A stretch of DNA of 64,000 nucleotides. It comes from Rubripirellula sp. (GTDB lineage Bacteria; Planctomycetota; Planctomycetia; Pirellulales; Pirellulaceae). Shown here in pieces: positions 1 through 64,000 of the stretch; position 1 is the first letter of the stretch, and every line of letters begins with the position of its first letter. The DNA is taken from contig JAAXJB010000096.1 of the NCBI GenBank assembly GCA_012270065.1, positions 70,707 to 134,706 of the forward strand, given 5' to 3'. The notes under the pieces are model-generated. The model did not search any database and had not been told where the DNA came from. It saw only the letters and a list, made by a program, of their open reading frames with translations. A program made the position numbers and the translations under genes.

Positions 1-5
1 TCCGG

Positions 6-80
6 GTGTCTGGTATTCCGCGTGTCTGGTATTCCGCGTGTCTGGTATTCGGGGTGGCTGGTATTTGGGGTGGCTGGGTG
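6..80. repeat. 16-bp short tandem repeat, about 4.7 copies
   Basis: Units begin at 6, 22, 38, 54 and 70. The first two units are identical (gtgtctggtattccgc); later ones drift to gtggctggtatttggg. The array lies upstream of the SHD1/PQQ gene at 301. The units are contiguous, so this is a microsatellite-like array and not a CRISPR. The rest of 81-300 holds no recognisable gene, only the ribosome binding site of the next gene. Confidence 0.85.
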
Positions 81-300
81 ATTCACTTTCATTTTTCGGG
101 GCTGTTCTCCTTCGGTGCTCTTCTCCTCCGGAGCCAGTCAAGTCAAACGCCTGCAAGCAACCAGCGAGTGAGCGGTTTGGGACCGTCCCATTTTGTAAGG
201 TATACTTCCAACGCGGGCCTTCCTGATACGCGCGACCACCGTGCTTTGCCGTGAACCAATACCCGCCGTTCGATTACTTTTTCACAACCGGAGGACTGTC

Positions 301-1758
301 ATGAGAGTGCGATTGATGATGGCTGCAAGCGTTCTGGCAACCGCTGCCTCGGGATGGTTGTCGGCAGCTGAACGCACGTGGCGAGATGCGTCCGGCAAGT
401 ATTCTGTCAAAGCAGAGTTTGTCGGGTTGGAGGGTAGTCAGGTATCGCTTCGGAAAGCCGATGGCACGGTGATCGAGCTTCCCATGCAACAACTCAGTTC
501 GATTGACCGACGCTGGGTTGTGAGAAACAGGGATCAGACGCCGAAGTCCAAATCAGATCAGCAGGTTCTGGTCGGCAAAGACTGGCCCCGATGGCGAGGT
601 CCCAATGCAGACGGGATTTCGATGGAGACAAATTTACTGCAGAGTTGGCCTGATGCCGGGCCGCCGGTGGCATGGTCCTCCCGGGGGCTCGGAAGTGGAT
701 ACTCCTCCTTGGCGATTCACGATGGGAAAATTTACACCATGGGGAAAAAGTCAGGATCGGTGATGCTGATTTGTGTTTCCCAGGAGGACGGACAGACGAT
801 CTGGGAAACTTCACTCGGACCGGGTAAGGATCCCAACTGCACGCCAACGGTCGATCCCGAGTCTGGGCTGGTGTTCGGACTTACCATTGAAGGCAAGCTG
901 GTTTGCCTGTCATGTGAGGATGGACGCGAGGTGTGGCGTAAGGATTATGCTTCGGATTTCCAGGGTGAAATGATGAGCATGTGGGGCTACAGCGAATCTC
1001 CACTGGTCGATGGAGACCGTCTGATTTGCACGCCCGGAAGCAATCGTGGTGTACTCGCAGCGCTTGACAAGAAAACTGGAAGGATACTTTGGACAACGCC
1101 GATGGCGGGTGGAAAAGCAGGATACGCTTCGCCTGTGATCAGTTTTGGGGGCGGCGTCAAGCAATATGTGACACTGGTTGGCAAAGGACTGATCGGAGTC
1201 CGTGCAAGCGATGGTGCGCTGATGTGGAATTATCCACGAATTGCCAACACAACCGCGAACGTCCCCACACCGATCATCCATGGTGACCTTGTTTTTGGTT
1301 CCTCAGGGTATGGCGATGGTGGCAGCGCACTGCTGAGACTTTCAAAAGCCGGGCGTAATCAGGTCAAGTTCACAGAGGTCTATTACAAGACAAACAAGCA
1401 GGTGCAGAATCACCATGGCGGGATGATAAAAATTGGCGACCACGTTTACATGGGGCATGGGCACAATAATGGTTTTCCACTGTGCATGCATCTTCCAACA
1501 GGAAGAGTCATGTGGGGGCCTGAACGTGGCCCCGGTACCGGGTCAGCAGCCATCACCGCTGCTGATGGGCATCTGTACTTTCGATATGAAAATGCAGAAA
1601 TGGCACTGATCGAAGCAACGCCAGCGGGCTACAGGCTCAAAGGCACTTTCAGGATCAAATCGAGAAATGGTAAGAGTTGGGCTCACCCGGTGATATTGGA
1701 TGGCAAACTCTATCTGCGTGATCAGGATGAATTGCATTGCTACAACGTAGAGCGATGA
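301..1758 (+). CDS. Secreted SHD1 domain / PQQ-like beta-propeller protein
   Basis: Encodes 485 residues. I chose the ATG at 301 over an upstream GTG because a strong cggagga ribosome site ends six bases before it and a signal peptide (MRVRLMMAASVLATAASGWL) follows directly. Residues about 24-72 (ERTWRDASGKYSVKAEFVGL and following) form an SHD1 domain, common at the N-terminus of planctomycete secreted proteins. The remainder resembles PQQ-like/BamB-type beta-propeller repeats, with W-R-G-P-N-A-D-G and several G-x-I/L-x-W blade signatures. It is probably exported and may bind a ligand or partner. No catalytic residues are evident, and the substrate or cofactor cannot be read from the sequence. 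It is convergent with the next gene. Confidence 0.85.
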   Translation: MRVRLMMAASVLATAASGWLSAAERTWRDASGKYSVKAEFVGLEGSQVSLRKADGTVIELPMQQLSSIDRRWVVRNRDQTPKSKSDQQVLVGKDWPRWRGPNADGISMETNLLQSWPDAGPPVAWSSRGLGSGYSSLAIHDGKIYTMGKKSGSVMLICVSQEDGQTIWETSLGPGKDPNCTPTVDPESGLVFGLTIEGKLVCLSCEDGREVWRKDYASDFQGEMMSMWGYSESPLVDGDRLICTPGSNRGVLAALDKKTGRILWTTPMAGGKAGYASPVISFGGGVKQYVTLVGKGLIGVRASDGALMWNYPRIANTTANVPTPIIHGDLVFGSSGYGDGGSALLRLSKAGRNQVKFTEVYYKTNKQVQNHHGGMIKIGDHVYMGHGHNNGFPLCMHLPTGRVMWGPERGPGTGSAAITAADGHLYFRYENAEMALIEATPAGYRLKGTFRIKSRNGKSWAHPVILDGKLYLRDQDELHCYNVER

Positions 1759-1774
1759 GCCCGTCGGCTCATCG
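1753..1774. terminator. Hairpin between convergent genes
   Basis: A perfect 9-bp inverted repeat (cgatgagcc / ggctcatcg) with a 4-base loop starts inside the last codons of the SHD1/PQQ gene and ends 27 bases before the stop of the convergent acetylesterase. No T-run follows on either side, so termination is inferred from position and symmetry. Confidence 0.5.
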
Positions 1775-1800
1775 AAGTCGGTTGCCTTGCATCCAATCTG

Positions 1801-3990
1801 TCAACGCTTTGGCTCTTTCTCTGCCAGACGAACGTAGACCTTGAGAGTCTTCTTCGAGTACGATTTGGCATTGGAAGAGAACGTCCAGTCTCGATGGGAA
1901 CCGCTGCTGTTTCCAATTCCAATGTCTGCGTTGCCGCCCACGCCCCAATGATTGATCGCGAACAGGGTCTGCTTGCCAGTCGTGTCATGGATCTGCATGC
2001 TGCCATAGCCGTCAAGTGGCTCACTCATGCTGTCGCCAAAGTCATAAATGGTACCCGATGCACCCGGGACATCTGTTGAGTTTTGAGTTGCGTAGTTTCC
2101 CGACCAGAACTCTATGTTGCCTTGAACTCCCTGAAGATTCAAAGAAGGTACCGTTGAGTAGCATTCAACACCTTGGACTGGCTGCTGGAAAAATGCATCG
2201 GCACTGTATTGGGGAATGCCTATTTTACCTGGGTCATCCGTGAACGCGTCCATTGATACAAACAGCTTTTGGCTGCCAAGGTTATCTGATTCCAATTCAA
2301 GCAGATAAGCGATACGGTCAAACTCGGAGACCGTGCCGCTCCGGTCAATGGAGTATTCGACCGTTTTTTTCAGTTTACCCAAATCCAGTTCATAGACGAG
2401 TTCGTAATCCTGGTCCACTTCGATCAGGCTCAGGAAATCGGGCACTTTACCGCCACGGCATGCACCGACGGGTAACCCGGTACCACCCATCAGATTCGGT
2501 TCGGCCAGTTTGTCCCATGCAAAGCGGAATGCGGCAGGGGTTGTAACACCTTCGGCCGACAAGGTGACTGTGTCACCATCAATGCTCGCGGATGCCGGGA
2601 CGAATGTACGGCTGCCAGGACCGATGATCTCGAAATGGGAAGGAGCCTTTCCGTCACGTGTTTTGAGCCCGCCTGCAGTGTTCTTGAAGGTGACCATGAA
2701 CTTGTCGCCAGCGGCTTTGAATGACTCGAATTCAGGGCTGTTGGCGATGATTTTTGTCATGCCGTAGTCATTCTTTAAAGCAAGCATGGCAAGACGCTTT
2801 CCAACATCCTGTTTGTTGGGAGGATGAATGTCTTGAAGAGTTGCGATGTCATTGATGACGACCATGCCAGTCTTGGCGAGTTGTTGAACGGCCGCCTGCG
2901 CCTCCCAGAACTGTGCCAGAATCGTGCCGTCTTCGTTGCCGTACTGGAATGGCGCGATCTGAACAAAGTAGAAAGGGAATTCACCCTGATTCCAGAGTTT
3001 CCGCCATCCATTGATCAGCGCTTTCTTTTTCTCAAAATAGAGCATTCCCTCCGTGTGATTGGATTCACCCTGGTACCAGATCGCACCACGTATCGGATAT
3101 CCCACCAGAGCATGAATCATTCCGTTGTAAAGCATCGTGGGGTCCTGATGACTCTGGAACGGTTTCAGACTTTCAGGATACGCAGGGCTGGGGACAACCG
3201 GGAGATTCCCTGCCAATGAATCCTTTGCCTGTTCATTCCATGCTTCGTTGGCCTTGATGAAGTCACTCAGAGTGTTCTGGTATTCACTGGTTCCTGGAGT
3301 CCGTCCCAGAACCGAACTGTAGATTCCGCCAAGTGCAGGCACCTCCTTGAACCCTGTCGGTGCTGTCCACGGTTCAACACGCGTGCCACCCCAGGATGAG
3401 TTGATCAGCCCGACCGGAACCCCGAGTTGTTTGTGCAGTTCTCTGGCCATGAAGTAACCTGCAGCGGTGTAACTGCCTGCCACCGTTGGTGAGCATACAG
3501 TCCACGGTGCGGCAACATCATCCAGCGGGACGGTTGATGGTCGGTGTTCAATTTTCAGATGCCGGATCATCGGGAAATCTGCGGCAGCGATTTCTGCTGT
3601 TGCATTCGTACTGGCGGCTACTGTCCATTCCATGTTCGATTGTCCGCTGCAAAGCCACACCTCGCCGACAAGAACATCAGTAATCTCGATCTTGTTCTTG
3701 CCCTCAACACGGAGTGTCAGCGGCTGTGAACTTGCTTTCATGGGTGGCAGGGTCACACGCCAAGTCCCCTCGCTGGTGCCTTTGGTCGATGATTGGCTTC
3801 CATTGAGGCTGACATGGACCAATTCGCCCGGGTCACACCAGCCCCAAATCCGCAAGTCAGCATTGCGTTGCATTACCATGTGGTTTCCGAAGAATCCCGG
3901 TAGACGTACGTCTGCGAATGCTGATGTCTGGGGGAAGTGAATCAGCAGAGCCAGCAGGACTGCGGACATGGGTTTCAGAGGAAGATTCAT
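1801..3990 (-). CDS. Sialate O-acetylesterase (SASA family) with extra C-terminal domain
   Basis: Encodes 729 residues with an N-terminal signal peptide (cleavage near ALA/FA, residue 26). The GQSNMEW block at about 116-122 supplies the nucleophilic Ser118, and DIHPPNK at about 387-393 supplies the Asp-x-x-His pair of this SGNH-type esterase family. The family removes O-acetyl groups from sialic acids; in planctomycetes members may act on other acetylated sugars. Residues from about 528 to the end form an additional domain with a conserved look ([28 protein letters not shown]) that is not part of the usual SASA fold and that I recall only from planctomycete homologues. The start ATG at 3990 is followed directly by the signal peptide. 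Confidence 0.9.
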
Positions 3991-4382
3991 TTGGGGCTCG
4001 GTGGAGGGGAGTGGTTTCAGCAGATGTCTTGACTCGTTGTCACCGGGACAAGCCCTGGTGACTCCATTTTTGCGTCCAGACTTTCATCTAGGCTAGCAGT
4101 TTTCAGGCACGCTTCCTATCGTTGCCATGCAGCTGCCCGGCAGATTGAATTTCGAGTCTGTTTCTATTTTCCAAATGCGGGACTTTCGCGTGCATCGCCC
4201 AAGCATGCAGTTTTGCGGAGCAGGTGTCTGTTTCACAGGCACGTCAATGGGCAAGCTGGAATTTGCGTTACGTGGTCTGGATACCGTTTTTCTGGATTAG
4301 TTTATCTGGCATGGCCTCGAAGCTATCGGTTTTTACCTGAATATCTTAGGCTGTAAGAAAGACGATCCACTTCAACAATGCG
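3991..4382. other. Divergent intergenic region with two hairpins
   Basis: This region separates the acetylesterase (minus) from a sulfatase (plus). It contains a strong hairpin at 4039-4062 (gtcaccggg / ccc-t-ggtgac, one bulged T), followed on the plus strand by catttttg. A weaker 7-bp hairpin lies near 4227-4245 (gtgtctg / caggcac). No coding gene is recognisable. Both promoters should lie here, but I cannot place them with confidence. Confidence 0.5.
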
Positions 4383-4402
4383 ATGACTTCGACAATGCGA
4401 AT
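4369..4402. repeat. 17-bp tandem duplication over a start codon
   Basis: Two adjacent copies, acttcaacaatgcgatg and acttcgacaatgcgaat, match at 14 of 17 positions. The ATG used here as the sulfatase start (4383) lies inside the first copy, so translation may really begin further downstream. Confidence 0.75.
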
Positions 4403-5918
4403 ACCTGTTGATTACAAATTAGGAAAGCAGCTTCCAGCCAGTGCTCTCAAAATGGTCGCTCATGCTTCAGGCAGAGTGTCACTTCCCATGCTTGCTCTGG
4501 TTTTCGTTCTTGCCGGTTTTGGAATGCCTCTGACGCGGGCAGCGAAACCCAATATTCTGCTGGTGTTGGCTGATGATATGGGTTTCGGCGATCTGGGCTG
4601 TACAGGATCCGAGTTGTTGAAGACGGAACGTATTGATCTTCTGGCAAAGTCTGGCGTGCTTTGCGAGCGTGCTTATGTTGCAAGTTCGGTATGTTCACCA
4701 TCCCGGGCTGGGTTAATCACAGGACGGGATCCAAGACGGTTTGGTTATCAGGCCAACTTGAACATGGGCAGTGCAAACTATGGGACGCGCATTGATTTGC
4801 TGGGTCTGCCTCCGGGAGAGCACACTCTTGCTGATCATCTCTCAGCGGTCGGTTATTCAACCGCGTTGATCGGAAAGTGGCATCTGGGAATGGGGGATGG
4901 CTTTCATCCCCAGGAACGTGGGTTCGACTACTTTTGCGGAATGCTCGGTGGTGGTCATGGCTACTTTCCCAAACCGGCCAACAACAAATTGGAACGCAAT
5001 GGAGCACCATTGACAGAGTTTTCGAGTCCCTATTTGACAGACTTCTTCACGGACGATGCGGTCAGGTGGATCGGACAACAGGAACAGGCGGACGATGAGC
5101 CATGGTTCATGTATTTGTCTTACAACGCACCACATGGCCCTCTGCAAGCCAAAGAGGATGACTTGAAAGTGTTCGATCACATTCAGGATCCGAAGCGGCG
5201 CACTTACGCAGCAATGATGCTGGCACTGGACCGAGGGATAGGTCGTGTTTTGGATTGCCTGGAACAACGTGGTGAGCGGGAGAACACACTGATCTGTTTC
5301 TTCTCTGATAATGGTGGAGCAACAGGGAACGCGAGTTGGAACGGCGAATTGTCTGGTACCAAGGGGACTTTACGCGAGGGCGGTGTTCGTGTGCCGATGA
5401 TCTGGTCGTGGCCAGAGACGATTCCAGGAAACCAGATGCATCAGGGGGTGATCTCGAGTCTGGATCTGTTGCCAACCTTCATGGCTGCTGCGGGCGAGAA
5501 GCCTTTGCCACTGGGGCCACCGCGGTCGCACGAAGACAGGAATAATCGCAAAAAGGCAGTCGCACTCTACGGTCCCTATGATGGGGTCAACCTGCTGCCA
5601 CAGCTTCGCGGTGATGCAGAACCACACCGCCGCACACTTTTCTGGAGACTTCAGGGCCAGGTTGCCATTTTGGATGGGCCCGACAAATTGATCAGTCTTT
5701 CGCACCGGGCACCACAGGTCTTTCGTCCAGCTGATGATGCGGGTGAGCAGGTAGACCGTTTCGATGTGGATCGGACTCGCGCTGATGAGTTGTTCCAGCT
5801 GTTAGGCAAATGGCAGGCATCATTGGCTACAGTGCCCCTGTGGGGATCGTCGCCCTACTGGAGTTCGCAAAGTGCCAAGCAGCATGAAAACTATCCGCCA
5901 CGGCCAGAACCACGGTAA
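4383..5918 (+). CDS. Secreted sulfatase (arylsulfatase A type)
   Basis: Encodes up to 511 residues. The sulfatase core begins at KPNILLVLADDMGFGDLGC (metal-binding Asp-Asp near 64-65). The active-site motif CSPSRAGLITGR places the formylglycine-forming Cys at 104, followed by GKWHLG and the second metal site SDNGG. The hydrophobic signal lies at about residues 34-53, unusually deep, so the true start may be an internal ATG such as the codons at residues 24 or 36. The family hydrolyses sulfate esters of carbohydrates. It is convergent with another sulfatase about 80 bases downstream. The substrate is unknown. Confidence 0.9.
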   Translation: MTSTMRIPVDYKLGKQLPASALKMVAHASGRVSLPMLALVFVLAGFGMPLTRAAKPNILLVLADDMGFGDLGCTGSELLKTERIDLLAKSGVLCERAYVASSVCSPSRAGLITGRDPRRFGYQANLNMGSANYGTRIDLLGLPPGEHTLADHLSAVGYSTALIGKWHLGMGDGFHPQERGFDYFCGMLGGGHGYFPKPANNKLERNGAPLTEFSSPYLTDFFTDDAVRWIGQQEQADDEPWFMYLSYNAPHGPLQAKEDDLKVFDHIQDPKRRTYAAMMLALDRGIGRVLDCLEQRGERENTLICFFSDNGGATGNASWNGELSGTKGTLREGGVRVPMIWSWPETIPGNQMHQGVISSLDLLPTFMAAAGEKPLPLGPPRSHEDRNNRKKAVALYGPYDGVNLLPQLRGDAEPHRRTLFWRLQGQVAILDGPDKLISLSHRAPQVFRPADDAGEQVDRFDVDRTRADELFQLLGKWQASLATVPLWGSSPYWSSQSAKQHENYPPRPEPR

Positions 5919-6000
5919 GAGCTGGCAGTTTGCTGTCGCATTGAATACCCGGCCGCCAAGTGTTCCAAGGACCAGTTCTTCTGAATCCGGTCCGCCCGGC

Positions 6001-7389
6001 TCACTTTGCTTTTGGACGCATTCCGTTTTCACGTTCAATGTCTGCAACATGGCGGTCCCGAATTGCTTGCAGCTTCGAAACAACCTCCGGATTTTGGGAC
6101 ATCAAGTTCTGCTCCTCACCCGGGTTGGTTTCCAGATTGGCCAGAAAAATTTTGTCGACTGAAGGTGCATTCTTTGGTACTCCGCGGTCTCTCGCGTTGC
6201 CAAGAAGTTTCCACGGACCCTGACGCACCGCCCATTGCCCGTTCTTGCTGTTACCAAGCAACCAGAACAGGTGATCATGTGGGCTCTTTGCCTCACCCGA
6301 TGCAATGACACCGGTCAGGCTTTTGCCATCGTAGGTACGTTTCGGCATTTCAGCATCGCAGTAACTTGCGATTGTCGGAAACCAGTCACAGCCGATCGCC
6401 ATCTGGTTCCGGACTTGGCCTTCGGGAATTGTTCCAGGCATGCTCACGATGGATGGGATTCGGATGCCACCTTCAAAAAGGCATCCTTTGGCACCTCGAT
6501 AGGGGCCCGCATTACCACCACCCCAGAACGCCCGTTCTTCAGTGGAGTGTCCGTGATCCGACTGAAAAATCACAAGCGTGTTGTCTCGCAATTCGAGCCG
6601 ATCCAACGTTTCAATCAGCTCACCCACTTTCTCGTCCACCGTGGATGTGAATGCTGCATACTGGCGTCGTGGGGACGGATAATCCTTGTAGTGTTCTCTC
6701 CATTTGGCTGTGCCCTGCATTGGGTAATGCGGCGCGTTGATTGCCCAATAGAGGAAAAACGGTTGATCGCGATTTCGGGTGATGAACTGCTGACCTTCCT
6801 CGACCATCATGTCGAGGAAAAACTCACCATCCCGATGGATTTCGGTGCCATTCCTCCAGAGGTCATGACGATTGGGGCCTGCCCAGTAAAAGAAGTGCGA
6901 GTAATTGTCGATGCAACCTCCCATGTGGCCGAATGAAAAATCAAATCCCTGTCCGTTGGGCATTGTCTCCGGGGTATAGCCAAGGTGCCATTTGCCCACA
7001 TGGCCGGTGGTATAACCCCTGGATTTCAGCAGTTCCGCCAGCGTGACTTCATCACTGGGCATTCCAGAGACACCCTTGGAGGAGGAAACATTTGCCGGTA
7101 CTCCTGCGCGTGCTGGAAAGCGGCCTGTCAATAATCCAGCCCGGGATGCAGAGCAGATTGCTGATGGTGAGTACATCTGTGTGAATCGGACACCACGAGC
7201 TGCCAGTCTGTCGAGGTTGGGGGTAAGCAGGTCGTCGGAACCATAGCAATTCAAATCAAGACTTCCCTGATCATCGCTGTAAATCACGATAACGTTGGGT
7301 TTTTCTGCTGCGGTGGTGACACGGGAATCGCACAAAATCGAAGCAAGGCAACATGCCACGGCAAATGGCGACAGAATGAAAAGTCTCAA
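6001..7389 (-). CDS. Secreted sulfatase with CSASR active site
   Basis: Encodes 462 residues with a signal peptide (MRLFILSPFAVACCLASILC). The core starts at KPNVIVIYSDDQG. The active-site block ICSASRAGLLTGR puts the formylglycine Cys at 79. This is the Ala variant of C-x-P/A-S-R, accepted in the family and common among substrates of radical-SAM maturases. GKWHLGY, SDHGHS and the Lys-containing ARQGPWKLLG block complete the sulfatase signatures. It probably acts in the periplasm on a sulfated glycan. No sulfatase-maturating enzyme is encoded in the window. Confidence 0.9.
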   Translation of the reverse strand: MRLFILSPFAVACCLASILCDSRVTTAAEKPNVIVIYSDDQGSLDLNCYGSDDLLTPNLDRLAARGVRFTQMYSPSAICSASRAGLLTGRFPARAGVPANVSSSKGVSGMPSDEVTLAELLKSRGYTTGHVGKWHLGYTPETMPNGQGFDFSFGHMGGCIDNYSHFFYWAGPNRHDLWRNGTEIHRDGEFFLDMMVEEGQQFITRNRDQPFFLYWAINAPHYPMQGTAKWREHYKDYPSPRRQYAAFTSTVDEKVGELIETLDRLELRDNTLVIFQSDHGHSTEERAFWGGGNAGPYRGAKGCLFEGGIRIPSIVSMPGTIPEGQVRNQMAIGCDWFPTIASYCDAEMPKRTYDGKSLTGVIASGEAKSPHDHLFWLLGNSKNGQWAVRQGPWKLLGNARDRGVPKNAPSVDKIFLANLETNPGEEQNLMSQNPEVVSKLQAIRDRHVADIERENGMRPKAK

Positions 7390-7822
7390 GGGATGGCTCC
7401 GAAAGTTCCGGTTGAATTTCAGTCAAATCGTCTAATCAGGATAACCGGATCTGAAGTTGTTTGTCACTCACTGGAATGAACTCGTTCCGGGTTGGAGAAC
7501 AGCATTTCGCGTCGAGAATGGAGTGGGCGTTGCACTGGGATGCGAGGTGGCTTGGCAATCAGCTCGTTTCTGCCGCTTTGCCGGAGTGTGACGTAACGTG
7601 GTCGTCTACGGTAATCCCAACGAGGACAGCAATCGCTTGGTTATCTGTTTTGATCAGGTAATCGCGTTTTGTGCCTGACACCTGTCAGTGAATCCAGCGG
7701 GTTAAGATCCCACAGAGCGTGGATTTGCATCCGCACATCAAGCCGGTGGCAGCCACCGTAGTCGGGACTGCTAAACTGGAAAGGTGCAAAGAATCACTAC
7801 CTTGCAACGGAATTGGATCAAA
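7390..7822. other. Divergent intergenic region with two inverted repeats
   Basis: This region lies between the minus-strand sulfatase and the plus-strand propeller/cytochrome gene. Two short inverted repeats stand out: ctgaca-cc-tgtcag at 7675-7688 and cggtggc-a-gccaccg at about 7743-7757. Either could be an operator or a leader hairpin. No gene is recognisable, and the upstream GTG at 7784 is judged a weaker start for the next gene. Confidence 0.4.
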
Positions 7823-10489
7823 ATGAGTCACACTGGCAACTGGTTTGTTTGGGCGGGAGCATTGATAATGCTCGCCTTCGGGGTAACCATGGAAATCGGT
7901 ATCGGTCACGCCCGTCAGGGAGGCGAGACCCGCGCTGAACGCTCAAAGATTGCATCCGAAGCTGTCAAAGTTGCACGGGGTTTGACGATTCGACACGTCG
8001 CTGACGATGATCTGGTTCCCGACTGCACCGCTTTGGAGACCGATATTGAAGGAAGGCTTTTCGCATCTGGACCGGGATACATTCGTGAGCTGCTGGATCG
8101 TGATGGGGATGGAATCTACGATGCCACCCGAAGTGTCATTGACGCACCAGCGCATGGGGCTCATGGACTATGCATTGATGGCAGTGATCTGTATTACGTT
8201 GGCGACAATGGTGTTTGGCGCGTCCGGAAATACGTGACAGCAAACATGGCGACAGGGAAGGCCGAACGGGTTCTTGAGATCAAAACTGGCGGTGAACACG
8301 ATGCCCATGCTCTGCGCAGAGGTCCTGATGGATTCTGGTACCTGATTGCCGGAAACGGTACCAAAGGCAGTTTCAGTTTGCAGAATGTCGCTTCGCCCGA
8401 AATCCCGCAACCGCGGGCCGGCGTGCTGTGGCGAATCTCGCCTGACTGGGGTCAACGTGAGGTTTGGGCTGATGGGTTCCGCAACGCATATGATTTTGAC
8501 TTTGCACCCGGTCAGACGATTGACACTTTTGACAGTGATGGTGAACGAGATGTGAGTTTGCCATGGTACCGCCCAACACGTGTCTATCGCGTTCGAAAGG
8601 GACAGGATGCCGGATGGGTGACGAGAAGTTGGAAGCGTCCTGATTCCGACCCGCTGATGCCTGATGTTCTTGCCGAGTTGGGTCGTGGATCCCCCACAGG
8701 CGTACTGCGAAGTCCAGGGGTGCGATTGGCCGTACGGTGTCAACAAGGCGCCTCCGGTCTGGAGTGGACGGTGGGGCGGGGGGGGTTTGGTGCGGCTGAG
8801 GGGCGCGTGGAATTGGTGGCATCACCGGCGGGCAGCGAGGGCTTCGCAGTCACCGACATCGTCGCATCCACCGATGGATCATTGCTTGTCAGTGTTGGGG
8901 GCCGGCGTAGTCGGGGAGGGATCTATCGCATTGATGCTGCCGAGCCAATGGCAGCGCCGGCAAAGGTACAGGAACTTGACTGGTCTCAACAGCTGCTTGC
9001 GACCTCCACTCCGATTGCACGTTCTTTGCTGCGTTTGCGTCGTCAAGCGATTCCTGTCATTGATCAAAACGCAGCCAAGGACGCGGTCAGAGTACTGGAA
9101 TCGAGAGAGGCAAGTCGTGCAGATGTGTTGGCCGCAATCGCTTTGTTGATCGAGAGCGTTGGGGGCCTTGGACCCGGGGACCCAAAAGATGCCAGAGGCA
9201 AGCAGCAGGCCGCTGCAGTGTTTGATTCCTGCCGTGGTCGAATCCGACCCAAAATTGATGCAGAGCTGAAGAAGACGGCAGTCTCTGCTTTGATGAGTCG
9301 GTTGCAGAGTCCCACCGATTGGAACGACAGCCCGGATCGTGATCGCAAGCCTTCGATCGATCATGAGTCGTTCTGCCGCGAATTGATCCGGGGTTTGGCC
9401 GTCCTGGAACCCGAGTCCAACTTGGTATTCAAGGCCATTGCTGACGACATGGATCGGGTGAAGTCTCCTGTCGATAAACTGTACCGCCTGATTGCTTTGG
9501 CGAGGATCCCCGTTCGACGCAGCGACGAAATGACGGAGAGGATTGCCGAAGCGATGATCACGGTTCCTGTTCTCATCAAAGAATCGCAGTTCAAGGTTGA
9601 TCGCAACTGGACACCACGCATGACTGAGCTTTTTCTCGCCATGCAACACCGGGATTCTTTGTTGCCCAGTCGAATCGTGTCCCATCCAGAATTCGGCGAT
9701 GCGGCTCATCTGATCTGGACCGAACAGATGGATCCTGAAAATCTCGAGCGGGGAAGACACAAGTGTTTGATGCAGAGCCGCGGAAAACCAATTGATCCTG
9801 CAGTTGCGAGGTTCATTGCGTTGGGCCCAGATGCTGTGCCCCGAAGTTTTGTCTACAAGTGGTTGAAAGAAAGTGAAACACGACCTGCTGCATGGTTGGC
9901 GATGGCAAGCCATCCCGTGGCCAGGGACGCGGATGATTTGCAGCAGGCAGCCTTGTCTGTCAATAAGGAGGTTCGTGATGCGGCGATTGCTGCTTTGAAA
10001 CAGATTGGTGTGGAAGTGCCGAATCGTGATTCCGGCTCAGCATCGGTTCAGGGCTGGCTCGACCGTGCTGCGGGGATTCATGCACTGCAGGGTAATGTTG
10101 AAAATGGAAAAAAGATCTTTTCGGATCGGCAGTGCGCTCTTTGTCACAACGGTGCAAAAGCACTCGGGCCTTCATTGAGTGGTGTTGGCAGAAGATTCAA
10201 CTCGAAAGATCTGTTCAGAGCAACAGTTGACCCAAGTCAGGCGATCCCGGATCGCTATCGTGCAAAGCAGGTGTTGACTGTCGATGGTCGGCTTTTGGTG
10301 GGGCTTGTTGTGTATGAAAGTGTAGATGGCCTGACCTTGATGGCCGCAGATGGACATACAAAACGGGTGAATTCTGACGATATCCAGGAGTTGCGTTTCT
10401 CTCCAGTCTCGCTGATGCCGGAAGGATTGTTGATGGGGATGTCCGATGCCGAGGTTGCAGACCTGTTGGCCTACTTGGGATCGTTGTAG
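7823..10489 (+). CDS. Secreted propeller / HEAT-like / cytochrome c protein (TIGR02603-type)
   Basis: Encodes 888 residues from the ATG at 7823; a GTG at 7784 would add 13 residues. A signal-anchor (FVWAGALIMLAFGVTMEIGI) is followed by an NHL/sorbosone-dehydrogenase-like beta-propeller (about 50-380: GIYDATRSV, YYVGDNGVWRV, FAPGQTIDTFDSDGE), then a long helical HEAT-like middle, then a C-terminal PVC-type haem-binding domain. CALCH at 771-775 is the covalent haem site, with DPSQAIPDRY and the closing MSDAEVADLLAYL typical of the TIGR02603 domain. Such proteins are abundant in Planctomycetes; an electron-transfer or redox role in sugar or polymer oxidation is inferred, not demonstrated. Confidence 0.88.
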   Translation: MSHTGNWFVWAGALIMLAFGVTMEIGIGHARQGGETRAERSKIASEAVKVARGLTIRHVADDDLVPDCTALETDIEGRLFASGPGYIRELLDRDGDGIYDATRSVIDAPAHGAHGLCIDGSDLYYVGDNGVWRVRKYVTANMATGKAERVLEIKTGGEHDAHALRRGPDGFWYLIAGNGTKGSFSLQNVASPEIPQPRAGVLWRISPDWGQREVWADGFRNAYDFDFAPGQTIDTFDSDGERDVSLPWYRPTRVYRVRKGQDAGWVTRSWKRPDSDPLMPDVLAELGRGSPTGVLRSPGVRLAVRCQQGASGLEWTVGRGGFGAAEGRVELVASPAGSEGFAVTDIVASTDGSLLVSVGGRRSRGGIYRIDAAEPMAAPAKVQELDWSQQLLATSTPIARSLLRLRRQAIPVIDQNAAKDAVRVLESREASRADVLAAIALLIESVGGLGPGDPKDARGKQQAAAVFDSCRGRIRPKIDAELKKTAVSALMSRLQSPTDWNDSPDRDRKPSIDHESFCRELIRGLAVLEPESNLVFKAIADDMDRVKSPVDKLYRLIALARIPVRRSDEMTERIAEAMITVPVLIKESQFKVDRNWTPRMTELFLAMQHRDSLLPSRIVSHPEFGDAAHLIWTEQMDPENLERGRHKCLMQSRGKPIDPAVARFIALGPDAVPRSFVYKWLKESETRPAAWLAMASHPVARDADDLQQAALSVNKEVRDAAIAALKQIGVEVPNRDSGSASVQGWLDRAAGIHALQGNVENGKKIFSDRQCALCHNGAKALGPSLSGVGRRFNSKDLFRATVDPSQAIPDRYRAKQVLTVDGRLLVGLVVYESVDGLTLMAADGHTKRVNSDDIQELRFSPVSLMPEGLLMGMSDAEVADLLAYLGSL

Positions 10490-10725
10490 TGTTTTCCGGC
10501 GGTTGCGGGCACGGCATGGGTGGATCGCAAAGGCCCTGGCTGTCGCAAGCAGAGTCACGCAAACAGTCTCATGCGAAGGGTGAGCAACAGCATTCACATG
10601 CACTTTGATGTTACGATGTTCGACCCGTGATGCTGCTGCATCTGATTGGTCAATGCTCTTGCCGAATGATGTACTGGCTCTCCACGATACCGCGCCGCCT
10701 TCCTCGTGTTGAAGCACATTTGGCA

Positions 10726-11232
10726 ATGCCTGAACATGTCACAATATCACGTTCGATCTTCGCCCAGACCATCGGATTGTCTGTTTCTCTGGCCCTCTGT
10801 TTTACCGCAGCGGGCCTTGGTGGTCTGGTGACCAGTCAGGGACTGGATTCATGGTACGGCAACTTGCACAAACCGGATTGGAACCCGCCCAATTGGATCT
10901 TTGCTCCTGTTTGGACCACGCTGTACTGCATGATGGGAATTGCCGCATGGCTGGTATGGCGTAGCGGTTCGTGGTCCCAGGTGCGATCCGCAGTCATCCT
11001 GTTCGCCATACAGCTTGGGCTGAACAGTTTGTGGTCCTTGATCTTCTTCGGATTGCAGAACCCGGGAGCCGCCTTCCTGGAAATTGTTCTGCTGTGGGCT
11101 GCAATCTCGGTGACGAGCTTCCTTTTCTGGCGGAATTCAGCCCTCGCTGCGATGTTGATGATGCCGTATCTGCTTTGGGTCAGCTTCGCATCATTTCTCA
11201 ACTACACCATCTGGACTTTGAATCCCGTATGA
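10726..11232 (+). CDS. TspO/MBR family membrane protein
   Basis: Encodes 168 residues from the ATG at 10726. Longer starts at 10627/10630 would add about 32 residues not seen in the family, whose members are about 155-170 long. Five transmembrane helices are visible, and the family's Trp/Pro-rich block is present (SWYGNLHKPDWNPPNWIFAP), along with the later WSLIFFG and FLNYTIW segments. TspO proteins bind porphyrins and related ligands in the membrane and affect tetrapyrrole and stress responses. It is convergent with the CocE-type hydrolase, with only 50 bases between stops. No symbol is assigned because the functional role varies among bacteria. Confidence 0.9.
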   Translation: MPEHVTISRSIFAQTIGLSVSLALCFTAAGLGGLVTSQGLDSWYGNLHKPDWNPPNWIFAPVWTTLYCMMGIAAWLVWRSGSWSQVRSAVILFAIQLGLNSLWSLIFFGLQNPGAAFLEIVLLWAAISVTSFLFWRNSALAAMLMMPYLLWVSFASFLNYTIWTLNPV

Positions 11233-11282
11233 AATCCATCACCAAAGCAGACGGAAGCCAGTCTGGCTGTCTCTGGGTGTAG

Positions 11283-13145
11283 CTACTTCTTTTTTTTGCC
11301 CTGTCTGTTTTTTGTCTGGAGTGCGTCTTCCAGTTTCACCTTGCCACCTACGATCGGTAGCGCGAGTGAAGTCGCATCAAGGTCAACAGTCAACTGGGTT
11401 CCCGGTTCCGGGTGAAGAGTGAATTCACGATCACTCGAGAAGATCATCAGTCCAATCTGCTGCCCCTCAGGGATCACCTGATCGTCGGGTTGCAGATCGA
11501 ATGTGAGTTCATAGAACTTGCCCGGAACCAGCGGTTCACTTTCACGGATAGAGCGGTAGTTCTGTGGATCAGCCCAGCCGCGCGTGATTATGTTGTCGGT
11601 GATTTTCGCATTTCGATTTTCATTCCAGGGCAATGAAACCAGCCATACGGAGAGGTTGGCCGCAGGTTTGTCGCAAGCAAGACGAATGTTGATTTTCGGT
11701 GTGCCAGAGATATGAACTGGCTGTTTCAGGGTGGGTGTGACAAACATCAGGCGATGATTCGTGCTTTCTGCCTTGGCCAGCGTTGCTCCGCTGAAGGAGT
11801 AATTGTCGGTGAGCGTTTCCTGACCCTGATTGGTCAAGCCACGGGTGGTCAATTCACCGTGCCCTCCGCTGGATTCCGTTTTCCCCAAATGCAGTTTCAC
11901 CGCGGTTGATTCGGGATGCGGATACTCGGGATACGCCGTTGGGTTCGTGCGTTCTTTATCTTCGCGGACAATCCACGACCGGGGATCATTCTCAACGTCA
12001 TTTTCAATTCCGTGCAGGTAACGCGTGAACCAGCGATTCATCATTTTCATGGGCGGCGGGCCGCCGTGTCCACCTTGATGGAAGAAAGCCTGTGCGGGGA
12101 CTCCCTTTTTCTTCAATGCTTCATAAATTCGAACACTGTGTTCAGGAACGACATTCCAGTCATTGAAAGCATGTGCCATCAGGACAGCAGCCTTCAGTGG
12201 TTCGATGTCATTCAGATAATCACGTCCTGCCCAGAAATCGTTGTAGTCTCCGTTGACCCGGTCAAATCCCTCTGCCATTTCTTTATCGCGAACGTTGCAG
12301 TTGCAGAAATCACGTTTTGATTCGTCACCGCTATGGATGAAGTCGTAGAGTGCATCGATATCTTCACCAATGAAGCCACCTGGGTGCCTGATCAGGCCAT
12401 TGGACCGGTAGTAGTGATAGTACGAAGTGTTGGGGGCGATTGGTATGATCGCTTCCAGACCATCGACGCCCGTGGTCGCAGCGGCAAGCGGGATTGTGCC
12501 GTTGTAGGACGTGCCGGTCATTCCCACTTTGCCCGAGGACCAGAAAGCTTTGACAGGTTCACCACCGGTTGGCTCGGTAAAACCCTTGGCCCGTCCACAG
12601 AGCCAGTCAATCACAGCTTTGGGAGCCAGCGACTCATTGTCGCCACCGACGGTTGGGCACCCTTGGGAAAGGCCGGTGCCGGGCGATGAGGAATGAACGA
12701 CGATATAACCGCGAGGCACCCATTCTTTCAGGTGCGAGCGTGAGATGATCGGCCGCTTGCCACGACGGACTACTTCAGGGCCGTGAATCCGTTCAGGTGG
12801 TTCTGTACCAAGTTCCTGTTTGGGGTCCCAGAAATGTTCCGCCGCTGTTGAGCCAGTGCCCGCGAAATAGGGACTCGAAACATAGATCACGGGCAATTTC
12901 AGACCTTCGGTGTCTGTCTGGCGTGGACGGGTCACGCTGACGTGCATTCGATCCAGTTTGCCATCTCCGTCACTGTCAAATTCTGTTTCTACCCATAAGT
13001 CGTGTCTGAGCCAGAAGTCGGGGTCTTTGAATCCATCGACGATTTGAGCTTCACCGTCCTTGAAAACAGGAACTACCGGTTCTGCTGCTCCCGAAACGGA
13101 GAAAAACGAGATGAACAGGAGGGTTGTGGTTGCAAATCGTTGCAT
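11283..13145 (-). CDS. Secreted CocE/NonD family hydrolase (X-Pro dipeptidyl-peptidase S15-like)
   Basis: Encodes 620 residues from the ATG at 13145, immediately followed by a signal peptide (MQRFATTTLLFISFFSVSGA). A longer frame upstream lacks one. The alpha/beta hydrolase core (about 45-440) has the nucleophile in GMTGTSYNGT (Ser213), an acid candidate in FNDWNVVPEHS, and the catalytic His in HQGGHGGPP. The C-terminal half is a PepX_C-type jelly-roll. Members cleave X-Pro peptides or acyl esters and amides; which applies here is not readable. The protein ends in a lysine-rich tail (KNRQGKKKK). Its position beside an aminopeptidase favours a peptidase or esterase role in extracellular degradation. 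Confidence 0.88.
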   Translation of the reverse strand: MQRFATTTLLFISFFSVSGAAEPVVPVFKDGEAQIVDGFKDPDFWLRHDLWVETEFDSDGDGKLDRMHVSVTRPRQTDTEGLKLPVIYVSSPYFAGTGSTAAEHFWDPKQELGTEPPERIHGPEVVRRGKRPIISRSHLKEWVPRGYIVVHSSSPGTGLSQGCPTVGGDNESLAPKAVIDWLCGRAKGFTEPTGGEPVKAFWSSGKVGMTGTSYNGTIPLAAATTGVDGLEAIIPIAPNTSYYHYYRSNGLIRHPGGFIGEDIDALYDFIHSGDESKRDFCNCNVRDKEMAEGFDRVNGDYNDFWAGRDYLNDIEPLKAAVLMAHAFNDWNVVPEHSVRIYEALKKKGVPAQAFFHQGGHGGPPPMKMMNRWFTRYLHGIENDVENDPRSWIVREDKERTNPTAYPEYPHPESTAVKLHLGKTESSGGHGELTTRGLTNQGQETLTDNYSFSGATLAKAESTNHRLMFVTPTLKQPVHISGTPKINIRLACDKPAANLSVWLVSLPWNENRNAKITDNIITRGWADPQNYRSIRESEPLVPGKFYELTFDLQPDDQVIPEGQQIGLMIFSSDREFTLHPEPGTQLTVDLDATSLALPIVGGKVKLEDALQTKNRQGKKKK

Positions 13146-13409
13146 GTGCACGAATCCGGTGAAAATGAATGAGCAAGGAGCGGGAATGTCAGATCGCGAT
13201 GATCGAATCCATGGTTGATGAAAACCGCTGTGATAAACTGACGTGTGTCGATTGATGTGTGTTTGCTGGAAAGCCACGCGGGCCGACTTTCTGATCTGCC
13301 CAGTTTACATGAACGTTCCCGATCCGTCTGCCGGCACTGCGAATCGAGCCTGCAGAATGCACCTCTGTGAGCAGTCGCTTGTTCATTGGCATGCCTGGTT
13401 TGAAGCGTT

Positions 13410-16016
13410 CTACTTCGAGTCCATTTTTTCCCGCAAAGCTTTCAGTTCGGTTTTGAGTTTACTGCTTTCATTCCTGACTTCAGCAATCTCTTTTCGCAGT
13501 TCGATGATCTCTCTTGGTGCGGTCGGCTTGGCCTCACGCAGTTTGGCAACAGCCTGTTGTGCGGGTCGTGATATGCGTTCGTTTTCCGATTTTGAAAGGG
13601 ATTCCAGCACTGTCATCGACTTCGGATCGCCCAGCATGCCGAGTGACTGGATAGCCGCTGCCTGAATGCTGACCTTGGGGTGATCAAGATGTTGCGTCAG
13701 AAAATTCCGCACTTCAACACGGTCTTTCTGACGGCGACTGGTGTGTGCGAGTGTTTCCAGGCCTCGACCATAATCGCGTGTGCGAAATCCACTTGCATTT
13801 TGACGCAGTGCCTTGAATACCGCAGGCTGTAAAGTGTCATCGTCTAACTGCCGGATGGCCGACATGGCGGCCACCGCTAATTCGTTGCGGAAGGATTCTG
13901 ACTTCAGAAACCGGATCAGCGCCTGATGTGTCTGTGGTCCATGATGCTTTCCGAGTCCCCGGATGGCACTTGCAAGAATGGCAGGATTCTTTTCCTTCTC
14001 AAGAATCTGCTGCAGCAATTCGGGGGTTTCCTCCCGATACAGTTGAGTCAACTTGTCGACAATCGCGAGACGAACACGCGCGTCTGGCTGGGTGGACCAG
14101 TTGTCGGCAAGTACCTGGCGTGCTTCGTCCGTTTCGTGCTTTGATAACGCTGAGGCCGCAACGATCCGGACACCATAAAACGGGTCACTTTTCAATGCTT
14201 CACGCAGCAATTCAACAGACTGGTGTGTCTTGCGATTTGCCAGAAGATTGCAGGCCAAAAGGCGACCAATCATGTCTTTTTTGTTTTCCAATTGCTTTTT
14301 CAGCATGTCATTGGGTTTGTCGAATGAAACATTCGCCAGCACGCTGTAATCGGGATCAAATCTCACCACTTCAGGCTGCTTTTCCAACGGCACATGGAAA
14401 TCTTCTTCCATTCGGGTCACGTTGATGGCGTGATCCACCAGCATGCCATCGGCCATGAAACGTAGTTTCGTCGGGAAATGGAATTGCAGAACACTGTCGT
14501 CCAATTTCTGCGTCTGCTTGATGTTCACTTTCGCAAGTTTCTGCTTGGGCATCCATTGGTAGGTGATTTTCAAGTCAGGGTGTCTGGCGTGATACAACCA
14601 CTGGTCAAAGAAACGGTCCATCGGGCGTCCCGAAAGTTCTTCGATGACCTGCCGCAGGTCATCGGATACAACGCTTGATAGTGCATGCTTTTCCAGATAT
14701 GCCTTGATGCACTTGCGGTACAGGTCTTCACCCAGTTGCGACCGGAGCATGTGAAGTACCCAACTGCCCTTTGGATAGGAGCGGTAATCAAATTGCTCCA
14801 TCGGGTTATTGTAAGCGTTGTAGACAATCGGTTTTTTGTCATTCCCCTGAGTGAGAATGCGGCCGGTCGCATCACGATACAGACCATAGAGCATGGCATC
14901 ACGCCCGAACTTCTTTCCTTCGTAGAGGTGGGTGTAGTACGTTGCAAAACCTTCGTTCAGCCACAGGTGACTCCAGTCTTTGCAGGTGACGTAGTCTCCA
15001 AACCACTGGTGAGCCAATTCGTGAGCGTCGAGACCGCGCGTTGTCCGGATGTTTTCGGTGGCAGTTGCGAAGATGGTTCCATCGGTGAGTGTGGTCAGCG
15101 TTGTGTTTTCCATTCCACCGGCAGTGAAGTCCAGAATGGTGACTTGATCATATTTCGGCCAGGGAAAAGGAACGCCGATCTCTTCTTCGAAAAACGCCAT
15201 GATGTCAGGCGTGTCACGGAATGAATTCGCTGCATGCTCTGCGAGCGAGGGTTGTGTGTAAAAACCCAGCGGAATGTCGCCGTGCCGTTTCTTCAGACCC
15301 TTGAGGTGGCCTGCTACCAGACAGATCAAGTAGTTGGCATGCGGTTTCTCGTGATACCAGTGCACTGCCTTCAGACCGCTTGAGTCGATCTTTGCACCTT
15401 TTCTGACACCGTTGCTGAGAACGGTCATTTCCTCGGGGACATGGCAGATGATTTCGGTTGACGACCGTTCGTTTGGATAGTCAAAGCAGGGGAACCAGTG
15501 GCGTGCTTCGTGGGTTTCACCCTGGGTCCAGATGTGAGAGTCAGTTTCCGGGTAACCCATTTCCGGCGTCCGGAAATAAAGACCGGCTCTTGGTTCAGCG
15601 GTGTACTCGATCACTACAGTGAACTCGGTTCCGGGCGGAATCGGCTTTGAGAAAAGGATCTGCAACGATTCTCTGGTCGAAACGAAATCACTGACTTCGG
15701 ATTCTTTGCAGATTACTTTTTTGACTGAGATGTCTTTTGCATCGAGTTCAAGAAGTTCAACAGGTTTCGCGATTGGTTTTGCCGTGATGCTTACTGAGCC
15801 GCTGACTGTCCTCTTTTTGAAATCGGGTGTGACATCCAGTTTGATGTGCAGCACATCCACTTTGCGATCAGGCGCGTAGTGAAATCTGCCTTCAAGTTCG
15901 AGGCCGAGTGGCAACAGATGGCTGCTCCCCTCAGCGCAATAACGACATATCCGTTCTTCAGCCATCGCTGGACTGATCAGGCCAAACAGTGTGAAAGCAA
16001 GTATGAGGTCGCGCAT
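13410..16016 (-). CDS. Secreted M1-family metallo-aminopeptidase with HEAT repeats and coiled-coil tail
   Basis: Encodes 868 residues. The ATG at 16016 is preferred because a signal peptide (MRDLILAFTLFGLISPAMA) follows. The gluzincin signatures are complete: substrate-binding GGMEN (300-304; the family usually has GAMEN), zinc ligands HELAHQW at 332-338, and the third ligand Glu in LWLNEGFATY at about 355. After the catalytic region come HEAT-like helical repeats (about 600-820). The C-terminal 40 residues form a charged coiled coil (ELRKEIAEVRNESSKLKTEL). A CRYC pair just after the signal peptide is an additional feature. It should trim N-terminal residues from peptides outside the cytoplasm. 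Confidence 0.92.
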   Translation of the reverse strand: MRDLILAFTLFGLISPAMAEERICRYCAEGSSHLLPLGLELEGRFHYAPDRKVDVLHIKLDVTPDFKKRTVSGSVSITAKPIAKPVELLELDAKDISVKKVICKESEVSDFVSTRESLQILFSKPIPPGTEFTVVIEYTAEPRAGLYFRTPEMGYPETDSHIWTQGETHEARHWFPCFDYPNERSSTEIICHVPEEMTVLSNGVRKGAKIDSSGLKAVHWYHEKPHANYLICLVAGHLKGLKKRHGDIPLGFYTQPSLAEHAANSFRDTPDIMAFFEEEIGVPFPWPKYDQVTILDFTAGGMENTTLTTLTDGTIFATATENIRTTRGLDAHELAHQWFGDYVTCKDWSHLWLNEGFATYYTHLYEGKKFGRDAMLYGLYRDATGRILTQGNDKKPIVYNAYNNPMEQFDYRSYPKGSWVLHMLRSQLGEDLYRKCIKAYLEKHALSSVVSDDLRQVIEELSGRPMDRFFDQWLYHARHPDLKITYQWMPKQKLAKVNIKQTQKLDDSVLQFHFPTKLRFMADGMLVDHAINVTRMEEDFHVPLEKQPEVVRFDPDYSVLANVSFDKPNDMLKKQLENKKDMIGRLLACNLLANRKTHQSVELLREALKSDPFYGVRIVAASALSKHETDEARQVLADNWSTQPDARVRLAIVDKLTQLYREETPELLQQILEKEKNPAILASAIRGLGKHHGPQTHQALIRFLKSESFRNELAVAAMSAIRQLDDDTLQPAVFKALRQNASGFRTRDYGRGLETLAHTSRRQKDRVEVRNFLTQHLDHPKVSIQAAAIQSLGMLGDPKSMTVLESLSKSENERISRPAQQAVAKLREAKPTAPREIIELRKEIAEVRNESSKLKTELKALREKMDSK

Positions 16017-16328
16017 CAGGAGGTTCACCAGGGAAATTTTTCGTCGGTTACGGCGTTGAAGCCGGATCAAAATCTGTTTGCAGACAGAATTATAATACGA
16101 GGGTACGGCCAACGGGTTCGAATCCTTGCAGCTTTGCAAAACCGGTCGGTGGGTTCGTCGCCGGCATCACCGCGGTGCGTGCAGGGGGCGGTTTGCCACC
16201 ATGTTCCCGCGGCTACCGTGCGTCGCCGTCTTTGGGCATCACCGGAAAGATTTTGCTCGGCGGCAGGATTTCGTCAACGCACGGTAACGGCCGGTCAAAC
16301 GATGACCACGCCGAACCGCTGGTTGGTA
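16017..16328. other. GC-rich structured intergenic region
   Basis: The region lies between two minus-strand genes, downstream of a sulfatase and upstream of the aminopeptidase. It contains a perfect 10-bp palindrome (caccgcggtg, 16168-16177) and a perfect 10-bp inverted repeat, taccgtgcgt (16214-16223) with acgcacggta (16277-16286), enclosing 53 bases. A second short motif, ggcatcacc, occurs at about 16163 and 16237. A tataat-like box sits near 16091-16096 and is nearly symmetric, so it could serve the aminopeptidase on the minus strand. No protein gene is convincing. It could be a folded RNA leader, a terminator region or a degenerate mobile remnant. Confidence 0.45.
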
Positions 16329-18125
16329 TCAGTCTTGATCGCGGTCGTCCGGGATGATTGCTTGAGCACCCCTGTCGCCAACCTGGAAAAAACCGAGCTG
16401 TTGACCATCGGTATCTGCAATCATCCAGACGGCACCAGGACGGGTGCTTTGCCGTTTCGGGGTATTGGTCGACAAGAGGCCGTAGCTGGTCTTTTTTCCT
16501 GACGGGCTGATCCAGAAAAGCTCAACGTCGGCACCACGCTGATTGATAAAGAAACACTCAAATGGCTGACCATCCGGTCTGGAGGGTGGTGCGGGTTGCG
16601 CCCCGCCTGCATGCCACTTGAGTCGTGGCATTGCTTTGATACTGATGGGGACATACTTCTGAAAACTTGCCGGAGCTCTTGACCGGAAGTACTGCAGAGT
16701 GGCGTCGTGGTTTGGGTCTTTCGCAAGGTTATTCCATTCATGGGGATCCGAACTGATTTGATAGAGTTCTTCACCGCCGTCTTTGTAGTGAATGTATCGC
16801 CAGTCCTGATCACTGATGCTGTACTCTTCCGGGCGATTCAGGAAGGTCGTTGATACGTGTTGCCACTCTGATTGTGGGTCGTTCAACAGGGAAACGAGAC
16901 TTGGGGCAGAAGCCTGTTGCGGGGTGGGGATGCCAGCCAGTTCCGTCAGTGTCGGAAACAGGCTCAGCAGATTCACGGGCTGATCGCATTGAATCGCCGG
17001 CTCGGTTCCGGCGGGCATGCCAGGTGCGCCCTTGGGAACTCGTACGATCAAGGGAACCCTTGTGCAGACTCTCCATCCCGTAAATTTTTGCCAATGCTGC
17101 TTTTCACCGAGATGCCAGCCATGATCACTCCAAAGCACCACGATCGTATCGTTTGCGTTGGGCCCGGATTCCAGAGAATCGATTACCCGACCAACCATCG
17201 CATCTGCAAATGCGATGGACGCAAGGTATCCCTGGATTGCTTTTTTCCATTGTCCCTGTGCCTGGATATGTTCAAAGTACCGGTTAGGGCCACGCCTGCG
17301 ACCGGCGGTTGGCAGGTCGTCGAGATCATCGGAACGATAACCCGGCGGGATTTGAATCTGTTCCAGAGGGAATTTCTTATAGTACGCGCGTGGGACGAAC
17401 CAAGGTTCATGGGGACGATAGATTCCGCAAGCGAGGAAGAAAGGCTGCGCGTGCTGTTTCTGCAGCTGTTTCGATACCCATTCTGACACCAGCCAGTCTC
17501 CACCGTACTCCTCATCCGTTGCATCCAAGGCGGCCCAGTCGGTTTCCACGTACTGCCAAGGGCCACCACGAGGCAGGTTGACGGGACGCTGCGGGGGTTG
17601 GAGGGTCGGTGGAAACGGATTCTCGCTTTCCTTGTTCGGGTAGTACTCATCCCACGAATCCGCATCAATGAAGTAGTGCAGCATTTTTCCGGACCCCGAG
17701 GAATGATAACCATTCCGTGAAAAGTGCTTGGGAATCAATTCGGCGTTCGGGAGGACTTCCCGCATTTTTTGTCGATTGTCGTACAGACCGGACTTGTTTG
17801 GAGCGATACCCGTCATGATCGCAGTCCGGGATGGGTTGCAAGCCGGTGCAGGGCAGTGTGCGTTGGTGAACAGCACACCGCTCGCTGCAAGACGATCAAT
17901 GTTGGGAGTCAGTGTTTGGGGGTGTCCCTTCAGGCAACCGATCCAGTCGTTGAGGTCATCGACCGCAATGAAAAGTATGTTTGGTTTCGAAACACCAGCA
18001 GAAGTCTTGTCAGGGGTTTGGTCGCGATCATCGACGGCAACCGCAGAGGATGTGAGTATGAGCGTGATGAGAATTGACAAGCTGCTAATGAGATGCAGTT
18101 GATTCACGGGCCTTACTGGGTGCAT
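16329..18125 (-). CDS. Secreted sulfatase (iduronate-2-sulfatase type) with C-terminal VHL-beta-like domain
   Basis: Encodes 598 residues from the ATG at 18125, followed by a signal sequence (about 10-31). The sulfatase core starts at KPNILFIAVDDLNDW, the variant seen in iduronate-2-sulfatase relatives. ACNPSRTAIMTG gives the formylglycine Cys at 96, and VLWSDHGWHLGEK is the second metal block. Residues about 520-585 form a separate beta domain. Its spacing resembles the von Hippel-Lindau beta domain: FFINQ, VELFWISPSGK, Y-G-L-L, then a W-M-I strand. VHL-beta domains in bacteria are thought to bind ligands or hydroxylated proline; that role here is inference. The domain may anchor the enzyme on a glycoprotein. 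Confidence 0.9.
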   Translation of the reverse strand: MHPVRPVNQLHLISSLSILITLILTSSAVAVDDRDQTPDKTSAGVSKPNILFIAVDDLNDWIGCLKGHPQTLTPNIDRLAASGVLFTNAHCPAPACNPSRTAIMTGIAPNKSGLYDNRQKMREVLPNAELIPKHFSRNGYHSSGSGKMLHYFIDADSWDEYYPNKESENPFPPTLQPPQRPVNLPRGGPWQYVETDWAALDATDEEYGGDWLVSEWVSKQLQKQHAQPFFLACGIYRPHEPWFVPRAYYKKFPLEQIQIPPGYRSDDLDDLPTAGRRRGPNRYFEHIQAQGQWKKAIQGYLASIAFADAMVGRVIDSLESGPNANDTIVVLWSDHGWHLGEKQHWQKFTGWRVCTRVPLIVRVPKGAPGMPAGTEPAIQCDQPVNLLSLFPTLTELAGIPTPQQASAPSLVSLLNDPQSEWQHVSTTFLNRPEEYSISDQDWRYIHYKDGGEELYQISSDPHEWNNLAKDPNHDATLQYFRSRAPASFQKYVPISIKAMPRLKWHAGGAQPAPPSRPDGQPFECFFINQRGADVELFWISPSGKKTSYGLLSTNTPKRQSTRPGAVWMIADTDGQQLGFFQVGDRGAQAIIPDDRDQD

Positions 18126-18165
18126 GGGGTTTCTTCGTGTGATTGCATGAATGCCAAGCGTGAAT

Positions 18166-18204
18166 CTCATGAATCCGGGCTGGATGAACGTATGAATTCA
18201 TGAG
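18166..18204. repeat. 9-bp inverted repeat between two sulfatase genes
   Basis: ctcatgaat (18166-18174) and attcatgag (18196-18204) are perfect inverted copies separated by 21 bases, in the 105-base gap between two minus-strand sulfatases. The symmetry suits an operator or RNA hairpin. There is no T-run, so a terminator is less likely. Confidence 0.5.
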
Positions 18205-18230
18205 CCGGGGTGGTTTGCAGACGAGAATGT

Positions 18231-21200
18231 CTAGTTCTTGTAGGGCTTTTCACGGTCGTTGCCCTGTTTTTTGATGTCATCGCGTATCTTCTGTTTTGTC
18301 TTGCTCAGGCGTGCTGGCCACTGGAAAGTTGGCGCCTTGTCAGGCTCATAACCCTTCAAGTGTCCAGTCAACCTCTGCTGTGGTTTTGTGTACACAAGTT
18401 CGGTTGTGCCAAAAACTTCTTTGCAGATGCTGGCAAGTCCAGGGTCGTACTCCATCAGTTCTTTCCGTGTGTCGACATGGTTGTGGTCATGATCAGGTGG
18501 CCGGTTGTTGTTGAACCAGGATTGAACCCCTTCTGCAAAATATTCGGCGTGGTTTGTCGAGGCGTACTTGGATTGCCACAGATTGTTCTTCATGGCTTCG
18601 TCGTAACACTTGCGAAGACGGTCATCAAATGTGGGATCGAGGTTGACCAGGCCACGCAGGTGAATGTTGTGGGCAAACTCGTGAATCAGGATGTTCTCGG
18701 TTGAATAGGGATCACCTGGAAAAGCGAGTACGTTTTCTTCTGCACATGAGCAGACCGCGTCTTGCCGTGACCCGCCCAGGCCTCGTGCTCGTGCATCCCA
18801 GAAATCCTTGGGCTTCAGGTGTCTGTATTCGGGAATGTCGGAGGTGAACTCCTTGTGCCCCATCACAATCATCCGCGATCCGCTGTCGATCATCGCCTGT
18901 CGAATGTCGGGGCGTTTCTTCAGCATCATGTCAACAAGAAAAGCTGCTTCCTTGAGGGCGTAATCATTCACTGCACCTGAGGAAACAATGGGATAGCCCG
19001 ATGCTTGAATGTACTTTTTGTAAAACGGGTCCAGTTTTAATGACTCCGGTATCGCTGTTACCTCGTAATCGGTGACGGTATGATCGTCCGGAGCAGACAG
19101 AGTGACTGCATCGCGGGGATGATTTGCAGCCTTGACAACGGGCAACCTGGGTGGGGGATTCCATAAGCGTTCGAGAACTTTTTCCATTCGGGGGTCATGT
19201 TGATGAAGTTCAGCACGTACGAACGGATAGAAATCATTTGTGCCAAAAAATGCCTCGGTTGTTTCGGCAAAGTATTCCCGTGAATTGTTCATGCCGTAAG
19301 CACGCTCAAGCCTTCCATTGCCACGCAGGATGGAGTCGTAATTGCCGCTGGCTTTTGCCTGTTCATAGGCCTGATTGATTTCAGGATGTCCAAAACCGAG
19401 AAACTGGTGATGGTATGCGTGCGCCAGTTCATGCAGCATCAGCATTGGCATGCGTTTGTACTCTCTGGCGAAAATGTCGATGTTGGTAAGTTCTACACAC
19501 TCAACCAATTCTGGATTGCGACCCTGTTTGATCAGCCAGTCCGAGCCGGGGTGGTATTCCGCAGTGGGGCGTACGCCCTTGTAAGCTGGCGAAAGCCAGA
19601 TGGGAACATCCCGCACGACAGCGAGCGATGTTTCAGGCAGAATGTAGGTCAGATGCCGCAACTGCTGCTTGATCAGCTTGATGGCGGTAGCGGTTTTTTC
19701 CGGTTGTGTTTTCTGCAATTCGTGACTGATACGTACAGGCCATCCGATGAGGTTCTGATTGCGGTAGCCCTTGATGCGTGCGCGAGGATCGTTGGTGCGA
19801 ATGAGTTCGGCTTTCAGTTGTCGACGCAGCCGATTCTTGATGGAGGCGTATTTCCTTGAGTCAGCAAGATTGTTGAGTTGCTGAGGATCGTGCCGAAGGT
19901 CATAAAGTTCCTCGGCCGGTTTTGCGTTGAAGGCAAGATCGGTCCAGCGACGGACCTTGTCGCCGTTGAGGCGAAGGTACTGTTTTGTGGGGGATGGGTC
20001 GATGTTGTATGAGAATGCGCCGGGGTCAGTTGGCCAAGGTTTTACGGCGAAGTCGTATTCCGGGTTCCTGCCTTCCACGACTCCTGTTTTCCACTCTGCC
20101 GGAACCAAATTGGAGATGTAGAGGAATTCGGAATTTCGCAGTGACCGTGACGGAGTCGGGTAAACATGCTTTTCCAGCCCACTGACGACGAATGTGCGAT
20201 TCGCATCGATCTGACCATTCCGTTCCGACCTGATTTGTGGCATCAGGCTTTGCCCAGTCATCTGGGGTGCGGCTCTGAGGCCTCCTGCTTCCAGAAAGGT
20301 AGGCGCGAGGTCACACAGTGACACGAAGTCATTGACGACATGGGGTTTGGCCGTCTTTGCTCCCCAACGTATTGCCAATGGCACTCGCGTACCCGTGTCG
20401 TAAAGCGTCGCCTTGCAACGCGGAAAAGGCATTCCATTGTCACTGGTCACCACGATGATGGTCTCTTCAAGCTCGTCAATGGCTTCGAGTCGGGTGATGA
20501 TTTCTCCCAGTTCCGAGTCAAATCGCTGCACTTCTGCCAGGTAGTCGGCGAGGTCATTGCGTACAACGGAGTTGTCAGGCAGGCATTGCGGAACTTCGAT
20601 CTGGTCGGGATCGATTCCTGATTTCAGTCCCATGCCCATTTCGTAGGGACGATGGGGATCCTGGCCACCATACCAGAAGCAGAATGCCTGTCCCGGACGA
20701 CGGGCATTCAGGAATTGATCAAACGACTTGTATTGATCACCAAATGAATCCCGGTTTCGAAATTCATGTTTGCTTGGCCAGACCCCTTTGCCATATCGAC
20801 CTATCAGGTATCCGGATTCCTGAAGCATCTCTGTGTACACGGGAAAAGATTCTCTCAGTGAACCGCCAAGACTGTCACCCTCGCGTAATCTCCAGTGGTA
20901 TTGTCCTGTCAAAATGCTGAGTCGGCTTGGCGTGCAGGATGGCGCCGAAACAAAAGCGTTTTTGAACAATGTGCCTTCGTTCGCGATGCGATCAAAATGA
21001 GGTGTTGCGACCGCCTTGGCACCCAGAACACTTGCATGAGGCCATGACCAGTCATCAGCAATGACGACCACGATGTTTGGGCGAGAATCTGTCGCAGGTC
21101 CACCTGTTTCTGTTGTGACTGATTCTTTGGCCGGGGCCAGATCAGGAGATAAGCATGGGCCGATGACGCATGTCATCAGGCACAGCCTCGTCAGAACCCA

Positions 21201-21296
21201 CGGAATCGGGCTGAAGGTTTGAGCCTTGGTGCCTGCAATGCGTTTGCGTTGCAGTTGTGTAAATTGCATCATGGAAGATTCGTTCATAAGGGGCAT
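18231..21296 (-). CDS. Sulfatase fused to two zincin metalloprotease-like domains
   Basis: Encodes 1021 residues, about twice a normal sulfatase. The N-terminal 70 residues contain a hydrophobic export segment (WVLTRLCLMTCVIG). Domain 1 (about 72-545) is a sulfatase: RPNIVVVIADDWSW, SCTPSRLSILTG with the formylglycine Cys at 121, and VVTSDNGMPFPR. Domain 2 carries HELAHAYHH (622) and a second block REYFAETTEAFF (E about 674). Domain 3 repeats the pattern with HEFAHNIH (872) and AEYFAEGVQSWF (about 918). The HExxH plus E-Y/F-F-A-E arrangement resembles the zinc sites of anthrax lethal-factor-type (M34/ATLF-like) peptidases. All predicted zinc ligands are intact in both copies. The reading frame is continuous. 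Coupled desulfation and proteolysis of sulfated glycoproteins is my inference. The exact start (21296 or a nearby internal ATG) is uncertain. Confidence 0.88.
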   Translation of the reverse strand: MPLMNESSMMQFTQLQRKRIAGTKAQTFSPIPWVLTRLCLMTCVIGPCLSPDLAPAKESVTTETGGPATDSRPNIVVVIADDWSWPHASVLGAKAVATPHFDRIANEGTLFKNAFVSAPSCTPSRLSILTGQYHWRLREGDSLGGSLRESFPVYTEMLQESGYLIGRYGKGVWPSKHEFRNRDSFGDQYKSFDQFLNARRPGQAFCFWYGGQDPHRPYEMGMGLKSGIDPDQIEVPQCLPDNSVVRNDLADYLAEVQRFDSELGEIITRLEAIDELEETIIVVTSDNGMPFPRCKATLYDTGTRVPLAIRWGAKTAKPHVVNDFVSLCDLAPTFLEAGGLRAAPQMTGQSLMPQIRSERNGQIDANRTFVVSGLEKHVYPTPSRSLRNSEFLYISNLVPAEWKTGVVEGRNPEYDFAVKPWPTDPGAFSYNIDPSPTKQYLRLNGDKVRRWTDLAFNAKPAEELYDLRHDPQQLNNLADSRKYASIKNRLRRQLKAELIRTNDPRARIKGYRNQNLIGWPVRISHELQKTQPEKTATAIKLIKQQLRHLTYILPETSLAVVRDVPIWLSPAYKGVRPTAEYHPGSDWLIKQGRNPELVECVELTNIDIFAREYKRMPMLMLHELAHAYHHQFLGFGHPEINQAYEQAKASGNYDSILRGNGRLERAYGMNNSREYFAETTEAFFGTNDFYPFVRAELHQHDPRMEKVLERLWNPPPRLPVVKAANHPRDAVTLSAPDDHTVTDYEVTAIPESLKLDPFYKKYIQASGYPIVSSGAVNDYALKEAAFLVDMMLKKRPDIRQAMIDSGSRMIVMGHKEFTSDIPEYRHLKPKDFWDARARGLGGSRQDAVCSCAEENVLAFPGDPYSTENILIHEFAHNIHLRGLVNLDPTFDDRLRKCYDEAMKNNLWQSKYASTNHAEYFAEGVQSWFNNNRPPDHDHNHVDTRKELMEYDPGLASICKEVFGTTELVYTKPQQRLTGHLKGYEPDKAPTFQWPARLSKTKQKIRDDIKKQGNDREKPYKN

Positions 21297-21338
21297 CACG
21301 GTGGGTGACGTTCGGGGAACGGCTGTGTTGCGAGCTTC

Positions 21339-23258
21339 TCACTTTTTTTGTGAATTCTCGGCACGCTTCTTTTGATTTTTCGATCTTTTCTGCTTGGGCG
21401 GGTACGGAACCCCGTTGATATAATTCAAGCGGTCATCAACGTCTGCACCGTTGCTGACGGGCTGGAAGTCAGATCGCTTGACAGGATACCTGTCATTGAA
21501 AAAGTCCTTGAACCAGACCACCGAATTCAGAGCCTCGGTTGCCTCCACGGAGTTCTTTGTGGTGTTCACAACCTCGGTCAGTGTCGTCTGGGGATTGATG
21601 GCTCCGATTCTTCCGAGGAATTCTGCGGCCCTGACGCGGACAATCAGGGATGGATCATTCAGAAGCCGTTTCGCATCTTCTGTCATTTCGGAAGCGTCTT
21701 CGCCGAAGGCTGTGCAAACCATCGAGCCCCAGTAACGCCTCATCGGATCTTCTGAATTCAAAGCTGCCAGGATTCCCGGTCGGGCTTTTTTGAAAGGCAA
21801 CAGGGCAAGATCTGCGATATCCACCAGAGCGGCGATTTCAGATTTGTGGTTCTGTCCGAAAGCGACGGGATTGCTCATCGCATGTTCTGCCAGATAACTT
21901 TCCGGATAGAAGCTCAGGTCTGGCATCTCCTTCACGATTTCCTGAAGCCTTTGCCGCAGGTCAGCCAGAACCGCGGCATGTTCCGGTTTTCCGGCGAGAT
22001 TGTTGACCTGATGTGGATCTGCATCGCAGTCAAAAAGCATTTCGTTTGGTTTGGGATCGAAAAACTGCTTTGCAGCACCCGATAGTTTTCCGGCATGGTA
22101 CATCTCACGCCATTGGGCGAACGCAAGATTCTTGTAACGGTAGTTGTTGTTCAGCCCGTCGGGCAGGTAAGGCTGGTAGTTGCGCACGTACTGGTACTTG
22201 CCCTTTCGAATTGAACGAATGAAATCGTATTTTTCATCGAAACGATCTGCGTATCCGAATGCTTCATCGCGGGCATTGATTGTCGCTGTTGAAACAGCTT
22301 TACCGAGGAATGGCTTGCCATCGACTTGAGGTGGGACCTTGATGCCGGCAAGATGGAGCACGGTTGGTCCAAAATCTATGAAGCTGACAAAGCCGTTCAG
22401 GCGTGTGCCGTCGGCACTGGGAACGAGGTGCCGGAAATTCTCTGGAACACGGACGACCAGGGGAACGTGCAAACCTGACTCGTAGATATACCCTTTGCTT
22501 CGTGGGAGCACGCCGCCATGGTCACCGAAGTAGAAAACGAATGTGTCTTCCAGGACTCCATCCTGCCGTAATTGTTCGATGGTTCTTCCCACGATCGCGT
22601 CGATATCGAGCATGCGATCAAGGTAGCGAGCATGTGTGTAACGAAACAATGGTGTATCGGGGTGATAGTCAGCCAATTGGATGCTGTCAGGATCCGTTTT
22701 GGTTCTTTCGCTCTCGAATACCCCGCGATTGAAGTGCAAGCTTCCTTCATGGGACTGTGCGTGCGATTGCATGTGGAAGAATGGTTGATCCTTCCTGGGC
22801 CGGTTTCGCCATGAAGCAGTGCGTGATGAGGCATCCCAAACACCCTGTCCTTCGACCGCGTTGTAATCCTTCTTGCTGTTGTTGGTGGTGAAGTATCCAG
22901 CATCCCGGAGATAGGCAGGAAACATCTTCAGGCCTTTTGGCATTGGAGCCAGGGCATAACGGCGATGAAACTGTGTTCCGATTCTCGGACCATAGCATGC
23001 GGTGGCGAGCGTGGTGCGGGCTACGGAACAGACAGGTGCATTCGAAAATGCGTTGTTGAAGGTCAGCCCGTGTGCTGCCAGAGATTCGATGTGAGGGGTC
23101 TTTGCACCACCGTCGAAGAAATGGTTGAGGTAGTGGATCGAGTTGTCTTCAGAAACAATCCAGACGACATTGGGGCGATCCGCTGCCGCAGTCGTGGCAG
23201 CAGGAGCAAGTGTAAACGCGGTCAGGGCAAGGAGTGCGACCAGAGCTCTTTGAGGCAT
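21339..23258 (-). CDS. Sulfatase-like hydrolase with non-canonical CSVAR motif
   Basis: Encodes 639 residues from the ATG at 23258, which is followed by a signal peptide (MPQRALVALLALTAFTLAPA). The sulfatase fold is clear: DRPNVVWIVSEDNS, YFGDHGGVLPRSKG, and a C-terminal DCDADPHQVNNLA block. The active-site motif reads CSVAR (77-81) and not C-x-P/A-S-R: Pro/Ala becomes Val and Ser becomes Ala, while Cys and Arg remain. I checked the codons tgt-tcc-gta-gcc-cgc on the minus strand, so it is not a frame error. A HEAT-like segment (about 505-590) follows, and a very basic tail (KQKRSKNQKKRAENSQKK) ends the protein. It lies 43 bases upstream of the fusion sulfatase in the same direction, so co-transcription is likely. 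Confidence 0.88.
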   Translation of the reverse strand: MPQRALVALLALTAFTLAPAATTAAADRPNVVWIVSEDNSIHYLNHFFDGGAKTPHIESLAAHGLTFNNAFSNAPVCSVARTTLATACYGPRIGTQFHRRYALAPMPKGLKMFPAYLRDAGYFTTNNSKKDYNAVEGQGVWDASSRTASWRNRPRKDQPFFHMQSHAQSHEGSLHFNRGVFESERTKTDPDSIQLADYHPDTPLFRYTHARYLDRMLDIDAIVGRTIEQLRQDGVLEDTFVFYFGDHGGVLPRSKGYIYESGLHVPLVVRVPENFRHLVPSADGTRLNGFVSFIDFGPTVLHLAGIKVPPQVDGKPFLGKAVSTATINARDEAFGYADRFDEKYDFIRSIRKGKYQYVRNYQPYLPDGLNNNYRYKNLAFAQWREMYHAGKLSGAAKQFFDPKPNEMLFDCDADPHQVNNLAGKPEHAAVLADLRQRLQEIVKEMPDLSFYPESYLAEHAMSNPVAFGQNHKSEIAALVDIADLALLPFKKARPGILAALNSEDPMRRYWGSMVCTAFGEDASEMTEDAKRLLNDPSLIVRVRAAEFLGRIGAINPQTTLTEVVNTTKNSVEATEALNSVVWFKDFFNDRYPVKRSDFQPVSNGADVDDRLNYINGVPYPPKQKRSKNQKKRAENSQKK

Positions 23259-23603
23259 TGTGAATTCTTTTTCGGGCGGCATATGGCAATTGGAAGAAAC
23301 GGGAGACAGATCCATTACATCCTCGATCTGTGATCATACATGGTGGCATCATTCATGTTGGCGTAAGTTGGCCCGACCGCTTCGCAAGTCAGCTTCTCAC
23401 GGCAAATGGGTTCATGAATGAGATGGTAGTCACTGCAAGAAAAACGCGGTCGAGAAAGGGCTCAACCGCGATTCAGAGGTTTCCGTTGTGAGCGAGTCGT
23501 TGTTCGGCTTTCCAGCCGGCGCTGTCTTTCCGCAAAGGTGCATGAACACGTGATTACCGCGGTATGACAGCTTCTGGCTGTGACAGCGAGTCGCTCGATG
23601 TCA
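23259..23603. other. Intergenic region upstream of the CSVAR sulfatase
   Basis: About 345 bases between two minus-strand genes. Apart from the terminator hairpin near 23437-23470, I see no coding gene, repeat array or RNA. The promoter for the CSVAR sulfatase and the fusion sulfatase should lie between 23260 and 23436. Confidence 0.4.
23437..23470 (-). terminator. Rho-independent terminator of the propeller-like gene
   Basis: On the minus strand the sequence reads cgcggttgag, a six-base loop, then ctcgaccgcg, a stem of about 10 bp with one mismatch. A tttttctt run follows directly. It lies 134 bases past the stop of the gene ending at 23604, so it likely ends that transcript and separates it from the sulfatase genes. 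Confidence 0.7.
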
Positions 23604-24707
23604 TCAGGGCAGGTCGATGGATTTCAGGCTCATTGATCCGGTTTCCGGCTGGATCACGACCAGTGCATGTGCATCGTCGAGTTTGTCCAGTTGGACTACA
23701 CCAGTCAATTCATCAATCGTTTCATAGCTTTGTCCAGCCACGCCACCGTTGGAAACACGCTCGGTCAGTGGCTTGGCATTTTCCATGTTGTCCGTGCTGA
23801 TTTTCATGACACCCCTGGCACTGTTGGCCATGAGCACAAAAGCTTTTCCATGCTGGTTGTACACGATCATGTCCAGCGGCCGGTTTCGATTGCCCAGCTC
23901 TGCGATTGTGGTGCCCTGAACCATGTCTTCACTTGCCAGTTTCTTGATTGGAATTTTGACCAATGGCGTGCAGGTGTATCCAGCGAGCAGGCTGGGCTCG
24001 CCTCCAATGTTGAAAGGAACAAATGTCTGGATCGGTGCATAATCTTCCGATCGACCGTGTGCTGCATGAAAAATCTCGACGCGAAAACCATTGGCGGCTT
24101 TCGTGAATGGAAAGTCAAATTCACGGACAGAGCTGGGGGCGTCACCAGTGGCTAGTCCCGCAACCAGAATCCGACCTGCGGTGTAGGCCAGGTCGGTGAT
24201 TGAGTTCGAACGTGGATTGCTCTTGCGACGACCACGTTGAACCACCTTGTCCTCGGGGGCATTGGGAAGGCTCACCGACGCGTTGGCAATTTTATCGAGA
24301 TTCAGGGGGGCGACAGTGCCATCGGGAGTGACTCGAACGATTCCTGATTTCGCACCCGATGTGATGGACAGGAATGCGTTGCCCGTTTCAGGATTGACCG
24401 CCAGGTCGACTACATTGATTCCATCGCTATCCAGGGCAGAGGAAATCTTGCCGTTCAGGTTTGATACATCAAAGGAGTTGCCCTTGCCTTTTTCATCTTC
24501 GGTATTGACCGCGTAGACTTTGGCGGCTTTCGGGTCGCCAATGAACAGGATGCCGGACGGTCCGAATGCGAGCGGTCCACCTGATTGCAGTTCTACTGGT
24601 CCACGTTTGAGACCGTAAAGCTCCGCGGCATGAACTCCAGCAGATTGACTGCTCAAAAGGCAGACGGACAGAAGGGTCAGTGTGAAGAACTTCAACGGTC
24701 GACGCAT
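23604..24707 (-). CDS. Secreted beta-propeller-like protein of unknown function
   Basis: Encodes 367 residues. The ATG at 24707 is preceded by an aaggaa ribosome site at good spacing and followed by a signal peptide (about 1-28, ending SAGVHAAE). Repeated short strands with G-P-L-A-F-G-P-S-G, VVDLAVNPETG, ITDLAYTAGR and PLDMIVYNQHGKAF resemble blades of NHL/SMP-30-like propellers. No catalytic motif or haem site is visible. A basic linker (RGRRKSNPRSN) interrupts the middle. It probably acts outside the cytoplasm as a binding or scaffold protein; function unknown. It has its own downstream terminator. Confidence 0.75.
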   Translation of the reverse strand: MRRPLKFFTLTLLSVCLLSSQSAGVHAAELYGLKRGPVELQSGGPLAFGPSGILFIGDPKAAKVYAVNTEDEKGKGNSFDVSNLNGKISSALDSDGINVVDLAVNPETGNAFLSITSGAKSGIVRVTPDGTVAPLNLDKIANASVSLPNAPEDKVVQRGRRKSNPRSNSITDLAYTAGRILVAGLATGDAPSSVREFDFPFTKAANGFRVEIFHAAHGRSEDYAPIQTFVPFNIGGEPSLLAGYTCTPLVKIPIKKLASEDMVQGTTIAELGNRNRPLDMIVYNQHGKAFVLMANSARGVMKISTDNMENAKPLTERVSNGGVAGQSYETIDELTGVVQLDKLDDAHALVVIQPETGSMSLKSIDLP

Positions 24708-24734
24708 GGGATTGTTCCTTGCAGTGGAAGATTG

Positions 24735-24769
24735 CAGTGGCAGCACAGTGGGCAGAACAGTGGGCAGCA
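24735..24769. repeat. 12-bp tandem repeat upstream of the propeller-like gene
   Basis: Three adjacent units: cagtggcagca, cagtgggcagaa and cagtgggcagca. They lie 28 bases or more upstream of the start codon at 24707 (minus strand), so they are probably in the 5' leader or promoter. Confidence 0.7.
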
Positions 24770-24933
24770 CTGCGTGGGAGGATCGACAGTCTCACGGATG
24801 CTTCTCGATGGCACCATGCTGTCTGATCGTTGACCCCCATAGTGTATGGTTTTTTTTCCGTGCCGCAATTTAGCCACTGCCGCTTATGGGCGGGTCGTGC
24901 ACAATGCTCGCCAAAAGAGGCAGATGAGAGGAC

Positions 24934-26334
24934 TCACATCGGGGCGATGCGAGCTGAGCCCATGTCGGTTGTCAGCACAACATGGGCATCAAACGCCTGC
25001 CGGATCAGTGTGTTTTTGATGTTCTGGTGCTCTGGTGAGTCCCACAGGTCATCGAATTCCCAGGGGTCCGCCGAAAGGTCATAAAGCTCGCCAAGTTGCT
25101 TGTCGTGATACATGCAAAGTTTGTGTTGTCGGGTGCGGAACATGGTCCCGAACGTGCCGCTGCCACCAGTGAAATGAGGGTCCAGGGCATCAAAGTACTC
25201 GGATCTCACAAATGCCCGATGCTCATCAACCGAAGCCTCCCCCCGCAGGATCGGCATCAGGCTTTTGCCTTGCATCTGGTCATGCCCCTGAACCCCGGTT
25301 GCTTCGAGCAGTGTCGATGACATGTCGAGCAATTCGACCAGTGCTTCACTCTTGAGGCCCTGTTGAAATTGGCCTGGCCACGAAAAAATCAGCGGCACTC
25401 GAACCAGTCCTTCATAGAATCTGCAGCCTTTGTACATCAATCCGTGATCGCCCAAGGCTTCACCATGATCACTGGTGAAAAGGATGATCGTGTTGTCGCG
25501 CTGCCCTGTCACTTCAAGAGCATTGAGAATCCGTGCCAGTTGATCATCGATTTGTGCGATCATCGCGTAATAAAGTGCCTGGACCCGATGCGCGTCATGT
25601 TCATCTGGGGTTCTGATTTCATCCTGAAAATCAAGTTCAGCAAGTTTTGTCTGCTGTTCCATGTCACTGGGGCGGAAGTGTGGGCCAGGCATGTCGTCGG
25701 GGTTAAACCGATCCGCATACGATTTGGGAGGGATGAATGGCGGGTGAGGGTCGTAGACATTCAGATTGAGCAGCCATGGCGAATCTTCATGCTGCCTTTT
25801 GCCGATGAAGTCGATCGCACATTCACTTGCCCAGGTTGTTTGATGCATTTCCGGGCAGACGCGTTCTGCGCTCTGCCTCATTGCATCAAGATCACCTCCC
25901 TGTTGGCGTACCCAGTCTGCGTAGTGATGTCCTTCAGCCCAGTCATCACGTGGCGCATGGCTGAATTGCCAGTAGTCGAAACCATCATCAATCCTCGGTT
26001 CGGTCCGGTGACCCGAACTCTGAAGGTGAAACTTGCCGATCATTCCGCAGTGATATCCGGCTTCTGCAATCAACTTGGTGATCACCGGATGCGTTGATGG
26101 AAAAGATTCGTTGCCGTTCCGCGTGTTATGTACACGTGAAGGATACATCCCGGTCATGAAACTGGACCGACTGGGGGTACAGATCGGACTCTGGCAATAG
26201 GCGTGTGTGAACGCAACCCCCTGCTCGACCAAGCCGTCAATCGTCGGTGTTCTTACGTGCGGGTTTCCCAACGCACCGATGGTGTCAAACCTTTGTTGGT
26301 CGGTGCAGTACCAGAGAATGTTGGGGCGTTTCAT
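24934..26334 (-). CDS. Sulfatase without signal peptide
   Basis: Encodes 466 residues. The core begins at residue 3 (MKRPNILWYCTDQQRFDTIG), leaving no room for a signal peptide, unlike the other sulfatases here. The active site ICTPSRSSFMTGMYPSR puts the formylglycine Cys at 52. IGKFHLQ and LFTSDHGEALGDHGLMYKG are typical of choline-sulfatase/iduronate-sulfatase relatives. It may act in the cytoplasm on imported sulfated sugars or choline sulfate. No in-frame ATG with a hydrophobic extension is seen upstream. Confidence 0.9.
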   Translation of the reverse strand: MKRPNILWYCTDQQRFDTIGALGNPHVRTPTIDGLVEQGVAFTHAYCQSPICTPSRSSFMTGMYPSRVHNTRNGNESFPSTHPVITKLIAEAGYHCGMIGKFHLQSSGHRTEPRIDDGFDYWQFSHAPRDDWAEGHHYADWVRQQGGDLDAMRQSAERVCPEMHQTTWASECAIDFIGKRQHEDSPWLLNLNVYDPHPPFIPPKSYADRFNPDDMPGPHFRPSDMEQQTKLAELDFQDEIRTPDEHDAHRVQALYYAMIAQIDDQLARILNALEVTGQRDNTIILFTSDHGEALGDHGLMYKGCRFYEGLVRVPLIFSWPGQFQQGLKSEALVELLDMSSTLLEATGVQGHDQMQGKSLMPILRGEASVDEHRAFVRSEYFDALDPHFTGGSGTFGTMFRTRQHKLCMYHDKQLGELYDLSADPWEFDDLWDSPEHQNIKNTLIRQAFDAHVVLTTDMGSARIAPM

Positions 26335-26714
26335 GCTGGACTTGTCTCGTATTGGTTCTGAGTTCAGTGGGCAGTCTGGTCGGAGGCAGAGTTGTTGAAT
26401 TTGGTGTGAGGCAACGTTGACAGTATGGAACGCAGCACACGGTTCTTTTTGCCGTGCAGGCTTGATTTGCCGGTCTTTTTAAGCCGTCTGGTGGTTTGTT
26501 ACCGCAGCTCGCTGGCGGGACTCCTTGGAAACGCTGCTTGAAAGTTGATGTTTTTGGAGATTGGCAAGCGTGCCGGGAAACGACCTGGGCTGCACTTGGA
26601 AACTTAAGGCATCGGACACGTTGCTGGCGGTGTCGGGTTGTTTCCGTTTCCGGTGACGTCGCTGCTGCTGAAAGCGGACAGGCTGTCGCAGCTTCAGAAT
26701 TGCGAGCAGCCAGC
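26335..26714. other. Intergenic region without recognised features
   Basis: This region lies between the cytoplasmic-type sulfatase (start at 26334) and the phosphatase (end at 26715), both on the minus strand. It should hold the sulfatase promoter. A 146-codon open frame across it lacks any family resemblance. A weak 5-bp hairpin (cacgg / ccgtg) near 26430-26450 is not followed by a usable T-run. Confidence 0.35.
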
Positions 26715-28001
26715 TCAGCGTTCAATTGCGGTCTCGTTCGCCGCGCGATTGTTCTGTTCCCGAAGTTGATTCATGGTTTCGATAATGGCCTGAGCCTGAC
26801 ACCGAATTGCACCTTTGGCATCCTTGGCTTCGAGGGCCTGGATGCCCCTCGCCTGGTACTTTTCAACTTTCTTCCATTCCATCATCCAGTTGTTCTGCCG
26901 TGAAGCGTCTTTCAGTGCTTGCACGGTTGCACCAAGACGCTGATAAAGCTCTGCATTTGGAGTGGCGTCGTAGCAGCGATAAGGGCCCTTGCCTCCCATG
27001 ATGACAGGTTCTTCCGGTTCGGGAGAGCGGTTGTTGATCAGCTGGAAGGTCGTAACGCCCGCGCAGATCAGTGTCAGCATGGTTGTCGTGATCATCACGC
27101 CCCAGTAACCGATCACCGCAGCAACGACGGTCGCGACCACGCTCAGAATCGTCGCGCCAATGAGCATCGGTAAAAGCTGGTTTGAGCTTTGGTCCCGCTT
27201 TTTTCTGGGTGGTTGTCCGCCACCTGTCGTATCGGAAGATTTCACCCTGACAATAATCACGGTTGTGTTGTCGGGGCCGCCACGCAGATTGCTCAAGTCA
27301 ACCAGTACCCGTGTTGCGAGTTCTTCGGGCAGACAGTCGATCAGGGCACCGATCTCCGCGTCCTCGACGAGTCCTGTCAGACCATCGCTGCACAGCAGGA
27401 ATGTGTCGCCGGGTTCAAGCGGAAAGGGGCCCTCGATATCGATGTCGACTTCCGGATTCGGGCCAAGTGATCTGGTGATCACGTTCTTCGGAATCGACTT
27501 GCCCCAGATGCTGGTGTCGATGTGCCCACTCGCTTCCATCTCCCAGACCAGTGAGTGGTCGAAGGTAAGCTGTTCAAAGTTTCCTTTTCGCAAGCGATAA
27601 ACGCGTGAGTCGCCAACATGGCCCACCAACGCTCCTTCGGGAACCAGAGCAAGTGAACATGCAGTCGTTCCCATGTTGTGGAACTCGGGATTGCTTTGCC
27701 CGCGTTGGTGAATTTCCGAGTTGGCCTTGGCGACTGCTTTTCTCAAAGCCTCGGCGGGTTTCTCTTCCGTGTTTCGGAAGTAGTGCATTGCGATCTGATC
27801 GGTTGCGATTTTACTGGCCAGTTCACCAGCTGCGTGGGCACCCATCCCATCGGCGACGACAAACAGATGACCTCTCGTCCAGTATCTCTCCTCAGTTTTG
27901 GCAGGCAGACTCACCATCGAATCCTGATTGTTCGCACGACGCATACCTACATCGGTGAGTTCGGCGAAAGCGATTCCGGGATTCCAGCGGTCCGACACCA
28001 A
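26715..28001 (-). CDS. PP2C-family Ser/Thr phosphatase with membrane segments
   Basis: Encodes 428 residues. The N-terminal 250 residues are a complete PPM/PP2C domain with its metal aspartates: RRANNQDS (D27), VVADGMGAHAAGE, LLCSDGLTG and GGPDNTTVIIV. A basic linker (PPRKKRDQSSN) leads to two adjacent hydrophobic helices (LLPMLIGATILSVVATVVAA and MITTTMLTLICAGV), then a soluble helical tail of about 110 residues. Such phosphatases reverse Ser/Thr kinase signalling; the kinase at 52.8-54.6 kb is one possible but unproven partner. It is divergent from the aldehyde dehydrogenase operon, and a 12-bp palindrome lies 67 bases upstream of its start. Confidence 0.9.
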   Translation of the reverse strand: MVSDRWNPGIAFAELTDVGMRRANNQDSMVSLPAKTEERYWTRGHLFVVADGMGAHAAGELASKIATDQIAMHYFRNTEEKPAEALRKAVAKANSEIHQRGQSNPEFHNMGTTACSLALVPEGALVGHVGDSRVYRLRKGNFEQLTFDHSLVWEMEASGHIDTSIWGKSIPKNVITRSLGPNPEVDIDIEGPFPLEPGDTFLLCSDGLTGLVEDAEIGALIDCLPEELATRVLVDLSNLRGGPDNTTVIIVRVKSSDTTGGGQPPRKKRDQSSNQLLPMLIGATILSVVATVVAAVIGYWGVMITTTMLTLICAGVTTFQLINNRSPEPEEPVIMGGKGPYRCYDATPNAELYQRLGATVQALKDASRQNNWMMEWKKVEKYQARGIQALEAKDAKGAIRCQAQAIIETMNQLREQNNRAANETAIER

Positions 28002-28574
28002 TAAAACTCTTGCGACAGGTCAAAAACAGGTGAGAAATAGAAGGATGCGGGAGAGCTTGATGGTGCATCTCAGCTGAGAGCGATCAACCTCGGGCACGGC
28101 AATGGACGGTTGGCAACAGCTTCGATTTGACACGATTCAACCGGAAATAACCGCCTTGTGCAAGTATAACCACCTTGTTCTATCTGCGGTGGGGGGGGAC
28201 AGATAACTCTGCGATAAGCGAGGACATAATCAATTTGAGGGACGCAAAGTCGGCTCGATCGTCCCATTTCTACTGGAAACGTTCAGGAGAAAGCCTTTTT
28301 GAGCCGCTTCGTGGTGATCGCCTGCGGTTGGGATCGGCACGCAATCACCGCGATTGTGTACAAAACCATACTGATTCACGCTTCGCTGCCATTCGGGAGG
28401 CATTCCATGGGTGCAGGAATGGTGTCAAACTGCGATTCGGCGGTAACATGATGCCGGGGAAGTGCGCCAGGCAAGTGAGGTCGGGACGGGCGTTCGGGAT
28501 CTGGGTGAGTGTTTGCCGCGGCATGCAGAAAGGGCGTGAGGCGACGCCAGCTTGGTAAAAAAGAATCTTACGGA
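28002..28574. other. Divergent intergenic region with a 12-bp palindrome
   Basis: About 570 bases between the phosphatase (minus) and the aldehyde dehydrogenase (plus). It contains a perfect palindrome, tctcagctgaga, at 28068-28079, and a run of eight G at 28191-28198. Open frames across it have no family resemblance. No RNA gene is recognised. The space is enough for two promoters and an operator. Confidence 0.45.
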
Positions 28575-30056
28575 ATGAATAGTCAATCCAACGATTGGAA
28601 GTCGCGACCGATTCAGGAGCGATGCCGCGTCATCGGCAGGGTTGCGGCCGAGATCTCCATGCGTGCAACGGAATTGACGGAACTTTCCCGTACCGAGCAG
28701 CGGCTTGATCCTGTTGAGACCATCACTGCCGAACTGCTGCCGACGTGCAGTGCTCTGCGATACATTGCTCGGCACGGCAGCCGCGTTCTGAAGACGAGGT
28801 CTTACAACGCCTGGGGACGCCCAGGCTGGTTGTGGGGGGTTCGTAGTCGTGTCTGCCGAAAGCCGCTCGGCAAGGTGCTGGTGCTCGGCACCTGGAACTA
28901 TCCTGTCTTTCTGCCGGGGGTTCAGGCTGCCCAGGCTTTGGCGGCCGGTAATTCGGTTCTGTTGAAGCCTGCGGCAGGATGCGAGCAGGTAACTGCCTGT
29001 CTTCTCAAAGCATTTCATGAGGCTGGTGTTCCTCGCTCCTGTTTGCAGCTTCTGCCGTCGGATACGGAGGCAGCGGTAGCTGCGATCGAGCGGGGAGTAG
29101 ATCTCATCGTATTGACCGGAGCCTCGGAGACGGGGCGAAAAGTGCTTCGCCAGGCTGCCGGGACATTGACACCGGCGATCATGGAACTGAGTGGCTGCGA
29201 TGCTGTGATTGTTCTGCCGAACGCCAACCTGGAACGCGTTGCTGATTGCGTGATCTTCGGTCTTGGATTCAATGGTGGGGCTACCTGCATCGCTCCGCGA
29301 CGCATCATTGCTGAGCCGCGGGAAGCAGATTTGTTGAAAGAACGACTCCTTGACCGCTTGGCTCAGGCGGCCCCTGCAGTCGTACATCCTGCTGCTCGGG
29401 AAGCAGTTGCTTCGCAAGTCTGCCACGCTCTGGCAGGTGGCGCGGTAGATGTGATGGGAAACTTCAGAGAGCAAGACTTAAGGAAATCCGGTCAGATGCG
29501 ACCTCTGCTTCTGGACGGTGTGAAGCCGGAAGATGGCATTGCATCGGCCGATTTATTTGCACCAGTGACCAGTCTGATGCGGGTGTCGGAAATCTGCGAA
29601 GCGGTTCAGATTGTCAATCAATGTCCGTACCGGCTGGCAGCTTCGGTATTTGGGGCAGAAAAAGAGGCCGGTGCGGTCGCCACGCAGCTCGACGTGGGCA
29701 CGGTGTGTATCAATGACTTGATCGTCCCGACAGCTGACCCGCGGCTACCTTTCGGCGGGCGAGGTGAAAGTGGTTTTGGGGTCACGCGGGGTGAAGCTGG
29801 CCTGTTGGCAATGACTGTGCCGGCTACAGTCAGCCGAAGAGTCGGGAAATTTGCTCCACATCTGCAACCCCGCCAATCGACGGATGCCCAAACCTTGCTC
29901 GGTGCGCTACAACTACTACATGCAGGGACTTTCAAGGGACGCTGGCAAGGATTCAGAACCATGGTGGCGGCGTTCAGGGACACAAAAGCCGTTGCCGCAG
30001 AACAAGAAAGTCGCGAAACTGTGGTTTCATCTCAGGAGAAGGATAGAAAATCATGA
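28575..30056 (+). CDS. Aldehyde dehydrogenase, probably of carotenoid synthesis
   Basis: Encodes 493 residues. The ATG at 28575 is preferred to an upstream alternative because family similarity starts soon after it. NAD(P)-dependent aldehyde dehydrogenase residues are visible: Asn108 in GTWNYP, Lys131 in LLKPA, general-base Glu204 in MELSG and the catalytic Cys238 in GFNGGATCIAPRR. The last codon and stop overlap the next gene by four bases (atga), so they form one operon with the desaturase. In C30 carotenoid pathways such an enzyme oxidises a terminal aldehyde to the acid. That assignment rests on the neighbour and is inference. Confidence 0.88.
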   Translation: MNSQSNDWKSRPIQERCRVIGRVAAEISMRATELTELSRTEQRLDPVETITAELLPTCSALRYIARHGSRVLKTRSYNAWGRPGWLWGVRSRVCRKPLGKVLVLGTWNYPVFLPGVQAAQALAAGNSVLLKPAAGCEQVTACLLKAFHEAGVPRSCLQLLPSDTEAAVAAIERGVDLIVLTGASETGRKVLRQAAGTLTPAIMELSGCDAVIVLPNANLERVADCVIFGLGFNGGATCIAPRRIIAEPREADLLKERLLDRLAQAAPAVVHPAAREAVASQVCHALAGGAVDVMGNFREQDLRKSGQMRPLLLDGVKPEDGIASADLFAPVTSLMRVSEICEAVQIVNQCPYRLAASVFGAEKEAGAVATQLDVGTVCINDLIVPTADPRLPFGGRGESGFGVTRGEAGLLAMTVPATVSRRVGKFAPHLQPRQSTDAQTLLGALQLLHAGTFKGRWQGFRTMVAAFRDTKAVAAEQESRETVVSSQEKDRKS

Positions 30057-31618
30057 TTGCACCTGATCGTAAGCAATCCCACATTGTTGTGATTGGAAGT
30101 GGGTTGGCTGGCTTGTCTTCGGCCTGTGTGCTCGCCGCACGTGGGCATCGCGTCACCGTGCTCGAGAAAAATGACTGGTTCGGTGGAAAAGCGGCCGTGC
30201 ATCGTGAGCAGGGTTATCGGTTCGACATGGGACCGACGATTTTGACGCTGCCCGGCGTCTTGCGGCGTGTTTTTGAAGAGGCGGGGAAAAAACTGGAAGA
30301 TTATATCGAGATGGTGCGATTGGACCCGCAGTGGCGCTGTTTCTTTGAAGGAGACCAGGCCAAAGGTGAGGAAAACACTGTTCTGGATCTGGTCTCAAAT
30401 ACCGATCAAATGGTCGACAATATCGACCGACTTACCAAGTCATCTCATAATGGTGAAGGCTATCGGCGATTCCTCGAGATGAGTGATGGGTTGCATGATG
30501 TCTCCAAACGATTCTTCTTCTGGAAGAGCGTCGGTGGTATTTCTGACACCATGGATGTAGCTGGTTCTTTCTCAGCCGCAGTCCTCAAAGACGTGTTGTC
30601 TTTACGGATGGGGCAGAGTGTCGCATCTGTGGTGAGAAAGCACGTGCCCGATCATCGCGTGGCGCAGATGATGGATCACTTCACACAGTACGTGGGTTCA
30701 TCACCCTACTCGTCGCCCGCGGTTCTGTGCGGAATTGCCCACATGCAGACGGAAGAGGGGATCTGGTATCCGATTGGCGGCACTCGCGCCGTTCCCGAAG
30801 CACTCGGGCGACTTGCGGGGGAACTTGGCGTCGAGATCCGATGTGGGGTTGATGTTATGAAAATCAACACCTCGGGCAAAAACGTTACCGGAGTTGTCAC
30901 GGCTGGCGGAGAAGAAATCAGCTGCGACGCTGTGGTGAGTAACTGTGACGCGATCCGGACCTACCGCGAGTTGCTCGGCGAAACGCCACAGGCCGCCAAA
31001 TTCCACAAGAAAGATTACGAGCCGGCATGCAGCGGCGTCGTTCTTTACCTTGGCTTGGACAGGCGGTTCGATCAGTTGTTGCATCACAATTTCGTATTCT
31101 CGCGAGATCCGGAAGAAGAGTTTGATTACATCTACAAACGTGGGGAGCCTGCCCCGGATCCCAGCGCCTATGTCTGTGCCCCTGCGATCAGCGAATCACA
31201 AGTGGCACCAGAAGGTGGTGAAGCGCTCTACATTCTGGTACACACTCCCTACATGCGTCCCAACCACAACTGGAAGGAAATGTTACCCAAGTACCGTGAG
31301 GTGATCCTCGACAAGTTGGAACGGACTGCAGGCATGAGCGGAATTCGTGATTCGATCAAGTGCGAATCATCATTGACTCCGGAGGGCATCCACAATCGGT
31401 ATCGCGTCCTCAACGGCGCCATTTACGGCCTGGCAAGTCATGGCAAGTATCTGGGGGCGTTCAAGCCTGCTAACCGGCGCAAGGACTTGAATGGGCTTTA
31501 TCTGGCCGGCGGTGCGGCGCATCCTGGCCCCGGCATGCCGATGGTCCTGATGAGCGGTTGGATTGCTGCAGATTCGCTTGATTCCGACGCAAAATCAGGA
31601 AAACTGACAACGGTTTAG
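30053..31618 (+). CDS. Phytoene desaturase-family (CrtI/CrtN/CrtP-like) flavoprotein
   Basis: Encodes 521 residues. An N-terminal dinucleotide-binding fold (VVIGSGLAGLSSACVLAARG, then EKNDWFGGKAA) and the C-terminal GLYLAGGAAHPGPGMPMVLM motif identify the carotenoid desaturase/oxidase family. It uses FAD and would desaturate or oxidise a carotenoid precursor at the membrane. CrtI-like C40 desaturases cannot be separated by eye from CrtN/CrtP-like C30 enzymes. The translationally coupled aldehyde dehydrogenase favours a C30 pathway ending in an acid. No phytoene or squalene synthase gene lies in the window. Confidence 0.9.
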   Translation: MIAPDRKQSHIVVIGSGLAGLSSACVLAARGHRVTVLEKNDWFGGKAAVHREQGYRFDMGPTILTLPGVLRRVFEEAGKKLEDYIEMVRLDPQWRCFFEGDQAKGEENTVLDLVSNTDQMVDNIDRLTKSSHNGEGYRRFLEMSDGLHDVSKRFFFWKSVGGISDTMDVAGSFSAAVLKDVLSLRMGQSVASVVRKHVPDHRVAQMMDHFTQYVGSSPYSSPAVLCGIAHMQTEEGIWYPIGGTRAVPEALGRLAGELGVEIRCGVDVMKINTSGKNVTGVVTAGGEEISCDAVVSNCDAIRTYRELLGETPQAAKFHKKDYEPACSGVVLYLGLDRRFDQLLHHNFVFSRDPEEEFDYIYKRGEPAPDPSAYVCAPAISESQVAPEGGEALYILVHTPYMRPNHNWKEMLPKYREVILDKLERTAGMSGIRDSIKCESSLTPEGIHNRYRVLNGAIYGLASHGKYLGAFKPANRRKDLNGLYLAGGAAHPGPGMPMVLMSGWIAADSLDSDAKSGKLTTV

Positions 31619-32207
31619 CATGCCTTGAAACGGTCTGGCACCAGACCCAGCAAGGATGACTCGCCTTTCCTTTCGCGGCACATCACCTGCGAGGTGACTT
31701 GATCGGGGCGTCTGCCGGGCCGGGTATCACGTCAAGAACATCAAGATGGGCGGAAGGAAGATGCGGCCATCGTCTGGTAATCGGCATGGTCTTGGGCCGG
31801 ACTTGCTACTTCCGCAAACCGGATTTGACGTAACCCACGATTTGACGGGAGCGTTTTGACGTCAGCACGGTTCTCAGCAGCTGACGTTTGACATGGAAAT
31901 TCGTGAGCTTGAAAATCTCTGAGCTTGAAACCGGCAAAGATGGTGGCAAATGCCGTTCGCATGCCGACATTTGTCTTCTTTTGACGGCGGTACACGTCTT
32001 TCTTCAGTGTGTTCTTGTCATTTGTGATTGTGGTCAGTTTCCGCGGCATCGCAGGAGGCAGGCAAGCATCAATCCTCGCGGTGTGTGATGCAGGTTGTCG
32101 AAGCATTGGCTTTCCGGGCTTGCCGCTCTCGCATAATGCATCGCCTGAAAGGGCAACCAGCGAAACCGCTCGCTCGGGAACAGAAAATAATTTTCACAGA
32201 GGATGGC
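31619..32207. other. Intergenic region with a 16-bp duplication
   Basis: About 590 bases between the desaturase and the fasciclin gene. It contains a 6-bp hairpin (tcacct-gcg-aggtga) near 31686-31700 without a T-run, and a tandem pair, gtgagcttgaaaatct / ctgagcttgaaaccgg, at 31903-31934. A 121-codon minus-strand frame here has no recognisable family. The fasciclin promoter is expected in the last 200 bases. Confidence 0.45.
31903..31934. repeat. 16-bp tandem duplication
   Basis: gtgagcttgaaaatct is followed directly by ctgagcttgaaaccgg; 12 of 16 positions match. It belongs to the set of short intergenic duplications found through the window. Confidence 0.65.
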
Positions 32208-33353
32208 ATGGTTATGAGAAAGTTGATCACTTGTGTGACTGCAGCCGCAGCGGTTGCATTCATCGCTCCTTCGCTCAGAGCGGCAGACATTGTCGACACC
32301 GCAGTGAAGGCAGGGAATTTCAAAACATTGGCCGCCGCTCTCGGGGCTGCTGACCTGGTCGAAACGCTCAAGGGCAAGGGACCATTCACCGTTTTCGCAC
32401 CGACCGATGATGCGTTCAAGAAACTGCCAGAAGGAACAGTCGCTGGCCTGTTGAAGCCGGAGAACAAAGGAACACTCACTGGTATCCTCACCTACCACGT
32501 GGTCCCGGGTTCAGTGAAGGCCAAGCAGGTGGTGAAGCTTTCCGGTGCCACTACGGTAAACGGACAGCGGGTCGACATCAAAGCCGATGATTCCGGGGTC
32601 ACTGTTGATGGTGCCAAAGTCGTCACGACTGACATCGTTTGCGACAACGGCGTGATTCACGTGATCGACTCCGTCATTTTGCCCGCAGACAAAACCATTC
32701 CGGAAACAGCCACGGCTGCTGGTTCTTTCACTACGTTGCTGGCTGCCGTGGGAGCGGCAGGGCTTGCCGAAACGCTCGGTTCGAAAGGTCCGTTTACCGT
32801 GTTTGCTCCAACCGACGAGGCTTTTGGTGCCTTGCCCGCCGGAACGATCGACACCCTGCTGAAGCCGGAGAACAAGCAGAAACTTGTCGATATCCTGACC
32901 TACCATGTCGTACCCGGGCGAGTTTACTCCGATCAGGCTGTCGCCGCGAAGAACGCAAAGACGCTGCAGGGAACAACGATCGCTATCGCTGCGACCGAGA
33001 GCGGTGCGAGCGTCAATAACGCGAAACTGCTGACGACTGACTTGGATGCTTCCAACGGTGTCATTCACGTCATTGATCGTGTGCTTTTGCCAACGGGCAA
33101 GAAGGCGGATGCCAAGAAAATGATCTTTGATGCAATCTCGACTGGCGTGCCGATGTACAACGCTGGGCACCATGCGGCTTGTGCAAGCCTGTACCAGAAG
33201 ACGATGGAAGAGGTCATGGCGACGACGACGGACTCGGAAATGCGGGCACACATGAAAATGGTGCTCACAGCAGCAAAGCATACGACATGCCCGATGGAAC
33301 GCGCATGGACTCTTCGTCGTGGCATGGATCAGATGTACGTGCGGTTGCCGTAG
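32208..33353 (+). CDS. Secreted two-domain fasciclin (FAS1) protein
   Basis: Encodes 381 residues. The ATG at 32208 (or the one two codons later) follows an agagga ribosome site and precedes a signal peptide ending near SLRAAD. Two FAS1 domains occupy about 26-160 and 165-297, each with the H1 block TVFAPTD-AF and the H2 block NGVIHVID. The two copies are highly alike, pointing to internal duplication. Residues 300-381 form an extra helical domain ([18 protein letters not shown], then [17 protein letters not shown]) with two cysteines, absent from standard FAS1 proteins. FAS1 domains mediate adhesion, so a cell-surface or matrix role is likely. Confidence 0.9.
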
Positions 33354-33410
33354 GTTCAATAACCACCCTTGGCGAAGCCAGACGCTGCTGAGCCAGATTG
33401 TGACGTCTAC

Positions 33411-33443
33411 AACTGCGGCTCCTTTGGGAGTCGCAGTTTTTTT
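33411..33443 (+). terminator. Rho-independent terminator of the fasciclin gene
   Basis: aactgcggctcc and ggagtcgcagtt form a 12-bp stem (one G-T pair) with a four-base loop, followed directly by a run of T. It lies 57 bases past the fasciclin stop and 70 bases before the end of the convergent beta-helix gene. Confidence 0.92.
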
Positions 33444-33513
33444 ATGCGTTGCTGAAAGCATGATGCTGCTACATCGGCAGCAACCACAGCCAGCCTTTTG
33501 TTTGGCCGCTGTT

Positions 33514-34929
33514 TCACGGATTCCTTTTTGATTGATCACTGATGATCGTGAAGCCGGAAAAGCTGTTTCCGGTAAATGAGATTCTGTGATTTGATTGGTC
33601 AACCAGAACATCAAACGAATCCTCGCTTGTACCGCTCACGCGGCAGTTGGCGATGGTGGTGTTTTCGGTGTGATCCAGGCGAATGCCTGATCCGCAATCT
33701 GTGATTAGCAGACCGGTAAGCAGGCACCCGGAACATTGGGAAAGCTGGACTCCGCCCCGCTCCGTTGCCAGATGGAAAAGGGTTGAATTGGCGAGGATGC
33801 AATCGTTGCTGTTGACGAATTGAATGATGCCGGGACGCACGAACTGTCGCGGGTTGAAAGTGTTGCTGCTGACCACGACTCGTTGGCTGTCTTTCACAAC
33901 GAGGTTGTTTGGCATGGGAGCAAAAAATGTGTTTCCTGTGATGGTGACATCATGGCTGTGACTGACGTCGATGAGAGTGCTGGTGTCGCTCAATACATTC
34001 CCGGAAATGGTGACCGAATTGATCGGGTAGCTTTCTTTCCCTGACAGGCGGATGTTGGCGCCACCCGGGGCCACTGTTTTCCCGTTGTCGCCACCGTAAT
34101 TGGCTGCGTGTTGAATCGTGTTCCCGGTGATTGCAATTTCAGCAATGGATTTGGATTTGTCATCCTGAGAGCCGCTGACATCGATCCAGATATTTGCGGT
34201 TCGTGTTGCTGTTGTGTCATCAGGCATGTTGCCTTCAATGTCGCATCCTGTGACTTGCAGGTTGCGGACATTGCCATCACGCACCACGACTCCACCTTTG
34301 CGGTTGTAGGATATGTGTGAGTTGCTGACATTGATTTGGTGAAGGTTGACATCATCAAGGTAAAGTCCGACGCCCGAATTTTCGTAAAGATGGCAATCCG
34401 AAACGATGACGTTGCGGTTTCGTACAGCGAGATGGATGCCGTGATGGCACCAACGAATCGACATTTGTTTCAACGCCGCGCCCACCGTCTGTTCAAGACG
34501 AATCCCGTCCGCTTCTGGATGTCCACCAAGAATCTCAAATCCGCTGAGAATCGGCATTCGCTCATTCCATGTCTTTGCTGAGAACGACTTGGGTGATGCG
34601 GTGCCCGTGTGGTTTCCCTTCACAAAAATGGCTGGTCCAGAGCCGGTCATGATCAGCGTTGAACCAACCTCCGAAGTGATGGAAGCCGATCCATGTTTGC
34701 CAAGATCTACCAGCAACGGGCGACTTATCCGATAGAATTTCTCAGTCAGTTCAACACTTCCGTTGCGTTGATCAATGAGTGTTTGCAGGTCTTTCGTCGA
34801 GTCGGGAAGTGAATCCAGATTGGGGACTTGTTCGGCGGTCTTGTCCCATTGCGCTTCAGATCGCACGGGATGCAGCAGTGCCATGCTCAAAAAGCCCAGC
34901 GTTAAAATCAGGATTGACTTGTGATTCAT
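33514..34929 (-). CDS. Secreted right-handed parallel beta-helix protein
   Basis: Encodes 471 residues from the ATG at 34929, followed by a signal peptide (MNHKSILILTLGFLSMALLH). The rest shows repeated solenoid turns with N-x-I/V-x-x-S/G-N patterns (ITGNTIQHAAN, VTISGNVLSD, VTITGNTFFA, VVSSNTFNP, TIANCRVSG). This is typical of the pectate-lyase/NosD-like beta-helix families that bind or cleave polysaccharides. No clear catalytic triad is visible, so it could be a lyase, hydrolase, epimerase or binding protein. It is convergent with the fasciclin gene. Confidence 0.85.
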   Translation of the reverse strand: MNHKSILILTLGFLSMALLHPVRSEAQWDKTAEQVPNLDSLPDSTKDLQTLIDQRNGSVELTEKFYRISRPLLVDLGKHGSASITSEVGSTLIMTGSGPAIFVKGNHTGTASPKSFSAKTWNERMPILSGFEILGGHPEADGIRLEQTVGAALKQMSIRWCHHGIHLAVRNRNVIVSDCHLYENSGVGLYLDDVNLHQINVSNSHISYNRKGGVVVRDGNVRNLQVTGCDIEGNMPDDTTATRTANIWIDVSGSQDDKSKSIAEIAITGNTIQHAANYGGDNGKTVAPGGANIRLSGKESYPINSVTISGNVLSDTSTLIDVSHSHDVTITGNTFFAPMPNNLVVKDSQRVVVSSNTFNPRQFVRPGIIQFVNSNDCILANSTLFHLATERGGVQLSQCSGCLLTGLLITDCGSGIRLDHTENTTIANCRVSGTSEDSFDVLVDQSNHRISFTGNSFSGFTIISDQSKRNP

Positions 34930-35105
34930 GAGTTTTTCTACAGGTGCGAGCATGTTGGACTGGCTATATGTTTTGCGGACTGTTCCAGTCGACTATGATA
35001 AGTCAGCGGACACGATCGTGTGCAGTCGCCATTGACCTGGGTCAAATCGACTCTCTGCCTTCGTGATTTGGGCAAGCATGATTGCAAGCAGGATAATGAT
35101 CTGAG

Positions 35106-36812
35106 ATGACTGGTTTCAATGGTTGGACAGCAACGCAGAAAAATTGCGTCGTTCTTCTATGTCTGCTGCCACTGACAGCATTTCAGATGTCTGCTGCAGA
35201 GTTGCTCGCGACCGAAACAGAAGCACGGACCAGTGGGGTGGGGGAGCTACCCGATCAGGGAGCAGTGTCCACTGGCAACTCGATGGATTTCCGCCAAGTC
35301 ACGGAAAGAATCAACCTGCACCTGAGGCAGGGTTACGAAAAACGGCAGATACAGGCTGCGACCGTTTGCGATGACCGCGTCTTTGTCAGACGGCTGTATC
35401 TAGATTTGGCGGGGAGGATACCCAGGCAGTCCGAGGTGGACTTGTTCATGGAAGATTGTTCCGAATCCGATGGTGGTCGGGCACGCTTGATCAAGAGACT
35501 GCTAGGAAGTGAAGAGCATGTGACTCATTGGGCTGACATGTTCGATACGCTGTTGATGGGAAGGGCAGCTGACTCGAAATACACACAAAGGCGGGATAGT
35601 CGCTGGCGTGCATTCCTCGAAAATTCCATTCGAGCGAATCAACCGTGGAATGAGTTCATCGAAGACATTCTGCTTGCGAGACCGGCTGACGACAATAAAC
35701 GGGGCGGCAATTGGTTTTTGTTCGAACGCAATGATGATCACCAGAAGATTGCCGAAGCCGTTGCTCCGGCGATTTTCGGCATCCGCATTGAGTGTGCCCA
35801 GTGCCACGACCACATGCTGGTTGATGAGATCAAGCAGGCACACTATTGGGGGCTGGTAGCGTTTTTCAACCGAGGGAAGAATGTCAACGGCAAGGGGGGA
35901 CCGCAGATTCAGGAAAGCGCAATCGGTGGGTTTTCGGAATTTGCTGATCTGCTTGGTGACAGCAGTCCCAACCTGTTGACCTTTCTTGAAGTCGATACTG
36001 TTAACGAGCAGCGTCCTGCCAGTGGTGAAAAGCAGGTGGATACCGATGAGCTTTATGAGCCAGGTCCACTTGAGAATACACCACGAGTTCCGGTGTTCTC
36101 TCGTCGTGAGAAGTTTGTCACCGAGGTGGTTCGGGAACATCCCCGCGTAGCGCGGGCACTTGTGAATCGTGTTTGGGCCCTATTGATGGGGCGCGGGATT
36201 GTTCACCCTTATGACGAAATGGATAGCATGCATGAGGCAAGCCATCCTCAACTGCTTGACTGGTTGTCACAGGATTTCAGAAAGAGTGGTTACGATGTCC
36301 GTCGACTGGTTCGCGGAATTGTTTCCAGTGAGGCTTATCAGTTGAATTCGCGTCGGCCTGATGGCGTCGAGGATCCCGCCAGCTTTGCCTATTACCTGGA
36401 ACGATCGCTGACCGCTGAACAGTTTGCCCGCTCCGCACAGATCGCTTTACTCGGAGAAAATCGGGAAAATCAGGGATTGCAGTCTTCGTTCCGAAAAAAC
36501 TTTCCGGATCTGCTTCCCGATGAGCAGGTAGCAAATGTCAAAGAGTCTTTGTTCCTCAGCAACAGCCCGGTCATGCATGATCTGTTGGCGTCCAGCAAAG
36601 AATCAGGGCATCTGATTCCACGTCTGGAAGAAATGAAGGACAGTCGTCAGCAGGTCAACGTGCTGTTTGAGGTCATGTTCACCCGTTCTCCTGATTCCGG
36701 GGAATCACAAGCCGTCCAGGCTTACCTGAAAAAACGAGGTGGAACCGCCGAGGCGCTTCGGCAGGTTGCATGGTCGATGCTTACCAGCGCGGAGTTCAGG
36801 TACAACCACTGA
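35106..36812 (+). CDS. DUF1549/DUF1553 protein (planctomycete cytochrome-like)
   Basis: Encodes 568 residues with a signal sequence (about 14-31, VVLLCLLPLTAFQMSA). The DUF1549 domain covers about 60-270: FVRRLYLDLAGRIP, the HWADMFDTLLMG block and a CAQCH site at about 235-239. DUF1553 covers about 320-560: REHPRVARALVNRVWALLMG and NSPVMHDLL. In planctomycetes this gene is almost always paired with a DUF1501 gene, as here with a 17-base gap. The biochemical function is not established; CxxCH suggests haem or metal binding outside the cytoplasm. Confidence 0.9.
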   Translation: MTGFNGWTATQKNCVVLLCLLPLTAFQMSAAELLATETEARTSGVGELPDQGAVSTGNSMDFRQVTERINLHLRQGYEKRQIQAATVCDDRVFVRRLYLDLAGRIPRQSEVDLFMEDCSESDGGRARLIKRLLGSEEHVTHWADMFDTLLMGRAADSKYTQRRDSRWRAFLENSIRANQPWNEFIEDILLARPADDNKRGGNWFLFERNDDHQKIAEAVAPAIFGIRIECAQCHDHMLVDEIKQAHYWGLVAFFNRGKNVNGKGGPQIQESAIGGFSEFADLLGDSSPNLLTFLEVDTVNEQRPASGEKQVDTDELYEPGPLENTPRVPVFSRREKFVTEVVREHPRVARALVNRVWALLMGRGIVHPYDEMDSMHEASHPQLLDWLSQDFRKSGYDVRRLVRGIVSSEAYQLNSRRPDGVEDPASFAYYLERSLTAEQFARSAQIALLGENRENQGLQSSFRKNFPDLLPDEQVANVKESLFLSNSPVMHDLLASSKESGHLIPRLEEMKDSRQQVNVLFEVMFTRSPDSGESQAVQAYLKKRGGTAEALRQVAWSMLTSAEFRYNH

Positions 36813-36829
36813 CTGAATCATTGCAACTC

Positions 36830-38176
36830 ATGAAATCAAATCCATTCAACTCGAATCGAACGGCCAATGATCGGACTTGCGGTAGTGACGAACACACCGT
36901 GCACCGCCGTCTCTTTTTACAGGGGGCAATGACTGCTGGCGCAGCGTCGACGGGAAGCTTCAGTGGCCTGTTCTCCATTCCTGCTCTGGGGGAAGTTACC
37001 CGGCAGACAGGAAAGAAGTGCATTCTGCTTTGGCTGTGTGGGGCTCCGAGTCAATTTGAAACATGGGATCCCAAGCCCGGCACCGAAACTGGCGGGCCAT
37101 TTCACGCCATTTCTACAGACTTGCCCGGTGTGCAAATCAGTTCCCTGATGCCGCGTTGTGCGACGATCATGGAAAAATTGGCTGTGATTCGCAGCATGAA
37201 AACGGAGCCTGGCGAGCATTTTCAGGGAATCGATGTCCTCACACGGGGTGATAAGCCACGCCCTCCATTCACTCGACCGATTCTTGGGTCGGTGATTGCC
37301 CAACAGCTGGGGCAATTGGATAGTCCCGTCCCGCAATTTGTTTTGCTCGATCCATGCCCTGAGGGCAACGAGTTCAAACAGTTCAAAGCGGGTAATTGGG
37401 CGGGCTGGCTGGGGGCGGAGTATGGGCCGATCAGAGCCGGGGGAGATTATTCGATTCCGAATATCGAACGGGTGAATGAAATCAGTGAAGCTGACCATCA
37501 GGATCGTGAAGCTCTGAGGCAGTTTCTGAGCCGCAAGTTTGAAAACGATCACCGCAGTGAAGCCGCTGCCTCGCACAACGCTGCCTTCAATCGCGTGAAT
37601 GGCTTGATGAGTTGTGCGCCGCTGTTTGACCTCAATCAGCTACCCGAAAAAGATCGGCAACGTTACGGTGGTGGCGCATTCGCACAGCACGCACTTCAAG
37701 CACGGCATTTGATTGAAAATGGTTCGACATTTGTAATGGTGGCAAATGGAATGCCTTGGGACAATCACGTGTTTCAGCACGAAATGCATCAGATGCTCGT
37801 GCCTGAACTTGATAATGTTCTGTACCAGTTGATCACTGATCTGGAGGATCGGGGCATGCTTCAGGATACCCTCGTGATCGCGATGGGAGAATTCGGGAGG
37901 ACTCCATGGTTGAATGAAGCGCGGGGACGTGACCATTATCCGAAGGCATGGAGCCTCGCCATGGCAGGCGGCGGGATTCGGGGGGGAGTTGTGCACGGCG
38001 CAACAGATCCGCTTGGGTTCGAGGTTGTCGATGGAAAGGTCGACAATCGAAATCTCTTCGCGACTATTTTCAAGGCTCTTGGTGTTGACCCCCACCAGGA
38101 ATATGAATTGCCGGGTTTGCCAACGTTTCATCGTGTTGAAGACGACGCCCAACCCATCCAAGAGATTCTGGTTTGA
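36830..38176 (+). CDS. DUF1501 protein with Tat-type signal
   Basis: Encodes 448 residues from the ATG at 36830; an upstream frame start at 36770 overlaps the preceding gene and lacks support. A twin-arginine signal is visible at about 27-50 (HRRLFLQGAMTAGAAS). DUF1501 belongs to the alkaline phosphatase/sulfatase superfamily; family blocks include LWLCGAPSQFETWDPKPG, MPWDNHVFQHEMH and AMGEFGRTPW. The Tat signal implies export in a folded, possibly metal-loaded state. It is the second gene of a three-gene operon, with 10 bases before the WD40 gene. The reaction is unknown. Confidence 0.9.
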   Translation: MKSNPFNSNRTANDRTCGSDEHTVHRRLFLQGAMTAGAASTGSFSGLFSIPALGEVTRQTGKKCILLWLCGAPSQFETWDPKPGTETGGPFHAISTDLPGVQISSLMPRCATIMEKLAVIRSMKTEPGEHFQGIDVLTRGDKPRPPFTRPILGSVIAQQLGQLDSPVPQFVLLDPCPEGNEFKQFKAGNWAGWLGAEYGPIRAGGDYSIPNIERVNEISEADHQDREALRQFLSRKFENDHRSEAAASHNAAFNRVNGLMSCAPLFDLNQLPEKDRQRYGGGAFAQHALQARHLIENGSTFVMVANGMPWDNHVFQHEMHQMLVPELDNVLYQLITDLEDRGMLQDTLVIAMGEFGRTPWLNEARGRDHYPKAWSLAMAGGGIRGGVVHGATDPLGFEVVDGKVDNRNLFATIFKALGVDPHQEYELPGLPTFHRVEDDAQPIQEILV

Positions 38177-38186
38177 GACTGCTGGC

Positions 38187-39248
38187 ATGGAAAAAATAGA
38201 ACTCAAACGCGTCAAGGACTTCAGTCTCCCAAGTGGGGTGCTGTCCGCTGCCGTTTCCCCGGATGCGCGTAAGGCCGTTGTTGGTTGTTTGCATGGTGTG
38301 TTTCGCTTGGATCTCGAAACAGGAAACCATGAGTATCTTTATCAGCATGGCAGTTATGTCAGTTCGGTGGCATGGTTGACCGGGGAGACAGTCGTCACAG
38401 CCGGGTACGATGGTGAACTGTGCTGGTTTGATTTGGCAAGCAATGCGGTTGTGCGACGGTCGAAAGTCCATGATTTCTGGTCCTGGGACATGGCCGTATC
38501 ACCTGACCAGAATTTGATCGCTTCGGTCACAGGCCAGTACATGGCCGGTGGGTACAAGTATGAGCCTCAGCCCGAGCGTGAGCCATCGATTCGCATCCTG
38601 TCCGCGAAAGACGGTGAACTCGTTCGCAGCTTGTCACACGTGCCCTCGGTGCAGGCTGTGGCCATCAGCCCGGATAACAAACTGGTCGCCGCCGGCAACT
38701 TGATGGGCGAGGTACGGATTTACGATCTTGTTGACGGAAGTCTGGTTTCAAAGTGGACAACACCGGCTTTCACAAGTTGGGGCATCATCAAAAGCCACTG
38801 CTATCTGGGAGGGATTTTCTCGATGAAGTTTTCTTCCGAGGGAGACCAGCTGTTGTTGGCCGGCATGGGGCCAATGCGGGATCCGATGGCCGGTAATGGA
38901 AAGCAGCTTTGGCAGCGATGGAAATGGGATGGCAAAAATCCCGAACTACTCGATCAGACGCATCAGGGAGATGCTGGGGAGGGCTTGATGGAAACCCTTG
39001 CCCTGGCCCCGGATTCAAGTCATTTCCTGATGGGTGGACGCCTCCGCGGAGGCGACTGGAATGCGGCCCTGTTCGATCACAAAACCGGCTACCGCATTGC
39101 TTCGGTGAAGACCGGATACAGAATCACGGAGGCCGTCTATCATCCAGATGGAAAGCATGTTCTGCTTGCTGGGGCAAAGCGTCAGCCGACGAAAAAAAAG
39201 GAAGGCAAGTTTCAGGACTTCGGACGCGTTGAAGTTTATGCGTTCTGA
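38187..39248 (+). CDS. WD40-repeat protein of the DUF1549/DUF1501 operon
   Basis: Encodes 353 residues from the ATG at 38187, 10 bases after the DUF1501 stop. WD-type blades are visible (AAVSPDARKAVVGCLHG, SVAWLTGETVVTAGYDGEL, AVAISPDNKLVAAGN, ALAPDSSHFLMGGR). Six to seven blades fit the length. There is no signal peptide, so unlike its two partners it probably stays in the cytoplasm, or is exported with a partner. It presumably acts as an interaction scaffold. It is convergent with the DUF1592-type gene, with 36 bases between stops. Confidence 0.88.
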   Translation: MEKIELKRVKDFSLPSGVLSAAVSPDARKAVVGCLHGVFRLDLETGNHEYLYQHGSYVSSVAWLTGETVVTAGYDGELCWFDLASNAVVRRSKVHDFWSWDMAVSPDQNLIASVTGQYMAGGYKYEPQPEREPSIRILSAKDGELVRSLSHVPSVQAVAISPDNKLVAAGNLMGEVRIYDLVDGSLVSKWTTPAFTSWGIIKSHCYLGGIFSMKFSSEGDQLLLAGMGPMRDPMAGNGKQLWQRWKWDGKNPELLDQTHQGDAGEGLMETLALAPDSSHFLMGGRLRGGDWNAALFDHKTGYRIASVKTGYRITEAVYHPDGKHVLLAGAKRQPTKKKEGKFQDFGRVEVYAF

Positions 39249-39284
39249 ACTCTGCCTCTGAATCGTCCAGCTGTCAGTCAGGAT

Positions 39285-41903
39285 TCATTTCGTTTTGAAC
39301 GCTTCGGATTGAATCAGAGCGTGCACGAAGGCGCTGATTTGATTCTGTTTGCTGCCGGCCTCCAGGAGCATGTGGTCAACAAGGTCCCTGTCCGTGAATC
39401 CGTAAGGTCTGCCGAGTCCGTAGGCGATCAGGGATTCTGAAAAGCCGCGTGCGAACGCCTGTTCGTGTTTGGCAATGTGATCACGCATTTCGAGAAAACC
39501 GGAAAAATGTTCGCCACTTGGAAGAACACCGCTGGGGTCAATCACGTGAGCCACGGCTTTCTTGGGTTTTGAACGCGATTTGGAGCTTGGCTTTTCTTTT
39601 TCACGCCATTGGCCAACGGCGTCGAAGTTGTGCATGCCAAATCCGATTGGATCAATCTTGCGATGGCATTGGGCGCATTGTGGTTCTTGTCTGTGTGCAA
39701 GTTGTAGCTGCCTCACGGACAAATTCTCACCGACGCGGTCGATTTGGGGAACATTTGGTGGAGCAGGTGGAGGAGGGTCGTGCAGGATCTTGCGCAGTAC
39801 CCAGGCTCCGCGTTCAACGGGCGAGGCACGTTCTCCATCAGATCCCATTGCGAGGATGGCTGTCATTCCCAGAAGACCACCTCGGGGTGATCTTTCGGGC
39901 AGTTTCACCCTCTCGAATTCATGGCCTGGCTTACTGGGAAGGCCGTAGTATTCTGCCAGCAGGTCGTTGACGACCACATGATCGGAGTTCAGCAGTTGAT
40001 TGAGATTCTTTTCGTGCTGGAGTAGATGATTGAAGGTCTCAAAAACTTCGTTTCGAGCAGCCATTTTCAGACTTTCATCAAACTGCGGATAAAGCCCGTG
40101 GTTGAATTGGAAAAAGTCCAGACGTTCCATTTGAAGCCATTGGTGGGTGAAGCTGCGCACGAATTCCATGGACCGTGGATCTGCCAGCAAGCGTTCCGTT
40201 TCCTCTCTGAGTGTGGCCTCGCCACTCAGTTTGCCCTGATTGGCGAGATGCAGGAGGCGTTGGTCTGGTGGCTCACTCCAGAGCAGGTACGAGAGTCTGA
40301 CAGCCAGTTCCCGTTCAGTCAGGGGGCGGCGAACTGCCTTTGGGTTGGGCTCCTGCAGGTACAAAAAGCTTGGCGAAGCGAGAATGACAGACAGTGGAGT
40401 GATCAGGGCCTGCCTGAAGCCGGAACCGCTTTTCCGTTCTTCCTCGTAAAGAGAGACCAGTCGATTCAGAAAGAGCTCCGAGGGCTGCTTGGATCGGAAT
40501 GCCCTGAAAGCAAACTGGCGGAGGATGCTCCGCGCATGCTCTTTTTGGTCGATGTCTCCTGCCTCTGGAAACAGACGCTCATAGTGTTGATTGGTTTTTT
40601 TCTGATGGATGGGACCTTTGACTTCCACCCAGTCAATCCAAATGGCGGGATCCGGCATGTCTTGCCCATCACTGCGTGCCGATTTGAATTTCGCTCGAGC
40701 AGCGTCCCGCGAATTGGGTTGCCGCTCGCGCAAGCCGATTTTGCGTTCATTCGGATGACAAATTGAGAGTGGAAATTCGATGATCTGTGGTTTCTCGAAT
40801 GTTCCTGTGACTTTGCGGTAACCCCTGACCGTCATCTCGCCAGTTCTTGCTGACGGATTACTGCTGCCATATTCGATGAACGAGCGGTCAGCGGATGCGT
40901 TGGGTAAACGACCCGCTCGAATCCGGATCAGATACTCACCTGCCGGTGCGTTTGCGGGAAGCGAAGAATAGTCCACCATTGCTCCTGCCTGCGAAACAGT
41001 GAATGCAACACCTGTTTCTGTAGGGGGGAATTGGAGATATGCCTCGTAGGAAGGATAGTTTTTTGCGTACTGCCCTTCCTCAAATTTCACACGGCTCGCG
41101 TCAATGTAGCCAAAATCGGTTGGCGGGCGTCCATTCGATGCCTTCCATTGCTCAGCCAGTTTGTGTCTCGCAGCAAGTTGGTCACGCCTCTTGCCTATGA
41201 AACGGTTGGTCTCGACCTCACACTCGCGATGCAAGTCAATCTGTTTCCGGTTTGAATGACTTTGGATCAGTGTGGTCAATGCCTCGCGGCCAAGTTTCAG
41301 ATATTTCTCAACCTGATCACTGGACATGTAGAGTGATGCCCCTGCCGTGTCGAAATTCCCAGGGTCGGAGTCACTGGGCAAATCGCTCAAATCTACCTCA
41401 ACGCCAAGTAACGAACGGATGGTGTTTGCGTATTCCCTGCGATTCAGACGTCGCATGGTGATGACGCCACCGCTGTCACTCAGAATCTGGCGAGCCACCA
41501 CCATTGTCTGTGACAGTGCTTCCAGGAAATCTGTCTTCTTGGCAGCAAGTGGCTGTGCAGAATCCTCTGGTGGCATCTCTCCCGAATTCATGACATCGAG
41601 AACTTTCTGCCATCGCTCGGCTGCCTCGATGCTGTTCAGTTCGAATGGAATGTTCTCCAGATCGACTTGGCCTTTTCTGGTTGCTGAATCGTGGCAATCA
41701 AAGCAGAAATTCTGCAGGAGGTTTCGATGCTTTTCCGGGAATGCAACTGCAGGGTGCGATCCGTCTTTCCTGTCCTCAGCCGCTCCTGTCACGTCCGGAA
41801 CGTCATTCGCAACAACCGAGGCAGATACCACGAGCAAGCCTGCGAAAATGGCTACTGACTGAAAGAAGCGGCAACGTCCGGGGTTTTCGTTCAGTTTTCG
41901 CAT
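39285..41903 (-). CDS. DUF1587/1595/1592/1588/1585 protein with PSCyt1 domain
   Basis: Encodes 872 residues from the ATG at 41903, followed by a signal segment (SVAIFAGLLVVSASVVAND). Domains in order: PSCyt1 with CFDCH at 67-71; DUF1587 (MRRLNRREYANTIRSLLGVE); a beta-rich insert (about 270-420); DUF1595; DUF1592 (ELAVRLSYLLWSEPPD); DUF1588 with a second haem-type site CAQCHRKIDPIGFG; and DUF1585 at the end (YGLGRPYGFTDRDLVDHM). This is the standard large planctomycete secreted cytochrome architecture. Its role is unknown, with a link to polysaccharide or redox metabolism often suggested. The family is usually paired with a DUF1552 gene; none follows here. Confidence 0.92.
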   Translation of the reverse strand: MRKLNENPGRCRFFQSVAIFAGLLVVSASVVANDVPDVTGAAEDRKDGSHPAVAFPEKHRNLLQNFCFDCHDSATRKGQVDLENIPFELNSIEAAERWQKVLDVMNSGEMPPEDSAQPLAAKKTDFLEALSQTMVVARQILSDSGGVITMRRLNRREYANTIRSLLGVEVDLSDLPSDSDPGNFDTAGASLYMSSDQVEKYLKLGREALTTLIQSHSNRKQIDLHRECEVETNRFIGKRRDQLAARHKLAEQWKASNGRPPTDFGYIDASRVKFEEGQYAKNYPSYEAYLQFPPTETGVAFTVSQAGAMVDYSSLPANAPAGEYLIRIRAGRLPNASADRSFIEYGSSNPSARTGEMTVRGYRKVTGTFEKPQIIEFPLSICHPNERKIGLRERQPNSRDAARAKFKSARSDGQDMPDPAIWIDWVEVKGPIHQKKTNQHYERLFPEAGDIDQKEHARSILRQFAFRAFRSKQPSELFLNRLVSLYEEERKSGSGFRQALITPLSVILASPSFLYLQEPNPKAVRRPLTERELAVRLSYLLWSEPPDQRLLHLANQGKLSGEATLREETERLLADPRSMEFVRSFTHQWLQMERLDFFQFNHGLYPQFDESLKMAARNEVFETFNHLLQHEKNLNQLLNSDHVVVNDLLAEYYGLPSKPGHEFERVKLPERSPRGGLLGMTAILAMGSDGERASPVERGAWVLRKILHDPPPPAPPNVPQIDRVGENLSVRQLQLAHRQEPQCAQCHRKIDPIGFGMHNFDAVGQWREKEKPSSKSRSKPKKAVAHVIDPSGVLPSGEHFSGFLEMRDHIAKHEQAFARGFSESLIAYGLGRPYGFTDRDLVDHMLLEAGSKQNQISAFVHALIQSEAFKTK

Positions 41904-42275
41904 GAATGACGCAGTTGGTACTGGGGGATCAGGATTTGGCCGGAGATGCTGCAAGTGCAAAGGCATGGAAGCGACTTGACCAGAACAGGAGCTGCCATGC
42001 AAAGTTTAGCTGCTGAATCGAAATTTGGCGATTGCTAAAGAGCCGTGTTGTGTAAGATCTGGGACGTCTCTCGTTCCCTTTCAACGAGTGCGTTATTTTG
42101 CCTCTGCTGAACGCTTGCTGGTTGAAAATTTTGCACACTGAACTGGCAGCTTGTAGATGATGCAACACTTCAATCGATCCGAGAAACTGCAGCCAGCGTG
42201 ATCCCGATGAGTCGATTCGCCATCATCGGAACCGGATCAGAAAAAACTCCGTCATTACTTTCATGAGATGCATTC
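41904..42275. other. Divergent intergenic region, nothing recognised
   Basis: This region lies between the DUF1592-type gene (minus) and an alpha/beta hydrolase (plus). Both promoters must be here. I see no repeat, RNA gene or clear hairpin. Confidence 0.35.
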
Positions 42276-43622
42276 ATGTTTCGATTTTTTTCTTTGCTTT
42301 TGGCAGTTGTGCTTGGCAGCAGCTTATTGATGTTGATTGCCGGTCCTGTTGTTTGTGCTGATGAACCGTCAGATGTGGAGGTGGTTGAATCGGGGGCTGG
42401 CGACCTTGAGAGCAAGGCGGAAAAACTGCCCTGGAGTCGATGGAACATGCGGCGTCTTGAAAAGCCACCGGAATACCGCTGGCTTGATTCCCAGTCCATG
42501 GTTCGGTCGATGCTGTACCGTGGAGAGGATTATCAAGGGCACCCGACTGAAGTGTTTGCGTATTATGCTTCCCCTGAAACGTTGACGGGTGAAAAGGTGC
42601 CTGAAAGCGGGCTGCCCGGAATCGTGCTGCTGCATGGCGGGGGCGGTACAGCATTTTCGGAATGGGTTGAGAAATGGGCTCGACGTGGATACGCGGCGAT
42701 CGCCATGGATTTGGGAGGGAAGCGGCCAGCAGCGCCGGTCTTTGATGCCACGACCGGTCAGGTCGTGCAGCGTTTCGATCATATGCGTGAAAAGCGGGTG
42801 CGTCTGGAAAGTGCAGGCCCTTGGGATGATCATGCGGCAAAATTCCAGAACATCAATGATGATCCGACAGATGACTGGCAGTTCCATGCTGTTTCTGCCG
42901 CGATTCGTGCGCATTCTCTGCTTCGCAGTTTTCCCGAAGTTGATCCGGAACGCACTGCTTTGACCGGGATCAGTTGGGGAGGGTACCTGACCTGCCTGAC
43001 TGCAAGTGTTGATGATCGTTTCAAAGCTGCCGTGCCGGTCTATGGTTGTGGTTATCTTCATGACGGTGAATCCGTGCAGCGTCCCATGATTGACCGTCTG
43101 AACGACGGGCAGCGTGATGAGTGGATACGGTTACATGATCCATCCAGTTTTCTCGTGGCCTGTCGCGTGCCCATGTTCTTTGTCAACGGCACCAACGACA
43201 AACACTACCCACTGAAAAGCTATGCCCGGAGTTACAAGCTCGTCAAAGGTCCAGTGACGCTGAGGATTGAAGCAGGAATGCGTCACAGTCATGTTCATGG
43301 ATGGGCACCGATTGAAATCGGTCGCTTTGTTGACCAGCACCTTCTGCAGGCACCGGCACTCCTTGAATTGTCCAAGCCGGTGATGCAGGGTGATGTCGTT
43401 TCAGCAACGTTTCCAATGCAGCAAAAGGCTGTTGATGCGACCTTGCAATACACGGGTGATCAAGGCGAGTTGGTGGGGCGTCACTGGAAACGGGCAAAGG
43501 CAACTCTGGGCAATGGAAAGGTATCTGCCAAAGTACCTGAAGATGCGACCATCTGGTGTCTTGCCGTCACGGGGGCCGATGGTGCGATGGTGACGACAGA
43601 AGTCATTTTCCGCGAGCCTTGA
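42276..43622 (+). CDS. Secreted alpha/beta hydrolase (dienelactone hydrolase / acetyl-xylan esterase-like)
   Basis: Encodes 448 residues with a signal peptide (SLLLAVVLGSSLLMLIAGPV, cleavage near residue 28). The hydrolase core (about 80-350) has the oxyanion region LLHGGGGTAFSEW, the nucleophile in LTGISWGGYL (Ser about 232), an acid candidate in FVNGTNDKHYPL and the catalytic His in GMRHSHVHGW. This is the pattern of S9-like and acetyl-xylan-esterase-like hydrolases. The last 100 residues form a beta-sandwich-like tail. It probably removes acyl groups from carbohydrates or cleaves small esters outside the cytoplasm; substrate not readable. It appears to be a single-gene unit. Confidence 0.85.
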   Translation: MFRFFSLLLAVVLGSSLLMLIAGPVVCADEPSDVEVVESGAGDLESKAEKLPWSRWNMRRLEKPPEYRWLDSQSMVRSMLYRGEDYQGHPTEVFAYYASPETLTGEKVPESGLPGIVLLHGGGGTAFSEWVEKWARRGYAAIAMDLGGKRPAAPVFDATTGQVVQRFDHMREKRVRLESAGPWDDHAAKFQNINDDPTDDWQFHAVSAAIRAHSLLRSFPEVDPERTALTGISWGGYLTCLTASVDDRFKAAVPVYGCGYLHDGESVQRPMIDRLNDGQRDEWIRLHDPSSFLVACRVPMFFVNGTNDKHYPLKSYARSYKLVKGPVTLRIEAGMRHSHVHGWAPIEIGRFVDQHLLQAPALLELSKPVMQGDVVSATFPMQQKAVDATLQYTGDQGELVGRHWKRAKATLGNGKVSAKVPEDATIWCLAVTGADGAMVTTEVIFREP

Positions 43623-43988
43623 TGAGGGTGATGGTGAACGGCTGAAAACTCGGGTGCAGTATTGATCGGCTTTCAGGTCTGTTGCTTCACGTGCTCGTTG
43701 GTGATGGATCTCGAAAAACAGGGCGAACCGGGAAGCTCCGGAGGTAGCTGAGCAGAGTTTTGTGGGGGGCGTTCCGTGGAATGAATCGGCATTGCTGGGC
43801 AAACAAAATCGATTCAAACGTGAAAATTGGACTTCGAAATCGTTGACGTGGATTTTGGATCTTTCCTGCTGCTTAACATACCGCAGTCGATAGCGCATTG
43901 TTGTATGAATGTGAAACGCAGGCAGACATCGGTCACGCGCTCATCCCGATTTTGGTTTACTGTTCCAACGCGAGTCAGATTTGCGTTC
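43623..43988. other. Intergenic region, nothing recognised
   Basis: This region lies between the hydrolase and the SDR gene. An upstream in-frame extension of the SDR gene (from 43827) exists, but the Rossmann motif starts only at 43989. No repeats or RNA features are seen. Confidence 0.35.
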
Positions 43989-44996
43989 ATGAAACGTGCA
44001 TTAGTGACAGGGGCGACCGGTTTCATTGGTTATCACCTGGCCAAGAGTTTGCTTGCAGAGGGGGTGGCCGTGAAGTGCCTCGTGCGCTCGCCTTCCCGAC
44101 TTGCTGAACTGTCGGAGTCCGGGGTCACGCTTGTACGTGGTGACTTGCTGGACACAAGTTCGCTGAACGAAGCCGTGCAGGGTGTTGATGTTGTTTATCA
44201 TTTGGCAGGACTAACAAAGAGTGTACGCCGCGGTGACTTGATGGAGGTCAACGGCCAGGGAACAAGGAATGTGTCGGAGGCGTGTTCGAAACTCGGTAAT
44301 CCACCCAGCTTGCTGTTGGTTTCATCGCTGGCAGCGGCTGGTCCAAGCATGGGCGACCTGCCACGTGTTGAAAAAGATGAAGTCAGTCCGGTTTCGCACT
44401 ATGGCCGTAGCAAGCGTGCTGGCGAACTGGCCGTCATGGATTTCGCCAGCCAGGTTCCGACGACAATCGTAAGGCCACCGATTGTGGTGGGTGAAGGCGA
44501 TCGCGATGCATTTCAGTGGTTTCAGTTGATTCAGAAATTGGGCATTCACGTCACTCCGGGCTTTTCCGATCACCATTATTCCCTGATTCATGTTGATGAC
44601 CTTGTTTCTGCTTTGATGCTGGCTGCCGAACGGGGGAGTCGATTGACGGGCAGGGCCGACGATGATGAAGGGATTTACTTTGCTGCCAGTGACGAAGTGC
44701 TCACCTATGCTGAGGTAGGACAGCTCATTGGCAAGTGTCTGGGACGCAAAAACACGCGTGTGGTGCATGTCCCTCTGTGGATGATCTGGGCTCTGGGGTT
44801 GGGTTCGGACTTGTGGGCCTGTCTTCGTAAAAAGCCTTCGATTGTCAGTGTCGACAAGTCTCGCGAGGCAGCCGCTGGTGCTTGGGCATGCTCGGCAGCC
44901 AAGATACGGAGTGAAACAGGTTTCCAGCCAGCGATGAGTCTGGAAAGCCGTCTGAGGCAGACCGCCGATTGGTATCGGCAGGAAAAATGGCTGTGA
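43989..44996 (+). CDS. NAD-dependent epimerase/dehydratase (extended SDR)
   Basis: Encodes 335 residues. The ATG at 43989 is followed directly by the nucleotide-binding motif VTGATGFIGYHLA; an upstream frame adds 54 unlikely residues. The extended SDR active site is present: Ser in LLVSSLAAAG and YGRSK (Tyr-x-x-x-Lys). VRPPIVVGEGD and LIHVDDLVSAL are also typical of the family. It resembles sugar epimerases and 3-beta-HSD/HpnA-like members; the substrate cannot be chosen by eye. It is cytoplasmic. It has no close operon partner, as 423 bases follow before the next gene. Confidence 0.85.
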   Translation: MKRALVTGATGFIGYHLAKSLLAEGVAVKCLVRSPSRLAELSESGVTLVRGDLLDTSSLNEAVQGVDVVYHLAGLTKSVRRGDLMEVNGQGTRNVSEACSKLGNPPSLLLVSSLAAAGPSMGDLPRVEKDEVSPVSHYGRSKRAGELAVMDFASQVPTTIVRPPIVVGEGDRDAFQWFQLIQKLGIHVTPGFSDHHYSLIHVDDLVSALMLAAERGSRLTGRADDDEGIYFAASDEVLTYAEVGQLIGKCLGRKNTRVVHVPLWMIWALGLGSDLWACLRKKPSIVSVDKSREAAAGAWACSAAKIRSETGFQPAMSLESRLRQTADWYRQEKWL

Positions 44997-45419
44997 TGTC
45001 TCTCAATCGTTTGGATCCACTGAAATCCAACGATTTACGGGTTGTGCGTGGGTTTTCCGTCGTGCCCGGGCGTCCGTCCTTCGTTGCAGTTCAGGTCAGA
45101 ATCCGTTTTTGACCCACGGCGCGGGATCAGGACGGGACTCAGATCGGCATTCATCGGTGATAGCGGTCAGGTAATCTGCTGTGGCTGATTTTCGTGAATC
45201 ACTTGGCAAATGCTGAAAAGAGACTGCTACAAGGCCACCAAGTTGTGACTATAATCGGCTACCCGCCGGATGTACCGGCTCGGATTCCAGCACGTCGCCA
45301 TGGCTGTCGTTCTCCCGCCCAGTATTTTGCGGGATGTCTGATTCGATCGGGAGTTTTCCGAAAGACTCATCGCCATCGCGAAGTGAAAAACAACCTCACA
45401 AGTGATCCACATCGACACA
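44997..45419. other. Intergenic region, nothing recognised
   Basis: About 420 bases between the SDR gene and the unknown secreted protein gene. Several small open frames cross it, but none has a recognisable family or ribosome site. No repeat or strong hairpin was noticed. Confidence 0.35.
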
Positions 45420-46961
45420 ATGAAAAGCGCCTTTTGCCTTCCCCTGTTGTTGACGTTTCTGCTCACGCCCACCATCGCTAACGCGCAGTTCGCTGGCATG
45501 AGAGCGCGGGTTCCAGCCGACGCTAACACACTTGTTCTGATCAATGCCCAAAAAATGTTCGGCTCGCGTATCGCTGACCGCGAGGGCTGGCAAGCCCGAC
45601 GAAAAGCAGCGTACGATTCCGGAATCTCTTCCTTGCCCCCTGATGCAACCGACGTGTTGATCGCCGGTCGGCACGACCTGAAGTTCGGTCATGAGGCCCT
45701 GTGGGAACTCGGGATGATGAAATTCTCCGAGAATCAGGAAGTGATTGACGTTGCCAAGCACTACGGTGGCACGATGGATGAAATCAGTGGTCACTCTGCG
45801 GTACGACTGCCAGATGACCACTTTGTGCTCCAGATGGGGCCTGCTTTCATGGCGTCGTATACGCCTGCAAACCGACAGGACGTTATGAGATGGCTGAGAC
45901 AGACAAATGTCACGGTGCCGGGTGGGCATCTTGCGCCATATCTTCAAACCGCCTTTGATTACGCCACGAAAGTCGGGACGCCGATCATCATGGCGATGGA
46001 TCTTGGTGGACTTCTTTCCACGAGCGAAATTGAAGAGAGAATCGTCAAGCTTGATTCGCTGAAGGGTGCGAATCTCCCGGGTGCTGAACTTGTCAGCCTG
46101 TTGCAGGGAATCCAGGGGATCACGCTTGGGATTTCCATCGATGATTCTGAACTTGGCGCGATTCGCGTCGACTTCGCTGATTCCGCTGAGATACTTGCCA
46201 AGGTTGGAAAGCCTTTGTTGCTTGAGATTCTGAAGAATCAAGGTGCGATGATTGATGACTTTGAAAAGTGGGAACCCTCGGTTACCGGCAACACTTTCAT
46301 GTTGCGTGGAAATCTGGGAGAAGAAGGGACGCGAAAGCTCATGAGTGTGATGGAGTTGCCAGCGTCCATGACTCACGCCGTGCAGATGGCAAGTTCTCCA
46401 GGGTCCAGTAATGAGAAGAATGACAAGCTGCTTGCGACCCAGCAGTACTGGAATTCCCTGAACTCGTTGATGACTGACCTGCGTGATGATCATCACTTCC
46501 AGTCCTTCGGGCAGGGTGCCATCTGGTATGACAAGTATGCTCGAAAAATTGATCGTTTGCCGATCATGAATGTGGACCCAAAGTTGGTCGACTTTGGCAG
46601 CACGATCGCAGCGACATTCAGAAACTGTGAGGCAATCATGCAGGGAGTCGGAATGTCAAGTGCTCTCAGGGTCTCGCAAACCGGTGGCAGTGGTACTTCC
46701 GGGTATTCGAATAGTTCGTTCGGTGGTTATCGTGCCAGCATGGGAACCTACGGATTCACGCCCTACGGGCCGCAAGCCATGGGGTCCGGTGTCAGTGCGA
46801 TGAACGCTTCGAGGCAGCAACAGGGACGGGATATCGCGATTATCCATACAGAAGAACGCAGCAAAGGAGCCAAGAGCCTGCGTGATATCTGGCGCCAGAT
46901 TGATAACCAGACTGCTGCAATGCGTAAGTATCTGGTCAATGAGTACAGTGCCAACTTCTAG
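45420..46961 (+). CDS. Secreted protein of unknown function
   Basis: Encodes 513 residues from the ATG at 45420, with a clear signal peptide (MKSAFCLPLLLTFLLTPTIANA). I do not recognise the family. The mature protein begins with a possible conserved opening (RVPADANTLVLINAQKMFGS), is mixed alpha/beta through residue 400, and has a Gly/Ser/Tyr-rich low-complexity stretch near 420-465 (GGSGTSGYSNSSFGGYRASM). It ends with a charged helix. No metal-binding, haem or catalytic motif is seen. A strong terminator follows, so it is the last or only gene of its transcript. Confidence 0.75.
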   Translation: MKSAFCLPLLLTFLLTPTIANAQFAGMRARVPADANTLVLINAQKMFGSRIADREGWQARRKAAYDSGISSLPPDATDVLIAGRHDLKFGHEALWELGMMKFSENQEVIDVAKHYGGTMDEISGHSAVRLPDDHFVLQMGPAFMASYTPANRQDVMRWLRQTNVTVPGGHLAPYLQTAFDYATKVGTPIIMAMDLGGLLSTSEIEERIVKLDSLKGANLPGAELVSLLQGIQGITLGISIDDSELGAIRVDFADSAEILAKVGKPLLLEILKNQGAMIDDFEKWEPSVTGNTFMLRGNLGEEGTRKLMSVMELPASMTHAVQMASSPGSSNEKNDKLLATQQYWNSLNSLMTDLRDDHHFQSFGQGAIWYDKYARKIDRLPIMNVDPKLVDFGSTIAATFRNCEAIMQGVGMSSALRVSQTGGSGTSGYSNSSFGGYRASMGTYGFTPYGPQAMGSGVSAMNASRQQQGRDIAIIHTEERSKGAKSLRDIWRQIDNQTAAMRKYLVNEYSANF

Positions 46962-46988
46962 CACCTGAGAAAGTTGCATTTTCCATGA

Positions 46989-47022
46989 CGCCAGTTGTCC
47001 TGTTGGGCGACTGGCGTTTTTT
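46989..47022 (+). terminator. Rho-independent terminator
   Basis: cgccagttgtcc and gggcgactggcg form a 12-bp stem (with G-T pairs) and a tgtt loop, followed by a run of six T. It lies 27 bases past the unknown secreted protein and before the convergent porin gene. Confidence 0.9.
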
Positions 47023-47084
47023 CATGGGGAAAGCAGGTTCGGTAAAAAAGCACGTGGCCGCCCGACGCCATGTTTGCTGGCGTG

Positions 47085-48746
47085 TCAGGGTAGATCGAAG
47101 ATGACCGCACATTGCACACGGTGCGCATCGGCTGATTGCAGGTCCTTGTTTGTTCGTGTGCCGTAAAGATACTCGATGCCGACGGTCATCCTGTCTTGTG
47201 GTTTTGCGAGCAGGTTGATCGCCAGATACGTTGTGCTCTTGACGCTGTCGTCGGCCTGTCCAGCAGTATTGTCCAGTTCGTTCTTTGCATAGGTGAAGTT
47301 GGAACTGAGTAAATCGTTCCATTCATGGGTGAGCCCGAACATCCATCCGAACATGGGAAGCAGGGCAGCCTGGTCAGCCGAGAGAGATGCGGCGTCCGGT
47401 AGCGATCTGTAACTGCCAATGCCGCGACCAAACAGCACCTGGGAGTAGGCTTTGGTGCGTCCGGTTAGCATCAGAACGGAGGTGAAATTCATCCCGCCCG
47501 CCGACTTGGTGATGATTCGCTGATTGGTCGGCTGAAAACCGACTTTCCGGTAAAGTGCAGCGGCTTGCAATTGAATGAGGTCTGTTGCCAGTCGGACATG
47601 GCCTACGAAATCTGGCGAAGGAGAACGCGACGTACCTGATGCAGGATCCAGATCAATGATGAAGCGAGTGTCTTCCAGTGAGAGAGCACCGGTGAGCAAG
47701 TCGTCACAGATCGGGAAACTGTAACGTGCCTGAGCTTGCCGGCGGTTCACTGAAGAGACGGAACCTTCAAAGTCCAGCGTTGCTGGAGCAGCTGCAACAT
47801 CGGTGAACGTTGTCCATGTTTTCCCGACGAGTAAACGACCATATTCACCATAAGCCTGACGCAGCCGGAAGTTGTCGTTCGCGCTGAAAAAGTCGCCTTC
47901 GACATAGATTTTGACGATCTCGTGTCCTCCCTTCCACCGGGTGTCGAAACTCAGTCTGGATTGCCTTGCATGAAATCTTGAATTTGTGCGTGGCAACGCG
48001 CCGACTGGAATCTGCGTGGTATCAAACGAGTCCGTCGAATCGATTGGATCAAAATCGTAGATGAAATCAGCTTTGACGTAGCCTCCGATTTTCATGGCCA
48101 CGTTCTTGCCATGGATGAGAAGCCCGTTCATGAAGTTTGGGGCTGCGTAAAAGTCCACGCCCACATTGAATTGGGAAACCGAGTTCACTCCTGAATTCGC
48201 ATAGCCACTGGTGGATTGCATGACCGGTGTGTCTACCGAAGGATCGAAATTGTTGACGCCGTCGACCTGGAAGTTGACAAGGTCAATCCGGTTGACGTCA
48301 AACTGTTCGAATGCTGCCTGATTCAACTGGTTGTCGATGAAAGCTGACAGGTTTTCGATTGGCGATTCGGGCGGTGTTGTGGATGATCCTTGTTGTGACA
48401 TGCCTGTGGTTGCAGAAGGCACCAATGGATGCTGCTTATCCAACCTGCTGTCAAACGCAGATGGGGCTGTGTGAATCACGTCATTACTGTCCGGGAGAAC
48501 GAGTCCACTGGGATTCATGAAATGATCTGGAAACCCCGGAGATGTGTTCCATGCATCAGGAGGGAACGACATCATCTTTGAATTGGCAGCAGATGGGGGG
48601 ACTGTTTCATCGAGCTGGTCCACCACAGCAGCGACTGAAGATTCTGACGATGCGGCGACGGGTGCGGTATTTTCAGCCCGAGTTTGGCACCATGTTGTGA
48701 CAAGCCCAAGCAGAAACATGAGACAGCAGCGGTGAGAATGAAGCAT
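47085..48746 (-). CDS. DcaP-like outer-membrane porin
   Basis: Encodes 553 residues with a signal peptide (about 1-24). Residues 25-210 form a Ser/Pro/Thr-rich, low-complexity N-terminal region. From about 218 the sequence shows the porin opening MKIGGYVKADFIYDFDP and then alternating amphipathic strands (RFHARQSRLSFDTRW, LLVGKTWTTF, IGSYRSL) to the end. This fits DcaP-type trimeric porins that admit anionic or dicarboxylate-like solutes. The long N-terminal extension may span or anchor to the periplasm; that is inference. It would provide outer-membrane uptake for released sugars or acids. Confidence 0.85.
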   Translation of the reverse strand: MLHSHRCCLMFLLGLVTTWCQTRAENTAPVAASSESSVAAVVDQLDETVPPSAANSKMMSFPPDAWNTSPGFPDHFMNPSGLVLPDSNDVIHTAPSAFDSRLDKQHPLVPSATTGMSQQGSSTTPPESPIENLSAFIDNQLNQAAFEQFDVNRIDLVNFQVDGVNNFDPSVDTPVMQSTSGYANSGVNSVSQFNVGVDFYAAPNFMNGLLIHGKNVAMKIGGYVKADFIYDFDPIDSTDSFDTTQIPVGALPRTNSRFHARQSRLSFDTRWKGGHEIVKIYVEGDFFSANDNFRLRQAYGEYGRLLVGKTWTTFTDVAAAPATLDFEGSVSSVNRRQAQARYSFPICDDLLTGALSLEDTRFIIDLDPASGTSRSPSPDFVGHVRLATDLIQLQAAALYRKVGFQPTNQRIITKSAGGMNFTSVLMLTGRTKAYSQVLFGRGIGSYRSLPDAASLSADQAALLPMFGWMFGLTHEWNDLLSSNFTYAKNELDNTAGQADDSVKSTTYLAINLLAKPQDRMTVGIEYLYGTRTNKDLQSADAHRVQCAVIFDLP

Positions 48747-48952
48747 GAACAGATTTCACCAGACGCAGAAATATTCGAATCCTCGGGGACTTAACATATT
48801 TACCGCCTCTGTTGAAAGTTCGATTTCAATTCCGCGTGAAACATCAATAGCGAAATCAGGGATTCTTTCCGCAGTCATCCCGGCACAAGGTAACGGCCAA
48901 CAGGGGGGGGATCACAGATTGGCAGATGCCCGGGTGATTGCCGGAACTCGCG

Positions 48953-50266
48953 TTACCGATGTTTCGCGGTTCCGTGGTTGGAAAGCTCAGATGTACGAGT
49001 TTGCACCAGAAAATGGACGCGGGCCAACCACAGGAAGGTAAGCGATGTGGTCGTCAGTACGATGCAAAATGCGAGACCGGCGCCCGTTGTTCCCAGCCAG
49101 CTTCCCAAAAGGAGTGTCAAGGTAATCATGCCCAGTGCACTTGATGCGGTGACACCCAACACAAGGCGATTCAATCCGCTGAATTTCAGATAGGCGGGAG
49201 CAAGCGAAAAAAGGCTCCAGAAGCAGCAGCCAATCGAGATCAGTACGAGTGCCGGATATCCGCTCACAAACGAATCTCCATACAAGCCCAGAATGGACCT
49301 GCCTGCCAACAGGATCACCATCAGGAATACAACACAAACGGCTCCAACCCAAATGAACCGTCTCTTTCTCATGGCGTCACCCTCGGACCATGCGTGACGC
49401 TCGATGAATACTGCAAGATAGGGTTGAAAGTACTTGTCTGTTGACTTGGAGAGCAGAAGGATGAGCCCACCTGTCTCGGCAGCGGCGGCAAAACTGGCTA
49501 CGTCTTCAGGCGTGATTGAAAGAAGGTCCAACGCGATAACGCTGGAGCGGAAAATCCATGAGACAAGCGTTGCCAGCGTCAGGAATGTCAAGCACTCGCG
49601 AATCCAGAAACCGCGATCAAACTCCGGGTTTGCTGTCAGAGCATCAGGGGGGGAGTGTTTGCGATAAGCGATCATCGCGAGGATCAGCCCCACGAGGGAA
49701 CCCATCCCAAAACAGCCGACTGCCCAGGTAGCACTGAACGAATTGATGAACTGGATTCCCAGCATCATTAGGGTAAGCGTTGTCAAAGGTACGACCAGTC
49801 TGGCGATGGTGGCACCTTGAATCGGAGCACGAATCGCCATCACGAAGTCGATTGCCATGCCTGCCAGAGCGGCAGCAGGCAGAAACAAGGCCGCGATCAG
49901 GATCGCATGATCTTCGTTCTCGCGTTGTTGACTGAGGTCACCCAACAAAATCATCAGCACCATGGCGCAACTTACAAGAAGCACCAGCCTGATTGAAAAT
50001 CGCCAGAATCCAGCGGTGAGATTCCATTTTTTTGATGCTTCATAAACCGGCAGCATTTGGATAGACAGTTTGCCCACCCCTGACTCGGAGAGCGTTGACA
50101 AGAGTGTCAATGTTGCAATCGCGACGGCATAGCTTTCAAATCCAACAGGACCCAGAGTCCGTGCAATCAGAATCGAAGTTGCATAACTGATGGCAAGGCT
50201 GATGAATGACAATATCACCAGTAAAGCGGCAGAGCGATCTTGGATACGGCTTTGGATCGATTTCAC
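48953..50266 (-). CDS. Polysaccharide-type flippase (MATE/MOP superfamily)
   Basis: Encodes 437 residues with about 12 hydrophobic helices and no signal peptide. The opening (YATSILIARTLGPVGFESYA) is typical of Wzx-like oligosaccharide flippases, as is the spacing of the helices. Such proteins move lipid-linked sugars across the inner membrane. No glycosyltransferase or polymerase gene lies beside it, so the transported molecule is unknown. The start is a GTG at 50266. A run of nine G lies 44 bases past the stop. Confidence 0.82.
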   Translation of the reverse strand: MKSIQSRIQDRSAALLVILSFISLAISYATSILIARTLGPVGFESYAVAIATLTLLSTLSESGVGKLSIQMLPVYEASKKWNLTAGFWRFSIRLVLLVSCAMVLMILLGDLSQQRENEDHAILIAALFLPAAALAGMAIDFVMAIRAPIQGATIARLVVPLTTLTLMMLGIQFINSFSATWAVGCFGMGSLVGLILAMIAYRKHSPPDALTANPEFDRGFWIRECLTFLTLATLVSWIFRSSVIALDLLSITPEDVASFAAAAETGGLILLLSKSTDKYFQPYLAVFIERHAWSEGDAMRKRRFIWVGAVCVVFLMVILLAGRSILGLYGDSFVSGYPALVLISIGCCFWSLFSLAPAYLKFSGLNRLVLGVTASSALGMITLTLLLGSWLGTTGAGLAFCIVLTTTSLTFLWLARVHFLVQTRTSELSNHGTAKHR

Positions 50267-50511
50267 CGAAAATGTCTTTCTTCGTGCCTGCTCGATTCAG
50301 TCTGAAACGCTTCACGCCAGTTGATTGGATACCGGAGATCACTGATTGTCCGGCATTCTCACAATGCCGTCCTGCTTTATTTTAATCGCGAGTGATTGCG
50401 TGTGCTTTTCGCTCAGATGATTGTTCTGCATTCACCTTTGAGGGCCTATGGTATACCGATCAACAGGCTTAAACTTCGGGTGTATGGGGTAATAGACTCT
50501 TTATCGGACAG

Positions 50512-52746
50512 GTGAATTTGAAAGATTCATTAAAACCAGAGAAGCCATCTGGTGGTAAATCGGATCACCCGGGGGATCGGCTGGCAGACGCACGACTTTC
50601 AAGGCTGGGGCTTTGGATTGGGAGCGGTTTGGTGCTGGGCATCGCCTGTGGTTTATTGTTTGGTGATCATTGCGAGCACCTCAATGTGCTCGGACAGGCT
50701 TACGTTGGCCTGCTGCAGATGACAGTGTTGCCGTACCTGTTGCTTTCTCTTGTCTCAAAACTGGGGCGTCTTGATCCTGCCCAGGCCAAGAGGCTGGGAT
50801 TTGCAACTGCCTCGGTTCTGCTTGCATTTTGGCTGCTTGCCATTTTGATCATCGTGATTGTTTCTTTTGCGTTACCGAGCATCACGGGAGCGTCGTTCTT
50901 CAGTCCAGACCATGGTGCATTGATGGCACCGCATCAGGATTTTGTGACCACCTTCATTCCCACCAACGTTTTTCGTGCCTTGACCAACGAATACGTACCC
51001 GCTGTCGTTGTTTTCTGTCTGTTCTTTGGTACAGCTTTGATGATGACACCAAGGAAGGAACCTGTACTGGACTTTCTGGATCTCTGTTCCAGTGGCATCA
51101 GTCGAGTCAATCTGTTTCTGATTCGTCTTGCGCCACTGGGTTTATTTGCCTTGACGGCAGCAGCAGCTGGCACCATGCGATTTGAAGAACTGTCACGGCT
51201 CCAGGCTTACCTGTTGATTTTCATTGCAGCCAGTGTCGTTGCCACGTTTGTCGCGTTACCACTGTTTGTGACATCACTGACCCATATTCGTTACCGCGAT
51301 ATGGTTCGAGCCGCTCACGAACCCATGTTGACCGCAATTGCAACAGGAAAGCTTTTTGTCGTCTTGCCTCAGATATCGGAGCGTGCAGAAGAGTTATTGC
51401 ATGTTGACGATCAGAGTCGGCCCGGAATTGAGGACTCGACTGCCAGCATTCTTGTTCCTTTGGCATATCCGTTTCCGCACATTGGAAAAATATTTGCCTT
51501 CCTGTTTGTCGCTTTTGCCGCCTGGTATGTGGGTGACGATCTCGGGCCGGTCGATACTGCTGAGATGGCAACCACAGGAGTGGTGTCGAGCTTTGCCAGT
51601 CCATTGGTCAGCATTCCGTATATGTTGGACAAATATCAGTTGCCTCAGGACCTGATGGCATTATTCGTGCTCCCGGGTTTCATCACCACTCGCGTTGCAG
51701 ATGTCGTGGGCGTCATGCATTTGATGACGTTGACTGTGATTGTCACGCAGGTTTTGCAGGGCCAGTTGAAAGTGCGTCTGGTCCGGATGGCCGGGGCGTT
51801 GGTGATCATGAGTGTTTGTTTGCTGACGGTTTGCGGAGTTGGAAGATGGTATCTGGCGAACACAAAGCTCGACTACACTCTCGATGAACAGTTCCTTGCT
51901 CTGGGGATCCCGGACCCTCACAGTGAGGTGGTCGTTTATGAATCACGCAACGAAGTTCCCGAAAGAACATTCGAAGGCGAGAAGATGCTTGAGCTTCTGG
52001 CCAGCGAGAAAGTTCTGCGTGTTGGTTACCGGACAAAGCATTTGCCCTATTCGCATTTCAATCGTCGTCACGAACTGGTCGGTTTTGATGTCGAGTTGAT
52101 GCACCGTCTGGCGGCGCGTTTGAATGTTCGGCTGGAGTTTGTTCCCTACACCTATGACACGGTCATTGAACAATTGGATTCGGGTGAAATCGACATTGCC
52201 ATGAGTGGGTTGGTGATCAAGCCGGAGCGTTTGCTGCACGTTGGTTTTTCCCGTCCTTACCAGCAGGCGACAGTCGCCATCGCCGTTCGTGATCATCGAA
52301 GAGATGAATTCGATTCCCATGCGATCGACGGCATTCCGGACAGTGTCCGGAAGTTGGGTACCGATGAAGTGGATACGGCCAGACAGGCACGACGAAGGCA
52401 CGCGAAAGTCGAGTTTGAAGTGGTTGATTCCCTTGACGCCTTTTTCAGGGGAGAACGCCCGGATCTTGATGGTCTGATTCTGCCTGCAGAAGAGGGGGCA
52501 GCGTGGAATGTGCTCTATCCGGAACACGCGGTGGTGATCCCAAAACCGGAGGTCCATCGTCCGGTTGGTTTGGCTGTTCGGAGGAATGATGCGGAGTGGG
52601 TTCGGTTACTGGATCGGTTTCTGGATTTCGAGGAGATGGATGGTACGCTGCAAAACTTGCGTGAATACTGGGTCGAGGGAGGTGGGACCAAGGATCAGCA
52701 GCCTCGGTGGTGCGTATTACGTGACGTGTTGCACTGGATCCCCTGA
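50512..52746 (+). CDS. Dicarboxylate/amino-acid:cation symporter fused to a periplasmic solute-binding domain
   Basis: Encodes 744 residues from a GTG at 50512. Residues about 25-440 are an SDF/DAACS-type symporter (GltP/DctA-like) with about 8-9 helices, the hairpin region and the VLPGFITTRVADV segment. After a last helix near 430-450, residues about 490-735 form a type 3 solute-binding domain (EKVLRVGYRTKHLPYSHF, LVGFDVELMHRLAARLNV, GEIDIAMSGLVIKPERL), predicted to face the periplasm. In usual systems the binding protein serves an ABC transporter. Here it is covalently joined to a secondary transporter, perhaps to capture or sense the same amino acid or acid. The frame is continuous. Confidence 0.9.
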   Translation: MNLKDSLKPEKPSGGKSDHPGDRLADARLSRLGLWIGSGLVLGIACGLLFGDHCEHLNVLGQAYVGLLQMTVLPYLLLSLVSKLGRLDPAQAKRLGFATASVLLAFWLLAILIIVIVSFALPSITGASFFSPDHGALMAPHQDFVTTFIPTNVFRALTNEYVPAVVVFCLFFGTALMMTPRKEPVLDFLDLCSSGISRVNLFLIRLAPLGLFALTAAAAGTMRFEELSRLQAYLLIFIAASVVATFVALPLFVTSLTHIRYRDMVRAAHEPMLTAIATGKLFVVLPQISERAEELLHVDDQSRPGIEDSTASILVPLAYPFPHIGKIFAFLFVAFAAWYVGDDLGPVDTAEMATTGVVSSFASPLVSIPYMLDKYQLPQDLMALFVLPGFITTRVADVVGVMHLMTLTVIVTQVLQGQLKVRLVRMAGALVIMSVCLLTVCGVGRWYLANTKLDYTLDEQFLALGIPDPHSEVVVYESRNEVPERTFEGEKMLELLASEKVLRVGYRTKHLPYSHFNRRHELVGFDVELMHRLAARLNVRLEFVPYTYDTVIEQLDSGEIDIAMSGLVIKPERLLHVGFSRPYQQATVAIAVRDHRRDEFDSHAIDGIPDSVRKLGTDEVDTARQARRRHAKVEFEVVDSLDAFFRGERPDLDGLILPAEEGAAWNVLYPEHAVVIPKPEVHRPVGLAVRRNDAEWVRLLDRFLDFEEMDGTLQNLREYWVEGGGTKDQQPRWCVLRDVLHWIP

Positions 52747-52772
52747 GGTTTCCCGATGTTTCGCCCGTGTGC

Positions 52773-52811
52773 GTGAGGTGAGAAGCATGCTTGGGTGAGG
52801 TGAGAAGAATG
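52773..52811. repeat. 22-bp tandem duplication, about 1.8 copies
   Basis: gtgaggtgagaagcatgcttgg is followed directly by gtgaggtgagaagaatg. It lies in the 83-base gap between the convergent symporter and kinase genes. Confidence 0.75.
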
Positions 52812-52829
52812 ATTCCAGCTTTTCGTGAA

Positions 52830-54623
52830 TCAGGCTTTTGTCCACGTTGAAGTTGTCGGATCGCTTTCTTGCCAGCTTTGCTGTGCCCACCATTGCGATG
52901 CCTTCCTGATCGTCCAGTCTCCGGAACACTTGCATGCGATCAGGGCATCCCGAAGCTCCAAAGCACTACTGAATCGGTCTTCTGGTTTCTTGGCGAGGCA
53001 TTTCAAGATGATGGCTTCCACGTCGGCTGGGATGTCGTCCCGGTAATTGGAGAGCGGCTCAGGTGTTTCATTGATTTGGGCCATCATGATTTGAATCGGC
53101 GATTGACCCTTGAAAGGTACTTCACCGGTCAACATGTAATAGCCAACCATGCCAAGCGAATAGAGATCGCTTCGGGCATCTGTTTGTTCCGGGTGCGTTG
53201 CCTGCTCCGGGGCCATGAAGGACGGAGTTCCTGCGATCATCATGGCGGTTTGACTGATTGACGGGTCCACTTTGAATTCGCGGACGACGCCAAAGTCGAG
53301 AAGCTTCGTGTAGTCGCGGATACCGCCCCTTTCGGAAATGAAAATATTTCCCGGTTTGATGTCGCGGTGAATCAGACCGGTTTGGTGGGCTTCCCTCAGG
53401 GCATCGCTGATTTCGGTCAGAAAATGGACGGCTCTCTCTGGAGGCAGTGGGCCAGCCCGTTTGATCAGTTCACCGAGATTCATCCCCGGCAGCAATTCCA
53501 TGGCAAAAAAGAAAATGCCTTCGTTGGTTTGTCCGTAGTCGTAAACCTGGACCGTATGAGGGTGTGTCAGTTGAGCGGTTGCTCTGACTTCCCGCTGGAA
53601 TCGTCGCAACGCCCGGGCGTCAGCATTCTTGTCAGGCTGGATCAATTTGATTGCGCACGAGCGTTTGAGCAGCAGGTGTTCCGCCTTGAACACACGGCCC
53701 ATGCCACCCTCACCAATCAAATCGAGCAATTTGTACTGCGCGAGCCTTCGAGCTTGAAAAGCAGACATGCGTGCGCCATGAATGGTGTGGGCCGCGAAAA
53801 TTGAAATGCAGGCAGCGATCAACGGTGGGGAGAGTGGTCTGCCGAGCAGATCGTTGTGCATCAGTTCACGCAGGTTTTCATCATAATAATGTTGGACAAT
53901 CACATGCGTGACTTCGGTGACCAGATAGGGCGCTGCGGCCATTGGCAGAAGTACACAGGCAGCTCTCTGCCAGCGATTGGGCATGAAAACCCCATACGTG
54001 AAAATGATCAGGCTCCACGTACCGTAATTCCAGTTGTTGATGCTGACGAGCATCGTGGACATGTCCGGTTTGCCGGCTTCAATCACATTGCAGGTCATCC
54101 GGATATCCAGATCAATCGCAAGCAGTCCTACATTGGCCATCACCAGCAATTCTGTAATACGGATCTGAATCAGTGACAGATCCTGTTTGCGATGAAGGAT
54201 AATCGCCGCGCTCAAACTGATGATGAAGGCAATGACGCGTGCGATGTAATCGGTTTCTTCTGTGGCTGAGAAGAAACCGTCAATCGTAGAAACGGTGATC
54301 AGTGTTGTGATGACCGTGGCAATGATCATCAATCTGCGACGAAGGATCTGGCGATTGTCTTCCCAGACATCTTTTTGGACCAGAAAAGTGTCAGAATCAC
54401 GCGATGCATTCAGGAGGACATTCTCATTGAGCGTCTCCTCTGATGAATCGGGAACGTCGAGGACTGTTTCTTCAACGTGGTGTTCAAGCAGGGATTGCAC
54501 CTGATCGATGATTGATTGATCAGAGCCAGCCTCTTTTTCGATGTAGGCATCGCGTTCCGCAGGCTGCATGGTGATGGCCTGCGTGAATATTTCTTTGACG
54601 CGTGCATACTCTTGAGGCGTCAC
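52830..54623 (-). CDS. Membrane Ser/Thr protein kinase with N-terminal transmembrane region
   Basis: Encodes 597 residues from a GTG at 54623 that overlaps the stop of the sigma gene (gtga). Residues 1-60 resemble the conserved helical segment of planctomycete kinases paired with ECF factors (RVKEIFTQAITMQPAERDAY). Residues about 96-290 hold roughly six membrane helices. The kinase domain is at about 298-560: LIGEGGMGRVF, Lys326 in AIKLI, HRDIKPGN at 419-426, DFG and GTPSFMAPEQ, all intact. Placing the membrane part before the kinase is unusual, as most such kinases have it after. Translational coupling suggests the kinase controls or is controlled by the sigma factor. Confidence 0.93.
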   Translation of the reverse strand: MTPQEYARVKEIFTQAITMQPAERDAYIEKEAGSDQSIIDQVQSLLEHHVEETVLDVPDSSEETLNENVLLNASRDSDTFLVQKDVWEDNRQILRRRLMIIATVITTLITVSTIDGFFSATEETDYIARVIAFIISLSAAIILHRKQDLSLIQIRITELLVMANVGLLAIDLDIRMTCNVIEAGKPDMSTMLVSINNWNYGTWSLIIFTYGVFMPNRWQRAACVLLPMAAAPYLVTEVTHVIVQHYYDENLRELMHNDLLGRPLSPPLIAACISIFAAHTIHGARMSAFQARRLAQYKLLDLIGEGGMGRVFKAEHLLLKRSCAIKLIQPDKNADARALRRFQREVRATAQLTHPHTVQVYDYGQTNEGIFFFAMELLPGMNLGELIKRAGPLPPERAVHFLTEISDALREAHQTGLIHRDIKPGNIFISERGGIRDYTKLLDFGVVREFKVDPSISQTAMMIAGTPSFMAPEQATHPEQTDARSDLYSLGMVGYYMLTGEVPFKGQSPIQIMMAQINETPEPLSNYRDDIPADVEAIILKCLAKKPEDRFSSALELRDALIACKCSGDWTIRKASQWWAQQSWQESDPTTSTWTKA

Positions 54624-55234
54624 GTTGAATGCTCACTCGTGAGTTCACGCCGGAGCCATGCTCTTAACATTGTCCAGTCGGATTCGACGGTTCGTTTGGA
54701 AACTTTCAAGACCTCGGCGACCTCTTCGACTGTCAGACCGCCGTAAAAACGCAGTTCGACGATTTGAGCCTGGCGGGGATCAAGTTCGGCGAGTTTGCTC
54801 AACGCATCTTCAATTGCAAGCACATCTTCGTCACTGCGTTGACTGATGCACAAGTCGTCTTCGAGGGAAATTCGATGCAGGCCGCCCCCTCGTTTCTGGC
54901 TCAGCTTGCGGCGAGCGTGATCGACGAGAATTCGCCGCATCATGCGAGCTCCGATCGCAAAGAAGTGTGTCTTGCCCTGCCAATTGACCTGACTTTGCCC
55001 CAGCATCCGGATGTAGGCTTCGTTGACCAATGCCGTGGGCTGAAGGGTGTGCCCTGGTGATTCATTGCGGAGCATCTTTTGCGCCAGGCCATGTAGCCGG
55101 TCATAGACCAACGGCATCAACTGGTCGGCAGCATTATCAACGCCGCTGGCAAGTTGCTCCAGCAGAGCTGCGACTTCCAGTTCGTCGGTTGATGAGTCTT
55201 GCGGGTATTCCGGGGTATTCATGTCGTATGCCAT
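54620..55234 (-). CDS. ECF-type sigma factor (TIGR02999 group) coupled to a kinase
   Basis: Encodes 204 residues. Region 2 is recognisable (LYDRLHGLAQKMLR, HTLQPTALVNEAYIRML, HFFAIGARMMRRILVDHARRK), as is the KRGGG linker typical of the TIGR02999 group, so common in Planctomycetes. Region 4 ends with EEVAEVLKVSKRTVESDW. This group has no anti-sigma factor and is usually linked to a Ser/Thr kinase, as here with a four-base overlap. It redirects RNA polymerase to stress or envelope genes; targets are not inferable. The ATG at 55234 is used; another lies four codons on. Confidence 0.92.
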   Translation of the reverse strand: MAYDMNTPEYPQDSSTDELEVAALLEQLASGVDNAADQLMPLVYDRLHGLAQKMLRNESPGHTLQPTALVNEAYIRMLGQSQVNWQGKTHFFAIGARMMRRILVDHARRKLSQKRGGGLHRISLEDDLCISQRSDEDVLAIEDALSKLAELDPRQAQIVELRFYGGLTVEEVAEVLKVSKRTVESDWTMLRAWLRRELTSEHST

Positions 55235-55587
55235 CCCTCGACCGCGATCGTGCTCTTGCCTGAAAACTTGCTATTCAATTCTCGGATTCCCCGTGTCTCG
55301 GATTGCCCGTGCTCGGGTAGGGTGCTGAGCTTGGTCGGCAGGGAGAAACTCACAAGCCACTCGTCACCATGGCAGGATGCTGCTGGACCCGTCGGGAACA
55401 AGTCCATCGGAAAATTACAGAATTCCGCCAAATCAGCTGCGGATATCTCAGTCATCATACGCGATGAATGGAGACCCTCCCGCAAAGCCGCTGACTCTGA
55501 CACGTCACTCTTGCACCGCCAACACCCAGAATCTTAATTGAAGGAAGTGTCGCCTTGCAATCCACAGCCGCAGACAACGAGGATCCT
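55235..55587. other. Divergent intergenic region between two sigma-factor genes
   Basis: About 350 bases separate the minus-strand sigma gene from the plus-strand one. It contains the 16-bp duplication at 55280-55311. A TTG at 55555 with an aaggaag site upstream is an alternative start for the second sigma factor. Both promoters should lie here; no RNA gene is seen. Confidence 0.4.
55280..55311. repeat. 16-bp tandem duplication
   Basis: tctcggattccccgtg is followed directly by tctcggattgcccgtg, differing at one position, with a partial third copy (ctcggg). It resembles the array at positions 6-80 in unit length and in the shared cgtgtct and gattcc words. Confidence 0.75.
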
Positions 55588-56211
55588 ATGCACCTCGCTG
55601 ATGTTGAACTTGTGCAGGTGACAGTCCGTGGTGACCACCGCGGTTACGAACTTTTAGCCCGTCGCTACCAGAACCGCCTGTTCAAATCGATCCTCCGTCA
55701 GGTGGGGTGTGTCGTTGCAGCCGAAGAAATCGTCCAGGATGCCTTTGTTCGAGCTTTCCTCAGTCTGCCTTCATTCCAGAGTAAGAGCAATTTTTATACG
55801 TGGCTGTACCGCATTGCGCTCAATTCCAGCCGAAACGACTTCAGGCGACAATTGAAAGTGCGACCCATCGATAGCCTGGGACAGGACTTCGATCTGCTCA
55901 CCAATGATCAACAGATCCTGCCGTCAGACTCGATTGAGCGAGCCGAAGAGAGGAGGCAGGTAAGACAGGCGATGCAACGACTTGATGAGGATTACCGGAC
56001 CATTCTGCTTCTCCGGGAATTTGACGGGTTTGACTATCAAACCATTGCAGAGGTACTGGAGATCAAAGTGGGGACGGTGCGGAGTCGACTTTCGCGGGCT
56101 CGGCAACAATTGCGATCAGAGCTCAGTAGCTATCTCGGTGTCAGAAAACAGGACATGACCCCCCCTGCAGCAAAAACAGATAACCATCGGATACCTTCCA
56201 GTCGGGGTTGA
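55588..56211 (+). CDS. ECF sigma-70 factor (SigW/RpoE-like)
   Basis: Encodes 207 residues from the ATG at 55588, preceded by gagg; a TTG at 55555 with aaggaag upstream would add 11 residues. Region 2 reads YELLARRYQNRLFKSILRQV and QDAFVRAFLSLPSFQ, and region 4 DEDYRTILLLREFDGFDYQT then GTVRSRLSRARQQLR, a classical ECF pattern unlike the kinase-linked factor next door. No anti-sigma gene follows in frame, as the next gene encodes a SpoIIAA-like protein about 520 bases away. The regulon is unknown. Confidence 0.9.
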   Translation: MHLADVELVQVTVRGDHRGYELLARRYQNRLFKSILRQVGCVVAAEEIVQDAFVRAFLSLPSFQSKSNFYTWLYRIALNSSRNDFRRQLKVRPIDSLGQDFDLLTNDQQILPSDSIERAEERRQVRQAMQRLDEDYRTILLLREFDGFDYQTIAEVLEIKVGTVRSRLSRARQQLRSELSSYLGVRKQDMTPPAAKTDNHRIPSSRG

Positions 56212-56734
56212 AAGTTTTTTCCGAAGCCAAACGCCACTCCGCTTGATGTGGGAAAAGACACTCTGGATAGGATGATTACAAACAGTCCTCACAACGGGAG
56301 GGCGAATGCTTGAAACCAGGGTGCGGGCAGCATCTGCACATTCCGCCTGCGGCCAGTTGAAATCGCAAGGTCCGAAATCGCAAGGTCGGAGGGGCCTTCG
56401 TGTTCTTCTTATGCCATTTTCGTCTACGGATACCTCGGGAGAAGTAATGCGTCGAAAGAGTGCATCGGTTACTTGCCCCCTGACAGAGTGTGCTGTTGGA
56501 ATCACAAGTTGATTTGAACGCAGGGCCAGATATGCCGAAAGCATGATTCAGGCTGATCAGCAGGAAGTCCATAAAACTTTCCATTGCGATCTGGCAGGTA
56601 CCTCTCGTGCAGCACTGAATCTTGTACATTAGGACGGGCCAATGCTGCTTCCTGCAAGAAGTGCGTTGATCGGATGTCGCTGGGAGTCAGTTCGCTCAGG
56701 CGAGCGATACGTGTCAAAACAAACGAGGTTTTTC
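56212..56734. other. Intergenic region with a 15-bp duplication
   Basis: About 520 bases between the sigma factor and the SpoIIAA-like gene. It includes the tandem pair at 56359-56388. Overlapping frames on both strands show no family resemblance. An anti-sigma gene was looked for and not found. Confidence 0.4.
56359..56388. repeat. 15-bp tandem duplication
   Basis: gaaatcgcaaggtcc and gaaatcgcaaggtcg are adjacent and differ only at the last base. Confidence 0.8.
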
Positions 56735-57097
56735 ATGGCAATTGAAGTATCAGAAAATGCAGAAGCGAAGCTGCTCAAGGTTCGTGTGAGTGGCAAACTG
56801 TCTGCGGAAGATTACGGCACTTTTGAACCGGCTGTCGAAGCGTTGATCGGTCAGGTAGGAAAAATCAACGTCCTGTTCGTCATGCATGATTTTCACGGCT
56901 GGGAAATGGGGGCAGTCTGGGAAGACATCAAATTCGCCACCAAACACTGTTCGGATATCAGCAAAATCGCCATGGTTGGCGAAGCAAGTTGGGAAAAGTG
57001 GATGGCGATGATTTGCAAGCCGTTCACACTTTCGAGTATCAAGTACTTTGACGCAGCGGACGAGGAAGCCGCCTCAGCATGGCTTGCTGAAGAGTGA
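56735..57097 (+). CDS. SpoIIAA-like / STAS-fold small protein
   Basis: Encodes 120 residues. The ATG at 56735 follows an acgagg site. The pattern KLLKVRVSGKLSAEDYGTF, then INVLFVMHDFHGWEMGAVWE and SKIAMVGEASWEKWM, fits the SpoIIAA-like (PF11964) family, a STAS-related fold of about 120 residues. The family function is poorly known; some members bind lipids or act in stress responses. It is cytoplasmic. Its position after a sigma factor might suggest a regulatory role, but the 520-base gap argues against an operon. Confidence 0.85.
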   Translation: MAIEVSENAEAKLLKVRVSGKLSAEDYGTFEPAVEALIGQVGKINVLFVMHDFHGWEMGAVWEDIKFATKHCSDISKIAMVGEASWEKWMAMICKPFTLSSIKYFDAADEEAASAWLAEE

Positions 57098-57640
57098 ACT
57101 CTGAATAGTGAGTTCCGATCGGGGAGTCCCGACTGGTGAATGCCGGGGGGAAGCCAAAGAGAAGAGCCGCATCTCCCTTGGATCGGATCCCGATAGGTGT
57201 CCGCTCTTGCTGAATTCAGGGTTCTCCTGATTGACGAAATTTCCTGTCAACTGATTTCACCCATGTGCGGATTCACCGATCGTGGTTTGTTGTGTCCGTG
57301 TGGGGTTCTGCCTTGTTGAGCCCCACGGAATGTGTTCAGGGCTTGAACTCTGGAGACCGAGGAACGGGGGATAAGGCGGGATTTTCTGATTTTGGGGTCT
57401 GCTCGGGAAGATCGCTCAGTACTCTGCAGCCATGATCCATTCGGACACGATGCCCCAAAATCTCTGATCCCGAAATCTCTGATTCCGGGACTGCCTGATT
57501 CCGAACCTCGAAAAGCCGAATCCTTCCTGTGCCCTGTCACACGGCTTTGGACTATCATGATGGGATGCCGCGGTTGCGGTATCTGAAAATTGTACGAAGT
57601 ACCTGATTGCATTCGATGCATTGCGAAACTGGAGATGATC
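57098..57640. other. Intergenic region rich in short repeats
   Basis: About 540 bases with two repeat zones. Near 57110-57150, units of about 14 bases recur weakly (gagttccgatcggg, gagtcccgactggt, gaatgccggg), including a 5-bp hairpin tcggg / cccga. At 57458-57503 there is a clearer array. No protein or RNA gene is recognised. Confidence 0.5.
57458..57503. repeat. 15-16-bp tandem repeat, three copies
   Basis: Units aaatctctgatcccg, aaatctctgattccg and ggactgcctgattccg are adjacent; the first two differ at one position and the third shares the ctgattccg end. A fourth degenerate unit may follow. Confidence 0.75.
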
Positions 57641-58840
57641 ATGGGTTGCGCCTTCCAAGCATTAAGTGGGTTACGAGCATGGGCAGGGTTGGCTGTCGTT
57701 GTGGTGATTGCTGGAACAGCAGATGCACGAGTCTGGAAAGATGCGACAGGGCTTTACACCATCAATGCTGATCTGGTCGGTTTTGATGATGACATGGTCA
57801 TCTTGCAGCGAGAGAACAAAGAACTCGGTTCATGTCCCATCGACAAACTCTGCAAAGAGGATCGAGATTATCTCAAGAGCAAGGAAGCGTTGGAGATCCA
57901 CAATAGCAACATTGATCAAACCCAAACCTGGACGATGACCAACGGGCTCAAGCTTGTGGGGAAAATTGTTGATTACGAACGCGATTCGGTTGTGATCAAG
58001 AAACAGGATGGCAATGTGATGGTCAACGACAAGCCATTTGACAGTTTGCCGGTTCTTTATCAGGACATTCTCCTGCGTGTCATCGAGACGGTAGAATCAA
58101 AGGCAATGCCTGACAAAGAGGCTCTTGGGAAATGGGTCAATTCCGCTCCGGAGTTCAGTGGCGGCAAGGCCAAGACCTATGATTTGGAAGGTGTGGTATT
58201 TCAGTTTCAGGATGGATCACAATACGCCGTGCCGTTCTATCTGTTTGACAAGAAGGAAGAAGAGTTTCTCAAGAGTGGATGGAATGCATGGGTCGAGAGC
58301 CACAAAGCCGTTCCAAAGCCACCCGCTCCAGAGCCCCCCAAAGACAACGCGGTGACTACCGTACCAAAGCCTGCCGTGGGGCTTGATGGAAGCAATGGTG
58401 GAGGTACTGGTTTGCCTCAGCCCGCCAAGGGAATTGGAGATAATGAGGGGCTTCCCAAGCCAGCACAAGGAATCACGGCCGACCTTGGCAATGATGTGAA
58501 AACCAATCCGCTTGGATCAGGTGGGAACAGTTCCGCCAGCAAGCAGCCTGCACAGAACTACAAGCGGGATGATCAGGCATTCCACTTGCAGTCACTGGCC
58601 GCGGCGTATCAGAGAGACCAGAAGGTCAACCAGCGCATCGCCATGATGAACCTGAACTTGCAGGCGATTCAGGCGGGAATCACCTCCGCATGGGAGGTCA
58701 CCCTCTATCCGAACGCTGGGAATCCTTATCCGCCAAAATGGGTGGTTGCCTATGGGAGAAACAGTTTCATTGCCACGCAGGAGGCCCTTCGGAATAACCC
58801 TGGTTATTATCCGGGTCCCGTTCGTAAGGTGAGTCGCTGA
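57641..58840 (+). CDS. Secreted SHD1-domain protein with Pro-rich repeats
   Basis: Encodes 399 residues. The ATG at 57641 is preferred because ggag lies six bases upstream and a signal peptide (LRAWAGLAVVVVIAGTADA) follows. An SHD1 domain starts at RVWKDATGLYTINADLVGF (about 31-80). A second SHD1-like unit follows (TWTMTNGLKLVGKIVDYERD) and a third, weaker one near 180-230. A Pro-rich linker repeats a V/L-P-K/Q-P-A-x-G motif three times (VPKPAVG, LPQPAKG, LPKPAQG). The C-terminus is rich in Gln, Asn and Tyr. It has no catalytic motif; a binding or scaffold role at the envelope is inferred. Confidence 0.82.
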   Translation: MGCAFQALSGLRAWAGLAVVVVIAGTADARVWKDATGLYTINADLVGFDDDMVILQRENKELGSCPIDKLCKEDRDYLKSKEALEIHNSNIDQTQTWTMTNGLKLVGKIVDYERDSVVIKKQDGNVMVNDKPFDSLPVLYQDILLRVIETVESKAMPDKEALGKWVNSAPEFSGGKAKTYDLEGVVFQFQDGSQYAVPFYLFDKKEEEFLKSGWNAWVESHKAVPKPPAPEPPKDNAVTTVPKPAVGLDGSNGGGTGLPQPAKGIGDNEGLPKPAQGITADLGNDVKTNPLGSGGNSSASKQPAQNYKRDDQAFHLQSLAAAYQRDQKVNQRIAMMNLNLQAIQAGITSAWEVTLYPNAGNPYPPKWVVAYGRNSFIATQEALRNNPGYYPGPVRKVSR

Positions 58841-59180
58841 CGCGAGGCCGTTCTCGGGGAATTCACGGGGCATGATTACTCCGTGCTCGCCCATTGATCC
58901 CATGAGTGTCGATCCCATGATCTTCATGGGACTTGCTGTTCAATCTTGAAACGTTGTGGCAATCGTTGGCGGACCGACGGTTGCCAAGACGCACAAATCG
59001 TCTGGGCGTGGCTGATTTGGGCCCATTTTTAAGTCCGCATGATTTCCGCATCCTGCGTTACTTTGAATCTGTTCTGATCGACTTCGGCAGGATGCGGGAT
59101 AATCGCCCAATTCGAATCTGCCAAGACATGGTGACGGACTTCAGTTGTCAGCGGAGCGTTAATTTCTGACCCGACTCTCG
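58841..59180. other. Intergenic region with a 15-bp duplication
   Basis: This region separates the SHD1 gene (plus) from the K+ channel gene (minus), which converge here. It contains the duplication at 58896-58925, and no strong terminator hairpin or gene is seen. Confidence 0.4.
58896..58925. repeat. 15-bp tandem duplication
   Basis: gatcccatgagtgtc is followed by gatcccatgatcttc; 11 of 15 positions match. The sequence then runs into catggga, giving a short inverted match to tcccatg. Confidence 0.65.
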
Positions 59181-59927
59181 TCAACTTCCCGATTCGTCCT
59201 TCGCGCTGTCCACTGCATTGGCGGTATCTTCTTCGATTTGCTGTGTCACCTGAACACCAACCATCCGCGCGATCACGATTGCGATATAGAGTTGGCCCGC
59301 CATCGCTTCCAGGTTTGTCAGGGTCCGTGCGAGGTTGCTGACAGGTAAAATGTCTCCATAGCCGAGGGTGGTCAGGGTTACGTTGCTGAAGTAGATCAGG
59401 TCACAGACCATTTGTTGACGCAGGCCCTGGGACACATAGTCAGGGATGTTGAAGGAATTTGGACAGCAGACTTCAAGCAGCGAGTAAATGAGGGCAAAGA
59501 TCAGGCCGAGCAGGAAGTAGATGCAAACCGCTCCCAGAATCTTGTTCGTATCAATTCTGCCACTTTGAAACACGCTCCGTGCCAATGCAATTACAAGTGA
59601 AAGGAAAATGGTCAGATAGCAGAGGTAGACGCCCATCAGCAGAAAACGTGACGCCTGGACTTCGGCGAACATGGATCCGGACAAGGCGACCAGTCCGGTT
59701 GTGAAGGCAAATACCTGGCTCCACCGCGACTGCGACAAGGAACGCATGGCTGAAATGACAACCGTAAAAAAAAGCAGGTTGAAAATGATGCGACTGGCGT
59801 TGGAGGAGTCATTCAAGACGGCTTGCCCGAGAATGATCCCAATCAATGCGATGAGCAGTTCAAGATGCCGTAATCGCCGGAATGTTCCCTGCTTTCGCCG
59901 TGGTTGAGCTGATGGGATTTGGTTCAT
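59181..59927 (-). CDS. Two-pore-helix K+ channel-type membrane protein
   Basis: Encodes 248 residues with about six hydrophobic segments. The selectivity filter TLGYGD (187-192) lies between two helices, as in bacterial K+ channels (Ion_trans_2 type). The helices before it (LELLIALIGIILGQAV, IIFNLLFFTVVISAM, VFAFTTGLVALSGSMFA and others) add a membrane domain that lacks the regular Arg pattern of voltage sensors. It lies 60 bases downstream of the RND pump gene in the same direction, so it may be co-transcribed. Gating signals are not readable. Confidence 0.88.
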   Translation of the reverse strand: MNQIPSAQPRRKQGTFRRLRHLELLIALIGIILGQAVLNDSSNASRIIFNLLFFTVVISAMRSLSQSRWSQVFAFTTGLVALSGSMFAEVQASRFLLMGVYLCYLTIFLSLVIALARSVFQSGRIDTNKILGAVCIYFLLGLIFALIYSLLEVCCPNSFNIPDYVSQGLRQQMVCDLIYFSNVTLTTLGYGDILPVSNLARTLTNLEAMAGQLYIAIVIARMVGVQVTQQIEEDTANAVDSAKDESGS

Positions 59928-59987
59928 CAGGTGGGTTCGCTGAGAATAAGTTCGCTGTGATGATGGGCAGAAGGCTGGCAGTGCAGA

Positions 59988-62900
59988 TCAGGACTCCGAC
60001 GTGCCAGTGGCCGGAATATTGCCAGTTTCCTGATTGGCTGTTTTGTTTTTTCGCAATTCCGAAATGCTCTGGAATACAACGAAGAACGTGGGCACAAACA
60101 TCAAGGAAAAGAAAGTGGCCGCCAGCATGCCGCCCACCACTGCATTTCCAACCGCCTGGCGGCTTGCGGCACCGGCCCCGGAAGCAACCAGAAGTGGCAG
60201 GAAACCGAGAATGGATGAAACAGCTGTCATCAGGATCGCTCTGCATCTCCGCCGTGCTGAGTTGCTTGCCGCTTCCCGGAGGGCTTTGCCTTCCTTTCGC
60301 TCCTGACTGGCAAATTCCACTATCAAAATGGCGTTCTTGCTGGCGAGGGCCACCAACAGAACGATGCCGATCTGGGTATACGTATTGTTGTCCGCGTTTC
60401 GCAGGACGAGTGCGAGTACCACACCAAGAGCGGCCAATGGTACAACAGCAATGACGGCTGCGGGGCTGGTCCAGCTTTCATATTGAGCAGCGAGAACCAG
60501 AAATACGGCGACAATTGCAAGTAAAAATACAATTGCCTGACCGCTGCCTGCCTGTTTTTCCTGAAACGACATGCCCGTCCATTCGTAACCGAATCCGGGT
60601 GGCAGACGCGCGTCTGCCATGTCTTCCATCAAAGTCAGTGCCTGACCGGAACTGACGCCAGCAGCAGGAGAACCAGTCACCGATGCGCTGGGGTAAAGTT
60701 TGTAGCGTTGGACTACCGACGGGCCAACCATTTCCTTCACTGTGACAATGGAACTGATCGGCACCATGCGCCCACTGGCGTCCCTCACATCGAGGTTTTC
60801 AATGTCCTCAGGTGACGTTCGGAATTCTGGTTCCGCCTGCACTCTTACCTGGTAGGGCCGGTTGTTGTAGGTGAAATCATTGACATAAGCGGAGCCCAGA
60901 TACGCCTGCAGTGTGCCAAAGACGGTTTGCAATGGAACATTCATCGATTTTGCCTTCACGCGGTCCACGTCCGCGAACAGCTGCGGTTCGTTGGCGCGAA
61001 AAGTCGTGTTGAGACCGCTGAGGCCGGACTGTTCGTTGCCAGCCTGAACCATGTCCTGCGCTGTATTCTGCAATTGTGCGTAGTTTGCACCGCCCTTGTT
61101 GAGGACTTCCATCTGGAATCCGCCAGCATTCCCGAGGCCATCAATTGGTGGGGGCGAGAACGGAAAGATAATCGCAGATTCGACCTGATCGAAACGCCTT
61201 TTCAATTCACCCGCAATCGACCGAATCCGAGTTTCGGGCGTGGTTCGCTCATCCCAGGGATCAAGAATCACAATCGAAAAACCAAGATTGGAACCGGCGT
61301 AACCACCCAAAAGCGAGTAGCCTGCGATTGATAGTGAATTGGCAACGCCGGGAATCTCCTTGTAGTCTTCGTTCAGCTTGTTCATCACTTCAGTCGTTCG
61401 TTCGGTCGATGCGGCGTCTGGCAATTGAACGTTGACGAACAGGTAGCCTTGATCTTCCGGAGGAACGAAGCCGGTGGGCAGTGAATTGAACAGTACTCCG
61501 GTGGTCGCGATCAGGCCTCCGTAGACAAGAAGCACCAGAACCACCAGCCGTACCAGCCAGCTGATGATGAATCCATACGCGGAGGTGGCCCGGTCAAATC
61601 CGCGGTTGAACAGTCGGAATCCGATAAATCTTGCTTCCCGTGGTTTTCGAAGAACAATCGCACACAGGGCAGGGCTCAGTGTCAAAGCATTGACTGTGCT
61701 GATCAGAACGGCCGCTGAGATGGTCAACGCGAATTGTCGAAACAGCTGGCCTGTGATTCCGCCCATGAAAGCACTTGGGACGAATACCGCAAGCAGCACC
61801 AGCGTTGTTGCAATCACCGGCCCCGTGATTTCCTCCATCGCTTTGACAGCAGCATCCTTCGGACTCATGCCGTTGGAAAGATGTCGCGTGCAGTTCTCAA
61901 CGACCACGATGGCATCGTCAACCACAATTCCGATCGCCAACACAATTCCGAAAAGCGAAAGCATGTTGATGGAAAAGCCAATCGCGTTCATCACCGCGAA
62001 TGTGCCAATCAGTGAAACAGGAATGGCAACCACAGGAACAACGGTCGCTCTCCAATCCTGCAGGAAAATGAAGATCACGAGAACCACCAATAAAACGGCG
62101 ACAAACAGTGTTTCATAAACTTCGGATATGGAAGCCTCAACAAACAGCGTGGTGTCGAAAGCGATGTTGTAGTCCACCCCTTCTGGCCAGTTGTTGCTCT
62201 CCCTGAGTTCCAGCATTTTTTCGCGGATTTGCTTGGCGGTCGTCAGCGCGTTGGCTCCCGGGAGCTGGTAAATCGCAACTGAGGCTGATGGGGCACCGTT
62301 GAATTTGGAATTGAAGGTATAGTTCTTGCCTCCAAGTTCAACTCTTCCAACGTCTCCCACAGTCAGGGTGCGACCATCATTCCCGGTGCGAATGATGATG
62401 TTTTCGAATTCTTCGACCGTCGTCAAACGCCCTTTTGCATTCACCGAAAACTGAAAGGCTGTGCCCGCAGGTGCCGGAGGAGCGCCGATCTGGCCGGCTG
62501 CCACCTGCACATTCTGTTCCTTGACTGCGTTGAGTACATCATCGGTTGTCAGGCCACGCTGTTTCAGTTTGCGTGGATCCAGCCAGATACGCATGCTGTA
62601 GTCGCCAGCACCAAAGACCGTGACGTCACCAACACCGTCAATGCGGCTCAATTCATCCTTGATCGTGAGTGCGTAATTGCTCAGGTAAAGCGCGTCAACG
62701 TCTTTGTCCGGCGAAGTCAGGGCAATGAACTGCAGGATTTGTGTGGAACGTTTTTTGGTGGTGATGCCCTGAGCACGGACTTCCTGAGGCAGCTGGGGCT
62801 CTGCGATTGCGACCCGGTTCTGAACCAGCACGGATGCAATGTCCATGTCTGTGCCAAGTTCAAAGGTCACTGTCAGGTTGTAGGTGCCATCGTTTGCACT

Positions 62901-63143
62901 CTTGGATGACATGTAGAGCATGCCTTCCACGCCGTTGACCTGCTGCTCAATCGGCGCTGCTACCGTTTCGGCAATCGTGCTTGCGTTTCCACCCGGATAA
63001 ATCGCTGAAACGGCCACGGTGGGTGGCGCGACTTCAGGGAACTTGGCAACGGGCAAAGCGCCGAACGAAACGAATCCCGCAATCACAATCACGATGGAAA
63101 TGACTGTTGCGAAGATGGGTCGATAGATAAAGAAACGCGACAT
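59988..63143 (-). CDS. RND-type multidrug efflux pump (HAE1 family)
   Basis: Encodes 1051 residues, the usual length of AcrB/MexB-like pumps. The N-terminus MSRFFIYRPIFATVISIVIV is typical. The TM4 proton-relay pair is in GIVVDDAIVVVEN, and the large periplasmic loops and the second repeat (AVFLVLAAQYESWTSPAAVI) are present. Such trimers export drugs, detergents or metabolites using the proton gradient. It pairs with the adaptor gene just upstream (75 bases). No TolC-like outer-membrane gene is seen within the window. The C-terminus is short and polar. Confidence 0.95.
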   Translation of the reverse strand: MSRFFIYRPIFATVISIVIVIAGFVSFGALPVAKFPEVAPPTVAVSAIYPGGNASTIAETVAAPIEQQVNGVEGMLYMSSKSANDGTYNLTVTFELGTDMDIASVLVQNRVAIAEPQLPQEVRAQGITTKKRSTQILQFIALTSPDKDVDALYLSNYALTIKDELSRIDGVGDVTVFGAGDYSMRIWLDPRKLKQRGLTTDDVLNAVKEQNVQVAAGQIGAPPAPAGTAFQFSVNAKGRLTTVEEFENIIIRTGNDGRTLTVGDVGRVELGGKNYTFNSKFNGAPSASVAIYQLPGANALTTAKQIREKMLELRESNNWPEGVDYNIAFDTTLFVEASISEVYETLFVAVLLVVLVIFIFLQDWRATVVPVVAIPVSLIGTFAVMNAIGFSINMLSLFGIVLAIGIVVDDAIVVVENCTRHLSNGMSPKDAAVKAMEEITGPVIATTLVLLAVFVPSAFMGGITGQLFRQFALTISAAVLISTVNALTLSPALCAIVLRKPREARFIGFRLFNRGFDRATSAYGFIISWLVRLVVLVLLVYGGLIATTGVLFNSLPTGFVPPEDQGYLFVNVQLPDAASTERTTEVMNKLNEDYKEIPGVANSLSIAGYSLLGGYAGSNLGFSIVILDPWDERTTPETRIRSIAGELKRRFDQVESAIIFPFSPPPIDGLGNAGGFQMEVLNKGGANYAQLQNTAQDMVQAGNEQSGLSGLNTTFRANEPQLFADVDRVKAKSMNVPLQTVFGTLQAYLGSAYVNDFTYNNRPYQVRVQAEPEFRTSPEDIENLDVRDASGRMVPISSIVTVKEMVGPSVVQRYKLYPSASVTGSPAAGVSSGQALTLMEDMADARLPPGFGYEWTGMSFQEKQAGSGQAIVFLLAIVAVFLVLAAQYESWTSPAAVIAVVPLAALGVVLALVLRNADNNTYTQIGIVLLVALASKNAILIVEFASQERKEGKALREAASNSARRRCRAILMTAVSSILGFLPLLVASGAGAASRQAVGNAVVGGMLAATFFSLMFVPTFFVVFQSISELRKNKTANQETGNIPATGTSES

Positions 63144-63218
63144 CTGATGCTCGATTTCCGGTTTGCAATCAAACGAGGGGGGCCCTCGTTACGTCTCAGA
63201 CAAATTAGGTTCCGTTGA

Positions 63219-64000
63219 TCACGGAGCCGACGGTGACGGTTTGGTTTCGGAGTCCTGGACGGGTGTGCCTTCATTGACTGCCTCTTCCGCTGGTTGGGTT
63301 ACAGCATCGGAATCAGCCGGCGTTGAATCGGGTTGGCCGCGGCCACGCAGCAATGCGTCAGCGTCGACCGTGAGTTGCTGCGAGGTGGGAACAACCTTCA
63401 GCCCCGGGCGTGCACGCTGAAGCCCGTCGATGATGACCTGGTCATCGTCCTTCAGTCCGCTTTGGATGATTGCCCAGCCGCTCACTGTCTGTCCCACTGT
63501 GACCTTCGTCTGGGCGACTTCGTTGTCCGCCCCAACGGTCAGGACAAAGGACCCTTGATCGTTGCGTGTCAAAGCCATCTCAGGAACCAGCAGTGATTCC
63601 ACGGATTCTTCTGCTGGGATACGGACCGTAACAAACAGACCAGGCAGCAGTTGGCGACTCTGGTTGTTGAAAGAGGCTCGCAGGCCAAGCGTTCCCGTGT
63701 CTGCTTCGATTCCCGCCTGATCCACGTAATCGAGTTCGCCTTCAAATGGAAAGCCATCATCGGTTTCACGTCGAAGGTAAACCTTCTTTCCACGCCATGC
63801 GTCCCCGCCTGGATCTGGTTTTACCCCGTTTTCTTTTTGAGCCAGCTGTTTTGCTTTCATGAACTCCAGTAAATCACGGTCACTGATACTGAAGTTGGCA
63901 AAGATGGTTTTGTCATTGACAACCGTAGCCAGGCGGTCACCGTTCTCAACGAGGTTGCCCGTTTTGAAATAGGTCTTGGTAATCGAACCATCGATCGGAG
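63219..64000 (-). CDS. RND periplasmic adaptor (membrane fusion protein), 5' part outside window
   Basis: The 260 visible codons form the C-terminal part. The frame runs unbroken to the window edge, so the internal Met at 63860 is not the start. Visible parts: the end of the lipoyl/barrel region (PIDGSITKTYFKTGNLVENG, ANFSISDRDLLEF), the beta-barrel (EGELDYVDQAGIEADTGTLG, LLPGLFVTVRIP) and the membrane-proximal domain (VGQTVSGWAIIQSGLKDDDQ). A Pro/Asp/Glu-rich tail ends the protein. It links the inner-membrane pump encoded downstream to an outer-membrane channel. Confidence 0.93.
   Translation of the reverse strand, partial: PIDGSITKTYFKTGNLVENGDRLATVVNDKTIFANFSISDRDLLEFMKAKQLAQKENGVKPDPGGDAWRGKKVYLRRETDDGFPFEGELDYVDQAGIEADTGTLGLRASFNNQSRQLLPGLFVTVRIPAEESVESLLVPEMALTRNDQGSFVLTVGADNEVAQTKVTVGQTVSGWAIIQSGLKDDDQVIIDGLQRARPGLKVVPTSQQLTVDADALLRGRGQPDSTPADSDAVTQPAEEAVNEGTPVQDSETKPSPSAP

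Follow-up and report, generated by a model that had tools for sequence, protein, structure and literature searches.

A planctomycete sulfatase ending in a VHL beta domain with an altered hydroxyproline pocket

The sulfatase gene and its neighbours

We analysed a 64,000-nucleotide stretch of Rubripirellula sp. DNA (the window), in which a minus-strand open reading frame of 613 aa (18170..16329) encodes a sulfatase with a C-terminal VHL-beta domain (Pfam: Sulfatase, PF00884, E 1.9e-42; SGSH_C, E 2.6e-10; VHL, E 0.0075). The plus-strand reading of 16329-18125 was rejected; its frame 1 contains stops, and the gene therefore lies on the minus strand. The likely start is the in-frame Met16 at 18125, which is also the upper limit given by the first-pass annotation; that annotation counted from Met16, so its residues 520-585 are residues 535-600 of the 613-aa frame used here. 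Direct reading of the sequence points to a probable Sec signal peptide at residues 16-45 (18036..18125, minus strand) with a hydrophobic helix at 24-40, which appears at low confidence in the AF2 model, and the sulfatase is probably secreted. The catalytic domain (residues 63-414; 16929..17984, minus strand; PF00884) bears the sulfatase signature C-N-P-S-R at residues 111-115 (17826..17840, minus strand), with Cys111 as the formylglycine site; C111, N112, P113 and R115 are invariant in 71 sequences, all of them preselected for containing CNP. This signature, of the form C/S-x-P-x-R, together with the PF00884 match, places the protein among the type I (S1) sulfatases, with sulfatase as its predicted activity. 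The catalytic domain matches solved sulfatases (Foldseek E 1.9e-30, phmmer E 2e-51), the nearest structure being 6hhm, an ulvan sulfatase of SulfAtlas S1_7, which makes S1_7 a candidate subfamily for the window protein.

Several neighbouring genes on the same strand encode sulfatases or peptidases by Pfam. Upstream, 60 bp away, lies a sulfatase fused to an M90/ATLF-like metallopeptidase domain (18231..21299), whose product is related to that of a VHL-bearing gene adjoining a VHL-sulfatase gene in relative L079 (47% identity over residues 22-278 of the L079 protein); a sulfatase with a HEAT-like C-terminus (21339..23315) and another sulfatase (24934..26334) belong to the same gene run. Downstream lie an M1 aminopeptidase with HEAT repeats (13410..16139) and an Xaa-Pro dipeptidyl-peptidase of family S15 (11283..13277; NF003780, 783.8 bits against a cut-off of 642). 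An M1 aminopeptidase gene also adjoins the VHL-sulfatase gene in relatives L067-L071 and the S15 gene is kept there too (cut by the contig end in L069), so that sulfatases, M1 and S15 form a cluster common to these relatives; the run may be co-transcribed. On the opposite strand, at 28509-31615, we observed one aldehyde dehydrogenase and one flavin amine oxidoreductase, a pair left uncounted because no racemase/epimerase or DHDPS gene stands beside it.

A VHL beta domain in a family of bacterial enzymes

VHL is known mainly as an animal hydroxyproline reader in oxygen sensing. The strand motifs on which the first-pass annotation had based its proposal of a VHL-beta-like domain are all present in the translation (FIN, VELFW, GKKTSY and WMI), and AF2, Foldseek, VIA, Pfam and a family profile place the domain at residues 528-610 (16341..16589, minus strand). 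The suggested HMM comparison did yield a match to PF01847, yet one under the gathering cut-off of 21 bits, whether in the full protein (residues 537-589, E 0.0075, 16.7 bits), in the isolated domain (20.1 bits, E 6.4e-4) or in a scan of its own genome (20.0 bits, E 0.004); the window domain is thus a VHL-beta homologue just under the Pfam line and no formal PF01847 member. Such single-sequence scores, along with a phmmer search of the PDB whose best E was 0.15, could be taken to mean that the likeness to VHL is the chance resemblance of an unrelated beta-sandwich, the result named beforehand as refuting the proposal. However, pVHL already accounted for 19/21 rows of that phmmer search, and for 24/27 rows at E<=10 (best E 6.9e-4) when a profile of 77 family members was compared with the PDB; of the 77 aligned members, 75 hit PF01847 with E<=1, the best at 1.9e-10, and relatives L074, L132 and L120, the last from cultured Rhodopirellula europaea 6C, score above its cut-off. 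The fold gave the same answer. The AF2 model of the isolated domain has a pLDDT of 90.9 and the domain retains high local confidence in the full-length model, the best 50 listed Foldseek matches are all pVHL entries (best E 2.4e-6), and VIA aligns it with pVHL 8zv8_C (Z 11.0, rmsd 2.6 over 86 residues), model residues 24-109 superposing on pVHL 63-158. No unrelated beta-sandwich turned up in the profile or fold comparisons, and we reject chance resemblance as scarcely credible; the last ~85 residues of the sulfatase are confirmed as a true VHL beta domain.

The domain marks a family of sulfatases, of which 104 relatives were confirmed in genome contigs from Planctomycetota, Verrucomicrobiota and Kiritimatiellota and the best 80 of the 104 retained (76/80 loci plus the window in structure alignment A2, which omits L077, L103, L119 and L133, and 70/80 plus the window in alignment A3). 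A C-x-[PA]-x-R motif is printed in 73/80 loci, the match in L073 differing from the catalytic one; among the seven loci that lack it, six (L067, L081, L088, L102, L103, L130) run off the 5' end of their contig and L077 is a short frame of 114 aa. Other bacterial proteins carry VHL domains as well, namely S9 peptidases, M90-like peptidases, acetylesterases and one GH127 enzyme. PF01847 searched at E<=1e-3 misses some sulfatase-type domains, including the window's own (E 0.004) and that of L072's genome (G432), so the counts of 56/392 and 19/288 are lower bounds. At E<=10, 4/14 control genomes also gave matches, none above cut-off, and weak matches elsewhere in the window's own genome (contigs C17, C58 and C79), which had E 0.03-1.5 and were in part interrupted by in-frame stops, were dropped as chance.

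Residues of the hydroxyproline pocket

His115 of pVHL hydrogen-bonds the hydroxyl of hydroxyproline (accessible part of PMC9528729). Alignment and residue tallies show that Trp553 (16512..16514) and Tyr563 (16482..16484) are the kept pocket residues Trp88 and Tyr98 of VHL, and that TRPGAVW at residues 576-582 (16425..16445; all minus strand) corresponds to VHL 111-117, with Thr576 at S111, Arg577 at Y112, Ala580 at H115 and Trp582 at W117. The window copy thus holds the aromatic cage Trp88/Tyr98/Trp117 (as W553, Y563 and W582), together with a Thr at position 111 that also occurs in 40/41 S9-linked bacterial domains; His115 is missing, with Ala580 instead, which leaves the idea of an intact hydroxyproline reader unsupported for this copy.

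The altered motif is a property of the sulfatase family. In the motif-selected sulfatase set (n=81) we counted Tyr112->Arg in 80/81 and His115->Ala in 79/81, with W88 in 80/81, Y98 in 73/81, W117 in 81/81 and a small hydroxyl at 111 in 81/81, but the 80 loci had been retrieved by two peptide patterns, and one of these, TRPG[AS]VW[ML][IV], spans VHL 111-117 and so includes positions 111 and 117, making the tally there partly circular. We therefore translated and tallied all 76 PF01847 matches separately, a set that leans toward pVHL-like sequences and includes 32 sequences fetched specially; we assigned fusion architecture by blastp against a single reference for each type, 3 of the 76-set domains remaining without assignment. 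Among sulfatase fusions found by PF01847 alone, both Tyr112->Arg and His115->Ala occur in 7/8, and the cage is kept without motif bias (W88 8/8, Y98 7/8, W117 7/8, small hydroxyl at 111 8/8). A further tally of 30 took the better-scoring PF01847 matches, at most one locus per genome, and a companion architecture tally, in which identical domains were counted once, left 6 domains without assignment. Relatives L008-L017, found with the whole domain, carry TRPGAVW in 9/10 (TRPGSVW in L016), and exceptions among the sulfatase copies are L194 and L230, which carry H115. With Ala in place of His115 and Arg in place of Tyr112, the sulfatase fusions lack the contact that pVHL classically makes with the hydroxyl of hydroxyproline, and hydroxyproline binding by the window copy is therefore conjectural; it may read a substituted hydroxyproline, read something else, or do no more than support the fold.

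Elsewhere in bacteria the histidine is the rule for peptidases, being kept in 50/52 peptidase-linked VHL domains (39/41 S9 and 11/11 M90-like, among all 76 PF01847 matches). The S9 copy L148 has A115, and the S9+VHL copy of the window's own genome (L001) has Asp at 115. A115 or N115 predominates in the VHL domains of acetylesterase (4/4), leucine-rich-repeat (4/4) and GH127 (1/1) proteins.

One account of these patterns is that the VHL fold in sulfatases is a structural or inter-domain module that binds no ligand, its conserved TRPGAVW and VGDR motifs packing onto the catalytic domain or onto a partner. The replacement of two pocket residues by a family-specific motif with few exceptions is consistent with this, as is the nearly invariable C-terminal position (the domain ends <=16 residues from the end of the frame in 72/80 of the best relatives); however, W88, Y98, W117 and the small hydroxyl at 111 are kept, also without motif bias, and unrelated enzymes carry the same domain, and we consider a purely structural module rather unlikely. 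Improbable in our view is a carbohydrate- or sulfate-binding module in which Arg577 and the opened pocket would bind a sulfated sugar and no hydroxyproline. It would accommodate the predominance of Y112->R and H115->A in sulfatase fusions, the A115/N115 of acetylesterase, leucine-rich-repeat and GH127 domains, and an ulvan sulfatase as the nearest solved enzyme, but A115 also occurs in the S9 copy L148 and H115 in the sulfatase copies L194 and L230, and it leaves unexplained the hydroxyproline-catabolism candidates that stand beside sulfatase+VHL genes (L074, L085, L079).

Hydroxyproline catabolism, a possible role and known systems

These candidates come from gene rows in the relatives. L074 has two successive sulfatase+VHL genes, a racemase/epimerase-family gene and a DPP-IV/S9+VHL gene; L085 has two sulfatases, an epimerase and a DHDPS-family gene; and L079 combines an M90-like+VHL gene, a sulfatase+VHL gene, a second sulfatase and DHDPS, epimerase, DUF885 and DAO-family genes. 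Within the DNA available per locus, an epimerase gene is found at 3/80 named sulfatase loci (two lineages), and '4-hydroxyproline epimerase' was the top-ranked NCBIfam model for all 7 epimerase-like proteins scanned, 0/7 being above cut-off. We examined proximity in genomes other than G430 (that of L074, from which the idea came), G431 and G434-G437: epimerase and VHL genes lie <=5 kb apart in 3/33 genomes having both (G654, 0.46 kb; G680, 3.0 kb; G411, 3.6 kb; uniform placement predicts 0.086, P 9e-5), and within Planctomycetota alone in 1/23 (P 0.057). The five genomes with named loci and both genes (G431, G434-G437), added afterwards, gave 0/5. Genome-wide co-occurrence of PF01847 and PF05544 (23/56 vs 54/336, P 8e-5) was set aside as proof, since its significance is lost within strata (P 0.22 inside the window's class, 0.08 outside), and is weak support at most.

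The first-pass annotation had suggested docking on hydroxyproline-rich or glycosylated proteins, and this idea fared unevenly. In its favour are the retained pocket of peptidase-linked bacterial VHL domains and the clusters of VHL genes, including two sulfatase lineages, with hydroxyproline-catabolism candidates, which suggests, from gene order, that the sulfatases of such relatives may dock on hydroxyproline-rich proteins. Against it, for the window copy, stands Ala for His115, as in most PF01847-found sulfatase fusions, and no hydroxyproline operon was found at the window: Pfam gave no proline-racemase or DHDPS-family match among the 36 ORFs scanned, and tblastn at 1e-10 no match to the hydroxyproline-catabolism proteins of L079, L198 and L199. 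An epimerase/DAO/DHDPS-family cluster is present on contig C79 of the same genome.

We tentatively propose, with confidence a little short of even, that this is a secreted S1 sulfatase whose VHL beta domain docks the enzyme on sulfated glycoproteins rich in proline/hydroxyproline, such as those of algal walls or matrix. The catalytic domain would strip sulfate from glycans, and the VHL domain would use its retained Trp88/Tyr98/Thr111/Trp117 cage to grip the protein chain or the attachment point at hydroxyproline; we infer that Ala115 and Arg112 may fit this cage to an O-glycosylated, possibly sulfated hydroxyproline rather than to a free 4-hydroxyl. The protein would then be broken down by peptidases encoded nearby, of the M90-like, M1 and S15 types in the window and DPP-IV/S9 in relatives, and free hydroxyproline could enter an epimerase/D-amino-acid-dehydrogenase route. 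More doubtful is a wider picture in which PVC bacteria dismantle hydroxyproline-rich glycoproteins with a kit of secreted enzymes bearing VHL hydroxyproline-reader tags (S9/M90-like peptidases, sulfatases, acetylesterases and GH127, a beta-L-arabinofuranosidase-family enzyme), the opened pocket of the sulfatase clade (H115A, Y112R) reading O-glycosylated or sulfated hydroxyproline.

If this is true, animal oxygen sensing did not invent the reading of hydroxyproline by this fold, and a bacterial module of this kind could be the source of the animal VHL domain. A VHL fold on bacterial degradative enzymes offers a cheap, concrete test of hydroxyproline reading outside oxygen sensing and, for marine microbiology, points to candidate genes and a route for degrading sulfated hydroxyproline-rich glycoproteins. 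In a literature search that covered few subscription papers, no paper joined von Hippel-Lindau with hydroxyproline epimerase, or VHL with sulfatase and planctomycetes, and no bacterial VHL report beyond PMC9002001 was among the matches listed. The accessible part of that report describes EMK97_00595 of Litorilituus sediminis, a hypothetical protein with a VHL domain, interpreted as a tumour-suppressor-like protein; it too is a bacterial VHL beta domain, but one presented there with no sulfatase or hydroxyproline context.

Human pVHL (PDB 8zv8, 6gmn, 1lm8 and others) shares the beta-domain fold with the window domain at ~21% identity, but is a component of an E3 ligase with an alpha domain that binds elongin C, whereas the window protein is a bacterial enzyme with no alpha domain, the beta-domain alignment reaching model residue 106-109 of 109, where the protein terminates. 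The catalytic fold and sequence are shared with the Formosa agariphila S1_7 ulvan sulfatase FA22070 (6hhm; 25% identity in the Foldseek alignment) and with iduronate-2-sulfatase (5fql/6ioz); the phmmer match of 6hhm stops at query residue 468, so the VHL domain lies outside it. Also comparable are the S9/DPP-IV-type peptidases with VHL (such as L001 from the same genome, L037 and L160), which come from the same bacteria and carry a homologous VHL domain, mostly N-terminal and with its pocket mostly kept, whereas in the window sulfatase the domain is C-terminal and its pocket altered.

The sulfatase gene and its C-terminal domain

On the minus strand, the gene reads as an ORF of 613 aa (18170..16329). 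The first-pass annotation had set its upper limit at 18125, which is the in-frame Met16 of this ORF and, because a hydrophobic stretch read from the sequence comes after it, probably the true start. In the 613-aa protein, Pfam matched Sulfatase at residues 63-414 (E 1.9e-42), SGSH_C, and VHL beta at residues 537-589 (E 0.0075; 16.7 bits vs. a cut-off of 21); residues 111-115 form the catalytic signature CNPSR, and the nearest solved structure was the S1_7 ulvan sulfatase 6hhm (sequence E 2e-51; fold E 1.9e-30).

The C-terminal domain is a VHL domain: the VHL-beta-like C-terminus noticed in the first-pass annotation proved real, with PF01847, the profile search and the fold of the model agreeing on pVHL. 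A single-sequence search with the last 103 residues returned pVHL in 19 of 21 PDB rows (best E 0.15), and a profile of 77 domains (the window plus 76 of the 80 retained loci) returned it in 24 of 27 (E 6.9e-4 to 1.9e-3); 75 of the 77 profile members match PF01847 at E≤1 (best E 1.9e-10). An AlphaFold2 model built on the 77-domain alignment (pLDDT 90.9, pTM 0.82) had pVHL entries as all 50 Foldseek matches listed (best E 2.4e-6), and its residues 24-109 superposed on pVHL 63-158 (8zv8_C; VIA-align Z 11.0, rmsd 2.6, 86 residues), Z≥8 being reached by 75 of the 998 chains compared. In the full-length sulfatase model (pLDDT 85.9), blocks of the VHL domain scored 89-97 and the last three residues 60.

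Spread of the family and of bacterial VHL domains

A genome contig search confirmed 104 sulfatase-type relatives, of which the best 80 were retained; most are labelled Planctomycetota, Verrucomicrobiota or Kiritimatiellota, with a few unplaced bins and one labelled Nealsonbacteria, and 22 of 40 close genomes (own counted) match the domain, on a sulfatase or another type, at E≤0.01. The VHL domain ends ≤16 residues from the frame end in 72/80 loci. Six of the eight exceptions, read by eye, appear to carry a second sulfatase after it (L083, L094, L117, L120, L132, L138); the L095 frame continues 152 residues past it, to the contig end; and in L080 an M90-like metallopeptidase follows, so that sulfatase, VHL and metallopeptidase share a single frame.

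PF01847 was found at E≤1e-3 in 56/392 Planctomycetota genomes, 19/288 genomes of the phylum of the L074 genome (labelled Verrucomicrobiota) and 0/14 control genomes. The 76 Planctomycetota matches comprise 41 S9/DPP-IV-type peptidases, 11 M90-like metallopeptidases, 8 sulfatases, 4 acetylesterases (SASA), 4 leucine-rich-repeat (LRR) proteins, 4 F5/8-type proteins, 1 GH127 and 3 without class, as assigned by blastp against one reference per class, with part of them also Pfam-scanned; 'M90-like' mostly denotes blastp similarity, and among the scanned proteins Pfam cut-offs were passed by just two, L054 and the one encoded at 18231-21299 in the window. One S9+VHL protein is encoded by the own genome (L001, contig C11, 34.6 bits). 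In L066 (G320:C243) the fusion partner of the domain is an enzyme of GH127, a beta-L-arabinofuranosidase family described as acting on the arabinose that extensins carry on hydroxyproline (PMC4454575). A SASA-type acetylesterase lies near the cluster (1801-3990, minus strand), and enzymes of this type bear a C-terminal VHL domain in other planctomycetes (L147, L154, L156).

In a tree of 125 VHL domains, with only 71 columns and a bootstrap that had not settled, a supported set of 53 rows (100/93) contains all sulfatase rows (52 in total) but L194; this set is nested in a wider one, also supported (97/89), that adds the SASA, LRR and GH127 domains and, as its sole S9 row, L148. The long branch of human VHL arises within the S9 domains, without firm support.

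Residues of the hydroxyproline pocket

The hydroxyproline site of pVHL is described as Trp88, Tyr98, His110, Ser111, His115 and Trp117, with Ser111 and His115 binding the hydroxyl (PMC9528729). Among the 76 PF01847 matches, W88 and W117 are each retained in 75, and position 115 is His in 39/41 S9 (1 Ala, 1 Asp), 11/11 M90-like, 4/4 F5/8 and 3/3 unclassed domains; it is Ala in 7/8 sulfatases (1 His), 4/4 SASA and 3/4 LRR (1 Asn), and Asn in GH127. Arg at 112 occurs in 7/8 sulfatases and in no other class. The 81 sulfatase-type domains (80 pattern-found loci plus the window) have W88 in 80, Y98 in 73 (5 Phe), Thr (75) or Ser (6) at 111, Arg at 112 in 80, Ala (79) or Ser (2) at 115, and W117 in all 81; the counts at 111-117 are partly circular because one search pattern spans these positions, and W88 and Y98 lie outside the patterns. 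This bias weakens the sulfatase pocket count, and the set of 76, found independently of the patterns, restores it. A larger collection that overlaps with these sets agrees, with H115 in 57/65 S9 domains (7 Asp, 1 Ala) and Ala in 81/85 sulfatases (3 Ser, 1 His); all seven Asp115 S9 domains (STFxGDxW; L001 at G000:C11, L024, L028, L031, L033, L034, L036) come from the window's genus or genome. His115 is present in the sulfatase-type L194 (G671:C2; STFAGHTW) and L230 (G372:C11; STFIGHVF), which lie near the TRPGAVW-type L197 and L225, respectively, and make natural pairs.

Gene neighbourhoods and a putative substrate

Between 26334 and 11283, seven co-directional genes follow one another at intervals of 39-288 bp: a sulfatase, an ORF without Pfam match, sulfatase+HEAT, sulfatase+M90-like, sulfatase+VHL, M1 aminopeptidase+HEAT and an Xaa-Pro dipeptidyl-peptidase (S15). 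The second (23604-24770, minus strand; 388 aa) had no Pfam match at E≤1 and no counterpart by tblastn in any of the 80 named loci. The fourth (18231-21299, minus strand) is, by Pfam, an unusual sulfatase-protease fusion with a C-terminal M90/ATLF-like metallopeptidase domain, and its metallopeptidase part shares 47% identity with the VHL-bearing neighbour of the VHL-sulfatase in L079. The M1 and S15 genes are retained in L067-L071 (S15 partial in L069, at a contig end), and the sulfatase+M90-like gene in L068-L071.

At L074 (a Verrucomicrobiaceae MAG), two sulfatase+VHL genes, the second of the window's family, precede a proline-racemase-family gene and a DPP-IV/S9+VHL gene, the last three with overlapping ends. 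L085 holds the two sulfatases, a racemase-family gene 92% identical to that of L074 and a DHDPS-family gene; L079 holds an M90-like gene with VHL, a sulfatase+VHL of the window's family, a second sulfatase, DHDPS-family, racemase-family and DUF885 genes, plus the beginning of a DAO-family gene. NCBIfam ranked 4-hydroxyproline epimerase top for 7/7 racemase-family proteins scanned, all of which scored below its strict cut-offs. The epimerase was seen at 3/80 sulfatase loci (two lineages; 754 kb), with 0.04-0.15 expected at an assumed one such gene per 5-20 Mb. None of the 36 window ORFs scanned with Pfam is a racemase or DHDPS gene; the own genome's epimerase lies on contig C79, with DAO- and DHDPS-family genes.

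Since L074 had suggested the association, we sought PF05544 in VHL-positive genomes with its genome, G430, excluded. Of the 33 genomes with both genes, three hold PF05544 and PF01847 matches <5 kb apart (at 0.46 kb in G654, 3.0 kb in G680, 3.6 kb in G411) vs. 0.086 expected (P 9e-5; Planctomycetota 1/23, P 0.057; Verrucomicrobiota 2/5, P 7e-5; five further genomes 0/5). The regions of G654 and G680 read as operons: G654 has an Xaa-Pro aminopeptidase, epimerase, DPP-IV+VHL, POT peptide transporter and D-amino-acid-dehydrogenase-like enzyme; G680 has a D-amino-acid-dehydrogenase-like enzyme, epimerase, aldehyde dehydrogenase and DPP-IV+VHL, interrupted by one or two further frames; in G411 the link is looser because an IS110-type transposase separates the epimerase from M90-like+VHL. 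Apparent hydroxyproline-use operons whose DPP-IV/S9 peptidase has an N-terminal VHL domain are seen at L198 (7059-14697), with an Xaa-Pro aminopeptidase and POT peptide transporter in addition, and at L199 (3732-11779). Across 392 genomes, PF05544 accompanies 23/56 VHL-positive genomes vs. 54/336 others (P 8e-5), but 14/15 vs. 18/25 inside the window's class (P 0.22) and 9/41 vs. 36/311 outside it (P 0.08).

Most likely, the VHL domain would tether the sulfatase to a putative proline/hydroxyproline-rich sulfated glycoprotein, which the neighbouring peptidases would degrade. Substrates of this kind do exist. SSG185 of Volvox is sulfated. It is described as having a hydroxyproline-rich domain (PMC9818292), and the matrix of Chlamydomonas and Volvox as built of hydroxyproline-rich glycoproteins (PMC10762512). 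We conjecture that the sulfatase-type domain may have an enlarged pocket that fits glycosylated hydroxyproline. The window sulfatase resembles the S1_7 ulvan sulfatase 6hhm in both catalytic sequence and fold; its VHL domain, in contrast to pVHL, in which His115 binds the hydroxyproline hydroxyl, has lost this residue, and we therefore do not call the window copy a hydroxyproline reader.
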